Shown here: piece after piece, positions 1 through 64,000 of the stretch | Position numbering within the stretch: position 1 is the first letter of the stretch | Layout of the letters: each line of letters begins with the position of its first letter | Assembly (NCBI RefSeq): GCF_035083965.1 | Contig: NC_089724.1 | Span: 2,735,001-2,799,000 of the forward strand | Origin: Branchiostoma lanceolatum | Lineage: Eukaryota > Chordata > Leptocardii > Amphioxiformes > Branchiostomatidae | DNA length: 64,000 bases | Direction of reading: 5' to 3' | Notes under the pieces: generated by a model | The model's database searches: none | What the model was told of the DNA's origin: nothing | Seen by the model: the letters and a program-made list of their open reading frames with translations, nothing else | Translations under genes and position numbers: made by a program

Positions 1-2435
1 CTCCAAATAACCTGAACTTCATGACATGAAACTGCATTTTTGTTAGCTTTAAATGACACTTTTGACAATGTAAATGGACAACATGGGCTCCCTAACACTA
101 ACACTGAGGGGGAAGGACAAAAAATGTGTGTGTGCAAACCGCTGTACATTTGTAAGTAACATGCAGACATGCTACATACAAGTAGATCAGCTGAGAAGCT
201 CACCTGCTAGACTCCAAAGTTCCTTGCAGTGAATTCCTATAACAGGTTCAAGTTCAGGTTTTTTACTGGCTTGTGAAATCAAATGTTACACTTACAGGTT
301 GTCAGCAGCACTCAGCAGCTAAGCTGTTTGGTATGTGATCTTGGCATTCCAAACAATACAACTTGACACTCCATATTTCAACAACAAGGTTTCACATAAC
401 CCTGATTTTTCTTTTAAAAAATAGCCTACCAAAATAGCCTATACTACTTTGCAGGCTTTAATATAGCTTACCAATGTATCCACCCCTAACCTATCCCTGA
501 CTAGCCCTGCAAGTTTAACCATGATGTATGTGAACGGACATGGACATTTCACCAACTTTCATTGTAGTATAATGTGTTTTTGATATACCTTGTATTACGT
601 ATGATTGTGTAAGCCTCAATCAATCAATCAATCAATAATTTGTACTTATTTATTTAGGATACCAATATGTGTTTATAGATCCATTAGGACTTTAATAATG
701 TAATCTAGTATATTTATTCTTTGTTATGTTTTGCCTGTCCCTTACCCCATGACGTCAATTCAGCAGGTCAATTTGAACTTCTCATGAATAAACAAGGGTT
801 AAAACAAACAAACAAACAAAGCCCAGGAAGGACACATTTTCACACATATTTCTCACAAAGAAATCCGCCCCCTCAGCTACATGCCTCGGGTACTAGTCAG
901 CACGATTCTTGTATCTTTACAACAGGAATTTCCAACACTTCCTGTTTCTACAATAATTAATTCAGCCCTACTTCTCGTTCTAACACTAGCCCATGATATC
1001 AGCATGAGCTCATGTCTCTTATTATTATATTTAGTGCTGAATCAGGTTCTGGTCCTGATTCAAGTCCAGGGGTTCAGGTTCAGGTTCGGATTTATAATAT
1101 AAGTCCGGACCTGAACCCATGGCATATGTTAAATTCCATATGCTAAAAATAGTTACTCAAACAACTGGATAAAATTTTGAATGTTTCAAAATTTTATCCA
1201 ATTGCTTGAGTAACTTTGACTGTTTAAAAATTTCCAATTAATTGCTTGACTATCTTTGGCGTATTTTACTACCTGGATGTCTAACCTTCATTAACATGTT
1301 AGATTCTATGTTGACATAAAGTTGACATACAATTTGAAAAATATACATGCAAAATTATATACAGTCTGAGTCAGTAGTAAACACAAAAGCTCAGTCATCA
1401 ACACAAAAACAGTAATGTTCTGTCTTTTTCCAGTGTATGTTTTATGATCTATGGACGGTTTTAGAACAATAGGGAGATTTTCTTGTAAGTCTGGACTTGG
1501 TTCCTGACGTTTTGGGTTTTTTTATACTTTTTTTGGACTTCAACCTTAACCCCTTGTGTCCGGTTTCCATGTTACTTGTTAGGCCATGTTGATTTGATTA
1601 TAATATATGGATGACATCCTCTGGGAACCCCAAAACTGATGCGAGCGTGCAAATAAAAAAATAGAAAAAGTTTGGTAAAAAAAAGTTGCCTCAATAATTA
1701 TGAAATCTAAGCTGCCAGGGTAGTAGTAGTAGTAGTAGTATCCGGTGGGCAGCAGCAGGCAGGGAGGAATAAATAAATGACCATAGTCTATGATAAGCAA
1801 AATTCTTTTAAAATGTTTGGGTCAATGGGTAACATCTTAAAGTTAAAGTGACCACAGTGGTCCTTATGCAGAGCTGTGGACACTAGTATAGGCTATCCAG
1901 GAACAGCAGCACACCATGGTAAAGCCGCTGTGGTAAATGGGTAAAGGCACCAGTGAATTATCACCACCTTGAGTGGTACTCTGAGTGGTACTAAAAACAT
2001 TCCTTTCATTTTCGCTTGTAAGCAAACGTCAGAAGCGGCGTAACTTCACAAATCTCACCATTTGTAGCCCATTAAGCAGCTTTTAACAACCTTTGTTTGT
2101 TGATAGATCAGATTACCGTCAAGGTGTTAATTCATTATTTCCTCGCTAATCATCGCAGTATGTGTGCCGTGTCAACTACAGTACGTGTAATTTGAGACGA
2201 AGTGAGTCTTCAAATGAATCAAGTTTTATGTTGTCACTCGGAAATAAATTTTGTTGGACTCCTGAGTATGTTCTCTGAAAAATGTAAGAGCTAAATGATA
2301 TGATTAAAATGACCTTCAATTTGGTGAGGAAGTGGCTTGGGAATATATTCTCAAACACGTGTTTTTCCCCCGTATTTCTCATGTATAAAATATTCCCTTT
2401 CGGTTTCCCAAATTCCGACACAGCCCCCCTCCCCT
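1..2435. other. Gene-free left flank
   Basis: AT-rich DNA in which I see no coding exon. It holds short simple repeats: (CAAT)n near 618-636, a degenerate CAGGTT repeat at about 1041-1100 and (AGT)n near 1723-1740. At 1131-1300 a decayed copy of the dispersed repeat family built around an ACTGGATAAAA motif is present, with the ATCCAGG...TCTAACCTTCA tail that recurs elsewhere in the window. It is probably intron or flank of the minus-strand gene whose first exon is at 2626-2741. Confidence 0.5.
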
Positions 2436-2603
2436 CCCCTCCAAACAGGGGTGGGTTTCGGCTCGTTTTTGACGTCTTTTAGGCGTTTTCGTCGGGGTTT
2501 CTACTTCGTCAGGGTTTCGTTCTGTCGCCAACCCAAGAAAGACCGACAAAAACACCTAAAAATACGTCAAAAACAAGCCGAACCCCAACTCTGCTTGGAG
2601 AGT
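2436..2603. mobile_element. Fold-back MITE, CTCCAAGCAGAG family (copy 1)
   Basis: Short element with inverted ends related to TACTCTCCAAGCAGAGGTT. The arms carry GGCTCGTTTTTGACGT / ACGTCAAAAACAAGCC and GGCGTTTT..GTCGG / CCGACAAAAACACC. The same architecture recurs at 6731, 25741, 26350 and 61706. It has no coding capacity. It lies just inside the first intron of the ankyrin-like gene. Confidence 0.7.
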
Positions 2604-2625
2604 ACCCCTCCCCACCAACACCCAC

Positions 2626-2741
2626 CTGGCCAGAGCCTGCAGCGAGACGGGCGATCTCTTGGCTTTCGGCGCCAGAAGCTTCTCGATCACCGCGATGTTC
2701 CCCAGCCTCGCGGCCTCCAGGAGCTCCTGCTCTCTCGGCAT
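2626..2741 (-). CDS. First coding exon of an ANKS1-like ankyrin-repeat gene (partial)
   Basis: Reading from an ATG at 2741, the peptide starts MPREQELLEAARLGNIAVIE and continues into KLLAPKAKRS. This closely resembles the amino terminus of the ANKS1A/ANKS1B family (ankyrin-repeat, SAM and PTB adaptor proteins), which also opens with a QELLEAAR..G...VEKLL half-ankyrin repeat. The exon ends at a donor CCAG|GTGGGT, phase 2. The surrounding 2600-2900 stretch is CpG-rich, as expected of a promoter and first exon. No further ankyrin exon was found between here and position 1, so the rest should lie off the left edge. Alternative: the first exon of another ankyrin protein. Confidence 0.55.
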
Positions 2742-2818
2742 GTCTCCGATCCGCGGCTACCCGGACAGACGGGAAAGGAGGAAGTTTTCCAGACCCAAAA
2801 GTTTGATCTCCCAACTTC

Positions 2819-2830
2819 CGGCCGCCATGT
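2819..2830 (-). promoter_or_regulatory. YY1-like promoter motif
   Basis: An ACATGGCGGC sequence on the minus strand, matching the ATGGCGGC core bound by YY1, lies about 80 nt upstream of the ankyrin-like first exon in CpG-rich DNA. Such motifs are common near TSSs of TATA-less promoters. The assignment rests on motif and position only. Confidence 0.35.
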
Positions 2831-3267
2831 TTGTTTTCTGTTCGACAGCTCCCGTACCCGGCATGCACAGCGCCACCGACGCATGCGGCGGGAAATTCAA
2901 ATTTTCGAGTTAACATTTTTTTCGTTGATCCAGGGACTGACCGCATCAAATTAGGGGTCTGCACAGACCTAAAGAATGGACCGAAATCTTGTTTTCTGGG
3001 GCGGAATCTACACCCTTAGCACTGTCTCGTCAATATGAAATGTAGCCTACATTTTCCAAGAAAAGGGCTTCTACAAGTCTTGAATAGGTTAAAATACTAT
3101 ATAGGCTAAAGATAGACCCTAGGTGCAGACATCTATTTGGCCTGTGTCCTACTATTCACTTCCTCTTTGGCAGGGGAGAAAATGACAATTTTTTCATCAG
3201 GGTAGTCCAATTTTGAATGGCGTTTGCTCGATGATGTACTGAGATTAATCTCACTTGAAGACACATA

Positions 3268-3513
3268 AGCCCCTGTCTCACTGCACCCGCGACACGTTGG
3301 TGACCTCTCTGCGATTTGACACCGCGCTCAATGAATCTCATCGACAAAAACGAATCATTTTACGCTTTGTGTGTTTTGTTGTCTTTTTAGTCATACTTGT
3401 ACGTTTTGCCCGATATTCACATTATAAAGTCAAGGGTAACACATCCAGTTTAGGACACAGCGCGGTCGCCAGCGGGTCGCGGGTCCAGTGAGAGGGGGGG
3501 GGGGGGGGGGGGC
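3268..3513. mobile_element. MITE with AGCCCC-TCTCACTG inverted ends (copy 1)
   Basis: Left end AGCCCCTGTCTCACTGCACC and right end GGGTCCAGTGAGAGGGG..CT are inverted repeats of about 40 bp, including GCGACACGTTGGTGACC against GGTCGCCAGCGGGTCGC. There is no ORF of interest. The other copies are 4422-4659 and, interrupted by a retroposon, 29804-30520. Confidence 0.75.
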
Positions 3514-4006
3514 TTAAAGGCACTGGAAATATTCTAGTTGCTTTATTCTAGTTGCCGTAATCTTCATGAATTTGACATTTAATACCACTGTTTCCCACTT
3601 TTGCGTGCGGATTTCTTATCAAAAGTGGCACAAAAATAAGCTACATGGTGATCTTTTAGTTTCACGCGCTTAGTGTAAAAAGACCGATACCATAGCCCCG
3701 CCCACCTCCGCCAAAACGTAGAAATGCAAATTTAAAACATAGAAACGCAAATATTTGACGGACATGCAGTCATTTTATCGTTGGTCGAACCGCTAATTGT
3801 GATGGACAGTCCGGCTAAGTCAAGTTAATGCTTGGATTTTCTATAAGCTATCACCACACAACGACATCGTATCTTTGGTTCTTTAATTCAATGTCGATAT
3901 GTAATGGTATAGTATTATTGACACTTATGGTGTGTACGAATGACTGGAAATTTGTTGTTTTTTTATGCAAGTTTCAAGCTTCATAAAATGCTCTGGATGC
4001 CTTTAA
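3514..4006. mobile_element. TTAA-flanked MITE, TTAAAGGCA family (copy 1)
   Basis: It is bounded by TTAA on both sides, and the right end reads CATAAAATGCTCTGGATGCC. The left end has lost about 27 bp of the inverted repeat compared with the intact copy at 20171-20671. TTAA targets are typical of piggyBac-type elements; that assignment is inference, because no transposase is present. Confidence 0.75.
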
Positions 4007-4251
4007 GCAGCTATCACTGTTTATTTGTTTGTTAATTTTTGGGTTCATAACAACGTGAGTGACAAAATTAGTTGAGTAATCCACACAATCTTTACAGAAT
4101 CACTTGATGTAGAGTATACTTTTAAATTTCCTTTCACGTGTGAGGTGCTATAGCACTGTTTTGGGTAGCTTATTTATGTCTTAAGTAAATCTATCCCGCA
4201 CACTTTTACCCTACATAGGCATTCCTGAACGTAATACATGTATACACATAC

Positions 4252-4254
<3 letters not shown>

Positions 4255-4318
<64 letters not shown>
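4255..4318. repeat. (CA)n microsatellite
   Basis: About 30 uninterrupted CA units ending copy 1 of the 3.2-6.4 kb duplication. A homologous tract of about 36 units with a few variants ends copy 2 at 6357-6433. Confidence 0.95.
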
Positions 4319-4321
<3 letters not shown>

Positions 4322-4421
4322 TGGCAGGGGAGAAAATGACAATTTTTTCATCAGGGTAGTCCAATTTTGAATGGCGTTTGCTCGATGATGTACTGAGATT
4401 AATCTCACTTGAAGACACATA

Positions 4422-4659
4422 AGCCCCTGTCTCACTGCACCCGCGACACGTTGGTGACCTCTCTGCGATTTGACACCGCGCTCAATGAATCTCATCGACA
4501 AAAACGAATCATTTTACGCTTTGTGTATTTTGTTGTCTTTTTAGTCATACTTGTACGTTTTGCCCGATATTCACATTATAAAGTCAAGGGTAACACATCC
4601 AGTTTAGGACACAGCGCGGTCGCCAGCGGGTCGCGGGTCCAGTGAGAGGGGGGGGGGGC
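4422..4659. mobile_element. MITE with AGCCCC-TCTCACTG inverted ends (copy 2)
   Basis: Near-identical to 3268-3513, within the second unit of the tandem duplication. It differs mainly by a shorter G-run at the right end. Confidence 0.75.
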
Positions 4660-4813
4660 TTAAAGGCACCCGGAGCATTTAATGAGGCTTGAAAACTGGA
4701 AATATTCTAATTGCTGTAATCTTTATGAATTTGACATTTAATGCCACTGTTTTCCACTTTTGCGTGCGGATTTCTTATCGAAAGTGGCACAAAAATAAGC
4801 TACATGGTGATTT

Positions 4814-5743
4814 TTTTTTTTTTTTATTCTGTCATATTTATCCAGGGTGGCCCTGCTCAGTGGTTCCCACTGCTTTTCAGAGGGGCCCTGCTTACATAAA
4901 ATAACTGATAATACAAACAGAAATATCAACATATAGAAATAATAACAATAAAGATCATAATGAAAACAATGAAGGTAATGATAACAGTAGTAAATAAATG
5001 ATAACAATCATAGTACAAATCATAATACAAATCATAATACAAGTCAAATCATAATTAAATCCGTTCCTTGTCATTGAGGGGTCAGAGGTCATGCCAGTCC
5101 TTGCCAAGTGTTACATTTGTTTTTAAAGACAGACATGGATGAAGAAGTCTTCATAGATTGTGGCAGGCGGTTCCACATAATCGCACCTCTATATGAAAAC
5201 TTGCGCTTTCCACATTCAAGGCGTACTAGCGGCAGTTTCAAGGATAGACTCAGACTGTGCCTGGTTGGATAATTATGATATTCAGAAGTTCTATGAAAGC
5301 TATTGATGTACTCTGGAAGTTCGTTGTTAACTGCCTTGTACATTGATTGTAGTAGGTGCAAGTTTCTCCTAGACACTAAGGTTTTCAAGCCTAAGGCAGA
5401 GAACTCCTCATCCCCAACATGATGCGTATATGGCAAACCTAGAATAAGTCTCACTGCGCGGTTCTGGAGCTTTTGCAGCTTGTCGGACAGACACTTTCCA
5501 CAGTTGCCCCATATTACATCGCAATAGTCCATTTTTGGTAAAACCATACAGTTGAACAACATCATAAGAGTGTGTTGTGGCAGACATGGGACAAGACGCC
5601 GTAGGACTCCCAGTCTCGACGAGACAGCATTACATAATTTGTTTGTGTGTACATGCCATGATAAGTAAGGGTCAAGTCAAACGCCCAGGTACTTGTAGCT
5701 AGAAACTACTTCCAAACTGGTGCCAGAAAGGGTAGTTGACAAT
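4814..5743 (-). mobile_element. 5'-truncated non-LTR retrotransposon (CR1/Jockey-like)
   Basis: Inserted on the minus strand into the TTAA MITE at its GGTGATC site. GTGAT occurs at both junctions, which is compatible with a short target-site duplication. The 3' end has a T-run on the plus strand (a poly-A or A-rich tail on the element strand). The body encodes the carboxy-terminal part of a reverse transcriptase (next entry). Being nested, it is younger than the tandem duplication or arose in one copy after it. Confidence 0.8.
5089..5565 (-). pseudogene. Reverse transcriptase C-terminal fragment
   Basis: The 158-codon frame contains VLPKMDYCDVIWGN, KLQKLQNRAVRLILG and a late IMWNRLPQSMK block. 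These are hallmarks of the thumb and C-terminal region of CR1/Jockey-type LINE reverse transcriptases. Upstream, to about 5743, the same frame gives YKYLGV and LDPYLSWHVHT (the usual block before the thumb), interrupted by an in-frame stop. No catalytic FADD-type motif or endonuclease is present, so this is a dead 5'-truncated copy. Confidence 0.85.
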
Positions 5744-6359
5744 AGTGATCTTTTAGTTTCACGCGCTTAGTGTAAATAGACCGATACCATAGCCCCGCCC
5801 ACCTCCGCCAAAACGTAGAAATGCAAATTTAAAACATAGAAACGCAAATATTTGACGGACATGCAGTCATTTTATCGTTGGTCGAACCGCTAATTGTGAT
5901 GGACAGTCCGGCTAAGTCAAGTTGATGCTTGGGTTTTCTATCAGCTCTCACCACACAACGACATCGTATCTTTGGTCCTTAAATTCAATGTCGATATGTA
6001 ATGGTATAGTATTATTTACACTTATGGTGTGTACGATTGACTGGAAATTTGATTTTTTTTATGCAAGTTTCAAGCTTCATAAAATGCTCTGGATGCCTTT
6101 AAGCAGCTATCACTGTTTATTTGTTTGTTAATTTTTGGGTTCATAACAACGTGAGTGACAAAATTAGTTTAGTAATCCACACAATCTTTACAGAATCACT
6201 TGATGTAGAGTATACTTTTAAATTTCCTTTCACGTGTGAGGTGCTATAGCACTGTTCTGGGTAGCTTATTTATGTCTTAAGTAACTCTATCCCGCACACT
6301 TTTACCCTACATAGGCATTCCTGAACGTAATACATGTATACACATACGCAAACACACAT

Positions 6360-6438
<79 letters not shown>

Positions 6439-6730
6439 CACAAACACAAACAGCGACAGACAGAATGAGGCCACTGTAGTATGCCAAGGTTGTTGACTTG
6501 TATATATTGACATCTTTCACCAACTTGATAAAAAGAAATGAAGAAATCTTAACCGACGTCGGCTTTCTTTTCGATCTCCATACATTAGCGCAGCCTAGCC
6601 CGCTTCAAACAGTATGTGAAAAACTATTGCTTCGGATATGCTTGCTATCTCTTCTCACAAAAGCTTTTTAGAAATATTATAAGTATTTGAAATAGCAAAG
6701 CTTGCCATCAGCACAACTTACGGAATGAAT

Positions 6731-6924
6731 TACTCTCCAAGCAGAGGTTCGGCTCTGGCTGATTTTTCACGTGTTGTTAGGCGTTTTTGTCGGGTTTTCT
6801 CTTTTGTCCTGCTTTCTTTTTGTTCCCAAGCCAATACAAAGAAAATGGGACAAAATAGAAAGTCCTACAAAGATGCCTAAAACACGTTAAAAACTAATCG
6901 GAACCGAACCTCTGCTTGGAGAGT
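6731..6924. mobile_element. Fold-back MITE, CTCCAAGCAGAG family (copy 2)
   Basis: Starts TACTCTCCAAGCAGAGGTTC and ends GAACC..CCTCTGCTTGGAGAG. The arms also pair CACGTGTTGTTAGGCGTTTT with its degenerate complement. It is the clearest complete copy of this family. There is no gene nearby; 6.9-7.85 kb holds only AT-rich DNA and T-runs. Confidence 0.8.
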
Positions 6925-7712
6925 GGGAATGAGTGATAATATTAGTATTGTAACAAAATTAGTAGCATGGCGTATTATAACTTCTTATGTAAACACACTG
7001 TGTGACTTACTGTTCTTTTCCCTTTATTTCGCAACAAAAACTTGCTCATATTCTGAAATCAGAAATCTGATATCTTGATGTCGTCATTAATTCCATTTAC
7101 AGTGGTTCTTCAACCATCGAGAACACTTATTGGCAAGCAACAATAGTATGATATCAAACATAATACATGTACTTAAAAGGCTACCGACCGGTCTGGAATA
7201 ATCTACATCCTACATATATCCACCTCTTGAACATTAAACAGAAATACACTATTAATCTCCTGGCAGATGCAATGCGAACACCAAAAATATACAGCTAGTG
7301 TACGGAAGCAAGTAGACTGCAAAATAGCAAATGTAAAACATACGATTATCAGCTAAAATTTTATAACGGAACACATTTTTTTTTTTTGCTTTTGCAACTA
7401 ATATTGTTTGCCAATGGTAAAATAGTAAGCGAATCAAATTTCAATCAAAAAATACCTGTGCTGTGCACTAGTGGTCTTTTCTCTCAAATATGAGGTTCTC
7501 TGCAGTTGTTCAGGATTTGTTCGATTTCAGTAATATGATATGTTGAAATAAATCATTAAGACATTTAGAGGTATATAAACTTTTCGGGGGGGAGGGTTCT
7601 TGAATGCATCTTTTTTTTTCTTTTGCAAAAACAAGTCTTACAAACATGATTTAGAGTCTGGGTAAAAGCCAATCACAGGGAATACTGTATAAATACTTTT
7701 TTTTCTCGGGGA

Positions 7713-7718
7713 TTTAAT
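7713..7718 (-). terminator. Possible variant poly(A) signal
   Basis: ATTAAA on the minus strand about 140 nt past the stop codon of the GPI-type gene. No canonical AATAAA was seen closer. Low-certainty call. Confidence 0.25.
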
Positions 7719-7855
7719 TTCGCCGTATCAATGGAAAGGAAGTTTTTGCGATGTTTTTAAGATCGCGATCGAAACGACACTGCAGCATAAAACCGCATAT
7801 CAGCAGCAGTTGAAAATAAAACCACTCCGAGCTTTACACTACTACATGCATCTTT

Positions 7856-10800
7856 CTACATCAGCCACACGGCCAAAGCGAGGAGCAGGGTGAAGAAGGC
7901 GGATCCCCGCGCCACGGTAGCGTCGCTGCCCGGCCCCTGTCGGTCCCTGGCCCGCTTGCCCTGGACCGGCCTCTCGATGTTCTCCTCGATGGTGATGTCC
8001 ACCTCTTCACGACGGCTGCTCTGCGATTCTGGGTCGGACGATTCAGTGGGGGGTTGGAAGAGAAAGAAAAACATTCATTAGTAAGGACGAAGGTAAATGA
8101 AGTCCTAGCCTGTGTTTACACTAGCTCTCGCTGGCGGAGGTTGATGACCCTCTTCCCTAGGGGGCGGTAAACGTCGGGTAGGCCCCAAGGAGCGCGATTT
8201 AGTCAGGCTTAAGGTAGCCCTATACCAGTCCTCAGTTTGAGGCCGCAGGGGCAGTGGGTTGTTATCCACAGTGTGTGTCTAGGGCACGGTATTGGAAGGA
8301 GGAGCCCAACCATCGCCTTCCACGGCCTTTCAATTACCGCCCAACCGAATTCGGGTACCCATTCTTACACACTTTCCTACTCTTCTGACGTGTCGAGTCT
8401 TGGGGTCTACTCTATGGCTTCCATGAACTTCTATGCACTTGAGATTAGTCGTTGAAGCATGTTCAACTGCAGAAGTGTTAACATTCAAGTCTTGAAAATG
8501 CCAAAGACAGGTGTTATGTCTGGTTTCATCTTCATGCAATTCATTCACGAGAAACTCGCCTATCGACATCCCAACACAGTGCGGCCCACGAACCAGTCAA
8601 GTCATCCTCCTCCTGGCACAGAAGAACATTCATCCCTACTACAGTTAAGTTATGGAACTGCCATCTGCTGGACATTGTGGACACCAGGGACTTACAGAAC
8701 TTCAAAAGACTCTCCCACCTCAGCGCCACTCGTCGGCATCCTTTATAGTGAACGTTATTCAGCAATGCTGCTAAGCTGAGGTCCTGGTAATGAATAAATA
8801 AATAAATAAATAAATAAAGATAGAAAATGATAAATCCGACACTCACCTTCTCTCATGGCCTCCTCTCGCTCCTCCATCTCCTCCTCAAACGCCGCCTCCT
8901 CCTCCTCGAGGTACTCCTCATCTTCCTCCAAAGCCTCCTCACCTTCTTCCTCAGCCTCCTCCAAGGCCTCTTCCTCCTCCTCGAGCATGTCGTCAACGTC
9001 ATAGTCTCCCTCCTGGCCGAAGTCGTACGGTGCCGGGGTGGTGTACTGGTCATCCCACAGCCAGTCGTCGGTGACAGCGTCCTCTTGAGAGTAGTCCTCT
9101 TCTTCTTGAGAGTAGTCCTCTTCTTCTTGAGAGTAGTCCTCTTCTTCTTCTTCCATCTGATCTTCGAAATCCTCTTCTCTTGCCTCCTCTTCCTCCTCCT
9201 CCAAGATGCCGTAGTCGTCCTCTTCCTCTGGATAGCCCTCTTCCTGCAATCAGAAAAGAGTAATCAGCAATCTATATACAGAACCATTTAACAGTCGACC
9301 TGAACAAGCCCGCACCTACTTGCTACTATGGAGTTCACCTTTTTTGTCTTCTTAAAGCAACAGTAAAATTTCTAAGTTTAACCCAAACTTACATTGTAAA
9401 TGCCAAACGTTTCAAAACTGACTGAATAACCACTATACATTTATGCAGTTATTATAACTCGAAAATTGACCTTAGTATGTGTTTATCATGTATGCCTGTC
9501 TGTATTGGACTACCGAACCCAAATGCTGTTATTCAGTTGTTATTGTTATTGTTATTGAAAAGAAATCAAACCCAGTAGCAACTGTTTAGATTAGAAGTAG
9601 CTCTAGTTGACGACTTTAATTTCACTTTGTGTTTATTTCATTACTGTGTACTTATTATTATCATTATCTCATTTCAAAACTTTATTGATTGTATCTCACC
9701 GGAATAATTCCGGAGGAACGATGATGATGATGATTTCAATGTATTCTTGCAATTAACCTCCGGGCATGAATTTGCAATAAATTTATTATTATTATTGTAT
9801 TTGTCTTGATCAGTTGTAATTACTATTTTACGGGGATTGTATGATATTAGCTACTCGCCAGAGTGTATCACCTCTGTGTCCTGTACATTCTTTTGTTGAT
9901 TAAAAGAAGAAGAAACTCTTACGTCTGAGACTTCCTCTTCATCATCATCAGCTTCGTCCATGATCCGGTCGAAGATGGGGTCGTCTTCCACGTTCTGGAA
10001 GGTGCTTTCCGGGCACAGGTCGGACTGGACGTACGCAGTCGTCATGCCCATGAACCCGACGTGGTACGCCTCGATGTTCGCTGTAAGAAGCACGCGCAGA
10101 ACGATCAGAATTAGAACAAAGGAGCAAGTATGGGCAAACTAAATAGGATCGAAAAGAGAAGGGGTCCTTCCCGGTGCGAGTGGTTCAAAACCTACAGTCC
10201 TATGCTTGCACATGGGTTCGCCCTTAGTAATAGCCTCCGGCTAGTTGGGCAACTCTGGCATGTACATGCTGAACGAATCAATGAATGAATAGGATGCACC
10301 AAGGCTAATAAATGCAAGCGGTAGACATACATGCAGACAATAATCATAGGTCCCACATAAACCACATGAAATATCATGTCTATGTTTTGAGTAGGTCTTG
10401 GCCCCAAATATAAATCCATACTAGTTCCGAATTCATTCATTCCTTTGAATGCCAAGATCTGACAAGCCCATGACAGCGAGGGATTATGTAATGCTACGGT
10501 CGCAACTGCGCCGGTGCCCGTCGGGGGTGTAGTCCCCGGCGGCCGGGCCCCGAAGCCACAGATTTGTCCCGGTGGACTGTCGGGTACCGAGGGTTACCTC
10601 CCGGTGTTCGAACGGTTAGCTAACGTCGTCTATTTGTTACCGGGTCCATGGTCGATTTCAAGTCTCAGTTAAAATGATTTAGGGTCCCGGCCGGGCCCAA
10701 AATTAGCCCGGCAGCCGTAAGGTGTCCCACGGGGCCACATAAGCCCGAAACTAAAACAAATAGCCCGTCAACTACCCGGAGGGGTCCCTTTTCCAATTTT

Positions 10801-13800
10801 GACCTATTCATTTTATTCATCTATTTATTCATTTAGATTTACCGCATTTGTGGAAGATTTTGACATAACAGGTTAACTATCACCTTTTCAAGATGTCAAC
10901 CCAGACCAGACTGTAAGGTTTTTGGACCATCGCACACCGGGGCATACCCCTACTCTATTTCGAAAAATGTGGTAGGTTCTTTTACGTGCTCCCCCAAAAA
11001 TACGGGACCTCCATTTAACGTCCTATCCGAGGGACGTCCCTAACCCTAGATGAGTTAGGTACTCATTTACACCTGAGTGAAGCGAGGAAAGTCCTTTCCC
11101 TATTAAAGGAGTCCTAAACTCCAGAAGGCGGTGTTATTTTCCACTAGATTATGTATCAATCAATACATAATCAGCCGACTTTTTACAGAATTTTGCTTGT
11201 GTTAAATTTTACAAGGTGTGTTTTTAAAACAATATGATACTCACTAAACCCCTGCAGACCCTACCAGTGTATTCCCTATGCGTAAACATACATTTTTAAA
11301 CGTGGATATTTTCGGAGTAAATGAGGGTGGTTAAGCACAATAAGAAAGCCAATTGTTGATAAGATATAAAAGAACACATAGCAAGAAGAGTTTTCTTAAC
11401 CACCCTGACATTCATAATCTAACTTTTGTCAGGCATTGTCAGGCATATTGTAAAAAACACATAGGCTGAGGGTCACCTGGGGAATTTGGTAGAATACTGA
11501 ATTCTTTGGATACGCACGGGAATAGTGAGTACTTTATCGTATACTGTAAGAAATATTCATTTCTACTTCCTAAAATTACCATCCATTGGAAAATAACTCC
11601 CCCCTCTGAACTTCAGGACTCCTTTAATGCATAGTACAGGCTGTACTCACGGGTGAGGGTGCAGTTTTTGACCGCCTCCTGCAGGCAGACCAGGTGGGCA
11701 TCCAGCGCATCACACCACCGGGTCCCTGACCCCACTGACGTCACGAACGCAGCCACACACGGGCGCAGGATCTCCATCGGGCACTCCTCCTCCTCATCTG
11801 TATATTACGAGTTGCAGAGAAGACATGAATGTCATTTACATTGGAAATCTTTGAGTGTTAATAGAAACTTTAAACTGTTTAGTAACGGAACTGTAAGAAC
11901 CTGACATCATGATAGCTAATGTTACATATATGTAGTACTGTTTGGAAAAGTATATCTTTAGCAGATTAGGATTTTATTGTTGAATCAGATAGTTTTAATA
12001 TGCTGATTGCAACACGATGGAAACTTGCAAGTATATCGATTGTAAACTACCTCACAATTCAGCCAACTAATAAGGCTGCCAGAAGGTCTGTAAAATTTGT
12101 TGTTGTTGAAATGAACCAATAAACCAGCCTACTACTACATTTCTTTCCTTCGTTCGTTCGTTCAGAACCTTGTAGTGCCTAGTGGCACATAGGGCAGAAA
12201 GTTCCCTTTTTGTTTCTGTAGCATGGTATATCTTTTGCAGGGAGGGGTTGCCAGCCCTTCCCCGCTAACGTTATCGGGTCATCTTCGCGAATACGCCCCC
12301 CCTCTTTTACGTCCCTTCCGAAACACGGTGTAGCCCCAGCCGAGATGTCCTGGCCCCATGACCTTGACCGTGGTCTCTTAGACAGACTGAAATCATTTTC
12401 GAGGGGAGATGTCTGCTTTGAATATGTTATAAGGATGAATATTGATGATTATGAAGACTCAGATGTTCAAGAAATAAGGATATGTCAAGAAGTGTTGAAC
12501 GCACGTACCTTCATCATCATCTTCACCTCTCGCTACACCTCGCTCTGCAATTTCTTCCAGCTCGTTCTCGAGTTCTCTCTCCACCTCTTCCAGCTCCTCG
12601 ACTTCCCTCTCGAGTTCCGCTTCAGCGTCCTTCAGTTCCCCCGCGGTCTCCGGATTCTGCCTCTCCTCCTCCCTCACTTCCTCCAGCTCTCTCCTGGCGT
12701 CCTCCTCTTCCTGTACCACCTGGTCCAGCTCCTCTTCCACCACCTCGCGATCGTCCATCTCATCCTCATCTTCCAGGTCGCCCATCTCATCATCATCTTC
12801 CAGGTCGTCCATCTCATCATCATCTTCATCTTCCAGGTCGTCCATCTCATCATCCTCACCATTCAGTTGGTCCATCTCATCTGCCTCCCCAGCCTCCTCT
12901 TCCCGTTGATGCTCCACATCGTCCATCTCTTGGAGCAGCTCATCTTCCGCCTCCCTTATCTCCTCCTGCTCCCTCTCCAGCTCCTCCACCTCCCGCCTGA
13001 TCTCCTCCGTCGCGTTCTCCGGAGCCTGGTCAGCCTCCTCCAGCAGCTCGTTGATCTCGTTGGTCAGCTCCTCCTCCTGCTCCTCCAAGCGGTCCATCTC
13101 GCTCCCCATCTCATCCAGTTCTCCGCCGTCATCGCCTACGTCATCGCCTTCGTCGTCCACTCCACTCAAGATGTCGTCCTCCTCTTGGACCACCTCTGAC
13201 AGTTCTTGCTCCAGTTCCTCCACCGCTTCCTCGAATTCGCGGGTGCCGTTTTCTGGAACATCTGGCAAGGCGTCCAGCATCCTCTCCAGATGCCTCTCAA
13301 GTCGTTCCCTTTCTTGTTCCAACGTCTCCAATTCATCCCGCATCGCCTGCTCGTCCATTCCCTCGTTGGGGCCCTCGCCGCCCGACATGATCGCATCCTC
13401 CTCTCTGATCAGCTCGTCCTCTTCCTCGGCGGTTTCTGTCAGTTCCTGCTCTAGTTCGTCCACGGCTTCCTGAAACTCCTCGGTGCGGTTTTCCGGTGCT
13501 CCGAGCGAGTCGTTAAACATCTGCTCGAGCTGCCTCAGTAGTCCCTCCCTCCTTTCCTCCAGGGCCTCGATCTGTTCTTCGATCCTTTGGATCTCCATTT
13601 CCTCCTCGTCATCATCCGGACCGATGTCTTCCTCTCCTCCCATCAATCCGCCCTCCTCTCTCAGTATCTCGTCCTCTTCTTGTTCCACATCGGCAAGATC
13701 CTGCATGAGCTCATCCACTGTTTCCTGGTATTCTTCGGTGCTGTTTTCTGGCACTTCGGCCGAGGCGTTCAACAGCTGTTCGAGCTGCATTGCCAGTTCT

Positions 13801-16800
13801 TCCCGCGTTTGCTCGAGCCTTGCCAGCTCTTCCTGTAGCATCTGTTCCTCTGCATTCTCTTCTTGGCCATCATCGGGCGCGATTTCGTCCAATTCCTCCG
13901 GTTCCATTTGTCCGTCCGCTCCCTCCTCGATGTCCTCACCTCCAGCCGTGATCGCATCCTCTTCCCTCCTGAGCTCGTCCTCCTCCACTGCTATTTCTGT
14001 CAGTTCCTGTTCCAATACCTGTTCCACTTCCTCCACGGTGCGATTTTCCGGCAGTTCGACAGAGCCGTTCCGCACCAGCGCGAGTTGCCTCTGTAGCTCC
14101 TCCCATCTTTCCTCCAGCGCAGCCAGCTGTTCTTCGATCATTTGAATCTCCGCTGCCTTCTCGTCCTGAATTTCGTCATCTTCCTCCTCCATTTCTTCCT
14201 CGCCTCTCATCTCTTCCTCCTCCTCCCTTCTCATCTCCTCCTCTTCCTCTTCTTCCTCCTCCTCCTCTCGCTGTTCTTCCATCATCTCTCCGAGCGACTC
14301 GATCAGTTCCTTTGCTTCCCTCTCTTCAGACGATGCTGAGGAAAAGGAAAAAAAGATTCTCTTGTTATCACCATCCTCACCTTTTTTTTAAATCTAAAAG
14401 ACAGCACTGTATTACGAATAATGACTTTGCACTTCCGAAAGCTATGTTGCATTTCCTTAACAAGTAGAGCATATTGAAATAACTTCGGTTTGATTTGACT
14501 GAACCACACTGCGTTGCCTCCATACATTGCTGTATGCTTGGGCACTGAATACAAAGTCTTTGCCTTTAACGACAGCAGAAATACTTCTTTGCCAAATCGT
14601 CAAAGAACGCAGGCATAAACTAGCCTCCTTCGCAGACTTCCTACAGCGGCGGCGTATATTTTTTGGGAAGGGGGGTGACGCTACTTCTTACACGGGCCAA
14701 GGTTCTCTAATGCCGGCAAAGGAGTTTTGCTGCCGAGGGATTTATGTCACCGAGTCGTCGTCCCTCGGCGACATAACTCCCTCGGCAGCAAAACTCCCTC
14801 GCCGGCATTACAGAACCTTGGCCCGTGTAAGAGGTCGCGTCACCCCCCTCCCCCAAATATATACGCCGCCGTTCTAGGAAGTCTGCGAAGGAGGCTAGGC
14901 ATAAACTACATTCGAAGCCGATGCTGACGACGATGCTATTGCTGCGATGGCTGCAGACTGCAGTTCGCGTAAGAAACGCATGAGGACTGCTTCGCAGCCG
15001 ACTGTTGATGATCATGAGAAGCCGGTAGTACAATGATAGATCCTAGGGACATCCAAAAACGTCTTCCCTACGCCACTAAGTGGCCAAGGGTACTAGTAAG
15101 CGACTTAGACGCGTAGTTACAACTCGGAGCTTTATCAACATACAACCGATGGTGGAGTCAAAGATGGAGACGACTGAAGTATGATGTATGATGTCATCAT
15201 TAACAAAACCAACTCTATGGCGCTAGTGGAATTGGGGTGTAACTAACTAACCGACTAACTAACTAACTAACTAACTAGCTACCAACCTTCTTCGTTCAGC
15301 TGTTGCACGAACTCGGCTGAGCAGATGCCGAGCGACTCGTAGAACAGCACGATCTCCATGAGCGCCGTCTCGTACTCCCGCACGGCGTCCACGTCGCAGT
15401 TCAGCGACTCGTTCATTGCGGTGAGGACCCTCTCGCTGATGCAGTTCGCGTGGATCTGTGGGGCAGGGATTAGATTGGATTAGACAACATTGATACAGTG
15501 GTGAAACAAATGATAATACATCGAGTATCACTTTAGAATTAGCATCATTTTTTTTTTCTTCAGCCTTACAATGATATGTCGTTCTTGGCAATGCTCTGTG
15601 TTATCACATAGTGTTATCACGCGTGCGTGTGTGTGTATGTGTGTGCGTGCGTGTGTGTGTTTGTCTGTCTGTCTGTCATCACGATAACTCAGGAATGCCT
15701 GCGTGGACTGTCTGATATTTGGTATGTGGGTAGGTCGTGCTGTATCTATGGTATGGTGTGATGATTAGCCATGTGATAGTATGCTATATAGTGTGACATG
15801 GTGTGGTGTGGTTGGTGGAATAGGGTAGGTATTGGCATATATGCGGTTCCAAAACGTAGAGTCGGTATTGCCCTGAGGAAGGTGACAGACGGTCACCGAT
15901 ACGTCGGCTGTTGTTTGTATTTGTATTTATTGACAATGAAGACGAGTCATTACACTGGGTCAGCCTAGGCAGCTCTCGCTGGTAACGACTGACCCACAAA
16001 ATAAAGACGAACATATCCTGGTTGTGAATAAAGAACCTTATCATCCAAACAAACAAACAAACAAACAAACAAACAAACAAACAAACAAACGAACCCGGAA
16101 GGCCTCGCAGATGGAGGACTCGTCCGTCCGGTTGATATGGTCCATGAGCTCGTTCCCGCAGCGCAGCAGGATCTCGTGATCACACCTTATATGGTCAAGA
16201 GCCGTGGCGTCATCGTCGTCCTCCTCATCGGCTTCCTTGGGGCCGCACATGCCTGCAGACGTCATGGAAGATGAGTATCAGGTTTCTGTTATGCTAATCA
16301 TGCACCTCCCGAATCATGCGTATCGTCTAGTGTGCTTTATACTTTTAGTAACTTTTGATAAAGCCGCTTTTTTTCCGATCCCATCGTACCATTTCAAAAT
16401 GGAATTCGTCAATGAATATTTCGGATCAATGATTTCCCTCCCATAACCTAGTCTCTACCAGACTAACTATCCGGCTAGATGGAGAATATTTGCCAGGGTT
16501 TCAATTGCTACGCGGGCGAAATGTGATCTTCACCGTGGACTGACTCTACTGGCTTATCATTCCTTTTTCTCTCGGATTATACGATCCTTACGCCCTTAAG
16601 AGGGCCTTATAGAGGCCACCCCTATCAGAGGTAGGGAAAGGAAAGTCATCTCGAACCAGTTTAGCTCAAATGAACGCAATGCACAGATGAGCTAATCTTC
16701 CACTGGTCGCGACAGAGGAGACAGACACTATGTACAATATTTACAGGTTCATTGTACCGGGGAAATTCCCTTGGCTCTTTTTGACAAGAACGATGAACAG

Positions 16801-17932
16801 CAGACCACGGCTTAACGTCCCGTCCTAAGGACTGCGATCTTTAACGGCAGCGTGCATGTCGGTGAGCGACACAGCCGGGATCGAACCCGGGGCTTCTAGT
16901 TCCAGAGGCAAGGTCGCTAACCACAGTGGACTACGCACGCTACAAGGGAACTGTAAGTAAGGCCACACCGATTTAATTTCTTGGTTAACGGATTTTTATT
17001 TAAAATAAATAAAAAATTGAAAATATTTGAAAAGGCCAGCCTTCTGTTTTCATGGATTTTTTTTCTAAAATTCTTTTTAAAAATAAAAATAAATAAAAAT
17101 CCGTTAACCAAGAAATTAAATTGGTGTGGCCTAAGTGCACATAGTTACTCACGTGGTGACAGGACGTACGGAGAATGAAGCAGCTCGAAGTACGACAGCT
17201 GACCGTCTCCTACAAGAAATACAGGAAATATGCAAGTTATTACATTACCAACTATCTAGTACTTAATTTTACTTTCATAATAGCTTTGATACGGAAGAAG
17301 GCTTTGCCCTGAGAAGCACGACAAGTGAGAACATAATTGATGACAAACTTTTTGCCCACCTATGACTGCAGCCCTACTGTTGTTTCAAACGCGAACTTAA
17401 AACCACCACGGACACGCAATTTTCTCCCTACCGCGAAATCAAATCCCCGCGAAACTAAATGCAGTTACAGTATTTCTCACCGTTGACATCGGAGTTCTAT
17501 GTGTTATGTCGAAGGGTGGTTATACTGGCTATACAGATACAGATACAGAAACTGGTGTGTTACGCCGAATGGCGGTTATACTTGCTATATATAAAAATAC
17601 AGATACAGAATCCGCGAATCGACTTATTTCTCACCGTCGACGTCGGAGTTTTGAAACATCTCCCGCAGTGCCTCCTTGTTCTTCATCTGGTCGAAGTCCT
17701 TGCTGAACCTGTCGAACTTGTCGTACATCGCCATCACGCTGTCAGGCACGACGGCAAGCAGGGATTTCCTGGGGGGGGGGGGGGGGGGGCAGCGAAAAGG
17801 GGTCAGACAAACAAGCAAGCAAACAAACCAACTAACTAACTAACAAACAAACAAAGCCAACACGCTGTCAGGCACGACGGCGAGCAGGGCTTTCCTGGGG
17901 GGAACAGGGGAGGTGGTGAGACAAACAAGAAA

Positions 17933-17963
<31 letters not shown>

Positions 17964-20881
17964 AACAAACAAGTCCTCCACTCTTTTCGGCACAACCGCT
18001 GGTACTGTGGTAGCGCTTTCCTGGGGGAAGAGCGAATATGGCAGAGACAAACAAGCAAGCAAACAAACAATAGAAAAGCAAACAAAAACAGAAGGTTACC
18101 ACGCGACCCCATCCGTCCTAAAATATCCGATGTCCAAGACATGAAATTGGTCAAAAAGTATTCCAGTAAGTTAGAACTTAGAATGACAGAAAATAACAAG
18201 AGTCTGAGGACCCAAAATCTCCATGAAATTTGTTTTTTATTTTATTTATGTTGTGTTAGGTTTGTGTATGTTATTTGTTGTTGGGTTGTTATGTTATGTT
18301 TTATCTGCTTCAGGGTGGTTGTGTTTATATTTGTTTTATGTTGTCTGTTACGCCTCAGTGCATTGGTTTCTCCTTCTCTTTTGGCTCTCATGTGTATCTC
18401 TGACACCTGGAGACATCCCGACCTTGCCTACGAAGTTGTGTAAATTATAAACAGGGACAGGGACAGCGGTTGATAGAACACAACTTTACAGGTGAATAAA
18501 AGACAGGGGTACAATAGATAAGCAGGAAAGGTTACGGGTGACCAGATCATGTCAAAGTGCTACGTAGTTACCTATAAACTGGTAGCATTGTACGTTAAAT
18601 ATATTGTGGTCCACAGTACCATTGCCAAACCATTGAGAAAATAAAGCCAGACCACAACTGGTACATGGTATGAGCAAGAAACAGCCTGTTAACAGGTCAA
18701 AGTGAATTTACACATAATCAAATGTGTGATGTGTCCTGGTTACTTCACATACCTTATGCTTTGGATCCCCATCATATATCCTTTGATCCACAGAAACTGA
18801 TCTTGACCACTTCTTTGCTATTTTCCCATATTATTCAACTGGGGTCCTCAAACATACAGACAGGCTGGAATGAGTTGCCTTACATTAAAACCATGTAAAA
18901 CTGTTCCTTTCACTACCTGCTGTCAAGCTTCTAGTCTGGTCAAATCAGTCCCTACAGACTGTTAAGCGCCAACAGCTGTTAACAACCAACAGTGGCTAAA
19001 TTGATTGATGGGCTTGGCAAGCTAAAGCCAACAGCTGTTGACCATTGACCCACTTACGCGGATATAGGATACCCGATATAGGATAGGCCAACACAGCAAA
19101 TATAGATTTCCCCATTACTTAGGCAAATTAAGTCCAATTTGCATAATTTGCACTTCATTGTATACAACCCTCTCTAAGCTACCTGCCAAGTAAATAACAT
19201 GAAAATCTGTCGCTCCTTTCTTCAGTTATTCTCCTTTGAAAATAGTTACAAACACGCCATTGCAGTTCCAGTGACACATACCAGGGGGCCCAAAATCGAC
19301 CTTGACCTTTCTCCTCCCAGCACCTACCCACATACCAAATATCATTTCAATCCATCCACACGTTCTTCAGTTATGCTGATTTTAAGCTTCCGGTGACACA
19401 TACATACAAACACGGTGACACAAACATACACACACGCGCACACACACACAAACACAATAACTTCGCATGATTTGAACTTCAGTGTGTACATCTCCATCCA
19501 ACCTACCAACGTACCAAATAACATGAAAATCTGTTGTTCCTCTCTTCAGTTAAACCCCTTTAGAACATTTTTACAAATAGGCCATTGCAGTTCCAGGGAC
19601 ACAAACCAGGGGGCCCAAAATCGACCTTGACCATTCTCCTCCCAGCGCATACCCACATACCAAATATCACTACAATCCATCTACACGTTCTACAGTTATG
19701 CTGACTTTAAGCATACGACGACACCCATGCAAACGATTTACCTCCTTACTTATGCAAATTCGGTCTCATCTGCATAGTTTGCACTTAAGTGTGTACAACT
19801 TGGTCTAACCTACCTGTGTACCAAAGAACATGACGATCTGTCCATCCACTCTTCAGTTCTTCTACATTTAAGATTTTATCAAATACGCCATTGCAGTTCC
19901 AGTCACACATGCTAGGAGGCCCAAAATCGACCTTGACCTTCCTCCACCTAACACCCACCCACATACCAAAAATCATTTCAATCCATGTACAGGTTCTACA
20001 GTTATGGTGACTTTAAGCGACCGGTGACACAAACATACACACAAACACCAAACGCAAGCAAAACAGTACTCCATGAAAAAGCCTTTTTTCATGGAGATAA
20101 CAACATGGGATCCTAACCGATAGGTGGGACAGAAATAGAATAGCTAAGCTGGAGACAGAGGTCTTAGACTTTAACGGCACCCAGAGCATTTTATGAGGCT
20201 TGAAAACTGGAAATATTCTAGTTGCTGCAATCTTATGAAATTGACATTTAAGGCCACTGTTTACCACATTTGCGTGGAGATTTCTTATCAAAAGTGTTCA
20301 AAAACGCTAAACAAATAAGCTACATGGTGATCTTTTAGTTTAATCGCCTAGTGTAAATAGACCGATACCATAGCCCCTCCCACCTCCGTCAAAACGTAGA
20401 AATGCAAAATCGAAACATCAAAATGCAAATATTTGACGGACATGCAGTCACTCTCTCATTGGTCGAACCGCTAATTGTGGTGGACAGTCAGTCTATTAGG
20501 GCTTGGATTTTCTATCAGTTCTCACCACACAACGACATCGTATCTTTGCTCCTTGAATGTCGATATGCAATGGTATAGTGTTATTGAAACTCACTCTGTG
20601 TAGGAATAACTAGAAATTGGAGTTCTTTTATTCAAGTTTCAAGTCTCATAAAATGCTCTGGATGCCTTTAACCTTAGACCACAATACACCATACTCGCTT
20701 ACTTTGTGGTTGCGTCCTGAACTTGCTGGGGCGGCTCCGTTACTGGATGAGTTTCCATGGCGCTCGCGGGCGCTGTGGTGGCGTTATGACTCTGCATCGG
20801 TGCCTCCGTTGGCAGCAGCGCAGCGCCGTCTACCGACATCAGCACGAGGGACAGGAAACACGCCACGAGAAACACACGCAT
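7856..20881 (-). CDS. Putative GPI-anchored acidic hairpin-repeat protein with EF-hand and two six-cysteine domains
   Basis: I do not recognise this gene. Ten coding exons (minus): 20881-20703, 17768-17635, 17209-17153, 16252-16095, 15455-15287, 14335-12509, 11797-11651, 10080-9923, 9243-8847 and 8028-7856. All introns are GT-AG, phases match, and the sum is 3399 nt, or 1132 residues. Seen: a signal peptide at residues 1-20; a Thr/Pro-rich linker; an EF-hand loop at 102-113 (DVDGDGQLSYFE), complete only after splicing; six-cysteine domain 1 (C147, C155, C172, C181, C196, C221); acidic hairpin repeats 233-841; six-cysteine domain 2 (C847, C855, C870, C879, C887, C913); an acidic tail with three DYSQEEE-like units (possible tyrosine sulfation); and a hydrophobic end (SAFFTLLLALAVWLM) after a small-residue GPGSDA stretch, typical of GPI signals. 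The ATG follows an acceptor (TCCACAG|ATG), so the 5' UTR is spliced. Inferred role: a calcium-binding, heavily glycosylated cell-surface spacer. Automated pipelines might call it trichohyalin-like because of composition. Confidence 0.8.
8110..8430 (-). mobile_element. Decayed SINE-like repeat in intron 9
   Basis: Shares blocks with the SINE at 29470-29785: GGGCAGTG.GTTGTTA, AGGGCACGGTA, CTTCCACGGCCTTT and CCGAA.TCGGGTACCCATT. It lies inside the last intron of the GPI-type gene and has no coding role. Confidence 0.55.
10485..10800. repeat. GC-rich unclassified repeat in intron 7
   Basis: A sharply GC-rich island (CGGCGGCCGGGCCCC, CCCGGCCGGGCCC) inside an otherwise AT-rich intron between the second cysteine-domain exons. 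Many CCCGG/CCGGG blocks allow self-pairing. It looks like a non-autonomous repeat and no ORF is supported. Confidence 0.4.
10915..11110 (-). mobile_element. SINE-like fragment
   Basis: Contains GGTTCTTTTACGTGCT, GGGACCTCCATTTAACGTC, TATCCGAGGGACGTC and ACACCTGAGTGAAGCGAGG, in the same order as the fuller copy at 22975-23370. Antisense copy in intron 7 of the GPI-type gene. Confidence 0.65.
12509..14335 (-). CDS. Giant exon 6 encoding glycosylated acidic hairpin repeats
   Basis: One 1827-nt exon, phases 1 to 1, codes for residues 233-841. After an almost pure Glu/Arg/Met tract, five ~80-100 residue units follow at 14150-13848, 13847-13599, 13598-13359, 13358-13107 and 13106-12861. A DEMDDLED-type minirepeat (12860-12741) and a decayed sixth unit (12740-12528) come next. 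Each good unit is helix (xxxLEExxEELxxQLE), a short turn with PEN(R/S/G/A)T, then a second helix (EEL.Q.L.E...EEDE). The PENxT asparagines are residues 330, 430, 515, 595 and 673. Three units add an NxS sequon just before (322, 422, 507). Unit six reads NPETAGE, so the sequon is gone. Inference: antiparallel coiled-coil hairpins with N-glycans at each turn. The high glutamate content is real coding bias, since the opposite-strand long ORFs are only its shadow. Confidence 0.85.
14611..14906. mobile_element. Long fold-back MITE in intron 5
   Basis: Inverted arms start GCCTCCTTCGCAGACTTCCT and end with its complement, pairing through CGGCGGCGTATAT, GGGGGGTGACG, ACACGGGCCAAGGTTCT and CGAGGGA near the centre (about 14760). 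AGGCATAAACTA occurs directly at both borders (14611 and 14897), which looks like a target-site duplication. Confidence 0.8.
15873..15905 (+). repeat. Hammerhead-like repeat motif (variant)
   Basis: CTGAGGA, then a perfect GGTGAC/GTCACC stem, then GATACGTC. It resembles the CTGANGA-stem-GAAACGTC signature of the repeats at 30591, 30753, 39056, 49137 and 50849, with one change in the GAAA block. It lies in intron 4 of the GPI-type gene. Catalytic activity is not implied. Confidence 0.45.
15910..16094 (-). mobile_element. Retroposon tail abutting the exon-4 donor
   Basis: The intron after exon 4 begins CCGG|GTTCGTTTGTTTG, so the 5' splice site lies in a (GTTT)n tract of about ten units. This continues into ~130 nt resembling a LINE 3' end. 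The same arrangement opens the extra introns of dermatopontin genes A and B. Confidence 0.55.
16795..16945 (-). mobile_element. tRNA-derived SINE, antisense
   Basis: On the minus strand, CCCCGGGTTCGATCCC is a clear pol III B box. An A-box-like AGCGACC lies just upstream, next to a GTAGTCCACTGTGG start. It sits in the intron between exons 3 and 4. I do not call it a functional tRNA because no cloverleaf acceptor stem is evident. Confidence 0.6.
16958..17134. mobile_element. Fold-back MITE, TAAGGCCACACC family (copy 1)
   Basis: Arms starting TAAGGCCACACCGATTTAAT are mirrored at the right end (ATTAAATTGGTGTGGCCTAA). The arms are about 60 bp and include TTGGTTAACGGATTTTTATT. Its right end is only 19 bp from the GPI-gene EF-hand exon (17153-17209), so it sits right against the intron 3 donor. 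Confidence 0.85.
17853..18032 (-). pseudogene. Two decayed copies of the exon-2 acceptor junction
   Basis: Upstream of real exon 2 (17635-17768) are two partial copies of its 5' end including the CCCCCAG acceptor, at about 17853-17898 and 17990-18022. Copy one encodes KALLAVVPDSV against KSLLAVVPDSV in the real exon. Copy two is frameshifted but keeps AVVPKRV. They are separated by (CAAA)n and (GACA)n tracts. Each offers a decoy 3' splice site, but neither copy has a downstream donor. Confidence 0.75.
19140..20035. repeat. Three tandem ~300-bp units in intron 1
   Basis: Units begin near 19140, 19440 and 19755. Each contains GCCATTGCAGTTCCAG, GGCCCAAAATCGACCTTGACC, CACATACCAAA.ATCA and TTATGCTGATTTTAAGC. 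Short ACAC-rich stretches lie between them. It is noncoding and lies in the long first coding intron of the GPI-type gene. Confidence 0.75.
20171..20671. mobile_element. TTAA-flanked MITE, TTAAAGGCA family (intact copy)
   Basis: A 501-bp element bounded by TTAA. The left end TTAACGGCACCCAGAGCATT and right end AATGCTCTGGATGCCTTTAA form an inverted repeat of about 30 bp that includes TTTTATGAG. It is the best-preserved copy (others 3514-4006 and 4660-6102). It ends only ~30 bp from the donor of the signal-peptide exon. Confidence 0.85.
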
Positions 20882-20979
20882 CTGTGGATTGAAAACAACA
20901 AAAAATGTAGTTCGTAAGTGACAATGAAAGACTATGCAAGAATGCATTGATGTGTGTTAGGAAGTTCGATGTGATACAG

Positions 20980-21179
20980 TACTGTAAATGCAGAAATGTT
21001 CGCGGTGGTTTCATGCTCGCGACCGTTTCACCGCGAACTTTAAACCACCGCGAACATTTTTGTCCAATAATGTAGCAGCATGTGACTATAGCGCTGCCTA
21101 GAACTTAAAAACACCGCAAACACACCATTTCACCACAGTGCGAAATAAAAACCACGCGAACTTAAATTCATTTACAGTA
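20980..21179. mobile_element. TA-flanked MITE with ACTGTAAATG ends
   Basis: TACTGTAAATGCAG on the left is mirrored by TTCATTTACAGTA on the right. The interior has several GTTCGCGGTGG / CCACCGCGAAC blocks that can fold. Size is about 200 bp and TA flanks suit a Tc1/mariner-type mover (inference). Degenerate relatives are at about 7686-7830 and 27030-27200. It lies just upstream of the signal-peptide exon. Confidence 0.7.
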
Positions 21180-22974
21180 TAACCAACAGACGCGCGCGCC
21201 TATGTTGCTGTTATATTCCCCCGCGTTTCCGTCAAAATTGTTCAGTGAAAACGTATAAAAAGCAACGTTTCAATTATAAATGTACGACACTATCGTGAAA
21301 ATAATGTTTGTTTTTTTAATCACTGAAAAAAAAGTTCGAACGGTTTAACAATTCAAAAGCCTAATCCTAACAGTCTAATTTCCTACGCCACGAAACATCA
21401 CAGTGTTAGGGATTTTCTAAATCTATGATAGAGCGTTGACGGTACTATGTGTGTTTGGTTTGATCTGAGATTTGATTTATCAATTTGGCTGTAGAAAAGT
21501 ACTGTCAGGGATACCCAACTAGCCGAAGGCTATTACAAAGGGTTAGCGCTGGGAACAATACTCGAAATTCAATACAAACTTTCAGAAAGCACGTCAAGAC
21601 ACACATGGAGGCGTACACAAAAAGTAAGACTAAAATACATAGAAGAAACAAAATTAACAAAAACTAAAGCGCATATGGAACTCATGGCATCACCGCCTTC
21701 CTTTCCTTGCTTAATGCAAATGTCCGAAAATTCAGAGAACAATTAAAGGAAACAAGAACGTATGCGCAAGTTTGCCGATGCTAGTGACGCGCTTCGGTCA
21801 AACCTGAGGTTTACCCATAGTGGAAAGTGGCTTAACGTAGGCTGCAACTTTCATGCACGCGATAGGTGGCGCTCGTGTAACACGAGCTCGTGTGCGTCGA
21901 CCCGCGGGACGTGTACTTGTAAACAAAGTCACCATTCTTCACGGTTCAACGAGTTTTTGCTCATCGTACCCGTTTTTAAGGCAACCAAATTAATATCAGG
22001 GCAAAAAAATGGAAATGATAAAATGCTGAAATCTTTATGGTTGTGACATTTACTAAGTATGTTTAACATTGTTTAGCACATTTGCGTGATAACTTCATAC
22101 TTTTAGGATTTTAAAACCGCGCAAAATCGTGCGGTACGATGATGCTCTTACTTTTGCGAGCCTATGAAAACTCCGGCCATTTTCAGTGAGTTCTCACATC
22201 ACAGCAACGTCGTATCTTTGCATCATGGACGTTTTAAACATTTTGATAGTGTTGCTGAACTAACCATGTATAGAAATGACTATATATAAATGAATTAACT
22301 TTCAAAATCCCACATTTCGGACCCGAAAATTGCTTGGGTTTTCTTTAACATTTGACAAACTCATAAATTCGCTTTCACAGGTGACTCCCACTTGTAGAAA
22401 TCCTCATATCACAAAAGAAATATTAAGGAATATCCATCAGCTTGAAAACACCACCTAAGATCTTCAATCCTTATAAGTCGAGTGACTTTCGTTCACAAAA
22501 ATTTTAAAGCTGATCTATGCTCAAAACTGTAAAATACATTTCTATTCATATTCTTATTTTGACTTTGTTGCATTCCTTTTTCATGACGTCTGTCCAATTT
22601 AAAATCGTTCATACAAAGCATCATTGTCATGATGCAGCAGATAATTTGAATGCACGTGTAGACAGACGAGGTTATATTATTAGACCATTACGTGATGTCA
22701 TCCACACATACTGGAGGGTCTGCAATGGGGGGGGGGGCTGGTATTCATATACGCACTGCGCTAGACGCGCGTATCTCAATCAAATCATGAAATACTACAC
22801 GTCAATGCTCCCACAAGCTAAATACAGGTCATAGTGATAAAGCTGAAATACAATAACGGTCATATGATTGCGAGGAGCTAACACCTGGCGTGGCTAGATC
22901 GCAAGGGTCTGGAGCGACTGCCATTCCGCGCACAGGTAACCTGAATACGTCCCATGTGCGGCCGTAGCACTATA
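21180..22974. other. Gene-free repeat-poor stretch
   Basis: No supported coding exon. It includes a degenerate relative of the TTAA MITE near 22185-22230 (TCTCACATCACAGCAACGTCGTATCTTTGC) and a G10 run at 22727-22736. Small frames here have no recognisable protein features. It probably lies in the 5' UTR intron of the GPI-type gene if the promoter at 24.6 kb is right. Confidence 0.4.
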
Positions 22975-23370
22975 GGATTTGAAACACTTACACCGGGAAG
23001 GACCCCTACTCTTTTCGATAAGTGCAGTGGGTTCTTTTACGTGCTTGAGGTGTGACTCTCCCCAAACACGGGACTTCCATTTCAACGTCTTATCCGAGGG
23101 ACGTCTCTAACCGAAGCTACGTACTCATTTTTCACCTGAGTGAAGTGAGGAAAGTCGTGCAAAGTACCTTTCCCAAGGGCACAACATCGGGGCATACCAG
23201 CAGTTTGGAGTGTCCGAGATTTTTTAAGTTTCTCTCCGAAGAAAGAGAAACGTTAAAAATCTCGGACACATCTACCACACTCGACCTAAACGTCTACTTG
23301 GAGAATAGTAGTTTGAAACCCGGGACCTCTCTGTTCTGGGCGCGATACCCTACCGATTGCGCAAGACGAT
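22975..23370 (-). mobile_element. SINE-like element, fullest antisense copy
   Basis: Shares its block order with 10915-11110 (TTCTTTTACGTGCTT, GGGACTTCCATTT, TTATCCGAGGGACGTC, CACCTGAGTGAAGTGAGG). It ends in a region whose minus strand has a tRNA-like B box (GGTCCCGGGTTTCAAAC). A 58-bp hairpin sits inside it. Confidence 0.65.
23211..23268. repeat. Near-perfect hairpin inside the SINE
   Basis: TGTCCGAGATTTTTTAAGTT pairs with AACGTTAAAAATCTCGGACA across a short CTCTCCGAAGAAAGAG centre. It is absent from the related copy at 10915, so it is probably an inserted micro-palindrome. Confidence 0.75.
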
Positions 23371-24565
23371 GCTACACATGCGAGTGCACGTCTGTACCCC
23401 CGGGCGCTGTCAACAGCGGCGGTAGAACAGGTTTGTGTGCGGGGTACAAGCTGGCGACTCTACCGCCGCCATTACTGAAATCTTACAACAAAAATGCGAA
23501 GGTTTCTCTTAGTATTTGTTCTCTGCTTTGTCGTTGTGATAATGTTAAGTTGTGGCGTCAAAATAAGTTCTGTAAACTTGAATTTTTCACCAATTTGTCC
23601 TTGTACTTACGTTTATGATCTCAATAAAAAATTAGAAATATCAAGTTTTTGCCGTTGTTGTCATGTCTGTTCTATCTCAGACGGTGTCTTGGATTTTTCA
23701 GACTGCTTTAGAAAGATAAGCTTTTTCCAAACGTCCACCGTAAACTCAAAGTCGTCAGAGAAACTGATCTTCGGGACACTTTCACTCTTATACCCACACG
23801 ATAACCAGTGCCAAGTTCGTAAACATTCTTTCAGCGTCACATTTTTCAAGAACGGATTAAGAAAAGATTAAAGAAAGGAGTAAGATATAAATCTCAAGAC
23901 GTTAGTGTGGAAATTTTTAAGATCTAAGAACTCTAAAATCGGTAGTTCTGAGGAGGAAGTAGCTACTATCCGTGACGTCGTAAGAAGCACCCGGAAAAAA
24001 AGGGGGAAGTGAAAATTGAGTCAACCGTGACATCCGAGCTATGGCTGATATCTTTACTCCCACGTTTGTGTTGTCCTGTTAGAAAGCGTTGTTTTAGGCA
24101 GGTCTTTGCTGCTGTGGTTAACACTTGACACCGTCCTGTTAAATTTTTGTCCGAGGGGTGGTGGTATAACCGTGGGGGTACGAAAACCTACACTGAGTCT
24201 GAATTAACCCCCCAAAATCCCCGCACTTGACCTATATCGATATCTAGAACACGAACTAACGTTACAGTGATAAAGAAGTTGGTTGGTTTACCAAAGCGAC
24301 AGTTCTGAATACCTTCGTGACAGTTCTGAATACCTAAGAAGGCAGTTTGAAAGCACCTCACCTCAACTACGCAACACATAATGTCGAAACGAACCCCCAT
24401 ATTCATGTATACGCACTTCGTGTGTGCCCTACATATAAGGCCCTTAACTATTTAGTTTTGCTTATCAAATTGTCACAATCTTTGGGTTCAAATAAACCGT
24501 ATCTACTTACTAGTGTGTTCTATAAGCGATATGTTCTATTTTGTAGGATGAAAACACAACGTTAC

Positions 24566-24650
24566 CTTTTCTGGTGTTCGCGGGGCGATTGACAAGGAAG
24601 TTTTGACGGCCGTCTCCGGCCTTGTTTCGGACGTTTTGTTCGGGGGAGTT
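24566..24650 (-). other. Possible noncoding first exon of the GPI-type gene
   Basis: The minus strand has a good donor AAAAG|GTAACG at 24565/24566, just downstream of a CCAAT-box array. The coding start at 20881 is immediately preceded by an acceptor, so a spliced 5' leader is required. This is the best candidate I see. The exact TSS is unknown, and the link is inference from position and splice signals only. Confidence 0.3.
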
Positions 24651-24693
24651 GTTTGGTGAGATCACCTTTCTTACCAGGTAAGTTTAACCTGAG

Positions 24694-24825
24694 CCTGGCG
24701 CTGATTGGCTGGGGTGTGCGCGGGCTTATCTGTGATTGGCTGCGGTGTTCGCGGGTTTATGGCTGATTGGCTGCGGCGTCGACGGGCTCGTCACTGATTG
24801 GCTGTGGTGTTCGCGGGTCAGCAAA
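24694..24825 (-). promoter_or_regulatory. Four-copy 31-bp CCAAT-box array
   Basis: Four tandem units each contain AGCCAATCA on the minus strand (ATTGGCT on plus), starting near 24703, 24734, 24765 and 24796. The spacing is exactly 31 bp, close to three helical turns. CCAAT boxes bind NF-Y and sit upstream of TSSs. A CRE-like TGACGTATGAGG lies at about 24876. Downstream on the minus strand is the candidate leader exon at 24566-24650. Confidence 0.5.
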
Positions 24826-24904
24826 CAATGGAACCCGACACCCGCCAGACATCACACCCCCTCTGTTCGCTAGGTGTGACGTATGAGGAAACGAAATATC
24901 AGAT

Positions 24905-25330
24905 GTCAAAACAAAAATAAGTCTGCGTACAGGCTAGCTAGTTGAACAAAACAATTCATCGTCTTTTCTTGTGACTGTTTTTAACGCCCTTCGCTCTCGG
25001 TTAAGTTACATTTCGGTCTTTTAAGGCACACTCTTTGGTGGGGTGATGTTGAAATAGGGAAAAAAGAAGAACACAATCATTGACAATGCTTGTTAAAAAT
25101 CGCTACAATAAAACCTGTACCAATGACCGTCAAACCCGCACAGACTAGCTTGACGAAACAAGGCATCGTGTTTCTTTTCTTATCATTGTTTTCAGCGCCC
25201 TTTGCTTTCGGTAACGTTACATTTGTTTGTTTTTTTCAACAATTCAAGGCACACTCTTTGGTGGTATGGTGTTGAAATAGAAAAAAAAGGAAGAACAGAA
25301 CGCTTGTTAAGAATGACTGCAGTCAGACCT
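24905..25330. repeat. Two tandem ~225-bp units
   Basis: GGCACACTCTTTGGTGG occurs at 25024 and 25248. It is preceded in both units by a TTTCTTTTCTTGT..TGTTTT block, GCCCTT.GCT.TCGGT and TTACATTT. Noncoding; the units are diverged. Confidence 0.65.
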
Positions 25331-25740
25331 GTACGAATGACCACCTCTGTATAGGGATTGTAGACGTTTTTATGATCTCTTAGGTCGTTTTTCCCATTGA
25401 CCCGAACGGTATTCTGGATATGGCAACCTGTGTACTGTGACCATTTTCAACAAGTCCCTTAAGCGGCCACTATAGACAGGTTGGACCAAGGTCCTTAGTT
25501 AGACTGCATGTATCTAAAAAGAAGGCCCGTGTAGGGGGGGGGGGCTGGATTTCCAGGCTACAAAAATCAGCAGCTGTGCGTTAATGAATATTCATGAGGG
25601 GACTGTGGTGCGAGGTTTCTTTCCGAGAAAAAGTCGTCTGCACGAATCCCCGGGTGCTCACCCCAGGTGTGGCGGGCTCGCTTTTATAACGCGCTGACCT
25701 GGCAATAACAGTGCCGCGGGCGTCATGGCGGCCCTCCACA

Positions 25741-26059
25741 TACTCTCCAAGCAGAGGTCACGAGGGCTCTGGTTGGTTTTTGATAGTCTCTACCAGACTA
25801 ACCGTGCCGGCTATACGAAGTACTTTTGCCAGGGGACTTTGGCCATGGAGGGTTTCATTCGCAGTTGTAAATTTGACCCTCTCTCCGTAGCCGACTCCCT
25901 TCATACAATAGACTCTATTTGGCCAATTTCTACTATTTTCCCAGCGACCCGCGGAGGCTGCTAGAGCCTAGGTTTTAAAGTGTTCTTAGGCGTTTTTGTC
26001 GCCGGAAACGCCTGAAAACAAGACAAAAAACAACCAGAGCCTAACCTCTGCTTGGAGTA
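25741..26059. mobile_element. Fold-back MITE, CTCCAAGCAGAG family (copy 3)
   Basis: Begins TACTCTCCAAGCAGAGGTCA and ends TAACCTCTGCTTGGAGTA, with GGGCTCTGGTTGGTTTTTG mirrored by CAACCAGAGCC. A foreign GC-rich insert (CCAGACTAACCGTGCCGGCT) lies inside. The flank GGGCGTCATGGCGGCCCTCC recurs next to copy 4 at 26329, so the MITE and its flank are duplicated locally. Confidence 0.75.
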
Positions 26060-26118
26060 CACATATCCTGTAGCAAGGACTTGAACAAGAACAGTAGGAA
26101 CAATCCCATATACAGACC

Positions 26119-26269
26119 TAGTCTCCAAGCAGACCTACGGGTTGGCAAAGACCGTATCCAACAGGCAGAAGGAGTTTTTATAGCCAACCCAAGTCTTGGG
26201 TTGGCTATAAAAACTCCTTCTGCCTGTTGGATACGGTCTTTGCCAACCCGTAGGTCTGCTTGGAGACTA
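26119..26269. repeat. Perfect 151-bp palindrome
   Basis: Two 75-bp arms are exact reverse complements around a single base at 26194 (CCCAAG-T-CTTGGG). Arms start TAGTCTCCAAGCAGACCTAC. A diverged relative lies at 61280-61410, so it is a snap-back DNA element and the copy here is very young or maintained by gene conversion. It could extrude as a cruciform. Confidence 0.95.
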
Positions 26270-26349
26270 ATACAGACCCACATCGCAAGGCAAAATACAA
26301 CTAAGACGCATTGTAATAACAGTGTCTCGGGCGTCATGGCGGCCCTCCA

Positions 26350-26537
26350 TACTCTTCAAGCAGAGGATGGGCTCTGCAAGGATTTTGACGTGTTCTTCAG
26401 CGTTTTTGTTTTATTTTATTTTAGCGTTTTTGTCGGGCTTTCTAGGGCTGGCAACATAAAGAAAACGGTACAGAATAGACAGACCGACAAAAACACGACA
26501 AAAAAACCGCAAGAGTCCAACCTCTGCCTGGAGAGTA
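26350..26537. mobile_element. Fold-back MITE, CTCCAAGCAGAG family (copy 4)
   Basis: Begins ACTCTTCAAGCAGAGGATG and ends CCAACCTCTGCCTGGAGAGT. The interior GTTTTTGTCGGGCTTTCTAG pairs with the GACCGACAAAAAC side. Noncoding. Confidence 0.75.
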
Positions 26538-26774
26538 ACCCATCTAGCCTATACCAGACTGACTACGCTGACTGATAGGGAGAATGATTTGCCGGGGGTG
26601 GCGGGGTGTGGAGCAGAGGTTGACTGCCAAACGTGCAGCAGAGGGAGGGGCAATGTAACCTTACCGCGGACGGACTCTCCTGGCCAAGTATTCACTTTTC
26701 GCCGAATTCTACGATCCGTACCCCCGTAGGAAGGCCTGATGGAGGCTAGGGGCCCTCTCTGCGGCCTGTATTGG

Positions 26775-26796
26775 GGGGGGGGGGGGGGGGGGGGGG
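26775..26796. repeat. Poly-G run
   Basis: An uninterrupted G tract of about 22 bases. Similar long runs occur at 3487-3512, 17771-17788 and 61439-61459. The exact length is likely to be unreliable in any assembly. Confidence 0.9.
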
Positions 26797-27467
26797 CGTC
26801 TGCATACATGCCTTTTTTTATGAGGCGTAAAAAGAAGGATATACGGAGGTCATAATTTGGCCAAGTCTGACGTTATTCACTTTTCTAAACTTACAACGAA
26901 TTCTAAAGGAAGTGTTGTGAATTTTCAGCTTGATTTGATATCAAATATGGTCGATATCACGTGTTTATTTTTAGAAAAGTCCATGATGTCATAGGTTACT
27001 GCAACAGGGGCGGGGTTTTGTTACTTACTGTATCTTCATTTTAGCTGGGGTTCAATTTGGCGGAAGGAGGTTTTCGCAATGTTTTAAGCCAAGATAAAAC
27101 TATAGCACACTTCCGTGTATCATGATTTGGTGGCAGAAATAGCATCGCGAAAACCGCGAAATTAAAACCACCGCGAATGTTTCAACTTGTTTTCAAGACT
27201 TACAGTATTGTAGCTGAGTGGAGACTGCCATGCTGATCACGTATTTCACATTTTATGCACTAAATGTCACACAGTAACATCGCTGTGCGCCGTGCTTTGT
27301 TAAACTTATCACATCTAGAAGTTCTGCCGCCATAATCCAATCATTTCTTCATATTGTCAAAACTTACCACCATACCAAGTAGCATAACGATCAATCCGTG
27401 ACTTCCCGAGTTATGCTTTTCACACAAAAACAACACAGAAACAGACACACAAGTAAATTAAACAGAC

Positions 27468-27468
27468 A

Positions 27469-27516
<48 letters not shown>

Positions 27517-27532
27517 GACAGACAGACAGACA
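27468..27532. repeat. Compound (CA)n/(GACA)n microsatellite
   Basis: (ACAC)n followed by (CAGA)n. The flanking DNA to 27600 is rich in ACAAACAGACACAC. The overlapping low-complexity frames are not genes. Confidence 0.9.
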
Positions 27533-27944
27533 TATAAAGAAACGCAAAAACAGACACACGAACAAACAAACAGACACACGCACAGATACAATCAAGACTG
27601 TAACCTTCTCGGTGAAGATAATTACATATCGTTCAATGACCCGATGTTTTAACGTGTTCAGTCAAGCGGTTCCCACAAAACGTGAGGCGAAGTTGCGCTT
27701 CAGATCCTCAAAGTATGACGTTGAGGATTATTTCGAGAGCATTACGAAACGCTAATTAAATACGTCATAATTGCAATGGGAGGGGCGTCGCGACCTACGA
27801 CCCCGTAAGAAGAGGTTATTGACCCGAGAAACCAGTGCTGTCGCGCCGTGTGGTGACAGTTAAGTGCCTTTCAAAGAGGTCACGGGAGAGACAAAAATCG
27901 CATATCTGTCTTCCTTTCTCTCTTATTCTTTCTGGTCCTGTTAG

Positions 27945-28340
27945 GGCCCTGTCACATACACTTGAGCGTCTAAACGTTGCGTGTGAGTTGCGTATGGACA
28001 AAATGCAATACGCAGCCGCACGCACAACAGTTGTGATATTTTTCGATCATTTTGACGAATGTGTGACTCACCTTTCGTTATTCACATGTTCACACATTTA
28101 CACATTCACACATTCATCAAAATAATCGAAAACTATTGATAACGAATAACTTGCGTATTAGCGTAATTTCGTTTATACCCAAACTATCATACCTACTGGG
28201 CCATACTGTGCGTATGCCGGCGTACATAAAACTTACACAAACCGATCGAGATGCATGTGATATGCGTATTGGGCGCACGGCGGCGTATGGAAAAAAAATG
28301 TCAATACGCAACTTACACGCAACAAGTGTGACAGCAGGGG
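27945..28340. mobile_element. MITE with CCCTGTCACA ends
   Basis: The left side (CCCTGTCACATACACTTG, TTGCGTGTGAGTTGCGTAT) is mirrored on the right (ATACGCAACTTACACGCAAC, AAGTGTGACAGCAGGGG). Size is about 400 bp. There is no ORF of note. Confidence 0.75.
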
Positions 28341-28468
28341 CTTTAGAACAAGTAGTGTAAACGCTACGTTAAACTCGACATGTTGATTAGTGCCGGTATT
28401 TGTACCTACGCGCTATGAACAGGTCCTTATCTAACAGACTGACTGACACAATGCAATTCACTTCCTTT

Positions 28469-28497
28469 TGTCTTCATAAGGAAGAAAATTCCTGACC
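28469..28497 (-). promoter_or_regulatory. Orphan dermatopontin-promoter-like motif
   Basis: The minus strand reads GGAATTTTCTTCCTTAT and then GAAGACAAAAGG, the same order as upstream of dermatopontin genes C and D. There is no TATA box or signal-peptide exon behind it. Similar orphans lie at about 43650 and 49593 (minus). Confidence 0.5.
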
Positions 28498-28740
28498 AAT
28501 TGCGTTATCTGTAAGCTGATCATTTCCTCGAAAACCGACCGCATGGAAGAAAAAATAACACTACAATGACCTAGTTTTACTAAAATATTACAGATTTACT
28601 CTTAGACTATATCTATCTACATCTTCCTGTACACAATACTTTTATTGTGTAGAGGTAGATGCCAATCTGTAATATCTTATTACAATCCGGTGGGGCTGAT
28701 CGTTTTCAGTATCTTTTCTAATAAAAAAAAAACAATATTT

Positions 28741-29000
28741 TATGAAGATGCCCAGTGCCCATGGCGTTTGGCACAGGTACTGGGTTTATGTCTGCCTCTG
28801 GTCATTTTTGAGTTCTTTATCTGAGCGGTCAGTTTATGAGGAAGTAACCAACGCTCGGATAACGCAACTGGTCAGGGATTTACTTCCTCGTAGAGACAAA
28901 AGGATGGTAGAAGGTATAAAAACGGTGTCACACCCTTTCAAAGGGTCAGTAAAGGCTAACGTGAATAAATCTGTAGTATCAGGCCTGGTATAATTGTGGT
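28741..29000 (+). promoter_or_regulatory. Orphan duplicate of the dermatopontin-A promoter
   Basis: This block and 29036-29270 align along their length: GCCCA.GGCGTTTGGCACA, GAGCGGTCAG, GAGGAAGTAAC, CGCAACTGGTCA, TTTACTTCCTCG, GAGACAAAAGGATG, AGAAGGTATAAAAA and CCCTTTC. A TATA box is intact at 28915-28922, but no signal-peptide ORF follows. Tandem duplication of a promoter without its gene. Confidence 0.75.
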
Positions 29001-29208
29001 TTTCAGTATATTTACTGATAATAAAGCAATACTTTATGAAGAGTGCACGCTCACAAATATGCCTAGTGCACAATGCGTTTGGCACATGGGTTGTGTTACC
29101 TAATCCGAGCGGTCAGGTCTTGAGGAAGTAACAAACGTCCAAATAAGATCAGATGGCGCAACTGGTCAAGAATTTACTTCCTCGTCGAGACAAAAGGATG
29201 CTAGAAGG

Positions 29209-29216
29209 TATAAAAA
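29209..29216 (+). promoter_or_regulatory. TATA box of dermatopontin-like gene A
   Basis: TATAAAAA lies 55 nt before the ATG at 29271 and is preceded by the shared block TTTACTTCCTCG..GAGACAAAAGGATG. Genes C and D have TATAAAG (48357-48363) and TATAAAA (54983-54989) at the same distance, with the same ACAAAAGGATG or TTTTCTTCC motifs upstream. Gene B has only TTTAAAAG (36831). Confidence 0.75.
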
Positions 29217-29270
29217 GCGGGTCAAGCCCTTTCGGTGGTCAGTCCCAGCGCTACCGACACGACAACGACG

Positions 29271-32771
<3,501 letters not shown>

Positions 32772-33360
32772 GTCTGCGGTTTTGCAAGAATCGGGATACA
32801 GTAGTCTTTACCAGAATCTATGGGTTGCTGGAAAAATAGCTCGTTACCATGACGACACGCATGTGACGCCTAAGTACTGTGTTCGATTCGTCTGTGTTAG
32901 GCCTATTTCAGTACCTTCGTTAAGTATCCACCGTTTGTGCACTGCATGTAAACTGTGAGGTGTGTATTTTCCTGTGTGATTTTGCTGTCTTTCATTTTTG
33001 GTACGTCCGTACTTGATCGTATATTCTATATGCTGTATTTTCCTTGTCAGTAGAGCTAGCTCTTTGTAGATGGCCACCGGCGATAGACGGCAATAGACGA
33101 TTATAAGCTAGCTTTATTTTCCTTTTTATGATTTCAATTCCTGTTTTTAAGTGCTCCGCTATCGGTGTTTTATTTAACTGAGTTTTTTTGCGACATTGAT
33201 TTACAAATGTAGCCAACATTTTGGTAAGGTCAGAGGTCACAGAAAGGTGTGTATTTACGGCTAAAATTAACCTGACGGTTCGACAACCATATGTCTTAGC
33301 TCATGGCATGTGTTTATGTATTTTTTTTCTTTGTTTATCGTGATTCACCATATTTGTGTC

Positions 33361-33366
33361 AATAAA
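33361..33366 (+). terminator. Candidate poly(A) signal of gene A
   Basis: AATAAA about 590 nt after the stop codon of dermatopontin A, followed by a T-rich stretch. It is the first canonical signal downstream on the plus strand. Confidence 0.35.
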
Positions 33367-33439
33367 ACTTGTGATTATCAACTTTTCACCGAGAAAAATT
33401 CCATCGATTGATTAGACCGGGTGTAATTAACAACTTAGG

Positions 33440-33715
33440 CTACTCTGCCACATCTGGTTCAAATTACTTGGACCAGAAGGACTGGGGTTCTAGTCCCGAG
33501 TAGGGCACCTCTGGACAAGAGGCGCATTGAGTCATACCAAAGACTTTATAAAAATGGTACATACTTATGAAACAGTATGGAAGTTAAACACACTCCACTG
33601 CCAGTGGACTAGCCCCCTGCTGCAGTGATTGCACCACAGTGTGGCCCCAGGGCTATGAAACGGAGATGTCACCGCCCTATACATCAATTATGGTGTGGGA
33701 GGATTTTAACTAAAG
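33440..33715 (+). mobile_element. tRNA-derived SINE, 5'-truncated
   Basis: Near-identical to the fuller copy at 42507-42812 from CCACATCTGGTTCAAATTAC onward: CACCTCTGGACAAGAGGCGC, ACAGTATGGAAGTTAAACAC, GTGTGGCCC.AGGGCTATG and TGGTGTGGGAGGATTTTAACT. The A box is missing here. Confidence 0.8.
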
Positions 33716-33854
33716 AAAGTTATTGCCAAGAACATGTGTCGTGACCACCACCATCCCTACCCACCCTTAGTGTTCTAGAGGACATTCTCTCTATGTGGAG
33801 AACAAGTCCATTATTCAATTGGGGTGATTAAAATGTTAGGTAATTTTACCCAGA

Positions 33855-34380
33855 ATGGACTTTCAGCACGGACTGAAGAATGGAAACAAATTGAGAACTT
33901 ACAAAAAATTCAAGATTACGTATGAAAAAGAAAAATATCTAGATATACAAAATTCTAACTATCGCCGAGCCATGACTAAACTAAGGATCAGCGATCATCC
34001 ATTGCAAATTGAAGTTGGAAGGTACAACCAGACTCCACCAAATAACAGAATGTGTACTTTCTGTGACAATGATTGTATAGAAGATGAAATACATTTTATC
34101 TTAGAATGCTCACTATACGCAGACATGCGCAGATCCCTTGTAAGTCCCATACAACTAGACAAAAAATATACGCATCTTAAAAATAACGAGCTATTCACAT
34201 GTATCATGTCATCTAAAAACGACGATATAATTGGAAAACTATGTGAATTTGTATACAAATGTTTCAAGAAGAGAGAAGAGGCTCTGTAGATTTAGATGGA
34301 ATATATAACAATGTTCCATTTCTTTTACTTTATGTTACCTAATGCATTTAGCCCATGCTGGGCATGAATATGCAATAAAG
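33855..34380 (+). mobile_element. LINE fragment with zinc-knuckle C-terminus
   Basis: A 144-codon frame (33855-34289) reads LRISDHPLQIEVGRY and then RMCTFCDNDCIEDEIHFILE, ending VYKCFKKREEAL. The C..C..(E)..H.(L).EC pattern is the zf-RVT-like motif at the end of many LINE polymerases. The 3' UTR ends GGGCATGAATATGCAATAAAG and then (TTGTCA)n. It is 5'-truncated. Confidence 0.85.
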
Positions 34381-34394
34381 TTCATTGTCATTGT

Positions 34395-36790
34395 CATTGT
34401 CTATTGTCAAGAACAGGTGTGGTGACGACCCCTCCCCCACCCCACCCTTACGTTCTAAAGGACATTGGGTCTCCTCGTTCTGATGCGAAGGAAAACCCCA
34501 TCAATTAATTGGACAGTGTGATTAAATGTTAGGTAATTCTGCAGAGAATAGATTCTAAGCATTGTTAAGAACAGTCTTCGTGACGACCCCTCTCCACTTA
34601 GACACCCCTAACCTGTACGCTCTAGAGGACATCTAATCTTTTTTTTCTATGCAGATGAAAGTTCCATTGACTGATTGGTGTAATTAAAAAGTTCTGTAAT
34701 AATGCTTAGAATAGACAATTAACAGAGAGAGCCATTGTGAAGAAGATGCCTCGTGACGACCCCTCCCCACCCTGAACCTTAAGTGTTCTAAAGTGTTCTT
34801 GTGTCTATGTGTAGGAAAGTTCCATCAAATAATTGTTGTAATCCAAAAGTTAGATAACTCTGCCAAGAATAGACTCTTAGCATTGCATTGCCAAGAACAG
34901 GTGTCGTGACCCGTGACGACCCCACCCCCTACCCTGTACGTTCCAGAGGACATTGAGTCTTTATGTGAAGCAAATGATCGTCATAATTACCATGGTAACT
35001 AGTTGGCATGAAATCAAAATCGTTAGATTTAACCTCCAGTCACATTTATCCGCTAGGTTACACGTGTCCATCACTTTGAAAAACTGTGTGTTTGAGAGGT
35101 CTCTAGTGCAGCACCCCCTCCCCGTATGCACAATTTAGATTTATTTAGACGCATTTCTTCAGTGACATGGGCATATTCATTACATATTCCTGGCGGAATT
35201 ACGCCAGTAGATCGCCCCTCAGATAGGACGTTAAATGGAGGTCCCGTGTTTGAGGAGAGCCACACCTCGAGCACGTAAAAGAACCCACCACACTTATCCG
35301 TCCGGATATGCAGCTTGTACTGTTCATCGCAAGCCCGGTGCGTTACACCAAGAGGCGGTTTACCGCGTATGCAATAGAAACAAACAAACAAACAAATGTC
35401 CATACAAATGTGTTATGACAATGTGCTCAGACTACCGAGCCAAACGTCTAAAACGTAATTAAAAGACGTAAATCGCAACATTTTCACCGGTCTAACGTTT
35501 AATTCTTCGCGCGCATTTAAGTACCCACCCACAACAGGCAGACAGGATCAGACAAAAACAATTAACATCTACTAAGTTGAACATAATTCCACCAGGGTAC
35601 ATAACTCCGCCACCCTGAAAAGACAGGCCCAAACAGACCTCCGAACCAACATCCCCCAGTATAATGCACTCCTGTATATCTAAACTGTCCATACAAGTGG
35701 AGTGCTGCACTAGAAATCTCAAACCCGCTGTTTTGGCGGATTTTTGCAACCCGGCGGATTGAAGTTAATAGAGGTTAAACTCGTCCCACACAATAGAGAC
35801 ACTGCGAGCGCATCGCCACCGGAGATTTTGACTTCGTGCCAACAAGTTGTCATGACAATTATGACGATTTGTCACTTCACAAAGAGACTCAGTGTCTGTC
35901 CTCTAGAACGTTAAAGGGTGGGAGGGGAAGGGTCCATGTCCACATCCATCTCACTGAGAAAATGCATCCAAGGAAATCTCCAATGCAACGTCCCCCAGTA
36001 TGATGCACTCCAGTATATCTTAACTGTGCATACCTGGAGGTGCTGCACTAGAGGGCTCTCAAACGCACTGTTTTTCAAAGTGATGTTACAATATATGTAA
36101 CCTAGCAGATAAATGTTACTAGAGGTTAAATCTAAAGATTTTGACTTCATGCCAACCAGTTGCCATGGCAATTATGACGATCTGTCACTTAACAAAGAGA
36201 CTCAGTGTACTAATATGTCCTCCCGAACGTTAAAGGGTGGGGTGGGAGGGGTCCATGTCCACATCCATGTCGCTGAGAAAATGCATCTAAAAACATCTTC
36301 AATGCAACGTTTGCCAGTATACTGCACTCTTGTATATCTAAACTATGCATACCTGTGGGGTGCTGCACTAGAGATCTCTCAAACACACAGTTTTTCACAG
36401 TGATGGATATATGTAACCTAGCGGATAAATGTTACTAGAGGTTAAATCTAACGATTTTGATTTCGCGCCAACCAGTTGCCATGACAACTATGACGATCCG
36501 CCGCTTTACAAAGAGACTAGTAAGTGTCCTCTCGAACGTTAAGGGTGGAGAGGGGGAGGGGCATTCGCGAAACCTGTTATTCACAATGCTTACATTCTAT
36601 TCTCGGCAGACTTACTCAACATATTAATTACACCAATTAATTGATGGAATATTCCTTCGCATAGAAACAATGAGACTCGACGTCCGTTAGAGCATTAAGG
36701 GAGCGGAGGGGGAGGGGCCGTCACGACACATGTTCTTCACAATGGCTTTGTCTTCCAACAGTCTATTCTGGGCAAAATTACCAAATATTC
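34395..36790. repeat. Inverted arrangement of tandem repeat units upstream of gene B
   Basis: Left half (34395-34970): ~165-bp units with GTGACGACCCCTCCCC, GTTCTAGAGGACATT, CCATCAATTAATTGG and AGAATAGA, repeated about four times. The same sequence reappears inverted at 36529-36790 (GGAGGGGCCGTCACGAC). Between them are ~310-bp units starting GAACGTTAAAGGGTGG at 35908, 36227 and 36534, with an inverted partial copy at 34985-35130. Another piece lies past gene B at 41335-41490. There is no gene in this stretch. Confidence 0.7.
35222..35397 (+). mobile_element. SINE with intact (ACAA)n tail
   Basis: GGACGTTAAATGGAGGTCCC..GAACCCACCACACTT belongs to the family at 22975, here in sense orientation. 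It ends GCAATAGAAACAAACAAACAAAC. This copy shows that SINEs in the window carry (CAAA)n tails, which read (GTTT)n when inverted. Confidence 0.75.
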
Positions 36791-36897
36791 AATGACGCGG
36801 AATTTCACACCCTACAGGACGCTACGAACGTTTAAAAGCAGCGCAAAGACACCCGTCTGGTCATTCCCAAAACACCGACGCGACAACGACGACAAAG

Positions 36898-39800
36898 ATG
36901 GCATCGGCACGAGCGTGGATCGTCACCGCGGTTCTTCTGGTCTGCCTCCTCGCCGGGCCCACGGACGGGTGGCGGAGGCGCCGCCGGCAGGCCCCTCCTC
37001 CTCGCTGCCCGCCCCCCACCACCGCGCTTTCCGGCGCGCAGACCAAGTGGGACGCCCCATTCACCGTGCAGTGCCCGCTGACTCGGGCCATCTCTCGCAT
37101 ACAGAGCGCCCACTGCAACATCGCTGAGGACCGAGTGTGGCGGTTCGAATGCAGGTTGTTTGTTTGTTTGTTTGTTTGTTCTATTTGCACAACAAGAAAA
37201 TACATAATACATAATACAATATGCACAAAACCAGTTGCAGGAGGAGGGAAAAAGCCTATATAGCTTGTACTAGGCCCTCCTCAATACTACTAAGAAATTA
37301 TCATAATCCATGATACATAGAATATAATAACGATGGATAACGATAATGAAATAAATAAATGGTGTAAGTTGTAAGATAAGATAAGAACTCAACATATGAG
37401 ACTACTACAGGGGGTTAGGGTGGCTTATGAGATTTGTTTTCAGGGCACTTTTAAAGCACGTCAGAAAAGAGGAGATTTTTTGTATATTTGTCCGACTGTT
37501 CAATATTATGATTGCCCGATTTAACCGCGCTAATAGCAGCCGCGTAGCAGGGCGACCTGAGCCCTGAGACCATTACTGCAATGGCTACTGATCGTCGCTC
37601 GTGGAGGGGACGTGTTGCGCAGCCGACCGATGATGATGATAGTCGCCGCCCGTAACCGGCCAGCCCCTAGACCGTGGGGAGGGGACATAAAACCTCCGAA
37701 CAGCTGGAATTTTTTCGTTATACAGGCTACATATCATATTCTTCTTTTAACTAACAAAAACCCAAAAAAAATTAGAAAAGGTGGGACATTACGTCTTCCA
37801 TTGCTTACAAAAGAGAAGTCAAACCCTTCACTAGCTATAGACAATTACGTTTGTACAATGTAGTTTAACCGCTTTTATACCTATTTTGTACCCTGTTCTT
37901 TTATGTATGTTATCTGCAATTAGCCTTCGGACAGGAATTTGCAATAAACTCATTATCATTATGACACATTTGTATCTTATACACGTGCAGGGTAGCTCCG
38001 GGGCTGATCTTCCTCCAGCACTACTGGAGCCCGTGGGTGAACGACTTTGACGGCAACATGGGGTACTACTGTCCCTTCTACAGCGTCGTCACCGGATTCA
38101 GCAGCGTGCACTCCAACGCGCACCAGGACCGACGATGGAGGGTGAGCATCCTCAAGTCTTCTTCATCTTAAAGGAAACCCAAGCAATATCTAATAGGGCT
38201 CTAAAATTTTGAATTTTGGAAGTCAATTTATTCAGTCATTTCTATACATGATTAGTTCAAACAACATTATCACAATGTAAAGCAGCATGCATTCCAACGC
38301 GCTCCAGGACCGCCGATGGAGGGTGAGCATACTCAAGTTTTCTTTTTCTTAAAGCCGCCAGATTTTCAGCCAAGTAGAAATCAGAACTGTTTGACCCCTG
38401 ACCTCCCTCATGAAACCCGCGAAACAGCCGGCGGCCCTATAGCTAACTCCCCTAGCGCCCGGGCTTCGAGCGCTACTACACACACGCAAAATTGTTTTCT
38501 TCTAGGGGAATACACTATCCCGGCTACAACCGGGCCCAGCACGCAAGGCATGTTTCTGTATCCCTGATAGAACCGGGACCGGCAGACTAAGAGTACATCT
38601 AATGTCTTAGGTTTCGGGCGCACTTTGGGGGCGTTTTAGGAACGCGCCAAACAGTATATTATGTGGCTAGTTGACAAAATATTCCAGTTATCCCACGAAT
38701 GTGTTCCTGTAATCTGTGGAATGTTTCACGCACGCGTAGTTACCATTCCGTAGGGGGTCCGCGTCCGTAGACTGTCAGGTCCAGGTCAATTAAACACCGG
38801 GAAGCCACTAGGATCCTCTAGTCTAGTCTCCAAGCAGTTCTTCTACACATTGTAGCTCCACTGTAATTCTTATTTTCATTCCTGACATTTTGCTCAAGTT
38901 TATTCTGTTATCATCAATTGAGATGTATAAATCATGTAATTAATATTCGTGTTTTGCTATCTACTCGTAACATTACCCCCGTGAATAGTTTCATCAGGTT
39001 GGTAAGTCACTGAATAAAAAGACTCTTTTTACACAATGAAGAGATTTATTCCACCGACGTTTCGGTGACCATCTGTCACCTTCTTCAAGACAATTCTGAC
39101 TGGTTCACATTACAATGCAGCACAGGTGTCGCTGCTTATACATAATAATGAGATGCATTCCCAAGCGCAAAGTATTTACATATGTACAATCACAGGTGAT
39201 GACATCACTATGCGGTCCCAAACGTACAGAAGTGTATCACATACAACAAACATGACCTTTACCCTTTGTTTGCAGGTGAAGTGCTCCCGGAAGCCCGGCA
39301 TGGTGGCCTACGGCTGCCGCGTCACGACCTACGTCAACGGCTGGGATGCCGTCATGAACTTCGTGGTGCCGCCGACGTACTACATCAAGGGCATCCACGG
39401 GCATCAGGACAACAAATATGGGTGAGCGGTCTCAAGTTACTACCTTCACTACAAGGTTACGTTTTAGATACTTTGTGTATTTGTGAATCTGTGGGTGGAT
39501 TCTAATTTTGATAATGGCCCCCTAGCGGATTTCTTAGGTTCTTAGGCACAAGGACAACAAATATGGGTGAGCGGTCTCAAGTTACTACCTTCGCTAGAAG
39601 GTTATGTGTTAGGTGCCGTTTGTGTCTGTCTGAAGCTGTGGGTGGATTCTAATTTTGATAATGGGCCCCCTAGCGGGTTTCATAGGTTTTGTAGTCTCCA
39701 GGACAACAAATATGGGTGAGCGGTCTTAAGTTATTACCTTCGCTAGAAGGTTATGTTTTAGTTGCCGTTTGTGTGTGTTTGTGAAGCTGTAGGTGGATGC

Positions 39801-41239
39801 TAATGATATTTGGTAGGTTGGTAGAGGGTCAAGTTTGATTATGGGCCCCCTAGCGGATTTCTTAGATTTTTAGTCACCAGGACAACAAATATGAGTGAGC
39901 GGTCTTAAGTTGTTACCTTCGCTAGAAGGTTATGTTTTAGGTGCCGTTTGTGTGTGTTTGTGAATCTGTGAGTAGATGCTAATGTTGATAATGGGCCCCC
40001 TAGCGGATTTCTTATGTTCTTAGTCACAAGGTCAACAAATATGAGTGAGCGGTCTTAAGTTATTACCTTCGCTAGAAGGTTATGTTTTAGTTGCCGTTTG
40101 TGTGTGTTTGTGAAGCTGTAGGTGGATGCTAATTTTGATATTTGGTAGGTTGGTAGAGGGTCAAGTTTGATAATGGGCCCCCTAGCGGATTTCATAGGTT
40201 TTGTAGTCTCCAGGACAACAAATATGGGTGAGCGGTCTTAAGTTATTACCTTCGCTAGAAGGTTATGTTTTAGTTGCCGTTTGTGTGTGTTTGTGAAGCT
40301 GTAGGTGGATGCTAATTTTGATATTTGGTAGGTTGGTAGAGGGTCAAGTTTGATAATGGGCCCCCTAGCGGATTTCATAGGTTTTGTAGTCTCCAGGACA
40401 ACAAATATGAGTAGCGGTCTTAACTTATTACCTTCGCTAGAAGGCTATATTTTAGATGCCGTTTGTGTATGCTTGTGAACGGCTTGTGGATGGATCCTAA
40501 TGATATTTGGTAGGTGGGTAGGTAGAGGCCTACTAAGGGCTCAAGTTTGATAATGGGCTCCTAGCGGGTTTCGAAGGTTCTTAGTCACCAGGACAACAAA
40601 TATGGGTGAGCGGTCTCAAGTTACTATCTTCGCTAGAAGGTTATGTGTTAGCTGCCGTTTGTGTGTGTTTGTGAATCTGTGGGTGGATCCTTATTTTGAT
40701 AATGGCCCCCTAGCGGATTTCTTAGGTTCTAAGTCACCAGGACAACACATGTGGGGGAACGGTCTTAAGATATTACCTCTGCCAGAAGGTTATGTTTTAG
40801 ATGTCGTTTACATGTTTGTGAACTGCATAACTCAAGAATTCGAAGTTGTGGAGGGATCCAAACGATACTTGGTAGGTGAGTAAAGGTCGGGAAAACGAAG
40901 GTTAAGTTTGATAACGTCACCTGACGGATTTCTTAGGTTAATAGTTGTTAACAACATGTGTTTGTTTTCTCATTTGTAAGTTTGTATTGAACATCATAAC
41001 TCTAAGCTTTTAATGTATAAAGTAGAGCGGATTCATTCCTCAAGCTAACCGACGTCCCTCAGTAAGACATCTGGAGCCGCATAGTTCTCGTTTAAAACTT
41101 TTATTCATTCTAAGCTTTAAATGGATTGCTTGTTGTGAAATTTGATATGAGTTTGGGGCTATAGTTTTGACCTTTCTATGTTCCTTTCCTTTTCAGAGAC
41201 CGGCGCTACCGCTTCACTATCTGCAGGGTCAGGCCGTGA
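36898..41239 (+). CDS. Dermatopontin-like gene B
   Basis: Exons 36898-37154, 37991-38141, 39276-39421 and 41197-41239 (TGA). Total 597 nt, 198 residues, with intact frames. Signal peptide MASARAWIVTAVLLVCLLAG, an Arg-rich stretch, then dermatopontin blocks ISRIQSAHC, EDRVWRFEC, SPWVNDFDG, HQDRRW, NGWDAVMNF, GIHGHQDN and DRRYRFTIC. Expected role as a secreted matrix protein. Odd: intron 1 falls inside the codon after the WRFEC motif, a place where A, C and D are continuous. Conversely B lacks the extra intron of A. The exon 2 and exon 3 donor junctions have been duplicated into the introns. The TATA box is degenerate. Confidence 0.9.
37155..37430 (-). mobile_element. Retroposon opening intron 1 of gene B
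   Basis: Starts GTTGTTTGTTTGTTTG at the donor, followed by AACAAGAAAATACATAATAC and an AT-rich body. Read on minus this looks like a LINE/SINE 3' end with an (AACA)n tail. TGCAGG stands on both sides of the intron (37150-37155 and 37987-37992), consistent with a 6-bp target-site duplication. A second LINE 3' end (GCAATAAACTC) lies at 37700-37960. Confidence 0.65.
38281..38345 (+). pseudogene. Duplicate of the exon-2 donor junction of gene B
   Basis: AGCAGCATGCATTCCAACGC and CAGGACCGCCGATGGAGG|GTGAGCAT copy the last ~45 nt of exon 2 plus its donor and ~25 nt of intron (38099-38165). The donor consensus is intact, so it is a decoy 5' splice site inside intron 2. Confidence 0.8.
39056..39089 (-). 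repeat. Hammerhead-like repeat motif
   Basis: On minus: TTGAAGA, an extra A, a GGTGAC/GTCACC stem with a 5-nt loop, then GAAACGTC. It is embedded in a repeat of about 120 bp (38995-39120) in intron 2 of gene B. Confidence 0.5.
39405..40900 (+). repeat. Tandem array of the exon-3 donor junction of gene B
   Basis: The end of exon 3 with its donor (GACAACAAATATGG|GTGAGC) is followed by eight further copies. Their cores lie near 39551, 39702, 39884, 40029, 40213, 40396, 40592 and 40740. Unit length is ~145-195 bp. Each unit repeats exon end, donor-like site, CCTTCGCTAGAAGGTTATG, GCCGTTTGTGTG and GGGCCCCCTAGCGG. Units 1, 2, 5 and 7 keep GGGTGAGC intact. None has an acceptor, so all sit in intron 3. 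Confidence 0.85.
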
Positions 41240-42506
41240 ACCACATGAGGTCACACCGAACGAGGATCGGAGCAGCGTCTACTAACATGACTCCGCCAGG
41301 TGACATATATCCGCCACCCTTTTTTTATTAAACAAAATGCGTCCAAAGACATCTTTTACGCAACGTCCTACAATATAATGCACTCCTGTACATCTAAACT
41401 GTACATACTGGGGGTGCTGCACGAGAGATCTCTCAAACACACTGTTTTTCAAAGTGGCGGATATATGTAACCTAGTGGATAGATGTTAATGGGGCTTACG
41501 TGATGTAGCGTTAAAAGCTTTGCGCATGTTAACCTAACAGTAACACTATACAACATTGCAACAACGTTCGCTTTGAAAAGGTGTTGCGCGAAGCCATCGG
41601 TACTTTGGTAACTGTCTATTTTCTGTAGAAGTTTAAACTAAAATGATGAAGCTGTATTTAGAAGACCGATCCAAATAGTCTTTAGATTCACAGATACCGC
41701 ACATTTCTACTTGTACTGTACACTCATCTTTTATTGATCAGTTGCTCAGATAAAGGTATAAATTGTTAGAGTTTACGACACTATCACTATGTATAACTGA
41801 AATGTCACCGAAACAACATAGCATGAAGTATCTACGTATACATGCGTTTAATAGTTTATGATAGTTATATAGAACGCTATTGGGGATCTGGTAGACTGTC
41901 CTTGTTAATCTTAGTGGCAAAATGTTGGTTATCACCCTAGTGCAATATGTTTTCAGAAATGTTTAAAAAAATTCCTTTCGCTCTACATGTTAATTACCAT
42001 TGCTGAGAAGCTTATGTATTGCACAGCGTTCGTTTGTGTGTGTCACGCCCGTCTCTGAACAGCATAACTCGAGAATGCCTGAATGGATTGTTTCCATACT
42101 AAGTTGTTGGTAGGTCTTCTTGAGACCTCGAAATGATTTGATTTTGGGCCCCCTAGCGGCTTGTTTAGGTCTGTATTTGTCTCGTAGAAGCGTGATGAAA
42201 TGGCACAGTTTTCCCGGTGTATCACTACATCTATGGCATGGAGAGCAATGTGAAGAAATAAATCGCTGGTGTGCGAAAAACTACCGTCTGTATTTTTTAA
42301 TTGCAACATTTTGATAATACAATACACAGAGGTGTCACACTAAAGCGAAATGGCTTATATCAACGGAATTTCAGAACAAACATATTATACCAGACATATA
42401 CTGATATGATAAGTTTCATTTGCAAATTCTTGCCCTTGCGAGGGGGAACAAATAGTAAAAAGGTAACCAGTGTCTATATTCTATACATCTAGCTATATAC
42501 ATTGGG

Positions 42507-42812
42507 GGTGTAGCTGTGGTGTAGTGGTCTGCGCTTCTGTCTCTCACCACATCTGGTTCAAATTACTTGGACTTAAGGACTGGGGTTCAAGCCCCAGGTA
42601 GGACACCTCTGGACAAGAGGCGCATTGAGTCATACCAAAGACTTTATAAAAATGGTACATACTTCTGAAACAGTATGGAAGTTAAACACACTCCTCTGCC
42701 AGTGGACTAGCCCCCTGCTTCAGTGATTGCACAACAGTGTGGCCCAGGGCTATGAAACGGAGATGGGCACCGCCCTGTACATCAATAATGGTGTGGGAGG
42801 ATTTTAACTATA
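42507..42812 (+). mobile_element. tRNA-derived SINE with A and B boxes
   Basis: GTAGCTGTGGTGTAGTGGTC fits the pol III A box and GGGGTTCAAGCCCC fits the B box, about 60 nt apart. The body matches 33440-33715 almost completely. There is no clear tRNA cloverleaf, so it is a retroposon rather than a tRNA gene. Confidence 0.8.
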
Positions 42813-43043
42813 TACATTACTGGTGGGGGGGGGGCTTCTTCGTTTGATGCAGGGCTGATGAAAAGTTTTTAATGATTAGTGGGTTTTGTGATTTTAGTAG
42901 AAATGTGGTTGTCTCCTTCAACCTCATAATGAGAGCATAATAGAAATAAGTAACAGGAACGGAAATGTACAGAAACCGAGATAGAAAAAAGGAAATAATG
43001 GTAACGAAAACTATTTGTTACAAATGAATTTGCAATTGACCTC

Positions 43044-43056
43044 GTTGCTAGGTAAC
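43044..43056 (+). promoter_or_regulatory. RFX X-box-like motif
   Basis: GTTGCTAGGTAAC is a near-palindromic match to the X-box bound by RFX factors. The same 13-mer occurs at 45723-45735 (plus) and 49354-49366 (minus). All three lie in related duplicated DNA around dermatopontin C, so they may be repeat-borne rather than gene-specific. Confidence 0.4.
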
Positions 43057-43128
43057 GAAGGTGCTTCCTTTTTATCAAAAGGTCAAAAAGGGTTGCCCTG
43101 GTAACACTGAATACGTACGAGTAAAGTG

Positions 43129-43358
43129 ATCTCCAAGCAGATGTAGCAGCAGTCGGGCTTGTTTTGTACGTATTTGTCGGCGGTTTGTTTTGTTTTATGT
43201 AAAACGCGTAAAAGATCCAAATGAACGTCAATGAAGGTTAGACATTCAGGTAATAAGATATATTTAAAAAAAACAGATGCCCAAGCAACTGGATATGATT
43301 TTGAAACACGTCCGAAAGACCATAAACCAATCCCGACTGCTGGATCTGCTTGGAGATT
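43129..43358. mobile_element. Fold-back MITE with GATCTCCAAGCAGATG ends
   Basis: TGATCTCCAAGCAGATG is mirrored by GGATCTGCTTGGAGATTA, and GCAGTCGGG by CCCGACTGC. It shares the TCTCCAAGCAG end with the perfect palindrome at 26119. The interior holds part of the ATCCAGGTAAT/ACTGGATA dispersed repeat. Confidence 0.65.
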
Positions 43359-44321
43359 ACGTTCCGCAATGCGGCTTCACTACGGCTAGCAAACGCGGGG
43401 CACTATGGGTAACACATGGGGCAAACAACATCATTGTGATGACAACATAAGCAGCATACATGACGTCTGGAAATGACGTTGTTTGCCATGCGTTACCCAC
43501 AGTGCCTTGCGATTCCCAGCAGGCAATGGGGCCGGTGAAAAGGTCAGAGGAGTGCACACTTTGGAGCGGTTCCAGCTTGGTGGCGTATGTACGGATGATG
43601 CAACATCGTCACAAATGATGCAACGTCACTGCCTGGGGCTTTACCCCACAAGGAAGAAAATTCCGAACTAATAGGTTCGATTATGCATTCATAAGGCTTA
43701 ACTCGTCATAGGATATGTTGTGGAAGGACTAAATTTTTGGGAAGCTCACACAGCTACAGGGAACCGGCCGTCGACAAGGATTTAGACTGAAAGAAAAAGA
43801 CTGAAACATTTTGTACGGCTGTCCGCAGAATGACTCAATTCGCAGTAGTTGACCAGTCGAACGACAAACGTGACCGAGCTCATTGGACTGCACACGTCCC
43901 AAATATGGACACGTCCAAACAGAAGCTGGGGATGTGAAGGTGCTATTTTTTAGATATTGCGATTTGGCAATCAAATGCAAACAAAATTAAAACCAATTAC
44001 AAGAAATTTCAACCTTTTATAAACCTTATTGTCTGCGGCGTTTGATAATAGGGATGAGAAGTCTACCTTAATTGATTTTATCAACGATTTTGGCCAGGAC
44101 ATAAGAACGCTGCTAATTCTAGTCGCCAGGTGGCGATGATACAAATGGACAGATTGAACAGGCAACTAGACATGATCAACAAGTTTGTTGTCTTTGTTCC
44201 ATACGCAGTTTAATTCGTAGTCTGACTAGACTGACTGACAAAGATAGTCGCTGTACCGACACTGTCATGTGTGCTTAATAATTTGAATGCAGAGGGTACA
44301 AGATCTCCCATACGTCGTGGC

Positions 44322-44799
44322 TTGGGGTGGGTACCGGTACATAAAATTCAGGTCCGGTCCAGGTCCAGGTCCAGAGGGTCAGGTCCAGGTCCGGACCTGT
44401 ACCTGTACCTGATTATAGTAGTGTCGCAGTACATCATATTTTGGAGAGCGAGACACACGTAAAAGTCTCCAAATAAACGTCATGTCTGGAACGATATAAT
44501 TTCTTAGGTTTGCACTTTGTCTCAAAATTATAACTATGCTCTCCTCGCCGTCTGTTTACTCATCCTTTAAGTGTTTCTAAATATGATTCACAGCTAACGT
44601 CTTCGACTCGTTAAATCTGCTGTTTTGTATTTTCTTAGACCAGTTATGTGGCCGCCTACTGGTAGCCTGGTACTATGAATTTACTAATCGGTCCATAGGC
44701 CGGTCCACTGATTTTTTACGGTCCGTTTTTTTTGGACCGGTTCATTAATTAAGAAATACCGGTTTTGTACCGGTACACGGTTACCGGTACCCACCCCTA
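44322..44799. mobile_element. hAT-like non-autonomous element
   Basis: A 478-bp element with inverted ends TTGGGGTGGGTACCGGTA / TACCGGTACCCACCCCTA and identical 8-bp direct repeats GTCGTGGC at 44314-44321 and 44800-44807. Eight-base duplications are characteristic of hAT transposition. The interior has a CAGGTC minirepeat (44350-44415). No transposase. Confidence 0.9.
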
Positions 44800-45269
44800 G
44801 TCGTGGCGAATACTAGACGGCCATGCATATCTATCTGGAACGATACTCATAAAGTCAAATCATACAGAGGCCATTTCATCAAGATCCTAACGTATATGAT
44901 GCTTTATTTTTGGGAGTCAATCCGTTCAGAGTCTTCAACGTTAACCTATTAGTCAGAAGGAGGCAAGCTCTTCGCACACAATGGAGATATTGTAAGGGCA
45001 TTGTCAGTAAACGTTTTGACTTCGTGCCAAAAAGTTGCCGAGGTAGTTATGATAATTTTTCACCGCGTTTGACAGTTTGGTTGAGACAAGAGGTGAGGAT
45101 TGACATTAGTGACCTGGGATGTTGACAATGGTCCCAGTCTTCTTTGAGACGAATCACCAACCACCTACATTACGTGGCCGAGAAGGAATTTTCTTTTTCC
45201 TCATAGGCACAAAGAAACGCACCTTCTAGTCATAGGTAGTGTCCTTATTTGGGCCTGTCTCGTGACAAA

Positions 45270-45800
45270 CTTTATGAATACATTAAATGTTCCAATAAGA
45301 CAGGAGTATTCTTCCTGGTGGAAACGATAGAGTTTGTTCCTTGAAACATCATGGTCTAACCTTCAGTTACACCTGCCAAAATTCGTTTGAATTTTAGTTA
45401 ACTTTACATTCTTTAAGTTACGTATCTTTAGATTCTTTGATATGGTCCACAGTACTCGGCTGTCATTCTTATTAGAATAAGAGTGTGCCCCTTTGCTACT
45501 TTTCAAAAATCAAATATAAAACGTTGAAATAATGAGGTACTTGTTGAAAATACTGGAGACTTGAAAATGCTACTTCTCGAAGAAGACACTGTTTTCTAGT
45601 GATGCTTAATACACGTATCTGTATCAGGTCTAAGATTGTTTCACGGTCGTGTTTTTGTTTTTGTTATTCATTTTGCCTCAACTTTGACCTCCGATCCTAC
45701 CAAGGTTAGCTTGTCTGACCGTGTTGCTAGGTAACGGCAGTGCCTTGGGCCAGGTGTATTGTGCTACAATCAAACACGCCTTATTAAGTCTGAAGTCTGA
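45270..45800. repeat. Inverted duplicate of 49340-49640
   Basis: TTGTTGAAAATACTGG and GAAGAAGACACTGTTT here match, inverted, AAACAGTGTCTTCTTC and CCAGTATTTTCAACAA near 49460-49505. The X-box and the GGAAGAA..TTCCTG block are also shared. The two copies flank dermatopontin C. I see no gene in 45.0-47.08 kb. Confidence 0.6.
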
Positions 45801-46629
45801 AGCCCGCACCTCGTCATGTGCACTTTAATCGATAGCAGAGCGGAGAGGATAGGCTAGTAACCGTCTCACCGAGAACATCCCCGTATCTCTTCAGTGCTGG
45901 GAGTCCTGCCAGCCCGCCCAGTTCATCAGCGCACGTCGGGGAATTTTCAATTTCGTGTAATCAGTTTGTGTGTTTGTTTGATTGTTTTTGGTTTGTCTTT
46001 GTGTGCGTCCGCAGCCCTTTGAATATTGCAAAGTGGCAAGATATGTGCCAGAAACTGTTCTGACTGGGGCTTTTTCATGGTGTTGGTTTCAATAACTACG
46101 GGGCGGCAGTGATCACAACGGTCCACTGGAAAGATAGGCTGACAGAAAAAGCCGGAGTGATAATTTTTAGGACTGGGCTGGTAAACCACCCCTAAGCCGG
46201 CCCGTGGCCGTGAAGAATGGTTGCCAGGCTAGGGTGGAAAAGCCATACGGTAGACGACCTGTACCTAGCCCCTCGAGGCATGAATCTACAATAAAGGTAT
46301 TCATTTATTATTTGCCATAACAACATCCGAATTACTGTTCTTGCAGAAAGATCTATTCGTTATTTTAAAGCTTTGGCAATGGCAGTTCAACTGAAAACAT
46401 TATCTGTCCAGAATCTTTCATGTGGCTCCTTGTACAATGTATCAGTATTCGAAGCTCATTCTTCTATCCCCTGTACAATGTCGTAGTTAAACCAAACTAC
46501 AGGTCTTCCACACTGCCACTACCGATTCCAATCATTCATCACCCCATTCTCGTACATTCATACACATTTACCCAGCATGTGAGATTGAAGTCAACAAGCA
46601 CGGGCCGAAGATTTGTCATCAAGCAATGA

Positions 46630-46635
46630 TTTATT
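46630..46635 (-). terminator. Candidate poly(A) signal of gene C
   Basis: AATAAA on the minus strand about 450 nt after the stop codon of dermatopontin C. Confidence 0.35.
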
Positions 46636-47083
46636 GTCGCTTAGCTGGTGCTTTGTGCTACAAATAGCTTCACCTCTTATAAATCTGAGTTATGACAGAA
46701 CCTCAACTTTGAACAAGACATACACTGAGCAAACAGAACACAACACAGACGGATTACAGACGACGAAGAACACTAAGAATTGACAAGCATAATAACTCCA
46801 AAAAACACTGCTTCAATTGTTGTTTTCTTTACGAAGAATCGATATAGATTTTGAGCAGAGAAAAGATTAACTTATAATGGATATTTCACTACACAACCAG
46901 ACTAAAATAAGAAAGCAAATTCTTATCATAAAGACTTTATATGTAACGTTATATATATATAGATCTTGCCAGACATTGCTAGTGCTATTGGGTGCAAAGC
47001 TTTTAAGCTTAAAACTCGACTGTACTGGATGTGCCGTCAGCTGCAGCAGGACCGTGGTGTTGTAGTACTAGTGGGCATGGTCA

Positions 47084-48304
47084 CTACAGGTAGATTCTGC
47101 ACAGGTGGAATCCATAGCGACGATCCCTGGTAAAAACACAAAGCGGCTTTTAAACGTTTAAAAATGACTCCAGTGTACAACAAGTCTACATATAGTTTTT
47201 GTAATGTTGATGCCCCCGTGGAAGGTTTTCCTGGCCAGGCCAGAAATTTTGTCCGGACAAATACCAGTTCAGTGAACAGGGCTATAGGCTGCATATATTT
47301 TTTTCCAGTTATGCCAATTTTGTAAACGTTTGACAAAGATAGCTTCTCTTTCCATAGTTTGGATCTGTCGCCCCTACAGAATTGTCATGCTCATATTTAC
47401 TCTAGGCGACACTTTCTCAAGTGCGGCAGAGAGAAAAGTACTCTTAAACATATTGCAGAGATTGTCACTATCTCGATACCTCCATAGAAAGCTACTTACT
47501 CTTTGCCATTGTCGTGGTATCCATACATCCCTCGGATGTAGTAGCCGTAGGGAACGTAGTAGTCCATGTTGGCATCCCACCAGTTCTCATAGGGAGACGA
47601 GTAGTAGTAGGAAGTTCTCATGCCCCACTTACTGGAACACCTCACCTGTAAAATGAAGTTAAGAAGTAACAGATTTGAAAACGCCTAATGCATCGTTGAC
47701 TTTGAACTGCCCGTTCTTCTTTAGTTGATCATTTAGTGGAAAAGTAGGACAAATGCTCACTTTGTTTGTTTTCTTTCTTTCTTTCTGTCGTACCTGGGTG
47801 ACTCGAGTAACACAACAGACAATATATCTTCAGCACAGCAAAAGGCGCCGGCCAAAAAAGTGAAATTTTGTTTATATGCCATTGAAAGAGTTTACTCACC
47901 CTCCAGCGGCGATCTTCGTGGTGGTTGGAGTGCTCGCTCTTGAACCCGGTGACGACGCCGTTAAACGGACAGCCGTAGTTCATATAGTTGTCAAAGGAGT
48001 TGATCCAGGGTGACCAGTAGTGCCAGGTGAAGTAAGAGAGCCCGGGAACGGACTTGCACTCGAACCGCCACACCCGGTCCTCGGCGTGGTCGCAGTGGAC
48101 GCTCTGCACACGGGAGATGGCCTGGTTCGGCCCGGAGCACTGGAAGGTGAATGTCTGGTCCCAGCTTTTGATGGCGCCCCTCAGGGCCGTGGTGTGTGGA
48201 AGACAGCGGCGCCGGCGACGCCTCCTCCGCCAGCCGTCCGTGGGCCCGGCGAGGAGGCAGGCCAGAAAAACCGCGGTGACGATCCACGCTCGTGCCGAGG
48301 CCAT
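47084..48304 (-). CDS. Dermatopontin-like gene C
   Basis: Exons 48304-47900, 47645-47500 and 47126-47084 (TAG): 594 nt, 197 residues, with no disruption. Signal peptide MASARAWIVTAVFLACLLAG, then eight consecutive Arg and a Cys. Dermatopontin blocks: AISRVQSVHC, EDRVWRFEC, HYWSPWINSFD, HEDRRWR, ENWWDANMDYY, GMYGYHDN and EDRRYGFHLC. Introns are short (254 and 373 nt) and GT-AG, with phases 0 and 2, at positions shared with A, B and D. This is the most compact member and a good proxy for the ancestral structure. TATA box at 48357-48363 and the shared GGAATTTTCTTCC motif upstream. Expected to be a secreted extracellular-matrix protein. Confidence 0.92.
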
Positions 48305-48410
48305 CGTCGTCGTCGTGTCGGGGCTGGGACTGAGCACAGAGGTGTCATGACGCGGGCTTTATACCTTAACATCCTTTTGTTTCTATAAGGAAGAAAATTC
48401 CTTGTCGGTC
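48305..48410 (-). promoter_or_regulatory. Promoter of dermatopontin C
   Basis: On minus, in order: GGAATTTTCTTCCTTATAGA, ACAAAAGGATGTTAAGGTATAAAG, then CTCAGTCCCAGC and ACACGACGACGACG just before ATG. The same order is found for gene D (54931-55020) and, less exactly, for gene A. This suggests coordinated expression of the cluster. Confidence 0.7.
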
Positions 48411-49136
48411 ATGTAATGCGGGTGGCGAGTAATTGTGCCCAGATAAGAAAGGGACCATTGTTAATACCAGGTCACGTGTCTATCTCCTCTCATTGTCTCC
48501 ACTGAACATGTCAAACGCTGCCGGAAAAATCGTCATAATTACCTGGGCAACTTTTTGCCACGAAGTCAAAAACCTGCGATAACAACAATGTGCTTATCAT
48601 GCATGTATCTCGTGTGCGAGGAGCTCGTTTTCCTCTGACGTAGCCCAGTAAGCCCCTGTCGCACAGTCGACGAGCTTCAGCCGTATTTATATAGACGCTA
48701 GCCCGATTTGAAAAAAAATCAATAGAGTTGCGCATATTTTTCACTTATCGTATTGAACGGTGTTAGGTGATCGGCGAACGTCGGCCGATCTCTAATACCA
48801 GGTGTATTACTGCCCAGCATGTCATGTAGAGCTCGTAGACTATCAATGTTCGTGCTGTACAACAGGGGCTTTATGGGTTAAAGCTGAAGATTGACAACTA
48901 ATTTGCGCCTGAAGAAGAAAACGTCAAATCCGTTAAGACGTTGATAATGTGGCTTCTACTGAGCATATGATCTATGTATCAGTCAAGATATTCAGATATT
49001 TTAGCATGTTCATATAGTGTGTATTCGCCACAACACAACACAAGGCAGTCTTGTGCCCACTCAAATCAAGCACATGTGACATGCGCCAGATAGCAGTTGC
49101 TCAAGCAAGTGGATATGATGTAAGAAACGGTTTCCA

Positions 49137-49170
49137 GACGTTTCAAGTAGCATCCACTTCTTTTCGTCAG
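49137..49170 (-). repeat. Hammerhead-like repeat motif
   Basis: On minus: CTGACGA (a match to CTGANGA), a short AAGT/ACTT-type stem, then GAAACGTC. It is part of a dispersed repeat with TCAAGCAAGTGGATATGATG at 49098-49120. Confidence 0.5.
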
Positions 49171-49893
49171 TGACACTGAGCAAGATTGTTAAAAAAACAG
49201 CGGGTTTTTAACTTGAGTAACAGCTAGTTGGAGTATATCATTACCAAACTGACTAACCTTCATCAACACACATGACATGGTCAGTACAAAAACTACAAAC
49301 TTGATAATCGTGTTTAATTGTACGGTACAGTACAAATGCCCCAAGCTCCGGCTGTTACCTAGCAACGAGGTCGGGCTTGTATTGGTAATTGTAGGGTTAA
49401 AGGTCAAGGTACAATCAAAACATGGCCGTGATACATATATCATTTCTGGAGAAACAGTGTCTTCTTCGAAAAATGACATTTTCAAGTCACCAGTATTTTC
49501 AACAATGTAAAGTTAAGAGAGCAAATGTGATATTTGTCGGTACAATTGAAAAGTTAAGGCACTACTGTTCCAACGAACACACTCTATTGTTCCCACAAGG
49601 AAGAAAATTCCTGTTTAATCGGGCTACTATGTATTCATAAAGTCTGTCGCGAGACGACAGATGGTGAAAACCTGTAATTAGGATGATCGTTTCTTGGTAA
49701 AGGAAGGTTTAGAAGAGGATTGAGTGAGTGTGGCTGTTTCTTGGTAAAGGAAATGTCCTCAGAAACCCTCAAAGATGCCATGTGACTGCCGGATGAGCAC
49801 TTGCCAAAGGGACAAGCCTGTATACCTCTTGTTGTTCATCTTGATAATGTTTACATTGTGAGCTGCCTTTGTGACTCTGGAGACTCTAAAGCT

Positions 49894-50068
49894 TAGCCTC
49901 CGATGCAGACTCCTCCCGGCTGTTTTCTTTGTCAAGTTACAGGTTTTATACTATTACATTTTTTTCTTCTCATTGCTGGCCCGGCCAGCAATAAGAAAAA
50001 AAATGTAATAGTATAAAAACAATAACTTGAAAAAGAAAACAGCCGGGAGGAGTCTGCATCGGAGGCTA
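49894..50068. repeat. Fold-back element
   Basis: TAGCCTCCGATGCAGACTCC is mirrored by GGAGTCTGCATCGGAGGCTA. The arms run ~80 bp to a centre at TGGCCCGGCCA (about 49980), with small differences. Noncoding. Confidence 0.85.
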
Positions 50069-50789
50069 TCTGAAGCTGTTGTATCCGTGTTGTATGCGCT
50101 CCTGTTATAATCAAGGGTTGTATTTTCCCTAGACGCCGAATAAAGTGGTCACCATCGCTGATTTTCAATGTGAGATGCTTTTCAACATTGAAACGATCCA
50201 TTTATTTTCAGCATCCCGTTTTCGGGCATTCGTGCAAACGTCGCGCGAAAGAGGGAGGGCTGCATGGTAATTTGCTTAGAGCGTAATCAGCCGTTTTAGA
50301 TCGACACAATTCGTAGACAGACCAATCAAATGTAATGCACAACGTAATCGGTACATTGTACGTATATCGTAACGGCGCCTGGATTAAGCATCAAGCGAAG
50401 CCCGCCAGCCGAACTGATTTAACGTAATACGTAGCGACTGCCTTCCTGAATTTAGCGAAGAGCGTTGAGGTATCCCCCATGCAGACCCCCCTCCGAGAAT
50501 GCACGAAGAAGCGCGCGTGAGTTGGAAGACAGCCAACAGACATGCGCAGAAGAGGTCCACCACACCTGTCCAATGCGTCATATTTGCTTCCTTCTTGGCA
50601 TGGGTCCCAAACCCGCAGTTGTCTGTTGTTCACTTGTCTTGGTAAGCCACCTTGGGATAAAACACCATGGTCATGTATTGAAGTCGTCTATTCTATGTAG
50701 TGTCAAAATTTAGACATGAAAAATAATCCATTTTTGCCAAATGCAAACTTTACCTTCGTGTGTTTGTGAAGGTTAGACATCCAGGTAAC

Positions 50790-50935
50790 CAATACATAAA
50801 GAGAATTCAAACTCTACAACTGGATAAGAATTCGGAGATTTATTTCCGGACGTTTCGAGTGACATCCATCACTCTTCTTCAGCGTCACTAAAATGAACTA
50901 GCAGAACTGACCAGTACTTATTTACAATAAATAGA
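50790..50935 (-). repeat. Single arm of the 30538-type repeat, with hammerhead-like motif
   Basis: Matches the left arm of 30538-30848 almost base for base (CTCTACAACTGGATAAGAATTC through AACTAGCAGAACTGACC). The motif CTGAAGA-stem-GAAACGTC lies on minus at 50849-50882. The preceding AAGGTTAGACATCCAGGTAA is the usual left neighbour of this family. Confidence 0.75.
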
Positions 50936-50939
50936 AAAA

Positions 50940-52320
50940 ACTTCGTGTGTACGACACCACCTCACTCAAAATTTTGGTTATGATGAATTTGATGACTGTG
51001 CCCCCACCTCCGCTTCATTTCGATTTTTGTATACCGTTTTATATTTTTATAACACTACGTGTCCCCTTCAACTTTATTTCTATCTACTCCCGCATTGAAT
51101 GTGGTCGATGATGATACGCCAAAGTATCGCAATGGAAAAGGATGTCACTCAAATCAACAAAAAGTCCAGAGTCTACATGTAGTCGCTGCAATTGTAACGC
51201 AGTTGGAAACTTGAACTGCGCGCCTAGAGAAATGTGAGACCGGGCAAGTGTCTCCAAGTGCACGGGCCCCCTCCCCCGTACCCACCGACTGGACCGGACC
51301 GGCCCACCGAGGTACACGGGCCACCGCCACCCTAACCACCGACAAAACCTGTCCAACAACTACCGTATCACCGCGGCAGCTAGCCGGGGCTTTGGGCTTT
51401 GCCGTCGTGAGGGGGCGACCGGATAGCTCCGGCTGGCCTCTCGATCGGTCCTGCAGCTGAGCTCAGGCCGTCAGGCGTCAAGTCGTTTTACGCGTCAATT
51501 TTGTGGGGTTTAGTAGGCGTATATTGGAGAACGTCTCTTTAACAGTGCTCGCCTGTATGGTAACTATCTCACCAGGACCAGCGTAATATTGCTGTTCTCC
51601 GACATTTTAAAAACTAACAATATCACATCTTGTCGACCATGACACCCTAAGAGAATGTATATACTTTTCTACTTTTTATCAACTACAAACGCCTTGATGT
51701 GATACAGTGCAAACCTAGCAACCGTTGGATTTACTCTCGAACACTTGAAGTGTTGTAGTCCCCCCCCCCCTGGACCGTCCAAACAATGTTAAGTCTTAAG
51801 TCGTGCCACTTGAGGGTTTCAGGTTTCATGACGTATGAGGAAATGACCTCAGGTAACTTCTGCTTTACATAAACAACAGGTGAGGTTTACATAGCACAAA
51901 GCAATAGCTAAATAAATCAAGAAGAAATCGTGGGGGAAATAGGCCAGGGTGCGATGGAACAAAAAAAGAGAAAATTACGGAAATACTAATAATGCTGAAA
52001 CTGGGCTAAACTTGTTTTAAACTTGAAACAGGTGTGCACGGTTTTCTGATAGATAAATAATTGTGCTTACAGCTAGGTTGTTGACATGATTGAAAATCAG
52101 GCAAAAAAAGACAAGAACACATTTTTACAGAAAAACACGGAAAAAGATGGTTTGGCTTAACGGTACTTCATACTGAAGCCTCTAGATTTCCCATGTTAAT
52201 ATATTATGCTTTTTGATCATTTTTTAAAAAAAACCTTCCTTTCTCCACGTTTGTCTGCCATGTTTGTGTCTTTGGACAATTATAATCATTACAAAAACAA
52301 TTATGTTGGAGGATAACTAA
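50940..52320. other. Gene-free stretch
   Basis: No supported exon. A GC-rich patch at 51240-51470 gives low-complexity Pro/Thr frames without family resemblance. A C10 run lies at 51760-51769. Confidence 0.4.
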
Positions 52321-52325
52321 CAATA

Positions 52326-52800
52326 TCACAGCCAAAAAGTGAAGACAGGACAAACCACATGGCAACACATTAATATGTAATCAAATTAATCAAGCTTTGA
52401 ATACACCAACTACATGATGATGAAGCCAGTGTGAGTTGCTATACATCAGTTAAAACATCCTAATGACCAAACGGATCGTTAACGTGATTATGTAAGCTCG
52501 TTTATCAAACGGTACTTTATAACCATATCCGTATGTAAACATCCAGTGATCAGTTAAGGGACTACGGGGTATCACGTCATACCTATCAACGAATATCAAA
52601 TGTGAACCAAAAAGTGAACACAAGGCAAACCACATGGTAACAGAATCAAATTAATGAAGCTTTGGATACACCGCTTACATGATGATAAACCCACTGTGAG
52701 GTTTTCTACATCAGATAATAAAACATCCTTTTCTATCGTTAAATGACAACCATATCCGTTTAAGTAACATCCAGTCATCTTACAAATTGACGATGCCGTA
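52326..52800. repeat. Two diverged tandem ~285-bp units
   Basis: AAAAAGTGAA.ACA..ACAAACCACATGG, ATCAAATTAAT.AAGCTTTG.ATACACC and ACATGATGAT.AA.CCA.TGTGAG occur from 52333 and again from 52610. Noncoding. Confidence 0.65.
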
Positions 52801-52906
52801 AAAAACTCAAACGCGTCTCTGCCTCCAATGAAAACGCATGACTCACACGACACACACAAGGAAATAAAGTATGCTGTAACACAGGCCGAGACGTATACAT
52901 ATGCCT

Positions 52907-53053
52907 AGATACATTATGCTAATGGCATATCAATTCTATTGCACTACACTCGGTCTCTACTGCACTGTTTTTTTTTTTGTAGTGAACGGCTACAAAAAAG
53001 ATTGATAGAAACCGAGTGCAATGCAATGCAATGCAATAGAACTAATATGCCAT
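52907..53053. repeat. Fold-back element with GCAAT minirepeat
   Basis: GGCATAT..AATTCTATTGCACTACACTCGGT faces ACCGAGTGCAATGCAATGCA and ATAGAACTAATATGCC. The central loop has a T13 run. Noncoding. Confidence 0.75.
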
Positions 53054-53273
53054 TTGAAAAAAAAAGCCCGAGTCGTAGAGCCTGCTAATGAGGCTACTCC
53101 AACCTCTGCTTGAAGAGTACGAAACGTTCGATGCCGCCACTGGTTCGATTCAGATTCTTCACACCTGTATCCTGCACACATCAAACTTGTACCGCCGGTC
53201 ACTGGAGGAGGTGGAGGAGGGGGGAAGTTAAATTTAGTATGGCATTTATGTAAATTTCACAATTATTCACTTG

Positions 53274-53969
53274 TAAGGCCACACCAACTTAATTTTATGG
53301 ATGACATCCGCGCGCGCATTGATTTTCGCCTGTTCTCCAACAAAAAAAAATCACCTCCGAAGAAACTTGTAGACTCATATTGCCGCAAAGGGGCAGCATT
53401 GAGCCGGCTTGTCGTAATACACTATATACACTCACATTGTCCAACACAACTGGTATGTATGTGACTAGGAGCGATTGAAGTGGGCACCGCCCCTCATGAG
53501 CCCAGTAGTATATTGTTCATGATATGACAATACTTGCTCTGACTGAAGGCGTGATGTTGTGTACACAGCCGAACACATTTTTTTCTTTGAACGGCCAAAT
53601 GTTACATATGCATGGGTCTTTAAACCAGGCATCATCCATGTTAAAAGCACTTTAATATTAGCCTGGGTGCCATCCTATTTCTACTGGGGCTCCTACACTC
53701 GCTTCCCTAAAAAAAAATTTAGGGAAGCGAGTGTAGGAGCCCCGGTAGAAATAGGATGGCACCCAGGCTACTTTGATATGAGCTAATGCCAACAAATAAA
53801 GACTTGTTTGTTTGTTACACTGTGTTCTGTGGTTTAATTGGCAATACCAGCTATTTAGTCCTCCGGTTTATCTTTTTTTTTTGCTAGATTTTTCTTTTTT
53901 TTCGCCCTCGCGCATTAGTTTTGGGGACTCCAGAGGATGTCATCCATAAAATTAAGATGGTGTGGCCTA
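53274..53969. mobile_element. Fold-back MITE, TAAGGCCACACC family (copy 2) with nested hairpin
   Basis: TAAGGCCACACCAACTTAAT on the left is mirrored by ATTAAGATGGTGTGGCCTAA on the right; the arms continue through TTTATGGATGACATCC. Inside, 53660-53769 is an almost perfect 110-bp hairpin (AGCCTGGGTGCCATCC / GGATGGCACCCAGGCT) with one arm mismatch, a second nested fold-back element. Confidence 0.85.
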
Positions 53970-54224
53970 ATGACAATATTTTGATCTCCTTGAAAGTCAC
54001 AAGCAAAATCTGTTCCTGCAGCTTATAAAAGGCTTGCTAGAGGGCCCAAACCTACACCACTTCTTCACGAGCTTTAATGTAAATGTTTAAAAAATCATGA
54101 CCATAGCATGTCCAGAAGAAAAGATACGAAACCCGGAGGTTCTGCTGCTGTACCGTGGAAACCCGCCAGGAGGGTCCATCATCTAATTATGTCTTTATTT
54201 TACCGTTCTTGGCGCAGGCAAATG

Positions 54225-54230
54225 TTTATT
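54225..54230 (-). terminator. AATAAA just after exon 2 of gene D
   Basis: AATAAA on minus begins six bases after an in-frame TAA that overlaps the exon-2 donor (AAAAAG-TAAGTT). If the donor is not used, transcripts could end here with a carboxy-terminus of HDNSKK. Confidence 0.35.
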
Positions 54231-54238
54231 GAACTTAC

Positions 54239-54930
54239 TTTTTGCTATTGTCATGATACCCGTGGATTCCCCTCAGGAAGTACCCGAAGGTCGCAGAGTA
54301 GTCCATCGGCTTGTCCCATTCGTTCTGGTACGGCGTCAGGACGTTGTTGTACGTCACCATGCCGGCCGTCTTCGAGCACCGCACCTGTAGTAATGTTTAA
54401 TAACATTATGGGGACCGTTATAAGTTTATGTATAAGGATATACGTATACGGGACCTGAATATCAATGCTGATATAGGGAAACACAAGTGTGGAGATATCT
54501 GACGTATTTAAAAACGTATTTTTACCATCCAGCGGCGGTCCTCTTGGCTGTTGGAGTGCTTGCTCTCGAAGCCGGTGACCAGGCTGTTGAAGGGACAGGT
54601 GAAGCCCATTTGGCCGTCATAGTCGTTCACCCAAGGCGTCCAGAAGTGCTCCTGGAAGTTAGATAGCCCGGGAACGGACTTGCACTCGAACCGCCACACT
54701 CGGTCCTCGGTCGTGTCGCAGTGGACGCTCTGGATACGGGAGATGACCTGGTTCGGCCCGGGGCACTGGAATTTGAACGGCCGGTCCCAGTTGTTGATGG
54801 CGCCGGGGAGGGCCGTGTTGTAAGCCGGGCAGCGGCGGCGACGGCGGCGGCGGAACCAGCTGTCGGTGGGACCGGCGAGGAGACAGGCCAGAAGAACCGC
54901 GGTGACGATCCACGCTCGTGCCGATGCCAT
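54239..54930 (-). CDS. Dermatopontin-like gene D (last exon not found)
   Basis: Exons 54930-54526 and 54384-54239, separated by a 141-nt intron. Signal peptide MASARAWIVTAVLLACLLAG, WFRRRRRRR then Cys, and dermatopontin blocks VISRIQSVHC, EDRVWRFEC, HFWTPWVNDYDG, QEDRRWM, KTAGMVTYN, NEWDKPMDY and GIHGYHDN. Closest to gene A in exon sequence. The final small exon (DRRY...C in A, B and C) could not be found in the 3 kb downstream. The frame meets TAA directly across the donor, with AATAAA behind it. It is either a protein ~14 residues shorter that lacks the last cysteine, or a gene with a distant or lost exon. TATA box at 54983-54989. Confidence 0.85.
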
Positions 54931-54982
54931 CGTCGTCGTCGTGTCGGCGCTGAGACTGAGCACAGGAGTGTCATAGCACGGG

Positions 54983-55020
54983 TTTTATACCTTCTATAAG
55001 GAAGAAAATTCTTTCCCGGT
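54983..55020 (-). promoter_or_regulatory. Promoter of dermatopontin D
   Basis: GAATTTTCTTCCTTATAGAA followed directly by GGTATAAAA, 53 nt before the ATG. It is more compact than promoter C because the ACAAAAGGATG piece is missing. Confidence 0.65.
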
Positions 55021-57161
55021 CATGTAATGCAGGTGGCTGGGTATGCTGCTCACGAAAGACAGGGACCACTGTCAATACCAGTTCACGCGTATCGGTCATC
55101 ACTCCGACCCTTGTCCTAACCCTACCGTCACGCGCTGTTAAGAATATTCATGTTCACATCAACAACTTTTTGGCACGGAATCAAAAATCCGCTTACGATA
55201 TCTCCACTGTGTGCGAGGAGTTTGTGTTCTTCTGTATAGGTGGAATCATCTTCCTTCTTGGCGAGGGTCCCAAAACCCGCAGTTGTTACCTTTGTCAATA
55301 AGGTTATATTTTGGGCACCGATTGCGTGCATGTCTGTCTGTTCATCTCCTAGATAACTCAAGAACAATTGGATTAATTAGTAGTTTTATATTCCGTGTGT
55401 TGGTAGGTTGTGAGAACAAATGGAAATTGTTAACTTCTGGCCCCCCTGGTAGCTTTCCACGACACTGCAGAGGAACTTACGTTGTTAATATTTTTGTGTT
55501 CAGGACCACCTTTGTTTTTTTTGTGGTGGCAGGTAACTTTCGATGATAGGACTCCCACTGCCGTTTGACATGGGAGACAAAAACAACTTGGCAGCACAGG
55601 TGTTGACGCCAAAGTCACTGAAGCCAAACTTCGTGGGAGATCATATCACTAATTGAGGAAGTTGTGAATCTGTTTCTGTGGGTCAGTCACGGAGGCACTT
55701 TCAAGCGCAAGTTGTGTACATACATGTAGAAGTGGCCATACGGGCATTTCCTCGTCAAGTCATCCTTTATGGAAAATAGCTTGAGATGGGAGTCCGTACT
55801 TAACAAGCTGATATCTTCATGATGAATTCAATTAGATCTATCATAACAGCAATTCATTCTATCAAATAATTAAAGAAGATGTAATGATCTGGCTATGCTG
55901 ATGTTTCAAAAGAAAAATTAGGCTGCAAGCCTTCAGTTGTTTTGGCTAAATACCTCATTAAAAGAAAGATATCGGAACGTCTACATAGAGTTGGTGCTTT
56001 GCAAGAAACCCGTTACTCAAGGAACTGGATAGATTTGTTAACGGTCAGAAATTTCGTGAAGGGTCCACTGTCTTTTGTCAGTGACTGAGCAAGATCTGTA
56101 GTCCAACAGGTATTTCTTGAGTAACTGTTTTCCTGCTCGTCTATTCACCCCGACCAATCGATCGCATTGAAACTCAGATTCGAATCAGTCATGACCCGAC
56201 AAATCGCTTTCCAAGTTGCGTTAACGACTAAATCTGACAAAACAAACTCGCCAGTGAGATGGTGGAAGGTGTCAGCTTTCAAATGATGTTTTCAGATTGA
56301 CAATTTTGGCACTTTAGAAGTGATTGAACGTGCCTGCGATTTAACGTTTAGAAAAAAAAAGTTTCTACTACTTTTCTTTAAACGTTATTTCAAATCGCGG
56401 TTAAGAATGGTAGTCCCCTTAGGTTTAAAGAGAATCACCAGTCCGTCTAAGTAAATGTTACCTGCGGTCATTTCCCGATACGTCATGAAACCTGAACTCC
56501 AAACGCCATCACACACACACACACCTGTCCCCGAACAAAAGTGGGCCGATCAGATGTCAGTTCCCTTTGCACGGACATGCTCCCATGAATGCGAGGGTTC
56601 AGGATCGGTGGGTCTTAAGATCCCTGTAGGTCACTGACCTTTTGCTTTGGAATCCACCGAACCTTTATACACGGCGAAGTCCTGGCCTGAGCCAACACTT
56701 TCAAACCTTACTTAACTGCCATTTCTTTTATAAAACTTGTGTGTAAAGTCTGTAAGAGATAAAAAGGGTAGAACGTCCGTTGTATGACGGTGCTATAGAA
56801 TATATGAATTACAGGTCCTCAGATAACAGACATTGCACAAAAACCTCAATGTTCAACATATGATGTCTCATACCAAATTCTGAACTTAAAGAAGAAACGT
56901 GTGAGCAAATAAATTGTAACTTGTATCATTTGTCAGATACAGCAGCTCCAACAGTATACTTAACATATAAAGAGAAGCTATCAAGTTATGTATAGTCACT
57001 ATAAGATGCCCTTTTTCTCACCCTAGCCGTACATTACCTTTTTCATAGAGCAGATACAGAAACTTCAACAACATACTGAACACAGTGCGGAAAGCTATAT
57101 CATCAAGGTATAGTCACTCTCAGCAACCCTTTTAGGCCCTAAACCGTCCATATTGTCTCCA
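55021..57161. other. Gene-free stretch with decayed repeats
   Basis: No supported exon. It holds a copy of the AACTCAAGAAC../GGTAGGTTG repeat at 55295-55445, a decayed ACTGGATA / GTCAGTGACTGAGCAAG repeat at 56010-56120, and a long inverted pair AAACGTTTAGAAAAAAAAAG / CTTTTCTTTAAACGTTATTT at about 56345-56390. Confidence 0.4.
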
Positions 57162-57641
57162 TCACAGATGCAGCTCTTTCTCCCAAACCGTCACAATGTT
57201 TCGCACGGTCTCCTCGAAGCGGAAACTGTAGCCGGTGTAGTCGAAGGCGAACATCCTTCCCAGCTGACGAATGTGATCCAGCGGGATGTCCGCGTACATG
57301 GTCGCCATGTTGTTCACAGCGCGCCTAGCGGATTGTTTTGGTGGTGCAACCTTCCCGATGATGCCGGTCTTGCTCATGATGAACTTGACGTCATCATGCA
57401 TGGTCTCCAAGTGGCCGATGTAGTCATAATGAATCTGCGAGGGCAGACAACACATATGATAGCAGATTCCTATAAATGCGTTCTATTCCTTCTGAGGGGG
57501 AGGGATCTGCATACATTTTTCCATGCCTAAATACGTACTCCACTAAAGACTAAAAATACCCCTATGCGTGGTTATACCGGCTTTGCAGATACAGAAACGG
57601 GCTACTAACGATGACGTCATACTTGGATAGTTTCATCAGGT

Positions 57642-57685
<44 letters not shown>

Positions 57686-60600
57686 GAGGGAGAGAGGGTC
57701 ACAAGATGGGCAAGCCGTAAACTGACCCGGCAGGGGTGGCAGATGAGGTGCTGCGGCTGCCAGTGGATGTTGGATTACCGCTCCTCTCCGGTAAGCACGC
57801 CCACAAACACACACACACACACTACACACACACACACACACACCTTGCATGGGTGACAGATGAGGTGCTGCGGCTGCCAGTGGATGTTGAAGTACCGCTC
57901 CTCCCCGGTCAGCAAGCCCCGCACGAACTCAGCAAACGTCACGTTCAGCCGAGCCTTGGAGCGAGGCACGCGGGCAGCAGCCTTCTGCCACCTGTGGGTA
58001 ATAAGTCAGTCAGTCATACAGTGAGTGAGTGAGTGAGTGATGAGTGAGTGAGTAGTGGGTGGGTGACTGAGTGACTAGTGGGTGAGGGAGTGAGTGAGTC
58101 GGGAGTGGGTGAGTGAATCAGTCAGTCATTGAATGAGAATAATTGTGTGAGTAAGGGTGGATGAGAGTGGGTGAATGAGTGAGTGAGTGAGTGAGTGAGT
58201 GAGTGAGTGAGTGAGTGAGTGAGTGAGTGAGGAGTGAGTGAGTGAGTGAGATTAATAATTTAAGCACAGGCGGCAGTAACACGAACCTGACCGCATCGTT
58301 GGGCGTCCTGACTTCCAGGAAGTGTTTCCCGTAGTTGGCCTCGTATTCCCGGACACCCCTGCCGAACCTGAACTTGTCCTGGTAGGCTGACAGCAGCCTC
58401 TCCAGCGGCTCCCGCACGATCATGAACTTGGTGTAGTTCGTCAGGCGGTCCCGCAGGTCCCGGGAACCTTCCTGAAATCTGTAGTTTGAAAAAATTTTAA
58501 AAAAAATTGTATGTATAATCTTTATACAGACGTGCGTCTAGGAGTGCCTTTTCTCTTTTATGCCTTTTGAACCAAATGTATATGTCGGTAAGGCCGGTAT
58601 GACGCAAGTCCCGGGACCCTTCCTTGAACCTGCAGTTTACAAAAAAGTGTATGCGTCATGTTCTAAGGAGATATGTGTTTTATGGATATCAATTTTTACT
58701 CAAATTTGTTCAGATTCAGAGTCAAGGAGGGGTCCCGGTGCCAGTAATATTTGTAGTGTAGCTTTTCAACGTGGTGCGTTTGGGCTCTGAAAGGTATGCA
58801 ATACTATGGTTATTCTTCTATGGGAAGTTTTGACAGGTAAATTTGCTACGGATCTGCTATAGGACTATGTATTGCTGAGAACCAAACAAGATGCAATGTT
58901 CGGGTTGCAAAGTTGGACGCTGTTTATTTCTCATTATGTAATTCACCAACTCAGATAACTTCATGATAAGGTTCATACAAATAACGCAACGACTTCTCCA
59001 AGCCTCCATAGCAGGCTCTCTGGGCTGTCTTTATTCTTATGATACACATTTTGCATTGACTACTTTTTGTACTTTGTCGTCTGTGCAGCCAACCCGTAAG
59101 ACCCGGTAGACGCAGTTTTTGTGCAGGCTCTACCGGGCCTACTGGCTACGGGCTCAATGCAAAAAGTGTATTATAAGCAACAACAAAAAAGGCTCACAGG
59201 GCCTGCTACCGAGGCTAGACTTCTCCTAACTTACAGACTCAAGTCTTTGAATGACTCCTGATCGTGCAGGCCGTTTTCCTTGATGTACTGGTAGTTGGGG
59301 TCGACCTGGGCCAGGATCTTCTTCATGGTGGTGCTCCCCGCCTTCGCCACGTCACAGTACACCAGACGGTAGGGGTCGTTATACCGCAGCTTGTGTAGTT
59401 TTTTGGGGGGTGGGGGAGGACCCTTAAGGAAAGAGAACATCAAAGAAGATTTTTACACATCTGTAATGTATATTTTTGTAGTAAATCATACACTGCAGTC
59501 TTCTGGATGTACTTGTAGTTCGGGTACACCCTGGCCAGCTAGGATTTGCTTTATGGTCGTACTGCCTGCCTTCGCTACGTCACAATACACCAGACGGTAG
59601 GGGTCGTTGTACCACAGCTTGTTCAGTTTTCTTGGGGGTGGGGGAGGACCCTGGGGGAAGGGAACATCAGGAAGATCTGTGACGTACACAGTACACCAGA
59701 CGGTAGGGGTCGTTGTACCGCAGCTTGTGCAGTTTTCTGGGGGGTGGGGGAGGACCCTGGGGGGAAGGGAACGTCAGGAATATTTGTGACATACACAGTG
59801 CACCAGCCGGTAGGGGTCGTTGTACCGCAGCTTGTGCAGTTTTCTGGGGGTGGGGGAGGACCCTGGGGGGAAGGGGAACATCAAATGAGATTTTACACAC
59901 CTGTATAGTCCTGTAATATACACTGCAGTCTTCAAAGCTGTAGCTATCAGTTGTTTGTTTATTTTTGTATCAGCTGAATTAGTACAGAATCTTGTGCAGT
60001 TTTCTGGGGATTGGGGGAGGACCCTGGGGGTGGGGGGACATAAAGGAGATTTTTACACATCTGTATAGTCTTGCAGTATACACGGCAGTCTTCATAGTTG
60101 TAGGTACGTGTATGCGTATCATTTTTTGTTTATTTCTGTATCAGTTGATTTTGTAACGCAGCTTGTTCAGTTTTCTGGGGGAGGGTCTTTTTTGTCACGT
60201 TTGGGACCATTTTCACAGCTGTAAAGCTGCGTATCAGTTATTTGTTCATTTTGTACTTGAAGTAGTGCCACCCACAGCTTGAGATGTTTTCTAGGGACGG
60301 GGGAGGGTCCCTGGGGAAAGGAAACATCAAAGACGATTTTGACATACCTCAATCATCAATAGTCAAATAGCAGATTCTATAATTTTCATTGCTGTATTTG
60401 TTTATTTTTTTACAATGTGATTTGGTTAATACCAAAACCTATATTTGCGTATTCGTTGATTTAGTCAGTACCAAAAATCCCAATTCCTTAAAATTGTCCT
60501 TTTCAATTCGGTTGATATGAAGCAAATCGTTATTCCACGTAGACCTTTCCTATTTTATGAATATGTTATTGCTGTATACGTACTTTCCTATCCCCTGTGT

Positions 60601-63600
60601 GTTATCCTAGTCACACCGGGATGCCAAGATGTTAGTATGAAACAAACAATCATAATCAACATACGATTGAACGCTAAGAATGCTAGATTCTTGCCTTCAT
60701 GTTGAATTTATGGCAGGCCTTGTCCAGTGCTGCCCTCCTCTCCTGGTGGATTTTCGCCATGCTAGTTTCCCAGTCCGACTCCAACTCCGTCCCCAACAGA
60801 CGGCGCTCATACCCAGCGGACTGTTCTCCTAATATGGCGTGTTAGAGAGCACGTGATCATGACGTTATCAAGCGGCGGCCATGTTGGTGAATGGAAGGGA
60901 CGCTTGATGACGTCATGTGATGAAAGTTAGATTCCTCTCTACGGTATGCCGGGGTTTAGACTGGACGTACTTAGATATGTGCAAAAAGCATTTTTCCGCA
61001 AAATAACACATGTTAAACACGGAAAAGGACGATACGAGAAAGCGTCAACTGTCAACTCCGCCGCTTGAAAGGAGGGACCCCGGTAAACTTAGAGACATGA
61101 ACCAATGCATAATTATTTAAGATAGCCGGGTGTTGAAGACATTCTTACGAAGGTCCCGATAACAGAGTTAACTAGAGTTCCACGAACACATTATCTTCGC
61201 CAAATAATCAAGGCTTATTGTGGAGAGTGATTAATATTTACATGCTTATCACCCCCTGCAAACTTGATCATACACCATAATCTCCAAGCAGATCTATAGG
61301 TTGCATAAAGACCGTATCAAACTGGCATAGGAAGTACGTTTTGAAACCCAAGCTCCTTCTTCCAGTTGGATACGGTCTTTGCAATCCATTGGGTCTAGTT
61401 GGAGACTACATACACCATACCGTTTGAAAGTTATGATGGGGGGTGGGGGGGGGGGGGGTGGAGAATGAGTCCAGTCTAGATAGGGATAAAAATCATTTGG
61501 TGGTACAGGACTGGTATATGTGTATAGTGTGCTGATATATGCTATAACTGGTCATCAAAAAAATTGAAAGTTATGATTAAATGTAATATATATGAATAGA
61601 ATAAATCTTTATTCCATATCATACACATTTTGCAAGACATAGTACATGTTACTTTTCCATACGGTGCTAGGTAATACCTAGCAGTGGTGCAGTTTTGGTG
61701 CAGTGTACTCTCTGAGCAGAGGAGTGGGTCCGGCTGGTTATTCACATGTTTTTAGGTGTTTTGTAAGGCTTTCTATTTTGTTCCCTTTCCATTATGTCTC
61801 AACCCGTGTGTTGGACAAAAATGCCGAAACTGAACACTTTAAAAACCAACCGGACCCACACATCTGCTTGAATTGTAGTGAGACTGTCCCATTTGTTTAT
61901 TTATGTACCCCATCTGTTTATTTATGCTTCTAGCTAGCAGCACCATCTGAGCTCTCTACATACAAAACTTCACGACAATCTCTTCACCCCTTCTCAAGTA
62001 ATACGTGTCCGAATGTCAAAACAAAAACACCCACTGCAGTTCTGAACAAGCCGCTAGGGGGCCCAAACTTACAGAACTTACTTCTTGTGGCATGAACTAT
62101 CTACCACACAAATATCATGACCATAGCACTTTCAGAAAATGTGCCAGTTAATTTTGAAGCTCCGCTGCAGTACCTTAGGTACTCGCTAGAAGGCCGATTA
62201 TCGAACTTGACCTTCCTTTCCGTAAACCCTACCCATCCACTAAATATCATACAGATCCATCAACAGCTTCTTGAGTTATGTTGTCCACAAGAAAATACAC
62301 ATCCACACAAAGCCCGCTGCAGTACCGACGGAAAATGCCAGGAAAACCATTTTTGAACTTGACCTCCGTTTCTACAACATGTACACACCTGCAAAAAATC
62401 ATGAAGATCCATCAACGTTTCCGTCACTTTTTTTGCCTACATACAAACGCACGAAAATTAAAAGTCTGCTGCAGTACTGTTGAAAAACGCATGGTAAACC
62501 ATTTTTTAACTTGACCTGCCTTTGCACAACCACTACACACTTACCAAAAATCATAAAGATTCATCAAAGGTTTCTTGAGTTATGCTCTTGACATACATAC
62601 AGACCCACCAAACAGCTGGCTCAACCGAAAACATAATCTACCCCGAGTACTATAGTACTCGGCGAAGATAACAACTTTTGGCAGTCTTACGGTACCCGGC
62701 CGTATTATGAGAAATGTGTTATGACAAATTTGGATTTAATTTGGACAAATTATGTTAATTCAACCACACTCAAATTAAAAGTACACAACGTATTTTCACA
62801 GGGCCACAGAATAAAAATCAATGTATGACAATGCTAACAATGCTCAACAAAATAAATTATGAATGTCCTCAAAGTGCAGCAATCTTGAGTGCTATTGTCG
62901 AGAGCACATTCAGATGTTGCAAGATGTTTAGCTGTAACAACAGGAAGATGGCTAGTACTGTCCACATGAGGTCCTATGACAGTGCTACCTCTCACATCTG
63001 TATCTGATTATGTATCAATAAAGGAGGTAGAACCCAGGTTTATTTCGGGCAGTCTTGACCAGGCAAGCAGCGAGTGCACATCTCATCCTTGCTCTCCTAT
63101 AAGCTAGTTCGGAGTTGCTACTACGCATGTGCAGTGTCAAAGGTGAAGGCCCCCGGCTCGTCTCGACATTGTCTTGATTTGCATAACAACGGCCAGCCGG
63201 GTGTTCACGTCTGCGGGCCTTCACCTTTGACACTGCACGTGCGTAGTAACAACTCCGAACTAGCTTATACTAGTGGCTATCACATAGTAACACTGGTGGG
63301 AGCGGTGGCCATAAACTGGTTCACGGTTGCTACTACGCATGTGCAGATCCAAGGGTGAAGGCCCCCGCGACGTAAACAAAACCCGTCTGGGCGTTGTTAT
63401 GCAAATCTAGACATTGTGTAGACGAGAACTGTTTACAAGCCGGGGGGCTTCACCTTTGACATTGCACATGCGTAATGGCAACCGTGAACTAGCTTATTAG
63501 ACCACTGAAGGACGCGGATAAGATTTACCTGAATCCTGGTACAGCCGGCGGTACCTCGGTCGAAAGTAGGCGGTAATCATAACCACGATGACAAGGTATA

Positions 63601-63784
63601 GGACCATCGGCACTGCCAGGTTCTTCAGCGTGGATCTGTGTAACAACAAACAAACAAACAAATAAACAAATAAACAAATAAACAAATAAACACACAAGGA
63701 TGTCATCATAACCACGATCACAAGGTACATCATAACTACGATTGAAAGGTACAGGGCCATGGGCACGGCCAGGTTCTTAAACAT
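57162..63784 (-). CDS. Carbohydrate sulfotransferase (HNK-1/chondroitin type)
   Basis: Exons (minus): 63635-63529, possibly starting at ATG 63784, then 60828-60695, 59422-59235, 58478-58287, 57991-57844 and 57434-57162 (TGA). Phases agree throughout. It transfers sulfate from PAPS to a glycan in the Golgi lumen as a type II membrane enzyme. Seen: a hydrophobic segment ([14 protein letters not shown]) then RPRYRR; the 5'-phosphosulfate loop [16 protein letters not shown]; the 3'-phosphate site [18 protein letters not shown]; the late blocks [14 protein letters not shown] and [11 protein letters not shown]. These are the signatures of Pfam Sulfotransfer_2 (CHST8-14). From 63784 the product would be 396 residues, a usual family length. 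Odd: exon 60828-60695 ends at a GC donor (AAG|GCAAGA); the 57844 donor is a (GT)n tract; several exon junctions are duplicated nearby. The exact substrate cannot be read from sequence. Confidence 0.88.
57640..57696. repeat. (GA)n tract
   Basis: AGAGAG repeats with a few GGAG interruptions in the last intron of the sulfotransferase gene. Confidence 0.9.
57733..57797 (-). pseudogene. Duplicate of the 3' half of the NIHWQP exon
   Basis: CAGATGAGGTGCTGCGGCTG, CCAGTGGATGTTG and TACCGCTCCTC.CCGGT.AGCA match the real exon at 57855-57917 in the same order. The copy keeps [11 protein letters not shown] but has a change upstream that breaks the frame. The (GT)n donor tract of the real exon lies between the two. 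Confidence 0.85.
57800..57843 (-). promoter_or_regulatory. Splice donor embedded in a (GT)n microsatellite
   Basis: After TGCAAG the intron begins GTGTGTGTGTGTGTGTGTAG and goes on as (GT)n for ~40 nt. Several in-register GTs are available, so donor choice could be loose or length-sensitive. Confidence 0.6.
58020..58250. repeat. (GTGA)n tract
   Basis: Tetranucleotide GTGA/GAGT units with interruptions in the intron between the last-but-two and last-but-one sulfotransferase exons. Confidence 0.9.
58600..58647 (-). pseudogene. Duplicate of the acceptor junction of the MIVREP exon
   Basis: GCAAGTCCCGGGACCCTTCC and TTGAACCTGCAGTTTACAAAAAA parallel GCAGGTCCCGGGAACCTTCC and TGAAATCTGTAGTTTGAAAAAA at 58453-58492. 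It contains an AG acceptor-like site upstream of the real exon but no full exon. Confidence 0.75.
59476..60352 (-). repeat. Array of copies of the PAPS-loop exon 5' junction
   Basis: Upstream of the functional exon (59235-59422) are about six further copies of its 5' end and acceptor (CCCCCAG|GGTCCTCCCCCACC): near 59476-59650, 59691-59757, 59800-59867, 59992-60027, 60160-60190 and 60277-60317. The first is nearly full length with [11 protein letters not shown] intact but has a short insertion at ATCCTAGCTGG that shifts the frame. The outer ones keep only the acceptor and the proline codons. The spacer (ACATCAAA..GATTTTTACACA..CTGT) is repeated too. Confidence 0.85.
60866..60880 (-). promoter_or_regulatory. 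YY1-like motif in an intron
   Basis: ACATGGCCGCCGC on minus in a GC-rich patch at 60840-60910, just upstream of the 60828-60695 exon. It might mark an internal promoter giving a shorter transcript; weak evidence. Confidence 0.2.
61280..61410. mobile_element. Diverged copy of the 26119 palindrome
   Basis: ATCTCCAAGCAGATCTATAG..AAAGACCGTATC faces GATACGGTCTTTGCAA..GGAGACTA. Arms are recognisable but with many differences, unlike the perfect copy at 26119-26269. Confidence 0.75.
61706..61876. mobile_element. Fold-back MITE, CTCCAAGCAGAG family (copy 5)
   Basis: TACTCTCTGAGCAGAGGAGTG..GGTCCGGCTGGTTATT faces AAAACCAACCGGACCCACAC and ATCTGCTTGAATTGTA. Small non-autonomous element in the long intron of the sulfotransferase gene. 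Confidence 0.7.
62000..62650. repeat. Tandem diverged units with CTGCAGTACCG
   Basis: Four or so ~150-bp units: GCAGTAC, ATTTT.GAACTTGACCT.CC, AC.AAATATCAT..AGATCCATCAA and TTCTTGAGTTATG. It is related to the 19140-20035 repeats. It ends near ACTCGGCGAAGATAACAAC. No coding potential. Confidence 0.65.
63100..63267. mobile_element. Fold-back MITE, TAAGCTAGTTC family (copy 1)
   Basis: TAAGCTAGTTCGGAGTTGCT is mirrored by AACTCCGAACTAGCTTA; GCATGTGCAGTGTCAAAGGT by ACCTTTGACACTGCACGTGC. A second copy follows at 63312. Confidence 0.85.
63312..63496. mobile_element. Fold-back MITE, TAAGCTAGTTC family (copy 2)
   Basis: TAAACTGGTTCACGGTTGCT faces GGCAACCGTGAACTAGCTTA, with TACGCATGTGCAGATCCAAG and CTTTGACATTGCACATGCGT in the arms. 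It sits only ~30 bp downstream of the sulfotransferase membrane-anchor exon on the minus strand. Confidence 0.85.
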
Positions 63785-63788
63785 GGTT
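63695..63788 (-). CDS. Duplicate of the sulfotransferase membrane-anchor exon
   Basis: After an acceptor GTATACAG it reads AACC-ATG and [20 protein letters not shown]. This matches [20 protein letters not shown] of the exon at 63529-63635. The two copies are separated by (TTTG)n/(TTTA)n and stay in one open frame from 63784 down to 63529. This copy supplies the only ATG before the hydrophobic stretch. It may be an alternative first exon, a read-through first exon with two membrane segments, or a dead duplicate. Confidence 0.55.
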
Positions 63789-64000
63789 CTGTATACAAAC
63801 AGACAGAGAAACAGACAGACAGACAGACGAAGTCAAAGTCAATGAAGTCATCAAATTGATCGATGAAACAAAGCAACGAGTGACGAAGCAAAAGTGAACT
63901 GCACACACGAGAAGCAGGAACAGTGAACCACATGAGACGCGTACGATTTGCCAGACCTCAACTGGACTTGTAAAAAGGTTTAGGTTCAACCAGGGTCGAC

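Follow-up and report, generated by a model that had tools for sequence, protein, structure and literature searches.

A candidate GPI-anchored polyanionic protein with an EF-hand, paired six-cysteine domains and predicted acidic hairpins in Branchiostoma lanceolatum

Introduction

A stretch of 64,000 nucleotides of Branchiostoma lanceolatum DNA (NC_089724.1, positions 2,735,001 to 2,799,000; hereafter the window) carries on its minus strand a series of coding exons rich in Glu and Asp codons. One question then is whether these exons belong to a single gene and, if so, what kind of protein would be made from such an order of parts and where it would act. The reading that we favour, and to which we give about an even chance, is that one gene encodes a polyanionic protein of the secretory pathway, tethered through a GPI anchor to the outside of the cell and likely serving as an extended spacer or coat.

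The gene model

Spliced in silico, the ten minus-strand coding exons (20881 to 7856, 3399 nt; Table 1) yield one frame of 1132 amino acids, in which the sole stop is the terminal one, the phases agree at 9/9 junctions and GT/AG borders are present at 9/9 introns, so that the frame proposed in the first-pass annotation is reproduced exactly. The order of parts that it had described, namely a signal-type end, an EF-hand, cysteine domains, an acidic middle and a hydrophobic tail, is likewise borne out by splicing and hydropathy. The whole protein contains 300 Glu, 120 Asp and 12 N-X-S/T sequons, and for the mature chain (residues 20-1110) we compute a pI of 4.05 and a charge of about -342 at pH 7; the cleavage point of the signal peptide was placed by a rule which we assume to hold here.

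Agreement of phase is by itself weak evidence for a join, because a reader can pick splice sites to fit. Three joins are backed beyond phase, that of exons 2 and 3 by the EF-hand loop and those of exons 4 and 5 and of exons 7 and 8 by the six-cysteine domains that they complete. For the join of exons 1 and 2, across an intron of 2.9 kb, phase and sense are the whole of the support, and the donors of exons 4 (GTTCGT) and 5 (GTTGGT) are non-consensus and lie at microsatellite edges; the poor exon 4 donor is nonetheless the one backed by the cysteine spacing of the first domain. Exon 9, when read past its donor (8755-8846, minus strand), runs into another hydrophobic C-terminus, derived in part from an AATA microsatellite, which is probably due to chance and possibly marks an isoform. 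The remote first exon, the two weak donors and this second hydrophobic end are what speaks for an alternative that we consider improbable, in which the model fuses two or more genes or transcripts, the first or the tail exon being foreign, or in which isoforms with different ends are made. It is opposed by the agreement of all nine phases, by the completion of the EF-hand loop and of both cysteine domains across junctions, by the acidic character that runs on over joins 5/6, 6/7, 8/9 and 9/10, and by a tblastn search of the window with the gene parts (low-complexity masked), which gave no other copy, the four hits outside the gene having E values of 0.26 to 0.82. 

Exon 6 is stop-free over 1827 nt, whereas the longest open run in 200 base shuffles was 207 codons. 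The stop codon is followed, 137 bases on, by a candidate poly(A) signal, ATTAAA, and upstream, near 24675 on the minus strand, a donor-like ACCTG/GTAAGA recognised by eye would suit a 5' non-coding exon. The long plus-strand frames over exon 6 (e.g. 12222-13199) were considered as an opposite-strand gene and set aside, being read as probable shadows of GAG-rich codons.

The introns have features of their own. In intron 1, at 17820-18040 on the minus strand, the acceptor and first codons of exon 2 recur twice (at about 17895 and 18022); both copies are decayed and partial, the rest of exon 2 being absent. Large inverted repeats resembling small mobile elements occupy 14620-14898 and 16960-17132, with arms of 135 nt (91% complementary) and 43 nt (98%).

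Table 1. Coordinates of the exons and acidic repeats of the predicted gene and of other genes in the window
Feature	Position	Strand	Evidence or remark
Exon 1: signal peptide (about 20825-20881), then a short mature N-terminus rich in Thr and Pro, one sequon	20703..20881	-	splicing, hydropathy
Exon 2: helix and start of EF-hand loop (17635-17644)	17635..17768	-	splicing, Pfam EF-hand_1
Exon 3: remainder of EF-hand loop (17184-17209) and exiting helix	17153..17209	-	splicing; calmodulins are the best PDB relatives
Exon 4: acidic linker, then start of cysteine domain 1 (16184 downwards)	16095..16252	-	splicing, Cys-domain comparison
Exon 5: remainder of cysteine domain 1 (C181, C196, C221)	15287..15455	-	splicing, Cys-domain comparison
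Exon 6: acidic middle, six predicted two-helix repeats	12509..14335	-	splicing, repeat alignment, heptads, dN/dS
Repeat R1, two sequons	13920..14156	-	splicing, repeat alignment
Repeat R2, two sequons	13623..13853	-	splicing, repeat alignment
Repeat R3, two sequons	13359..13598	-	splicing, repeat alignment
Repeat R4, one sequon	13125..13346	-	splicing, repeat alignment
Repeat R5, one sequon, then Asp-rich linker	12888..13100	-	splicing, repeat alignment
Repeat R6, turn PETAG, no sequon	12519..12746	-	splicing, repeat alignment
Exon 7: C847 to C887 of cysteine domain 2	11651..11797	-	splicing, Cys-domain comparison
Exon 8: C913, completing cysteine domain 2, then acidic linker	9923..10080	-	splicing, Cys-domain comparison
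Exon 9: acidic C-terminal region, nine Tyr, triple EEEDYSQ	8847..9243	-	splicing, tandem repeat, Tyr context
Exon 10: KRAR site (residues 1100-1103), GPI-type signal (about 7859-7927), stop codon	7856..8028	-	splicing, hydropathy
Dermatopontin-family exons	36796-37263 (+), 39069-39425 (+), 47729-48358 (-), 54508-54984 (-)		PF14704; 39069 piece just under cut-off
Sulfotransfer_2 gene, three exon-like pieces	57162-59773	-	PF03567; piece 59486-59773 under curated cut-off

The EF-hand

One EF-hand loop of canonical form, DVDGDGQLSYFE (residues 102-113), is made whole when exons 2 and 3 are joined, and its twelve positions show the ligand pattern D1, D3, D5, G6, L8 and E12. The Pfam profile EF-hand_1 (PF00036) matches a 72-aa piece with an E value of 8.7e-6 and 25.4 bits, a score equal to the curated cut-off of 25.4, and a 251-aa N-terminal piece with 22.3 bits, which is under it. 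A search of PDB sequences with the EF piece gave 352 matches at E up to 1 (best E 2.8e-9); among the matches listed (60 of the 352) all are calmodulins or calmodulin-based constructs, aligned near their C-terminal end, in a region that we take to be EF4. EF-hands usually work in pairs; a second one was not found by Pfam, the pair profiles EF-hand_7 and EF-hand_8 matching below cut-off by their second half alone. This single loop is a predicted calcium-binding site.

The six-cysteine domains

Two stretches flanking the acidic middle each contain six cysteines, C147/155/172/181/196/221 in the first and C847/855/870/879/887/913 in the second. Their likeness, claimed in the first-pass annotation, is upheld as likely homology: BLASTP aligns the two with 19/86 identical residues (E 5e-4 in this single comparison), and their local alignment score of 49 was reached by 2/2000 free shuffles and by 6/2000 shuffles in which the cysteines were kept fixed. 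Furthermore, joining exon 4 to exon 5 produces the C-x8-C spacing CEAFRIHANC, matching CDALDAHLVC within exon 7, and joining exon 7 to exon 8 adds the sixth cysteine of the second domain. The two domains have thus probably diverged from a common ancestor. The introns within them fall at different positions and in different phases, one lying after the third cysteine in phase 0 and the other after the fifth in phase 1; a simple recent exon duplication is therefore unlikely, and these differences lend no support to the suggestion that the acidic middle had been inserted between two copies of one domain.

Known cysteine families were tried as relatives of these domains and rejected, the matches being at the level of chance. 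At E up to 10, Pfam gave for the first domain only Lipase_2 at 0.12, below cut-off, and no match for the second; NCBIfam gave E values of 0.13 and 0.075 for the two, far below cut-off; one search of PDB sequences returned none and another seven at E 0.23 to 0.41, while a two-row profile of the domains found one PDB match at E 1.5. In a six-frame search of the window, the pattern of the first four cysteines was found in exon 7 only. Pattern searches for relatives gave three matches in viral contigs and 51 in prokaryote genomes, none of them confirmed, as is expected for an animal gene. A cysteine domain that is present twice and has no Pfam match could define a new small extracellular fold.

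The acidic middle

Between the cysteine domains lie six diverged repeats whose length, with the limits chosen here, is 71 to 80 residues; acidic linkers separate them, and each repeat consists of two heptad segments around a turn (12 segments in all). The turn reads PEN-x-T, and hence contains a sequon, in five of the six repeats, the sixth having PETAG with no sequon, and in R1 to R3 a second sequon stands just ahead of that in the turn. Residues 293-840 contain eight sequons, against a mean of 0.6 and a maximum of 4 in 2000 shuffles. The heptad character is equally pronounced: with segment limits chosen by eye ahead of the periodicity test, the summed 3.5-residue power is 48.0, against 9.1 +/- 2.5 (maximum 19.3) in 2000 shuffles. 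Taken singly, 9/12 segments have a power reached by at most 8/1000 shuffles, and R1b, R2a and R6a are weakly periodic (reached by 37, 53 and 51 of 1000). The acidic hairpins of the first-pass annotation thus find support, in the aligned repeats and their heptad power, as far as they describe the middle as a series of two-helix units.

A stretch so rich in acidic codons might have arisen as a low-complexity or microsatellite artefact. Among R1-R4, the repeats taken into the codon-position count, differences at positions 1/2/3 number 130/129/218 (six pairs, 444 codon comparisons), against about 277/303/304 in a codon-permuted control, and dN is lower than dS in 15/15 pairs of R1-R6, dS being saturated in six of them. 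Such an excess at third positions together with dN below dS is the pattern that selection on a protein would give, most of the copies are old, and the artefact is ruled out by these two properties and by the heptad order.

How the two segments of a repeat are arranged is suggested by a profile of the repeats, which found one match at E <= 0.01 among PDB sequences, 8qae (E 0.0062, with no stretch passing alone). This entry is sc-apCC-6-SLLA, a designed single-chain antiparallel coiled coil (PMC11288890). The match mildly favours antiparallel coiled-coil hairpins; it may be owed to heptad composition alone, which other profiles with regular heptads might share. Pfam searches with the six repeats touched 85 families; among the 25 listed the best E value is 0.0023 and most are coiled-coil or helical, those listed for the first repeat all fall below cut-off, and we take these matches as coiled-coil noise. 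The two segments could also pair between molecules instead of within one. We nevertheless prefer the hairpin as the predicted fold, with the sequons as putative N-glycosylation sites.

The C-terminal region and the ends of the precursor

Exon 9 encodes nine tyrosines. Seven of these are surrounded, within +/-5, by five or more acidic residues with no basic one among them, and in six the residue at -1 is Asp or Glu, whereas none of the remaining eight tyrosines of the protein has more than four acidic neighbours within the same distance. Three of the sites make up a perfect triple EEEDYSQ, which derives from a 21-base tandem repeat with 100% match. A review on sulfated tyrosines describes acidic residues within +/-5 and a proposal that a basic residue at -1 abolishes sulfation (PMC6272617), and the contexts in the tail agree with that published rule. 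A cluster of likely tyrosine-sulfation sites near the C-terminus is predicted, with the reservation that such contexts are to be expected from the regional acidity alone. Both this cluster and the KRAR site considered below are new here, having been absent from the earlier reading.

The two most hydrophobic non-overlapping 13-mers of the protein begin at residue 3 (2.98) and residue 1120 (2.52), the next reaching 1.71, so that the hydrophobic ends lie where a signal peptide and a GPI-type tail are expected, with none as strong between them. The C-terminus, judged by the usual rule for GPI signals, runs from SDA (1110-1112) through TVARGS to 14 hydrophobic residues at the very end, and S1110 is presumably the omega site. 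GPI anchoring is predicted on this basis. The sequence KRAR (1100-1103) lies seven residues ahead of this likely site, and cleavage there could lead to shedding of the ectodomain.

The same KRAR is the starting point of the main rival to a surface protein, a shed or secreted form in which a furin-type cut would remove the tail and free a soluble acidic matrix protein, a calcium- or mineral-binding polyanion. The position of the site directly ahead of the tail, the very high Glu/Asp content and the EF-hand would all suit it. Furin, however, prefers Arg at P4, which KRAR lacks, and the SDA, the short spacer and the 14-residue hydrophobic end with nothing beyond would suit the usual pattern of a GPI signal; we hold the secreted form to be unlikely, while taking it seriously. 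The acidity, the EF-hand and the heptads would serve equally well in a lumenal or granule calcium buffer, comparable in use to calsequestrin or the granins and not a surface coat. This we regard as very unlikely, since the predicted protein has no KDEL-type ER-retention end and has a hydrophobic GPI-type end instead, and the N-glycan sites are located at turns. An anchored surface protein accordingly remains the reading that we carry forward.

A predicted cell-surface polyanion

From the computed gene model, repeats, heptads, sequons, EF-hand loop and cysteine-domain similarity we infer a protein that would, in order, comprise a signal peptide, a calcium-type EF-hand, the first six-cysteine domain, six hairpins, the second six-cysteine domain, an acidic tail and a GPI signal. 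The hairpins would be stiff short rods joined by flexible acidic linkers and carrying sugars at their tips, five of the six having a Pro-Glu-Asn-x-Thr turn able to bear an N-glycan. A net charge of about -342 would keep the chain extended and would loosely bind cations such as calcium along it, calcium being bound also at the EF-hand, whereas specific contacts could be provided by the two cysteine (disulfide) domains and by the near-membrane sulfotyrosine cluster. As a coat, the protein, if made as modelled, would be a polyanion charged by its own side chains and sulfotyrosines and not by long sugar chains, with N-glycans at the hairpin tips. Cell coats are not usually constructed in this manner.

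The protein is possibly restricted to its lineage. More speculatively, and as a suggestion that we advance only tentatively, it might be the first known representative of a family of GPI-anchored polyelectrolytes confined to one lineage, whose tandem glycan-tipped antiparallel hairpins, flanked by a new six-cysteine domain and a sulfotyrosine cluster, would stand in for a proteoglycan with protein alone. Acidic surface glycoproteins that are specific to a lineage occur commonly in animals.

Other features of the window

Elsewhere in the window, exons of the dermatopontin family (PF14704) belong to several genes on both strands and form a local cluster, and a sulfotransferase-type gene lies further along (Table 1); both kinds of neighbour suit animal DNA. 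Two near-identical 80-codon plus-strand frames (3249-3491 and 4403-4645), 1.15 kb apart, look as if derived from a recent direct duplication. At 26041-26575 overlapping frames on opposite strands translate into almost identical peptides (SLQADLRVGKDRIQQAEG...), and the stretch is therefore a near-palindromic repeat. Two minus-strand stretches (5089-5676 and 29874-30350) resemble by eye the ends of non-LTR retrotransposon proteins, with no Pfam match at E up to 0.01. Rfam gave nothing at the gathering threshold in the window.

Comparison with known systems

The first-pass annotation could name no family in which the parts follow in this order, and comparison of pieces of the protein with Pfam-A, NCBIfam and PDB sequences bears this out as far as it reaches. 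Pfam was searched piecewise, with five pieces of the protein and the six repeats cut free of the linkers between them; NCBIfam with the two cysteine domains; and PDB sequences with each cysteine domain, the profile built from both, the EF piece and the profile of the repeats, all lying ahead of the C-terminal tail. In a literature search we found no paper combining the parts of the protein and, among the papers listed, none evidently on the present gene.

Three families were considered as candidate relatives: the SPARC group, which has an EF-hand and an acidic part; the GDNF-receptor proteins GFR-alpha and GAS1, which have GPI-type ends and helical cysteine domains; and DUF19, with its six-cysteine domains. 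At E up to 10, in searches where the HMMER filters may lose weak matches, the SPARC/testican extracellular calcium-binding profile and DUF19 (T20D4.11-like) were absent from the Pfam matches, as was the GDNF profile from those of either cysteine domain.

Likenesses to other systems are confined to single parts. With the EF-hand family (PF00036; calmodulin in the PDB) the protein shares the canonical 12-residue loop, which here forms a single stretch within a predicted secreted protein that also has cysteine domains. Mucins of the PSGL-1 type are surface glycoproteins with sulfotyrosines in an acidic context, and the present protein would resemble them in having acidic-context tyrosines on a predicted surface glycoprotein; in contrast to their mucin stalk, it has a GPI-type end and helical repeats. 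Finally, the repeats have in common with sc-apCC-6-SLLA (8qae) heptad helices with short turns, as the weak profile match suggests, whereas the designed protein is artificial and gathers six helices in one helical barrel, unlike the present protein (PMC11288890).
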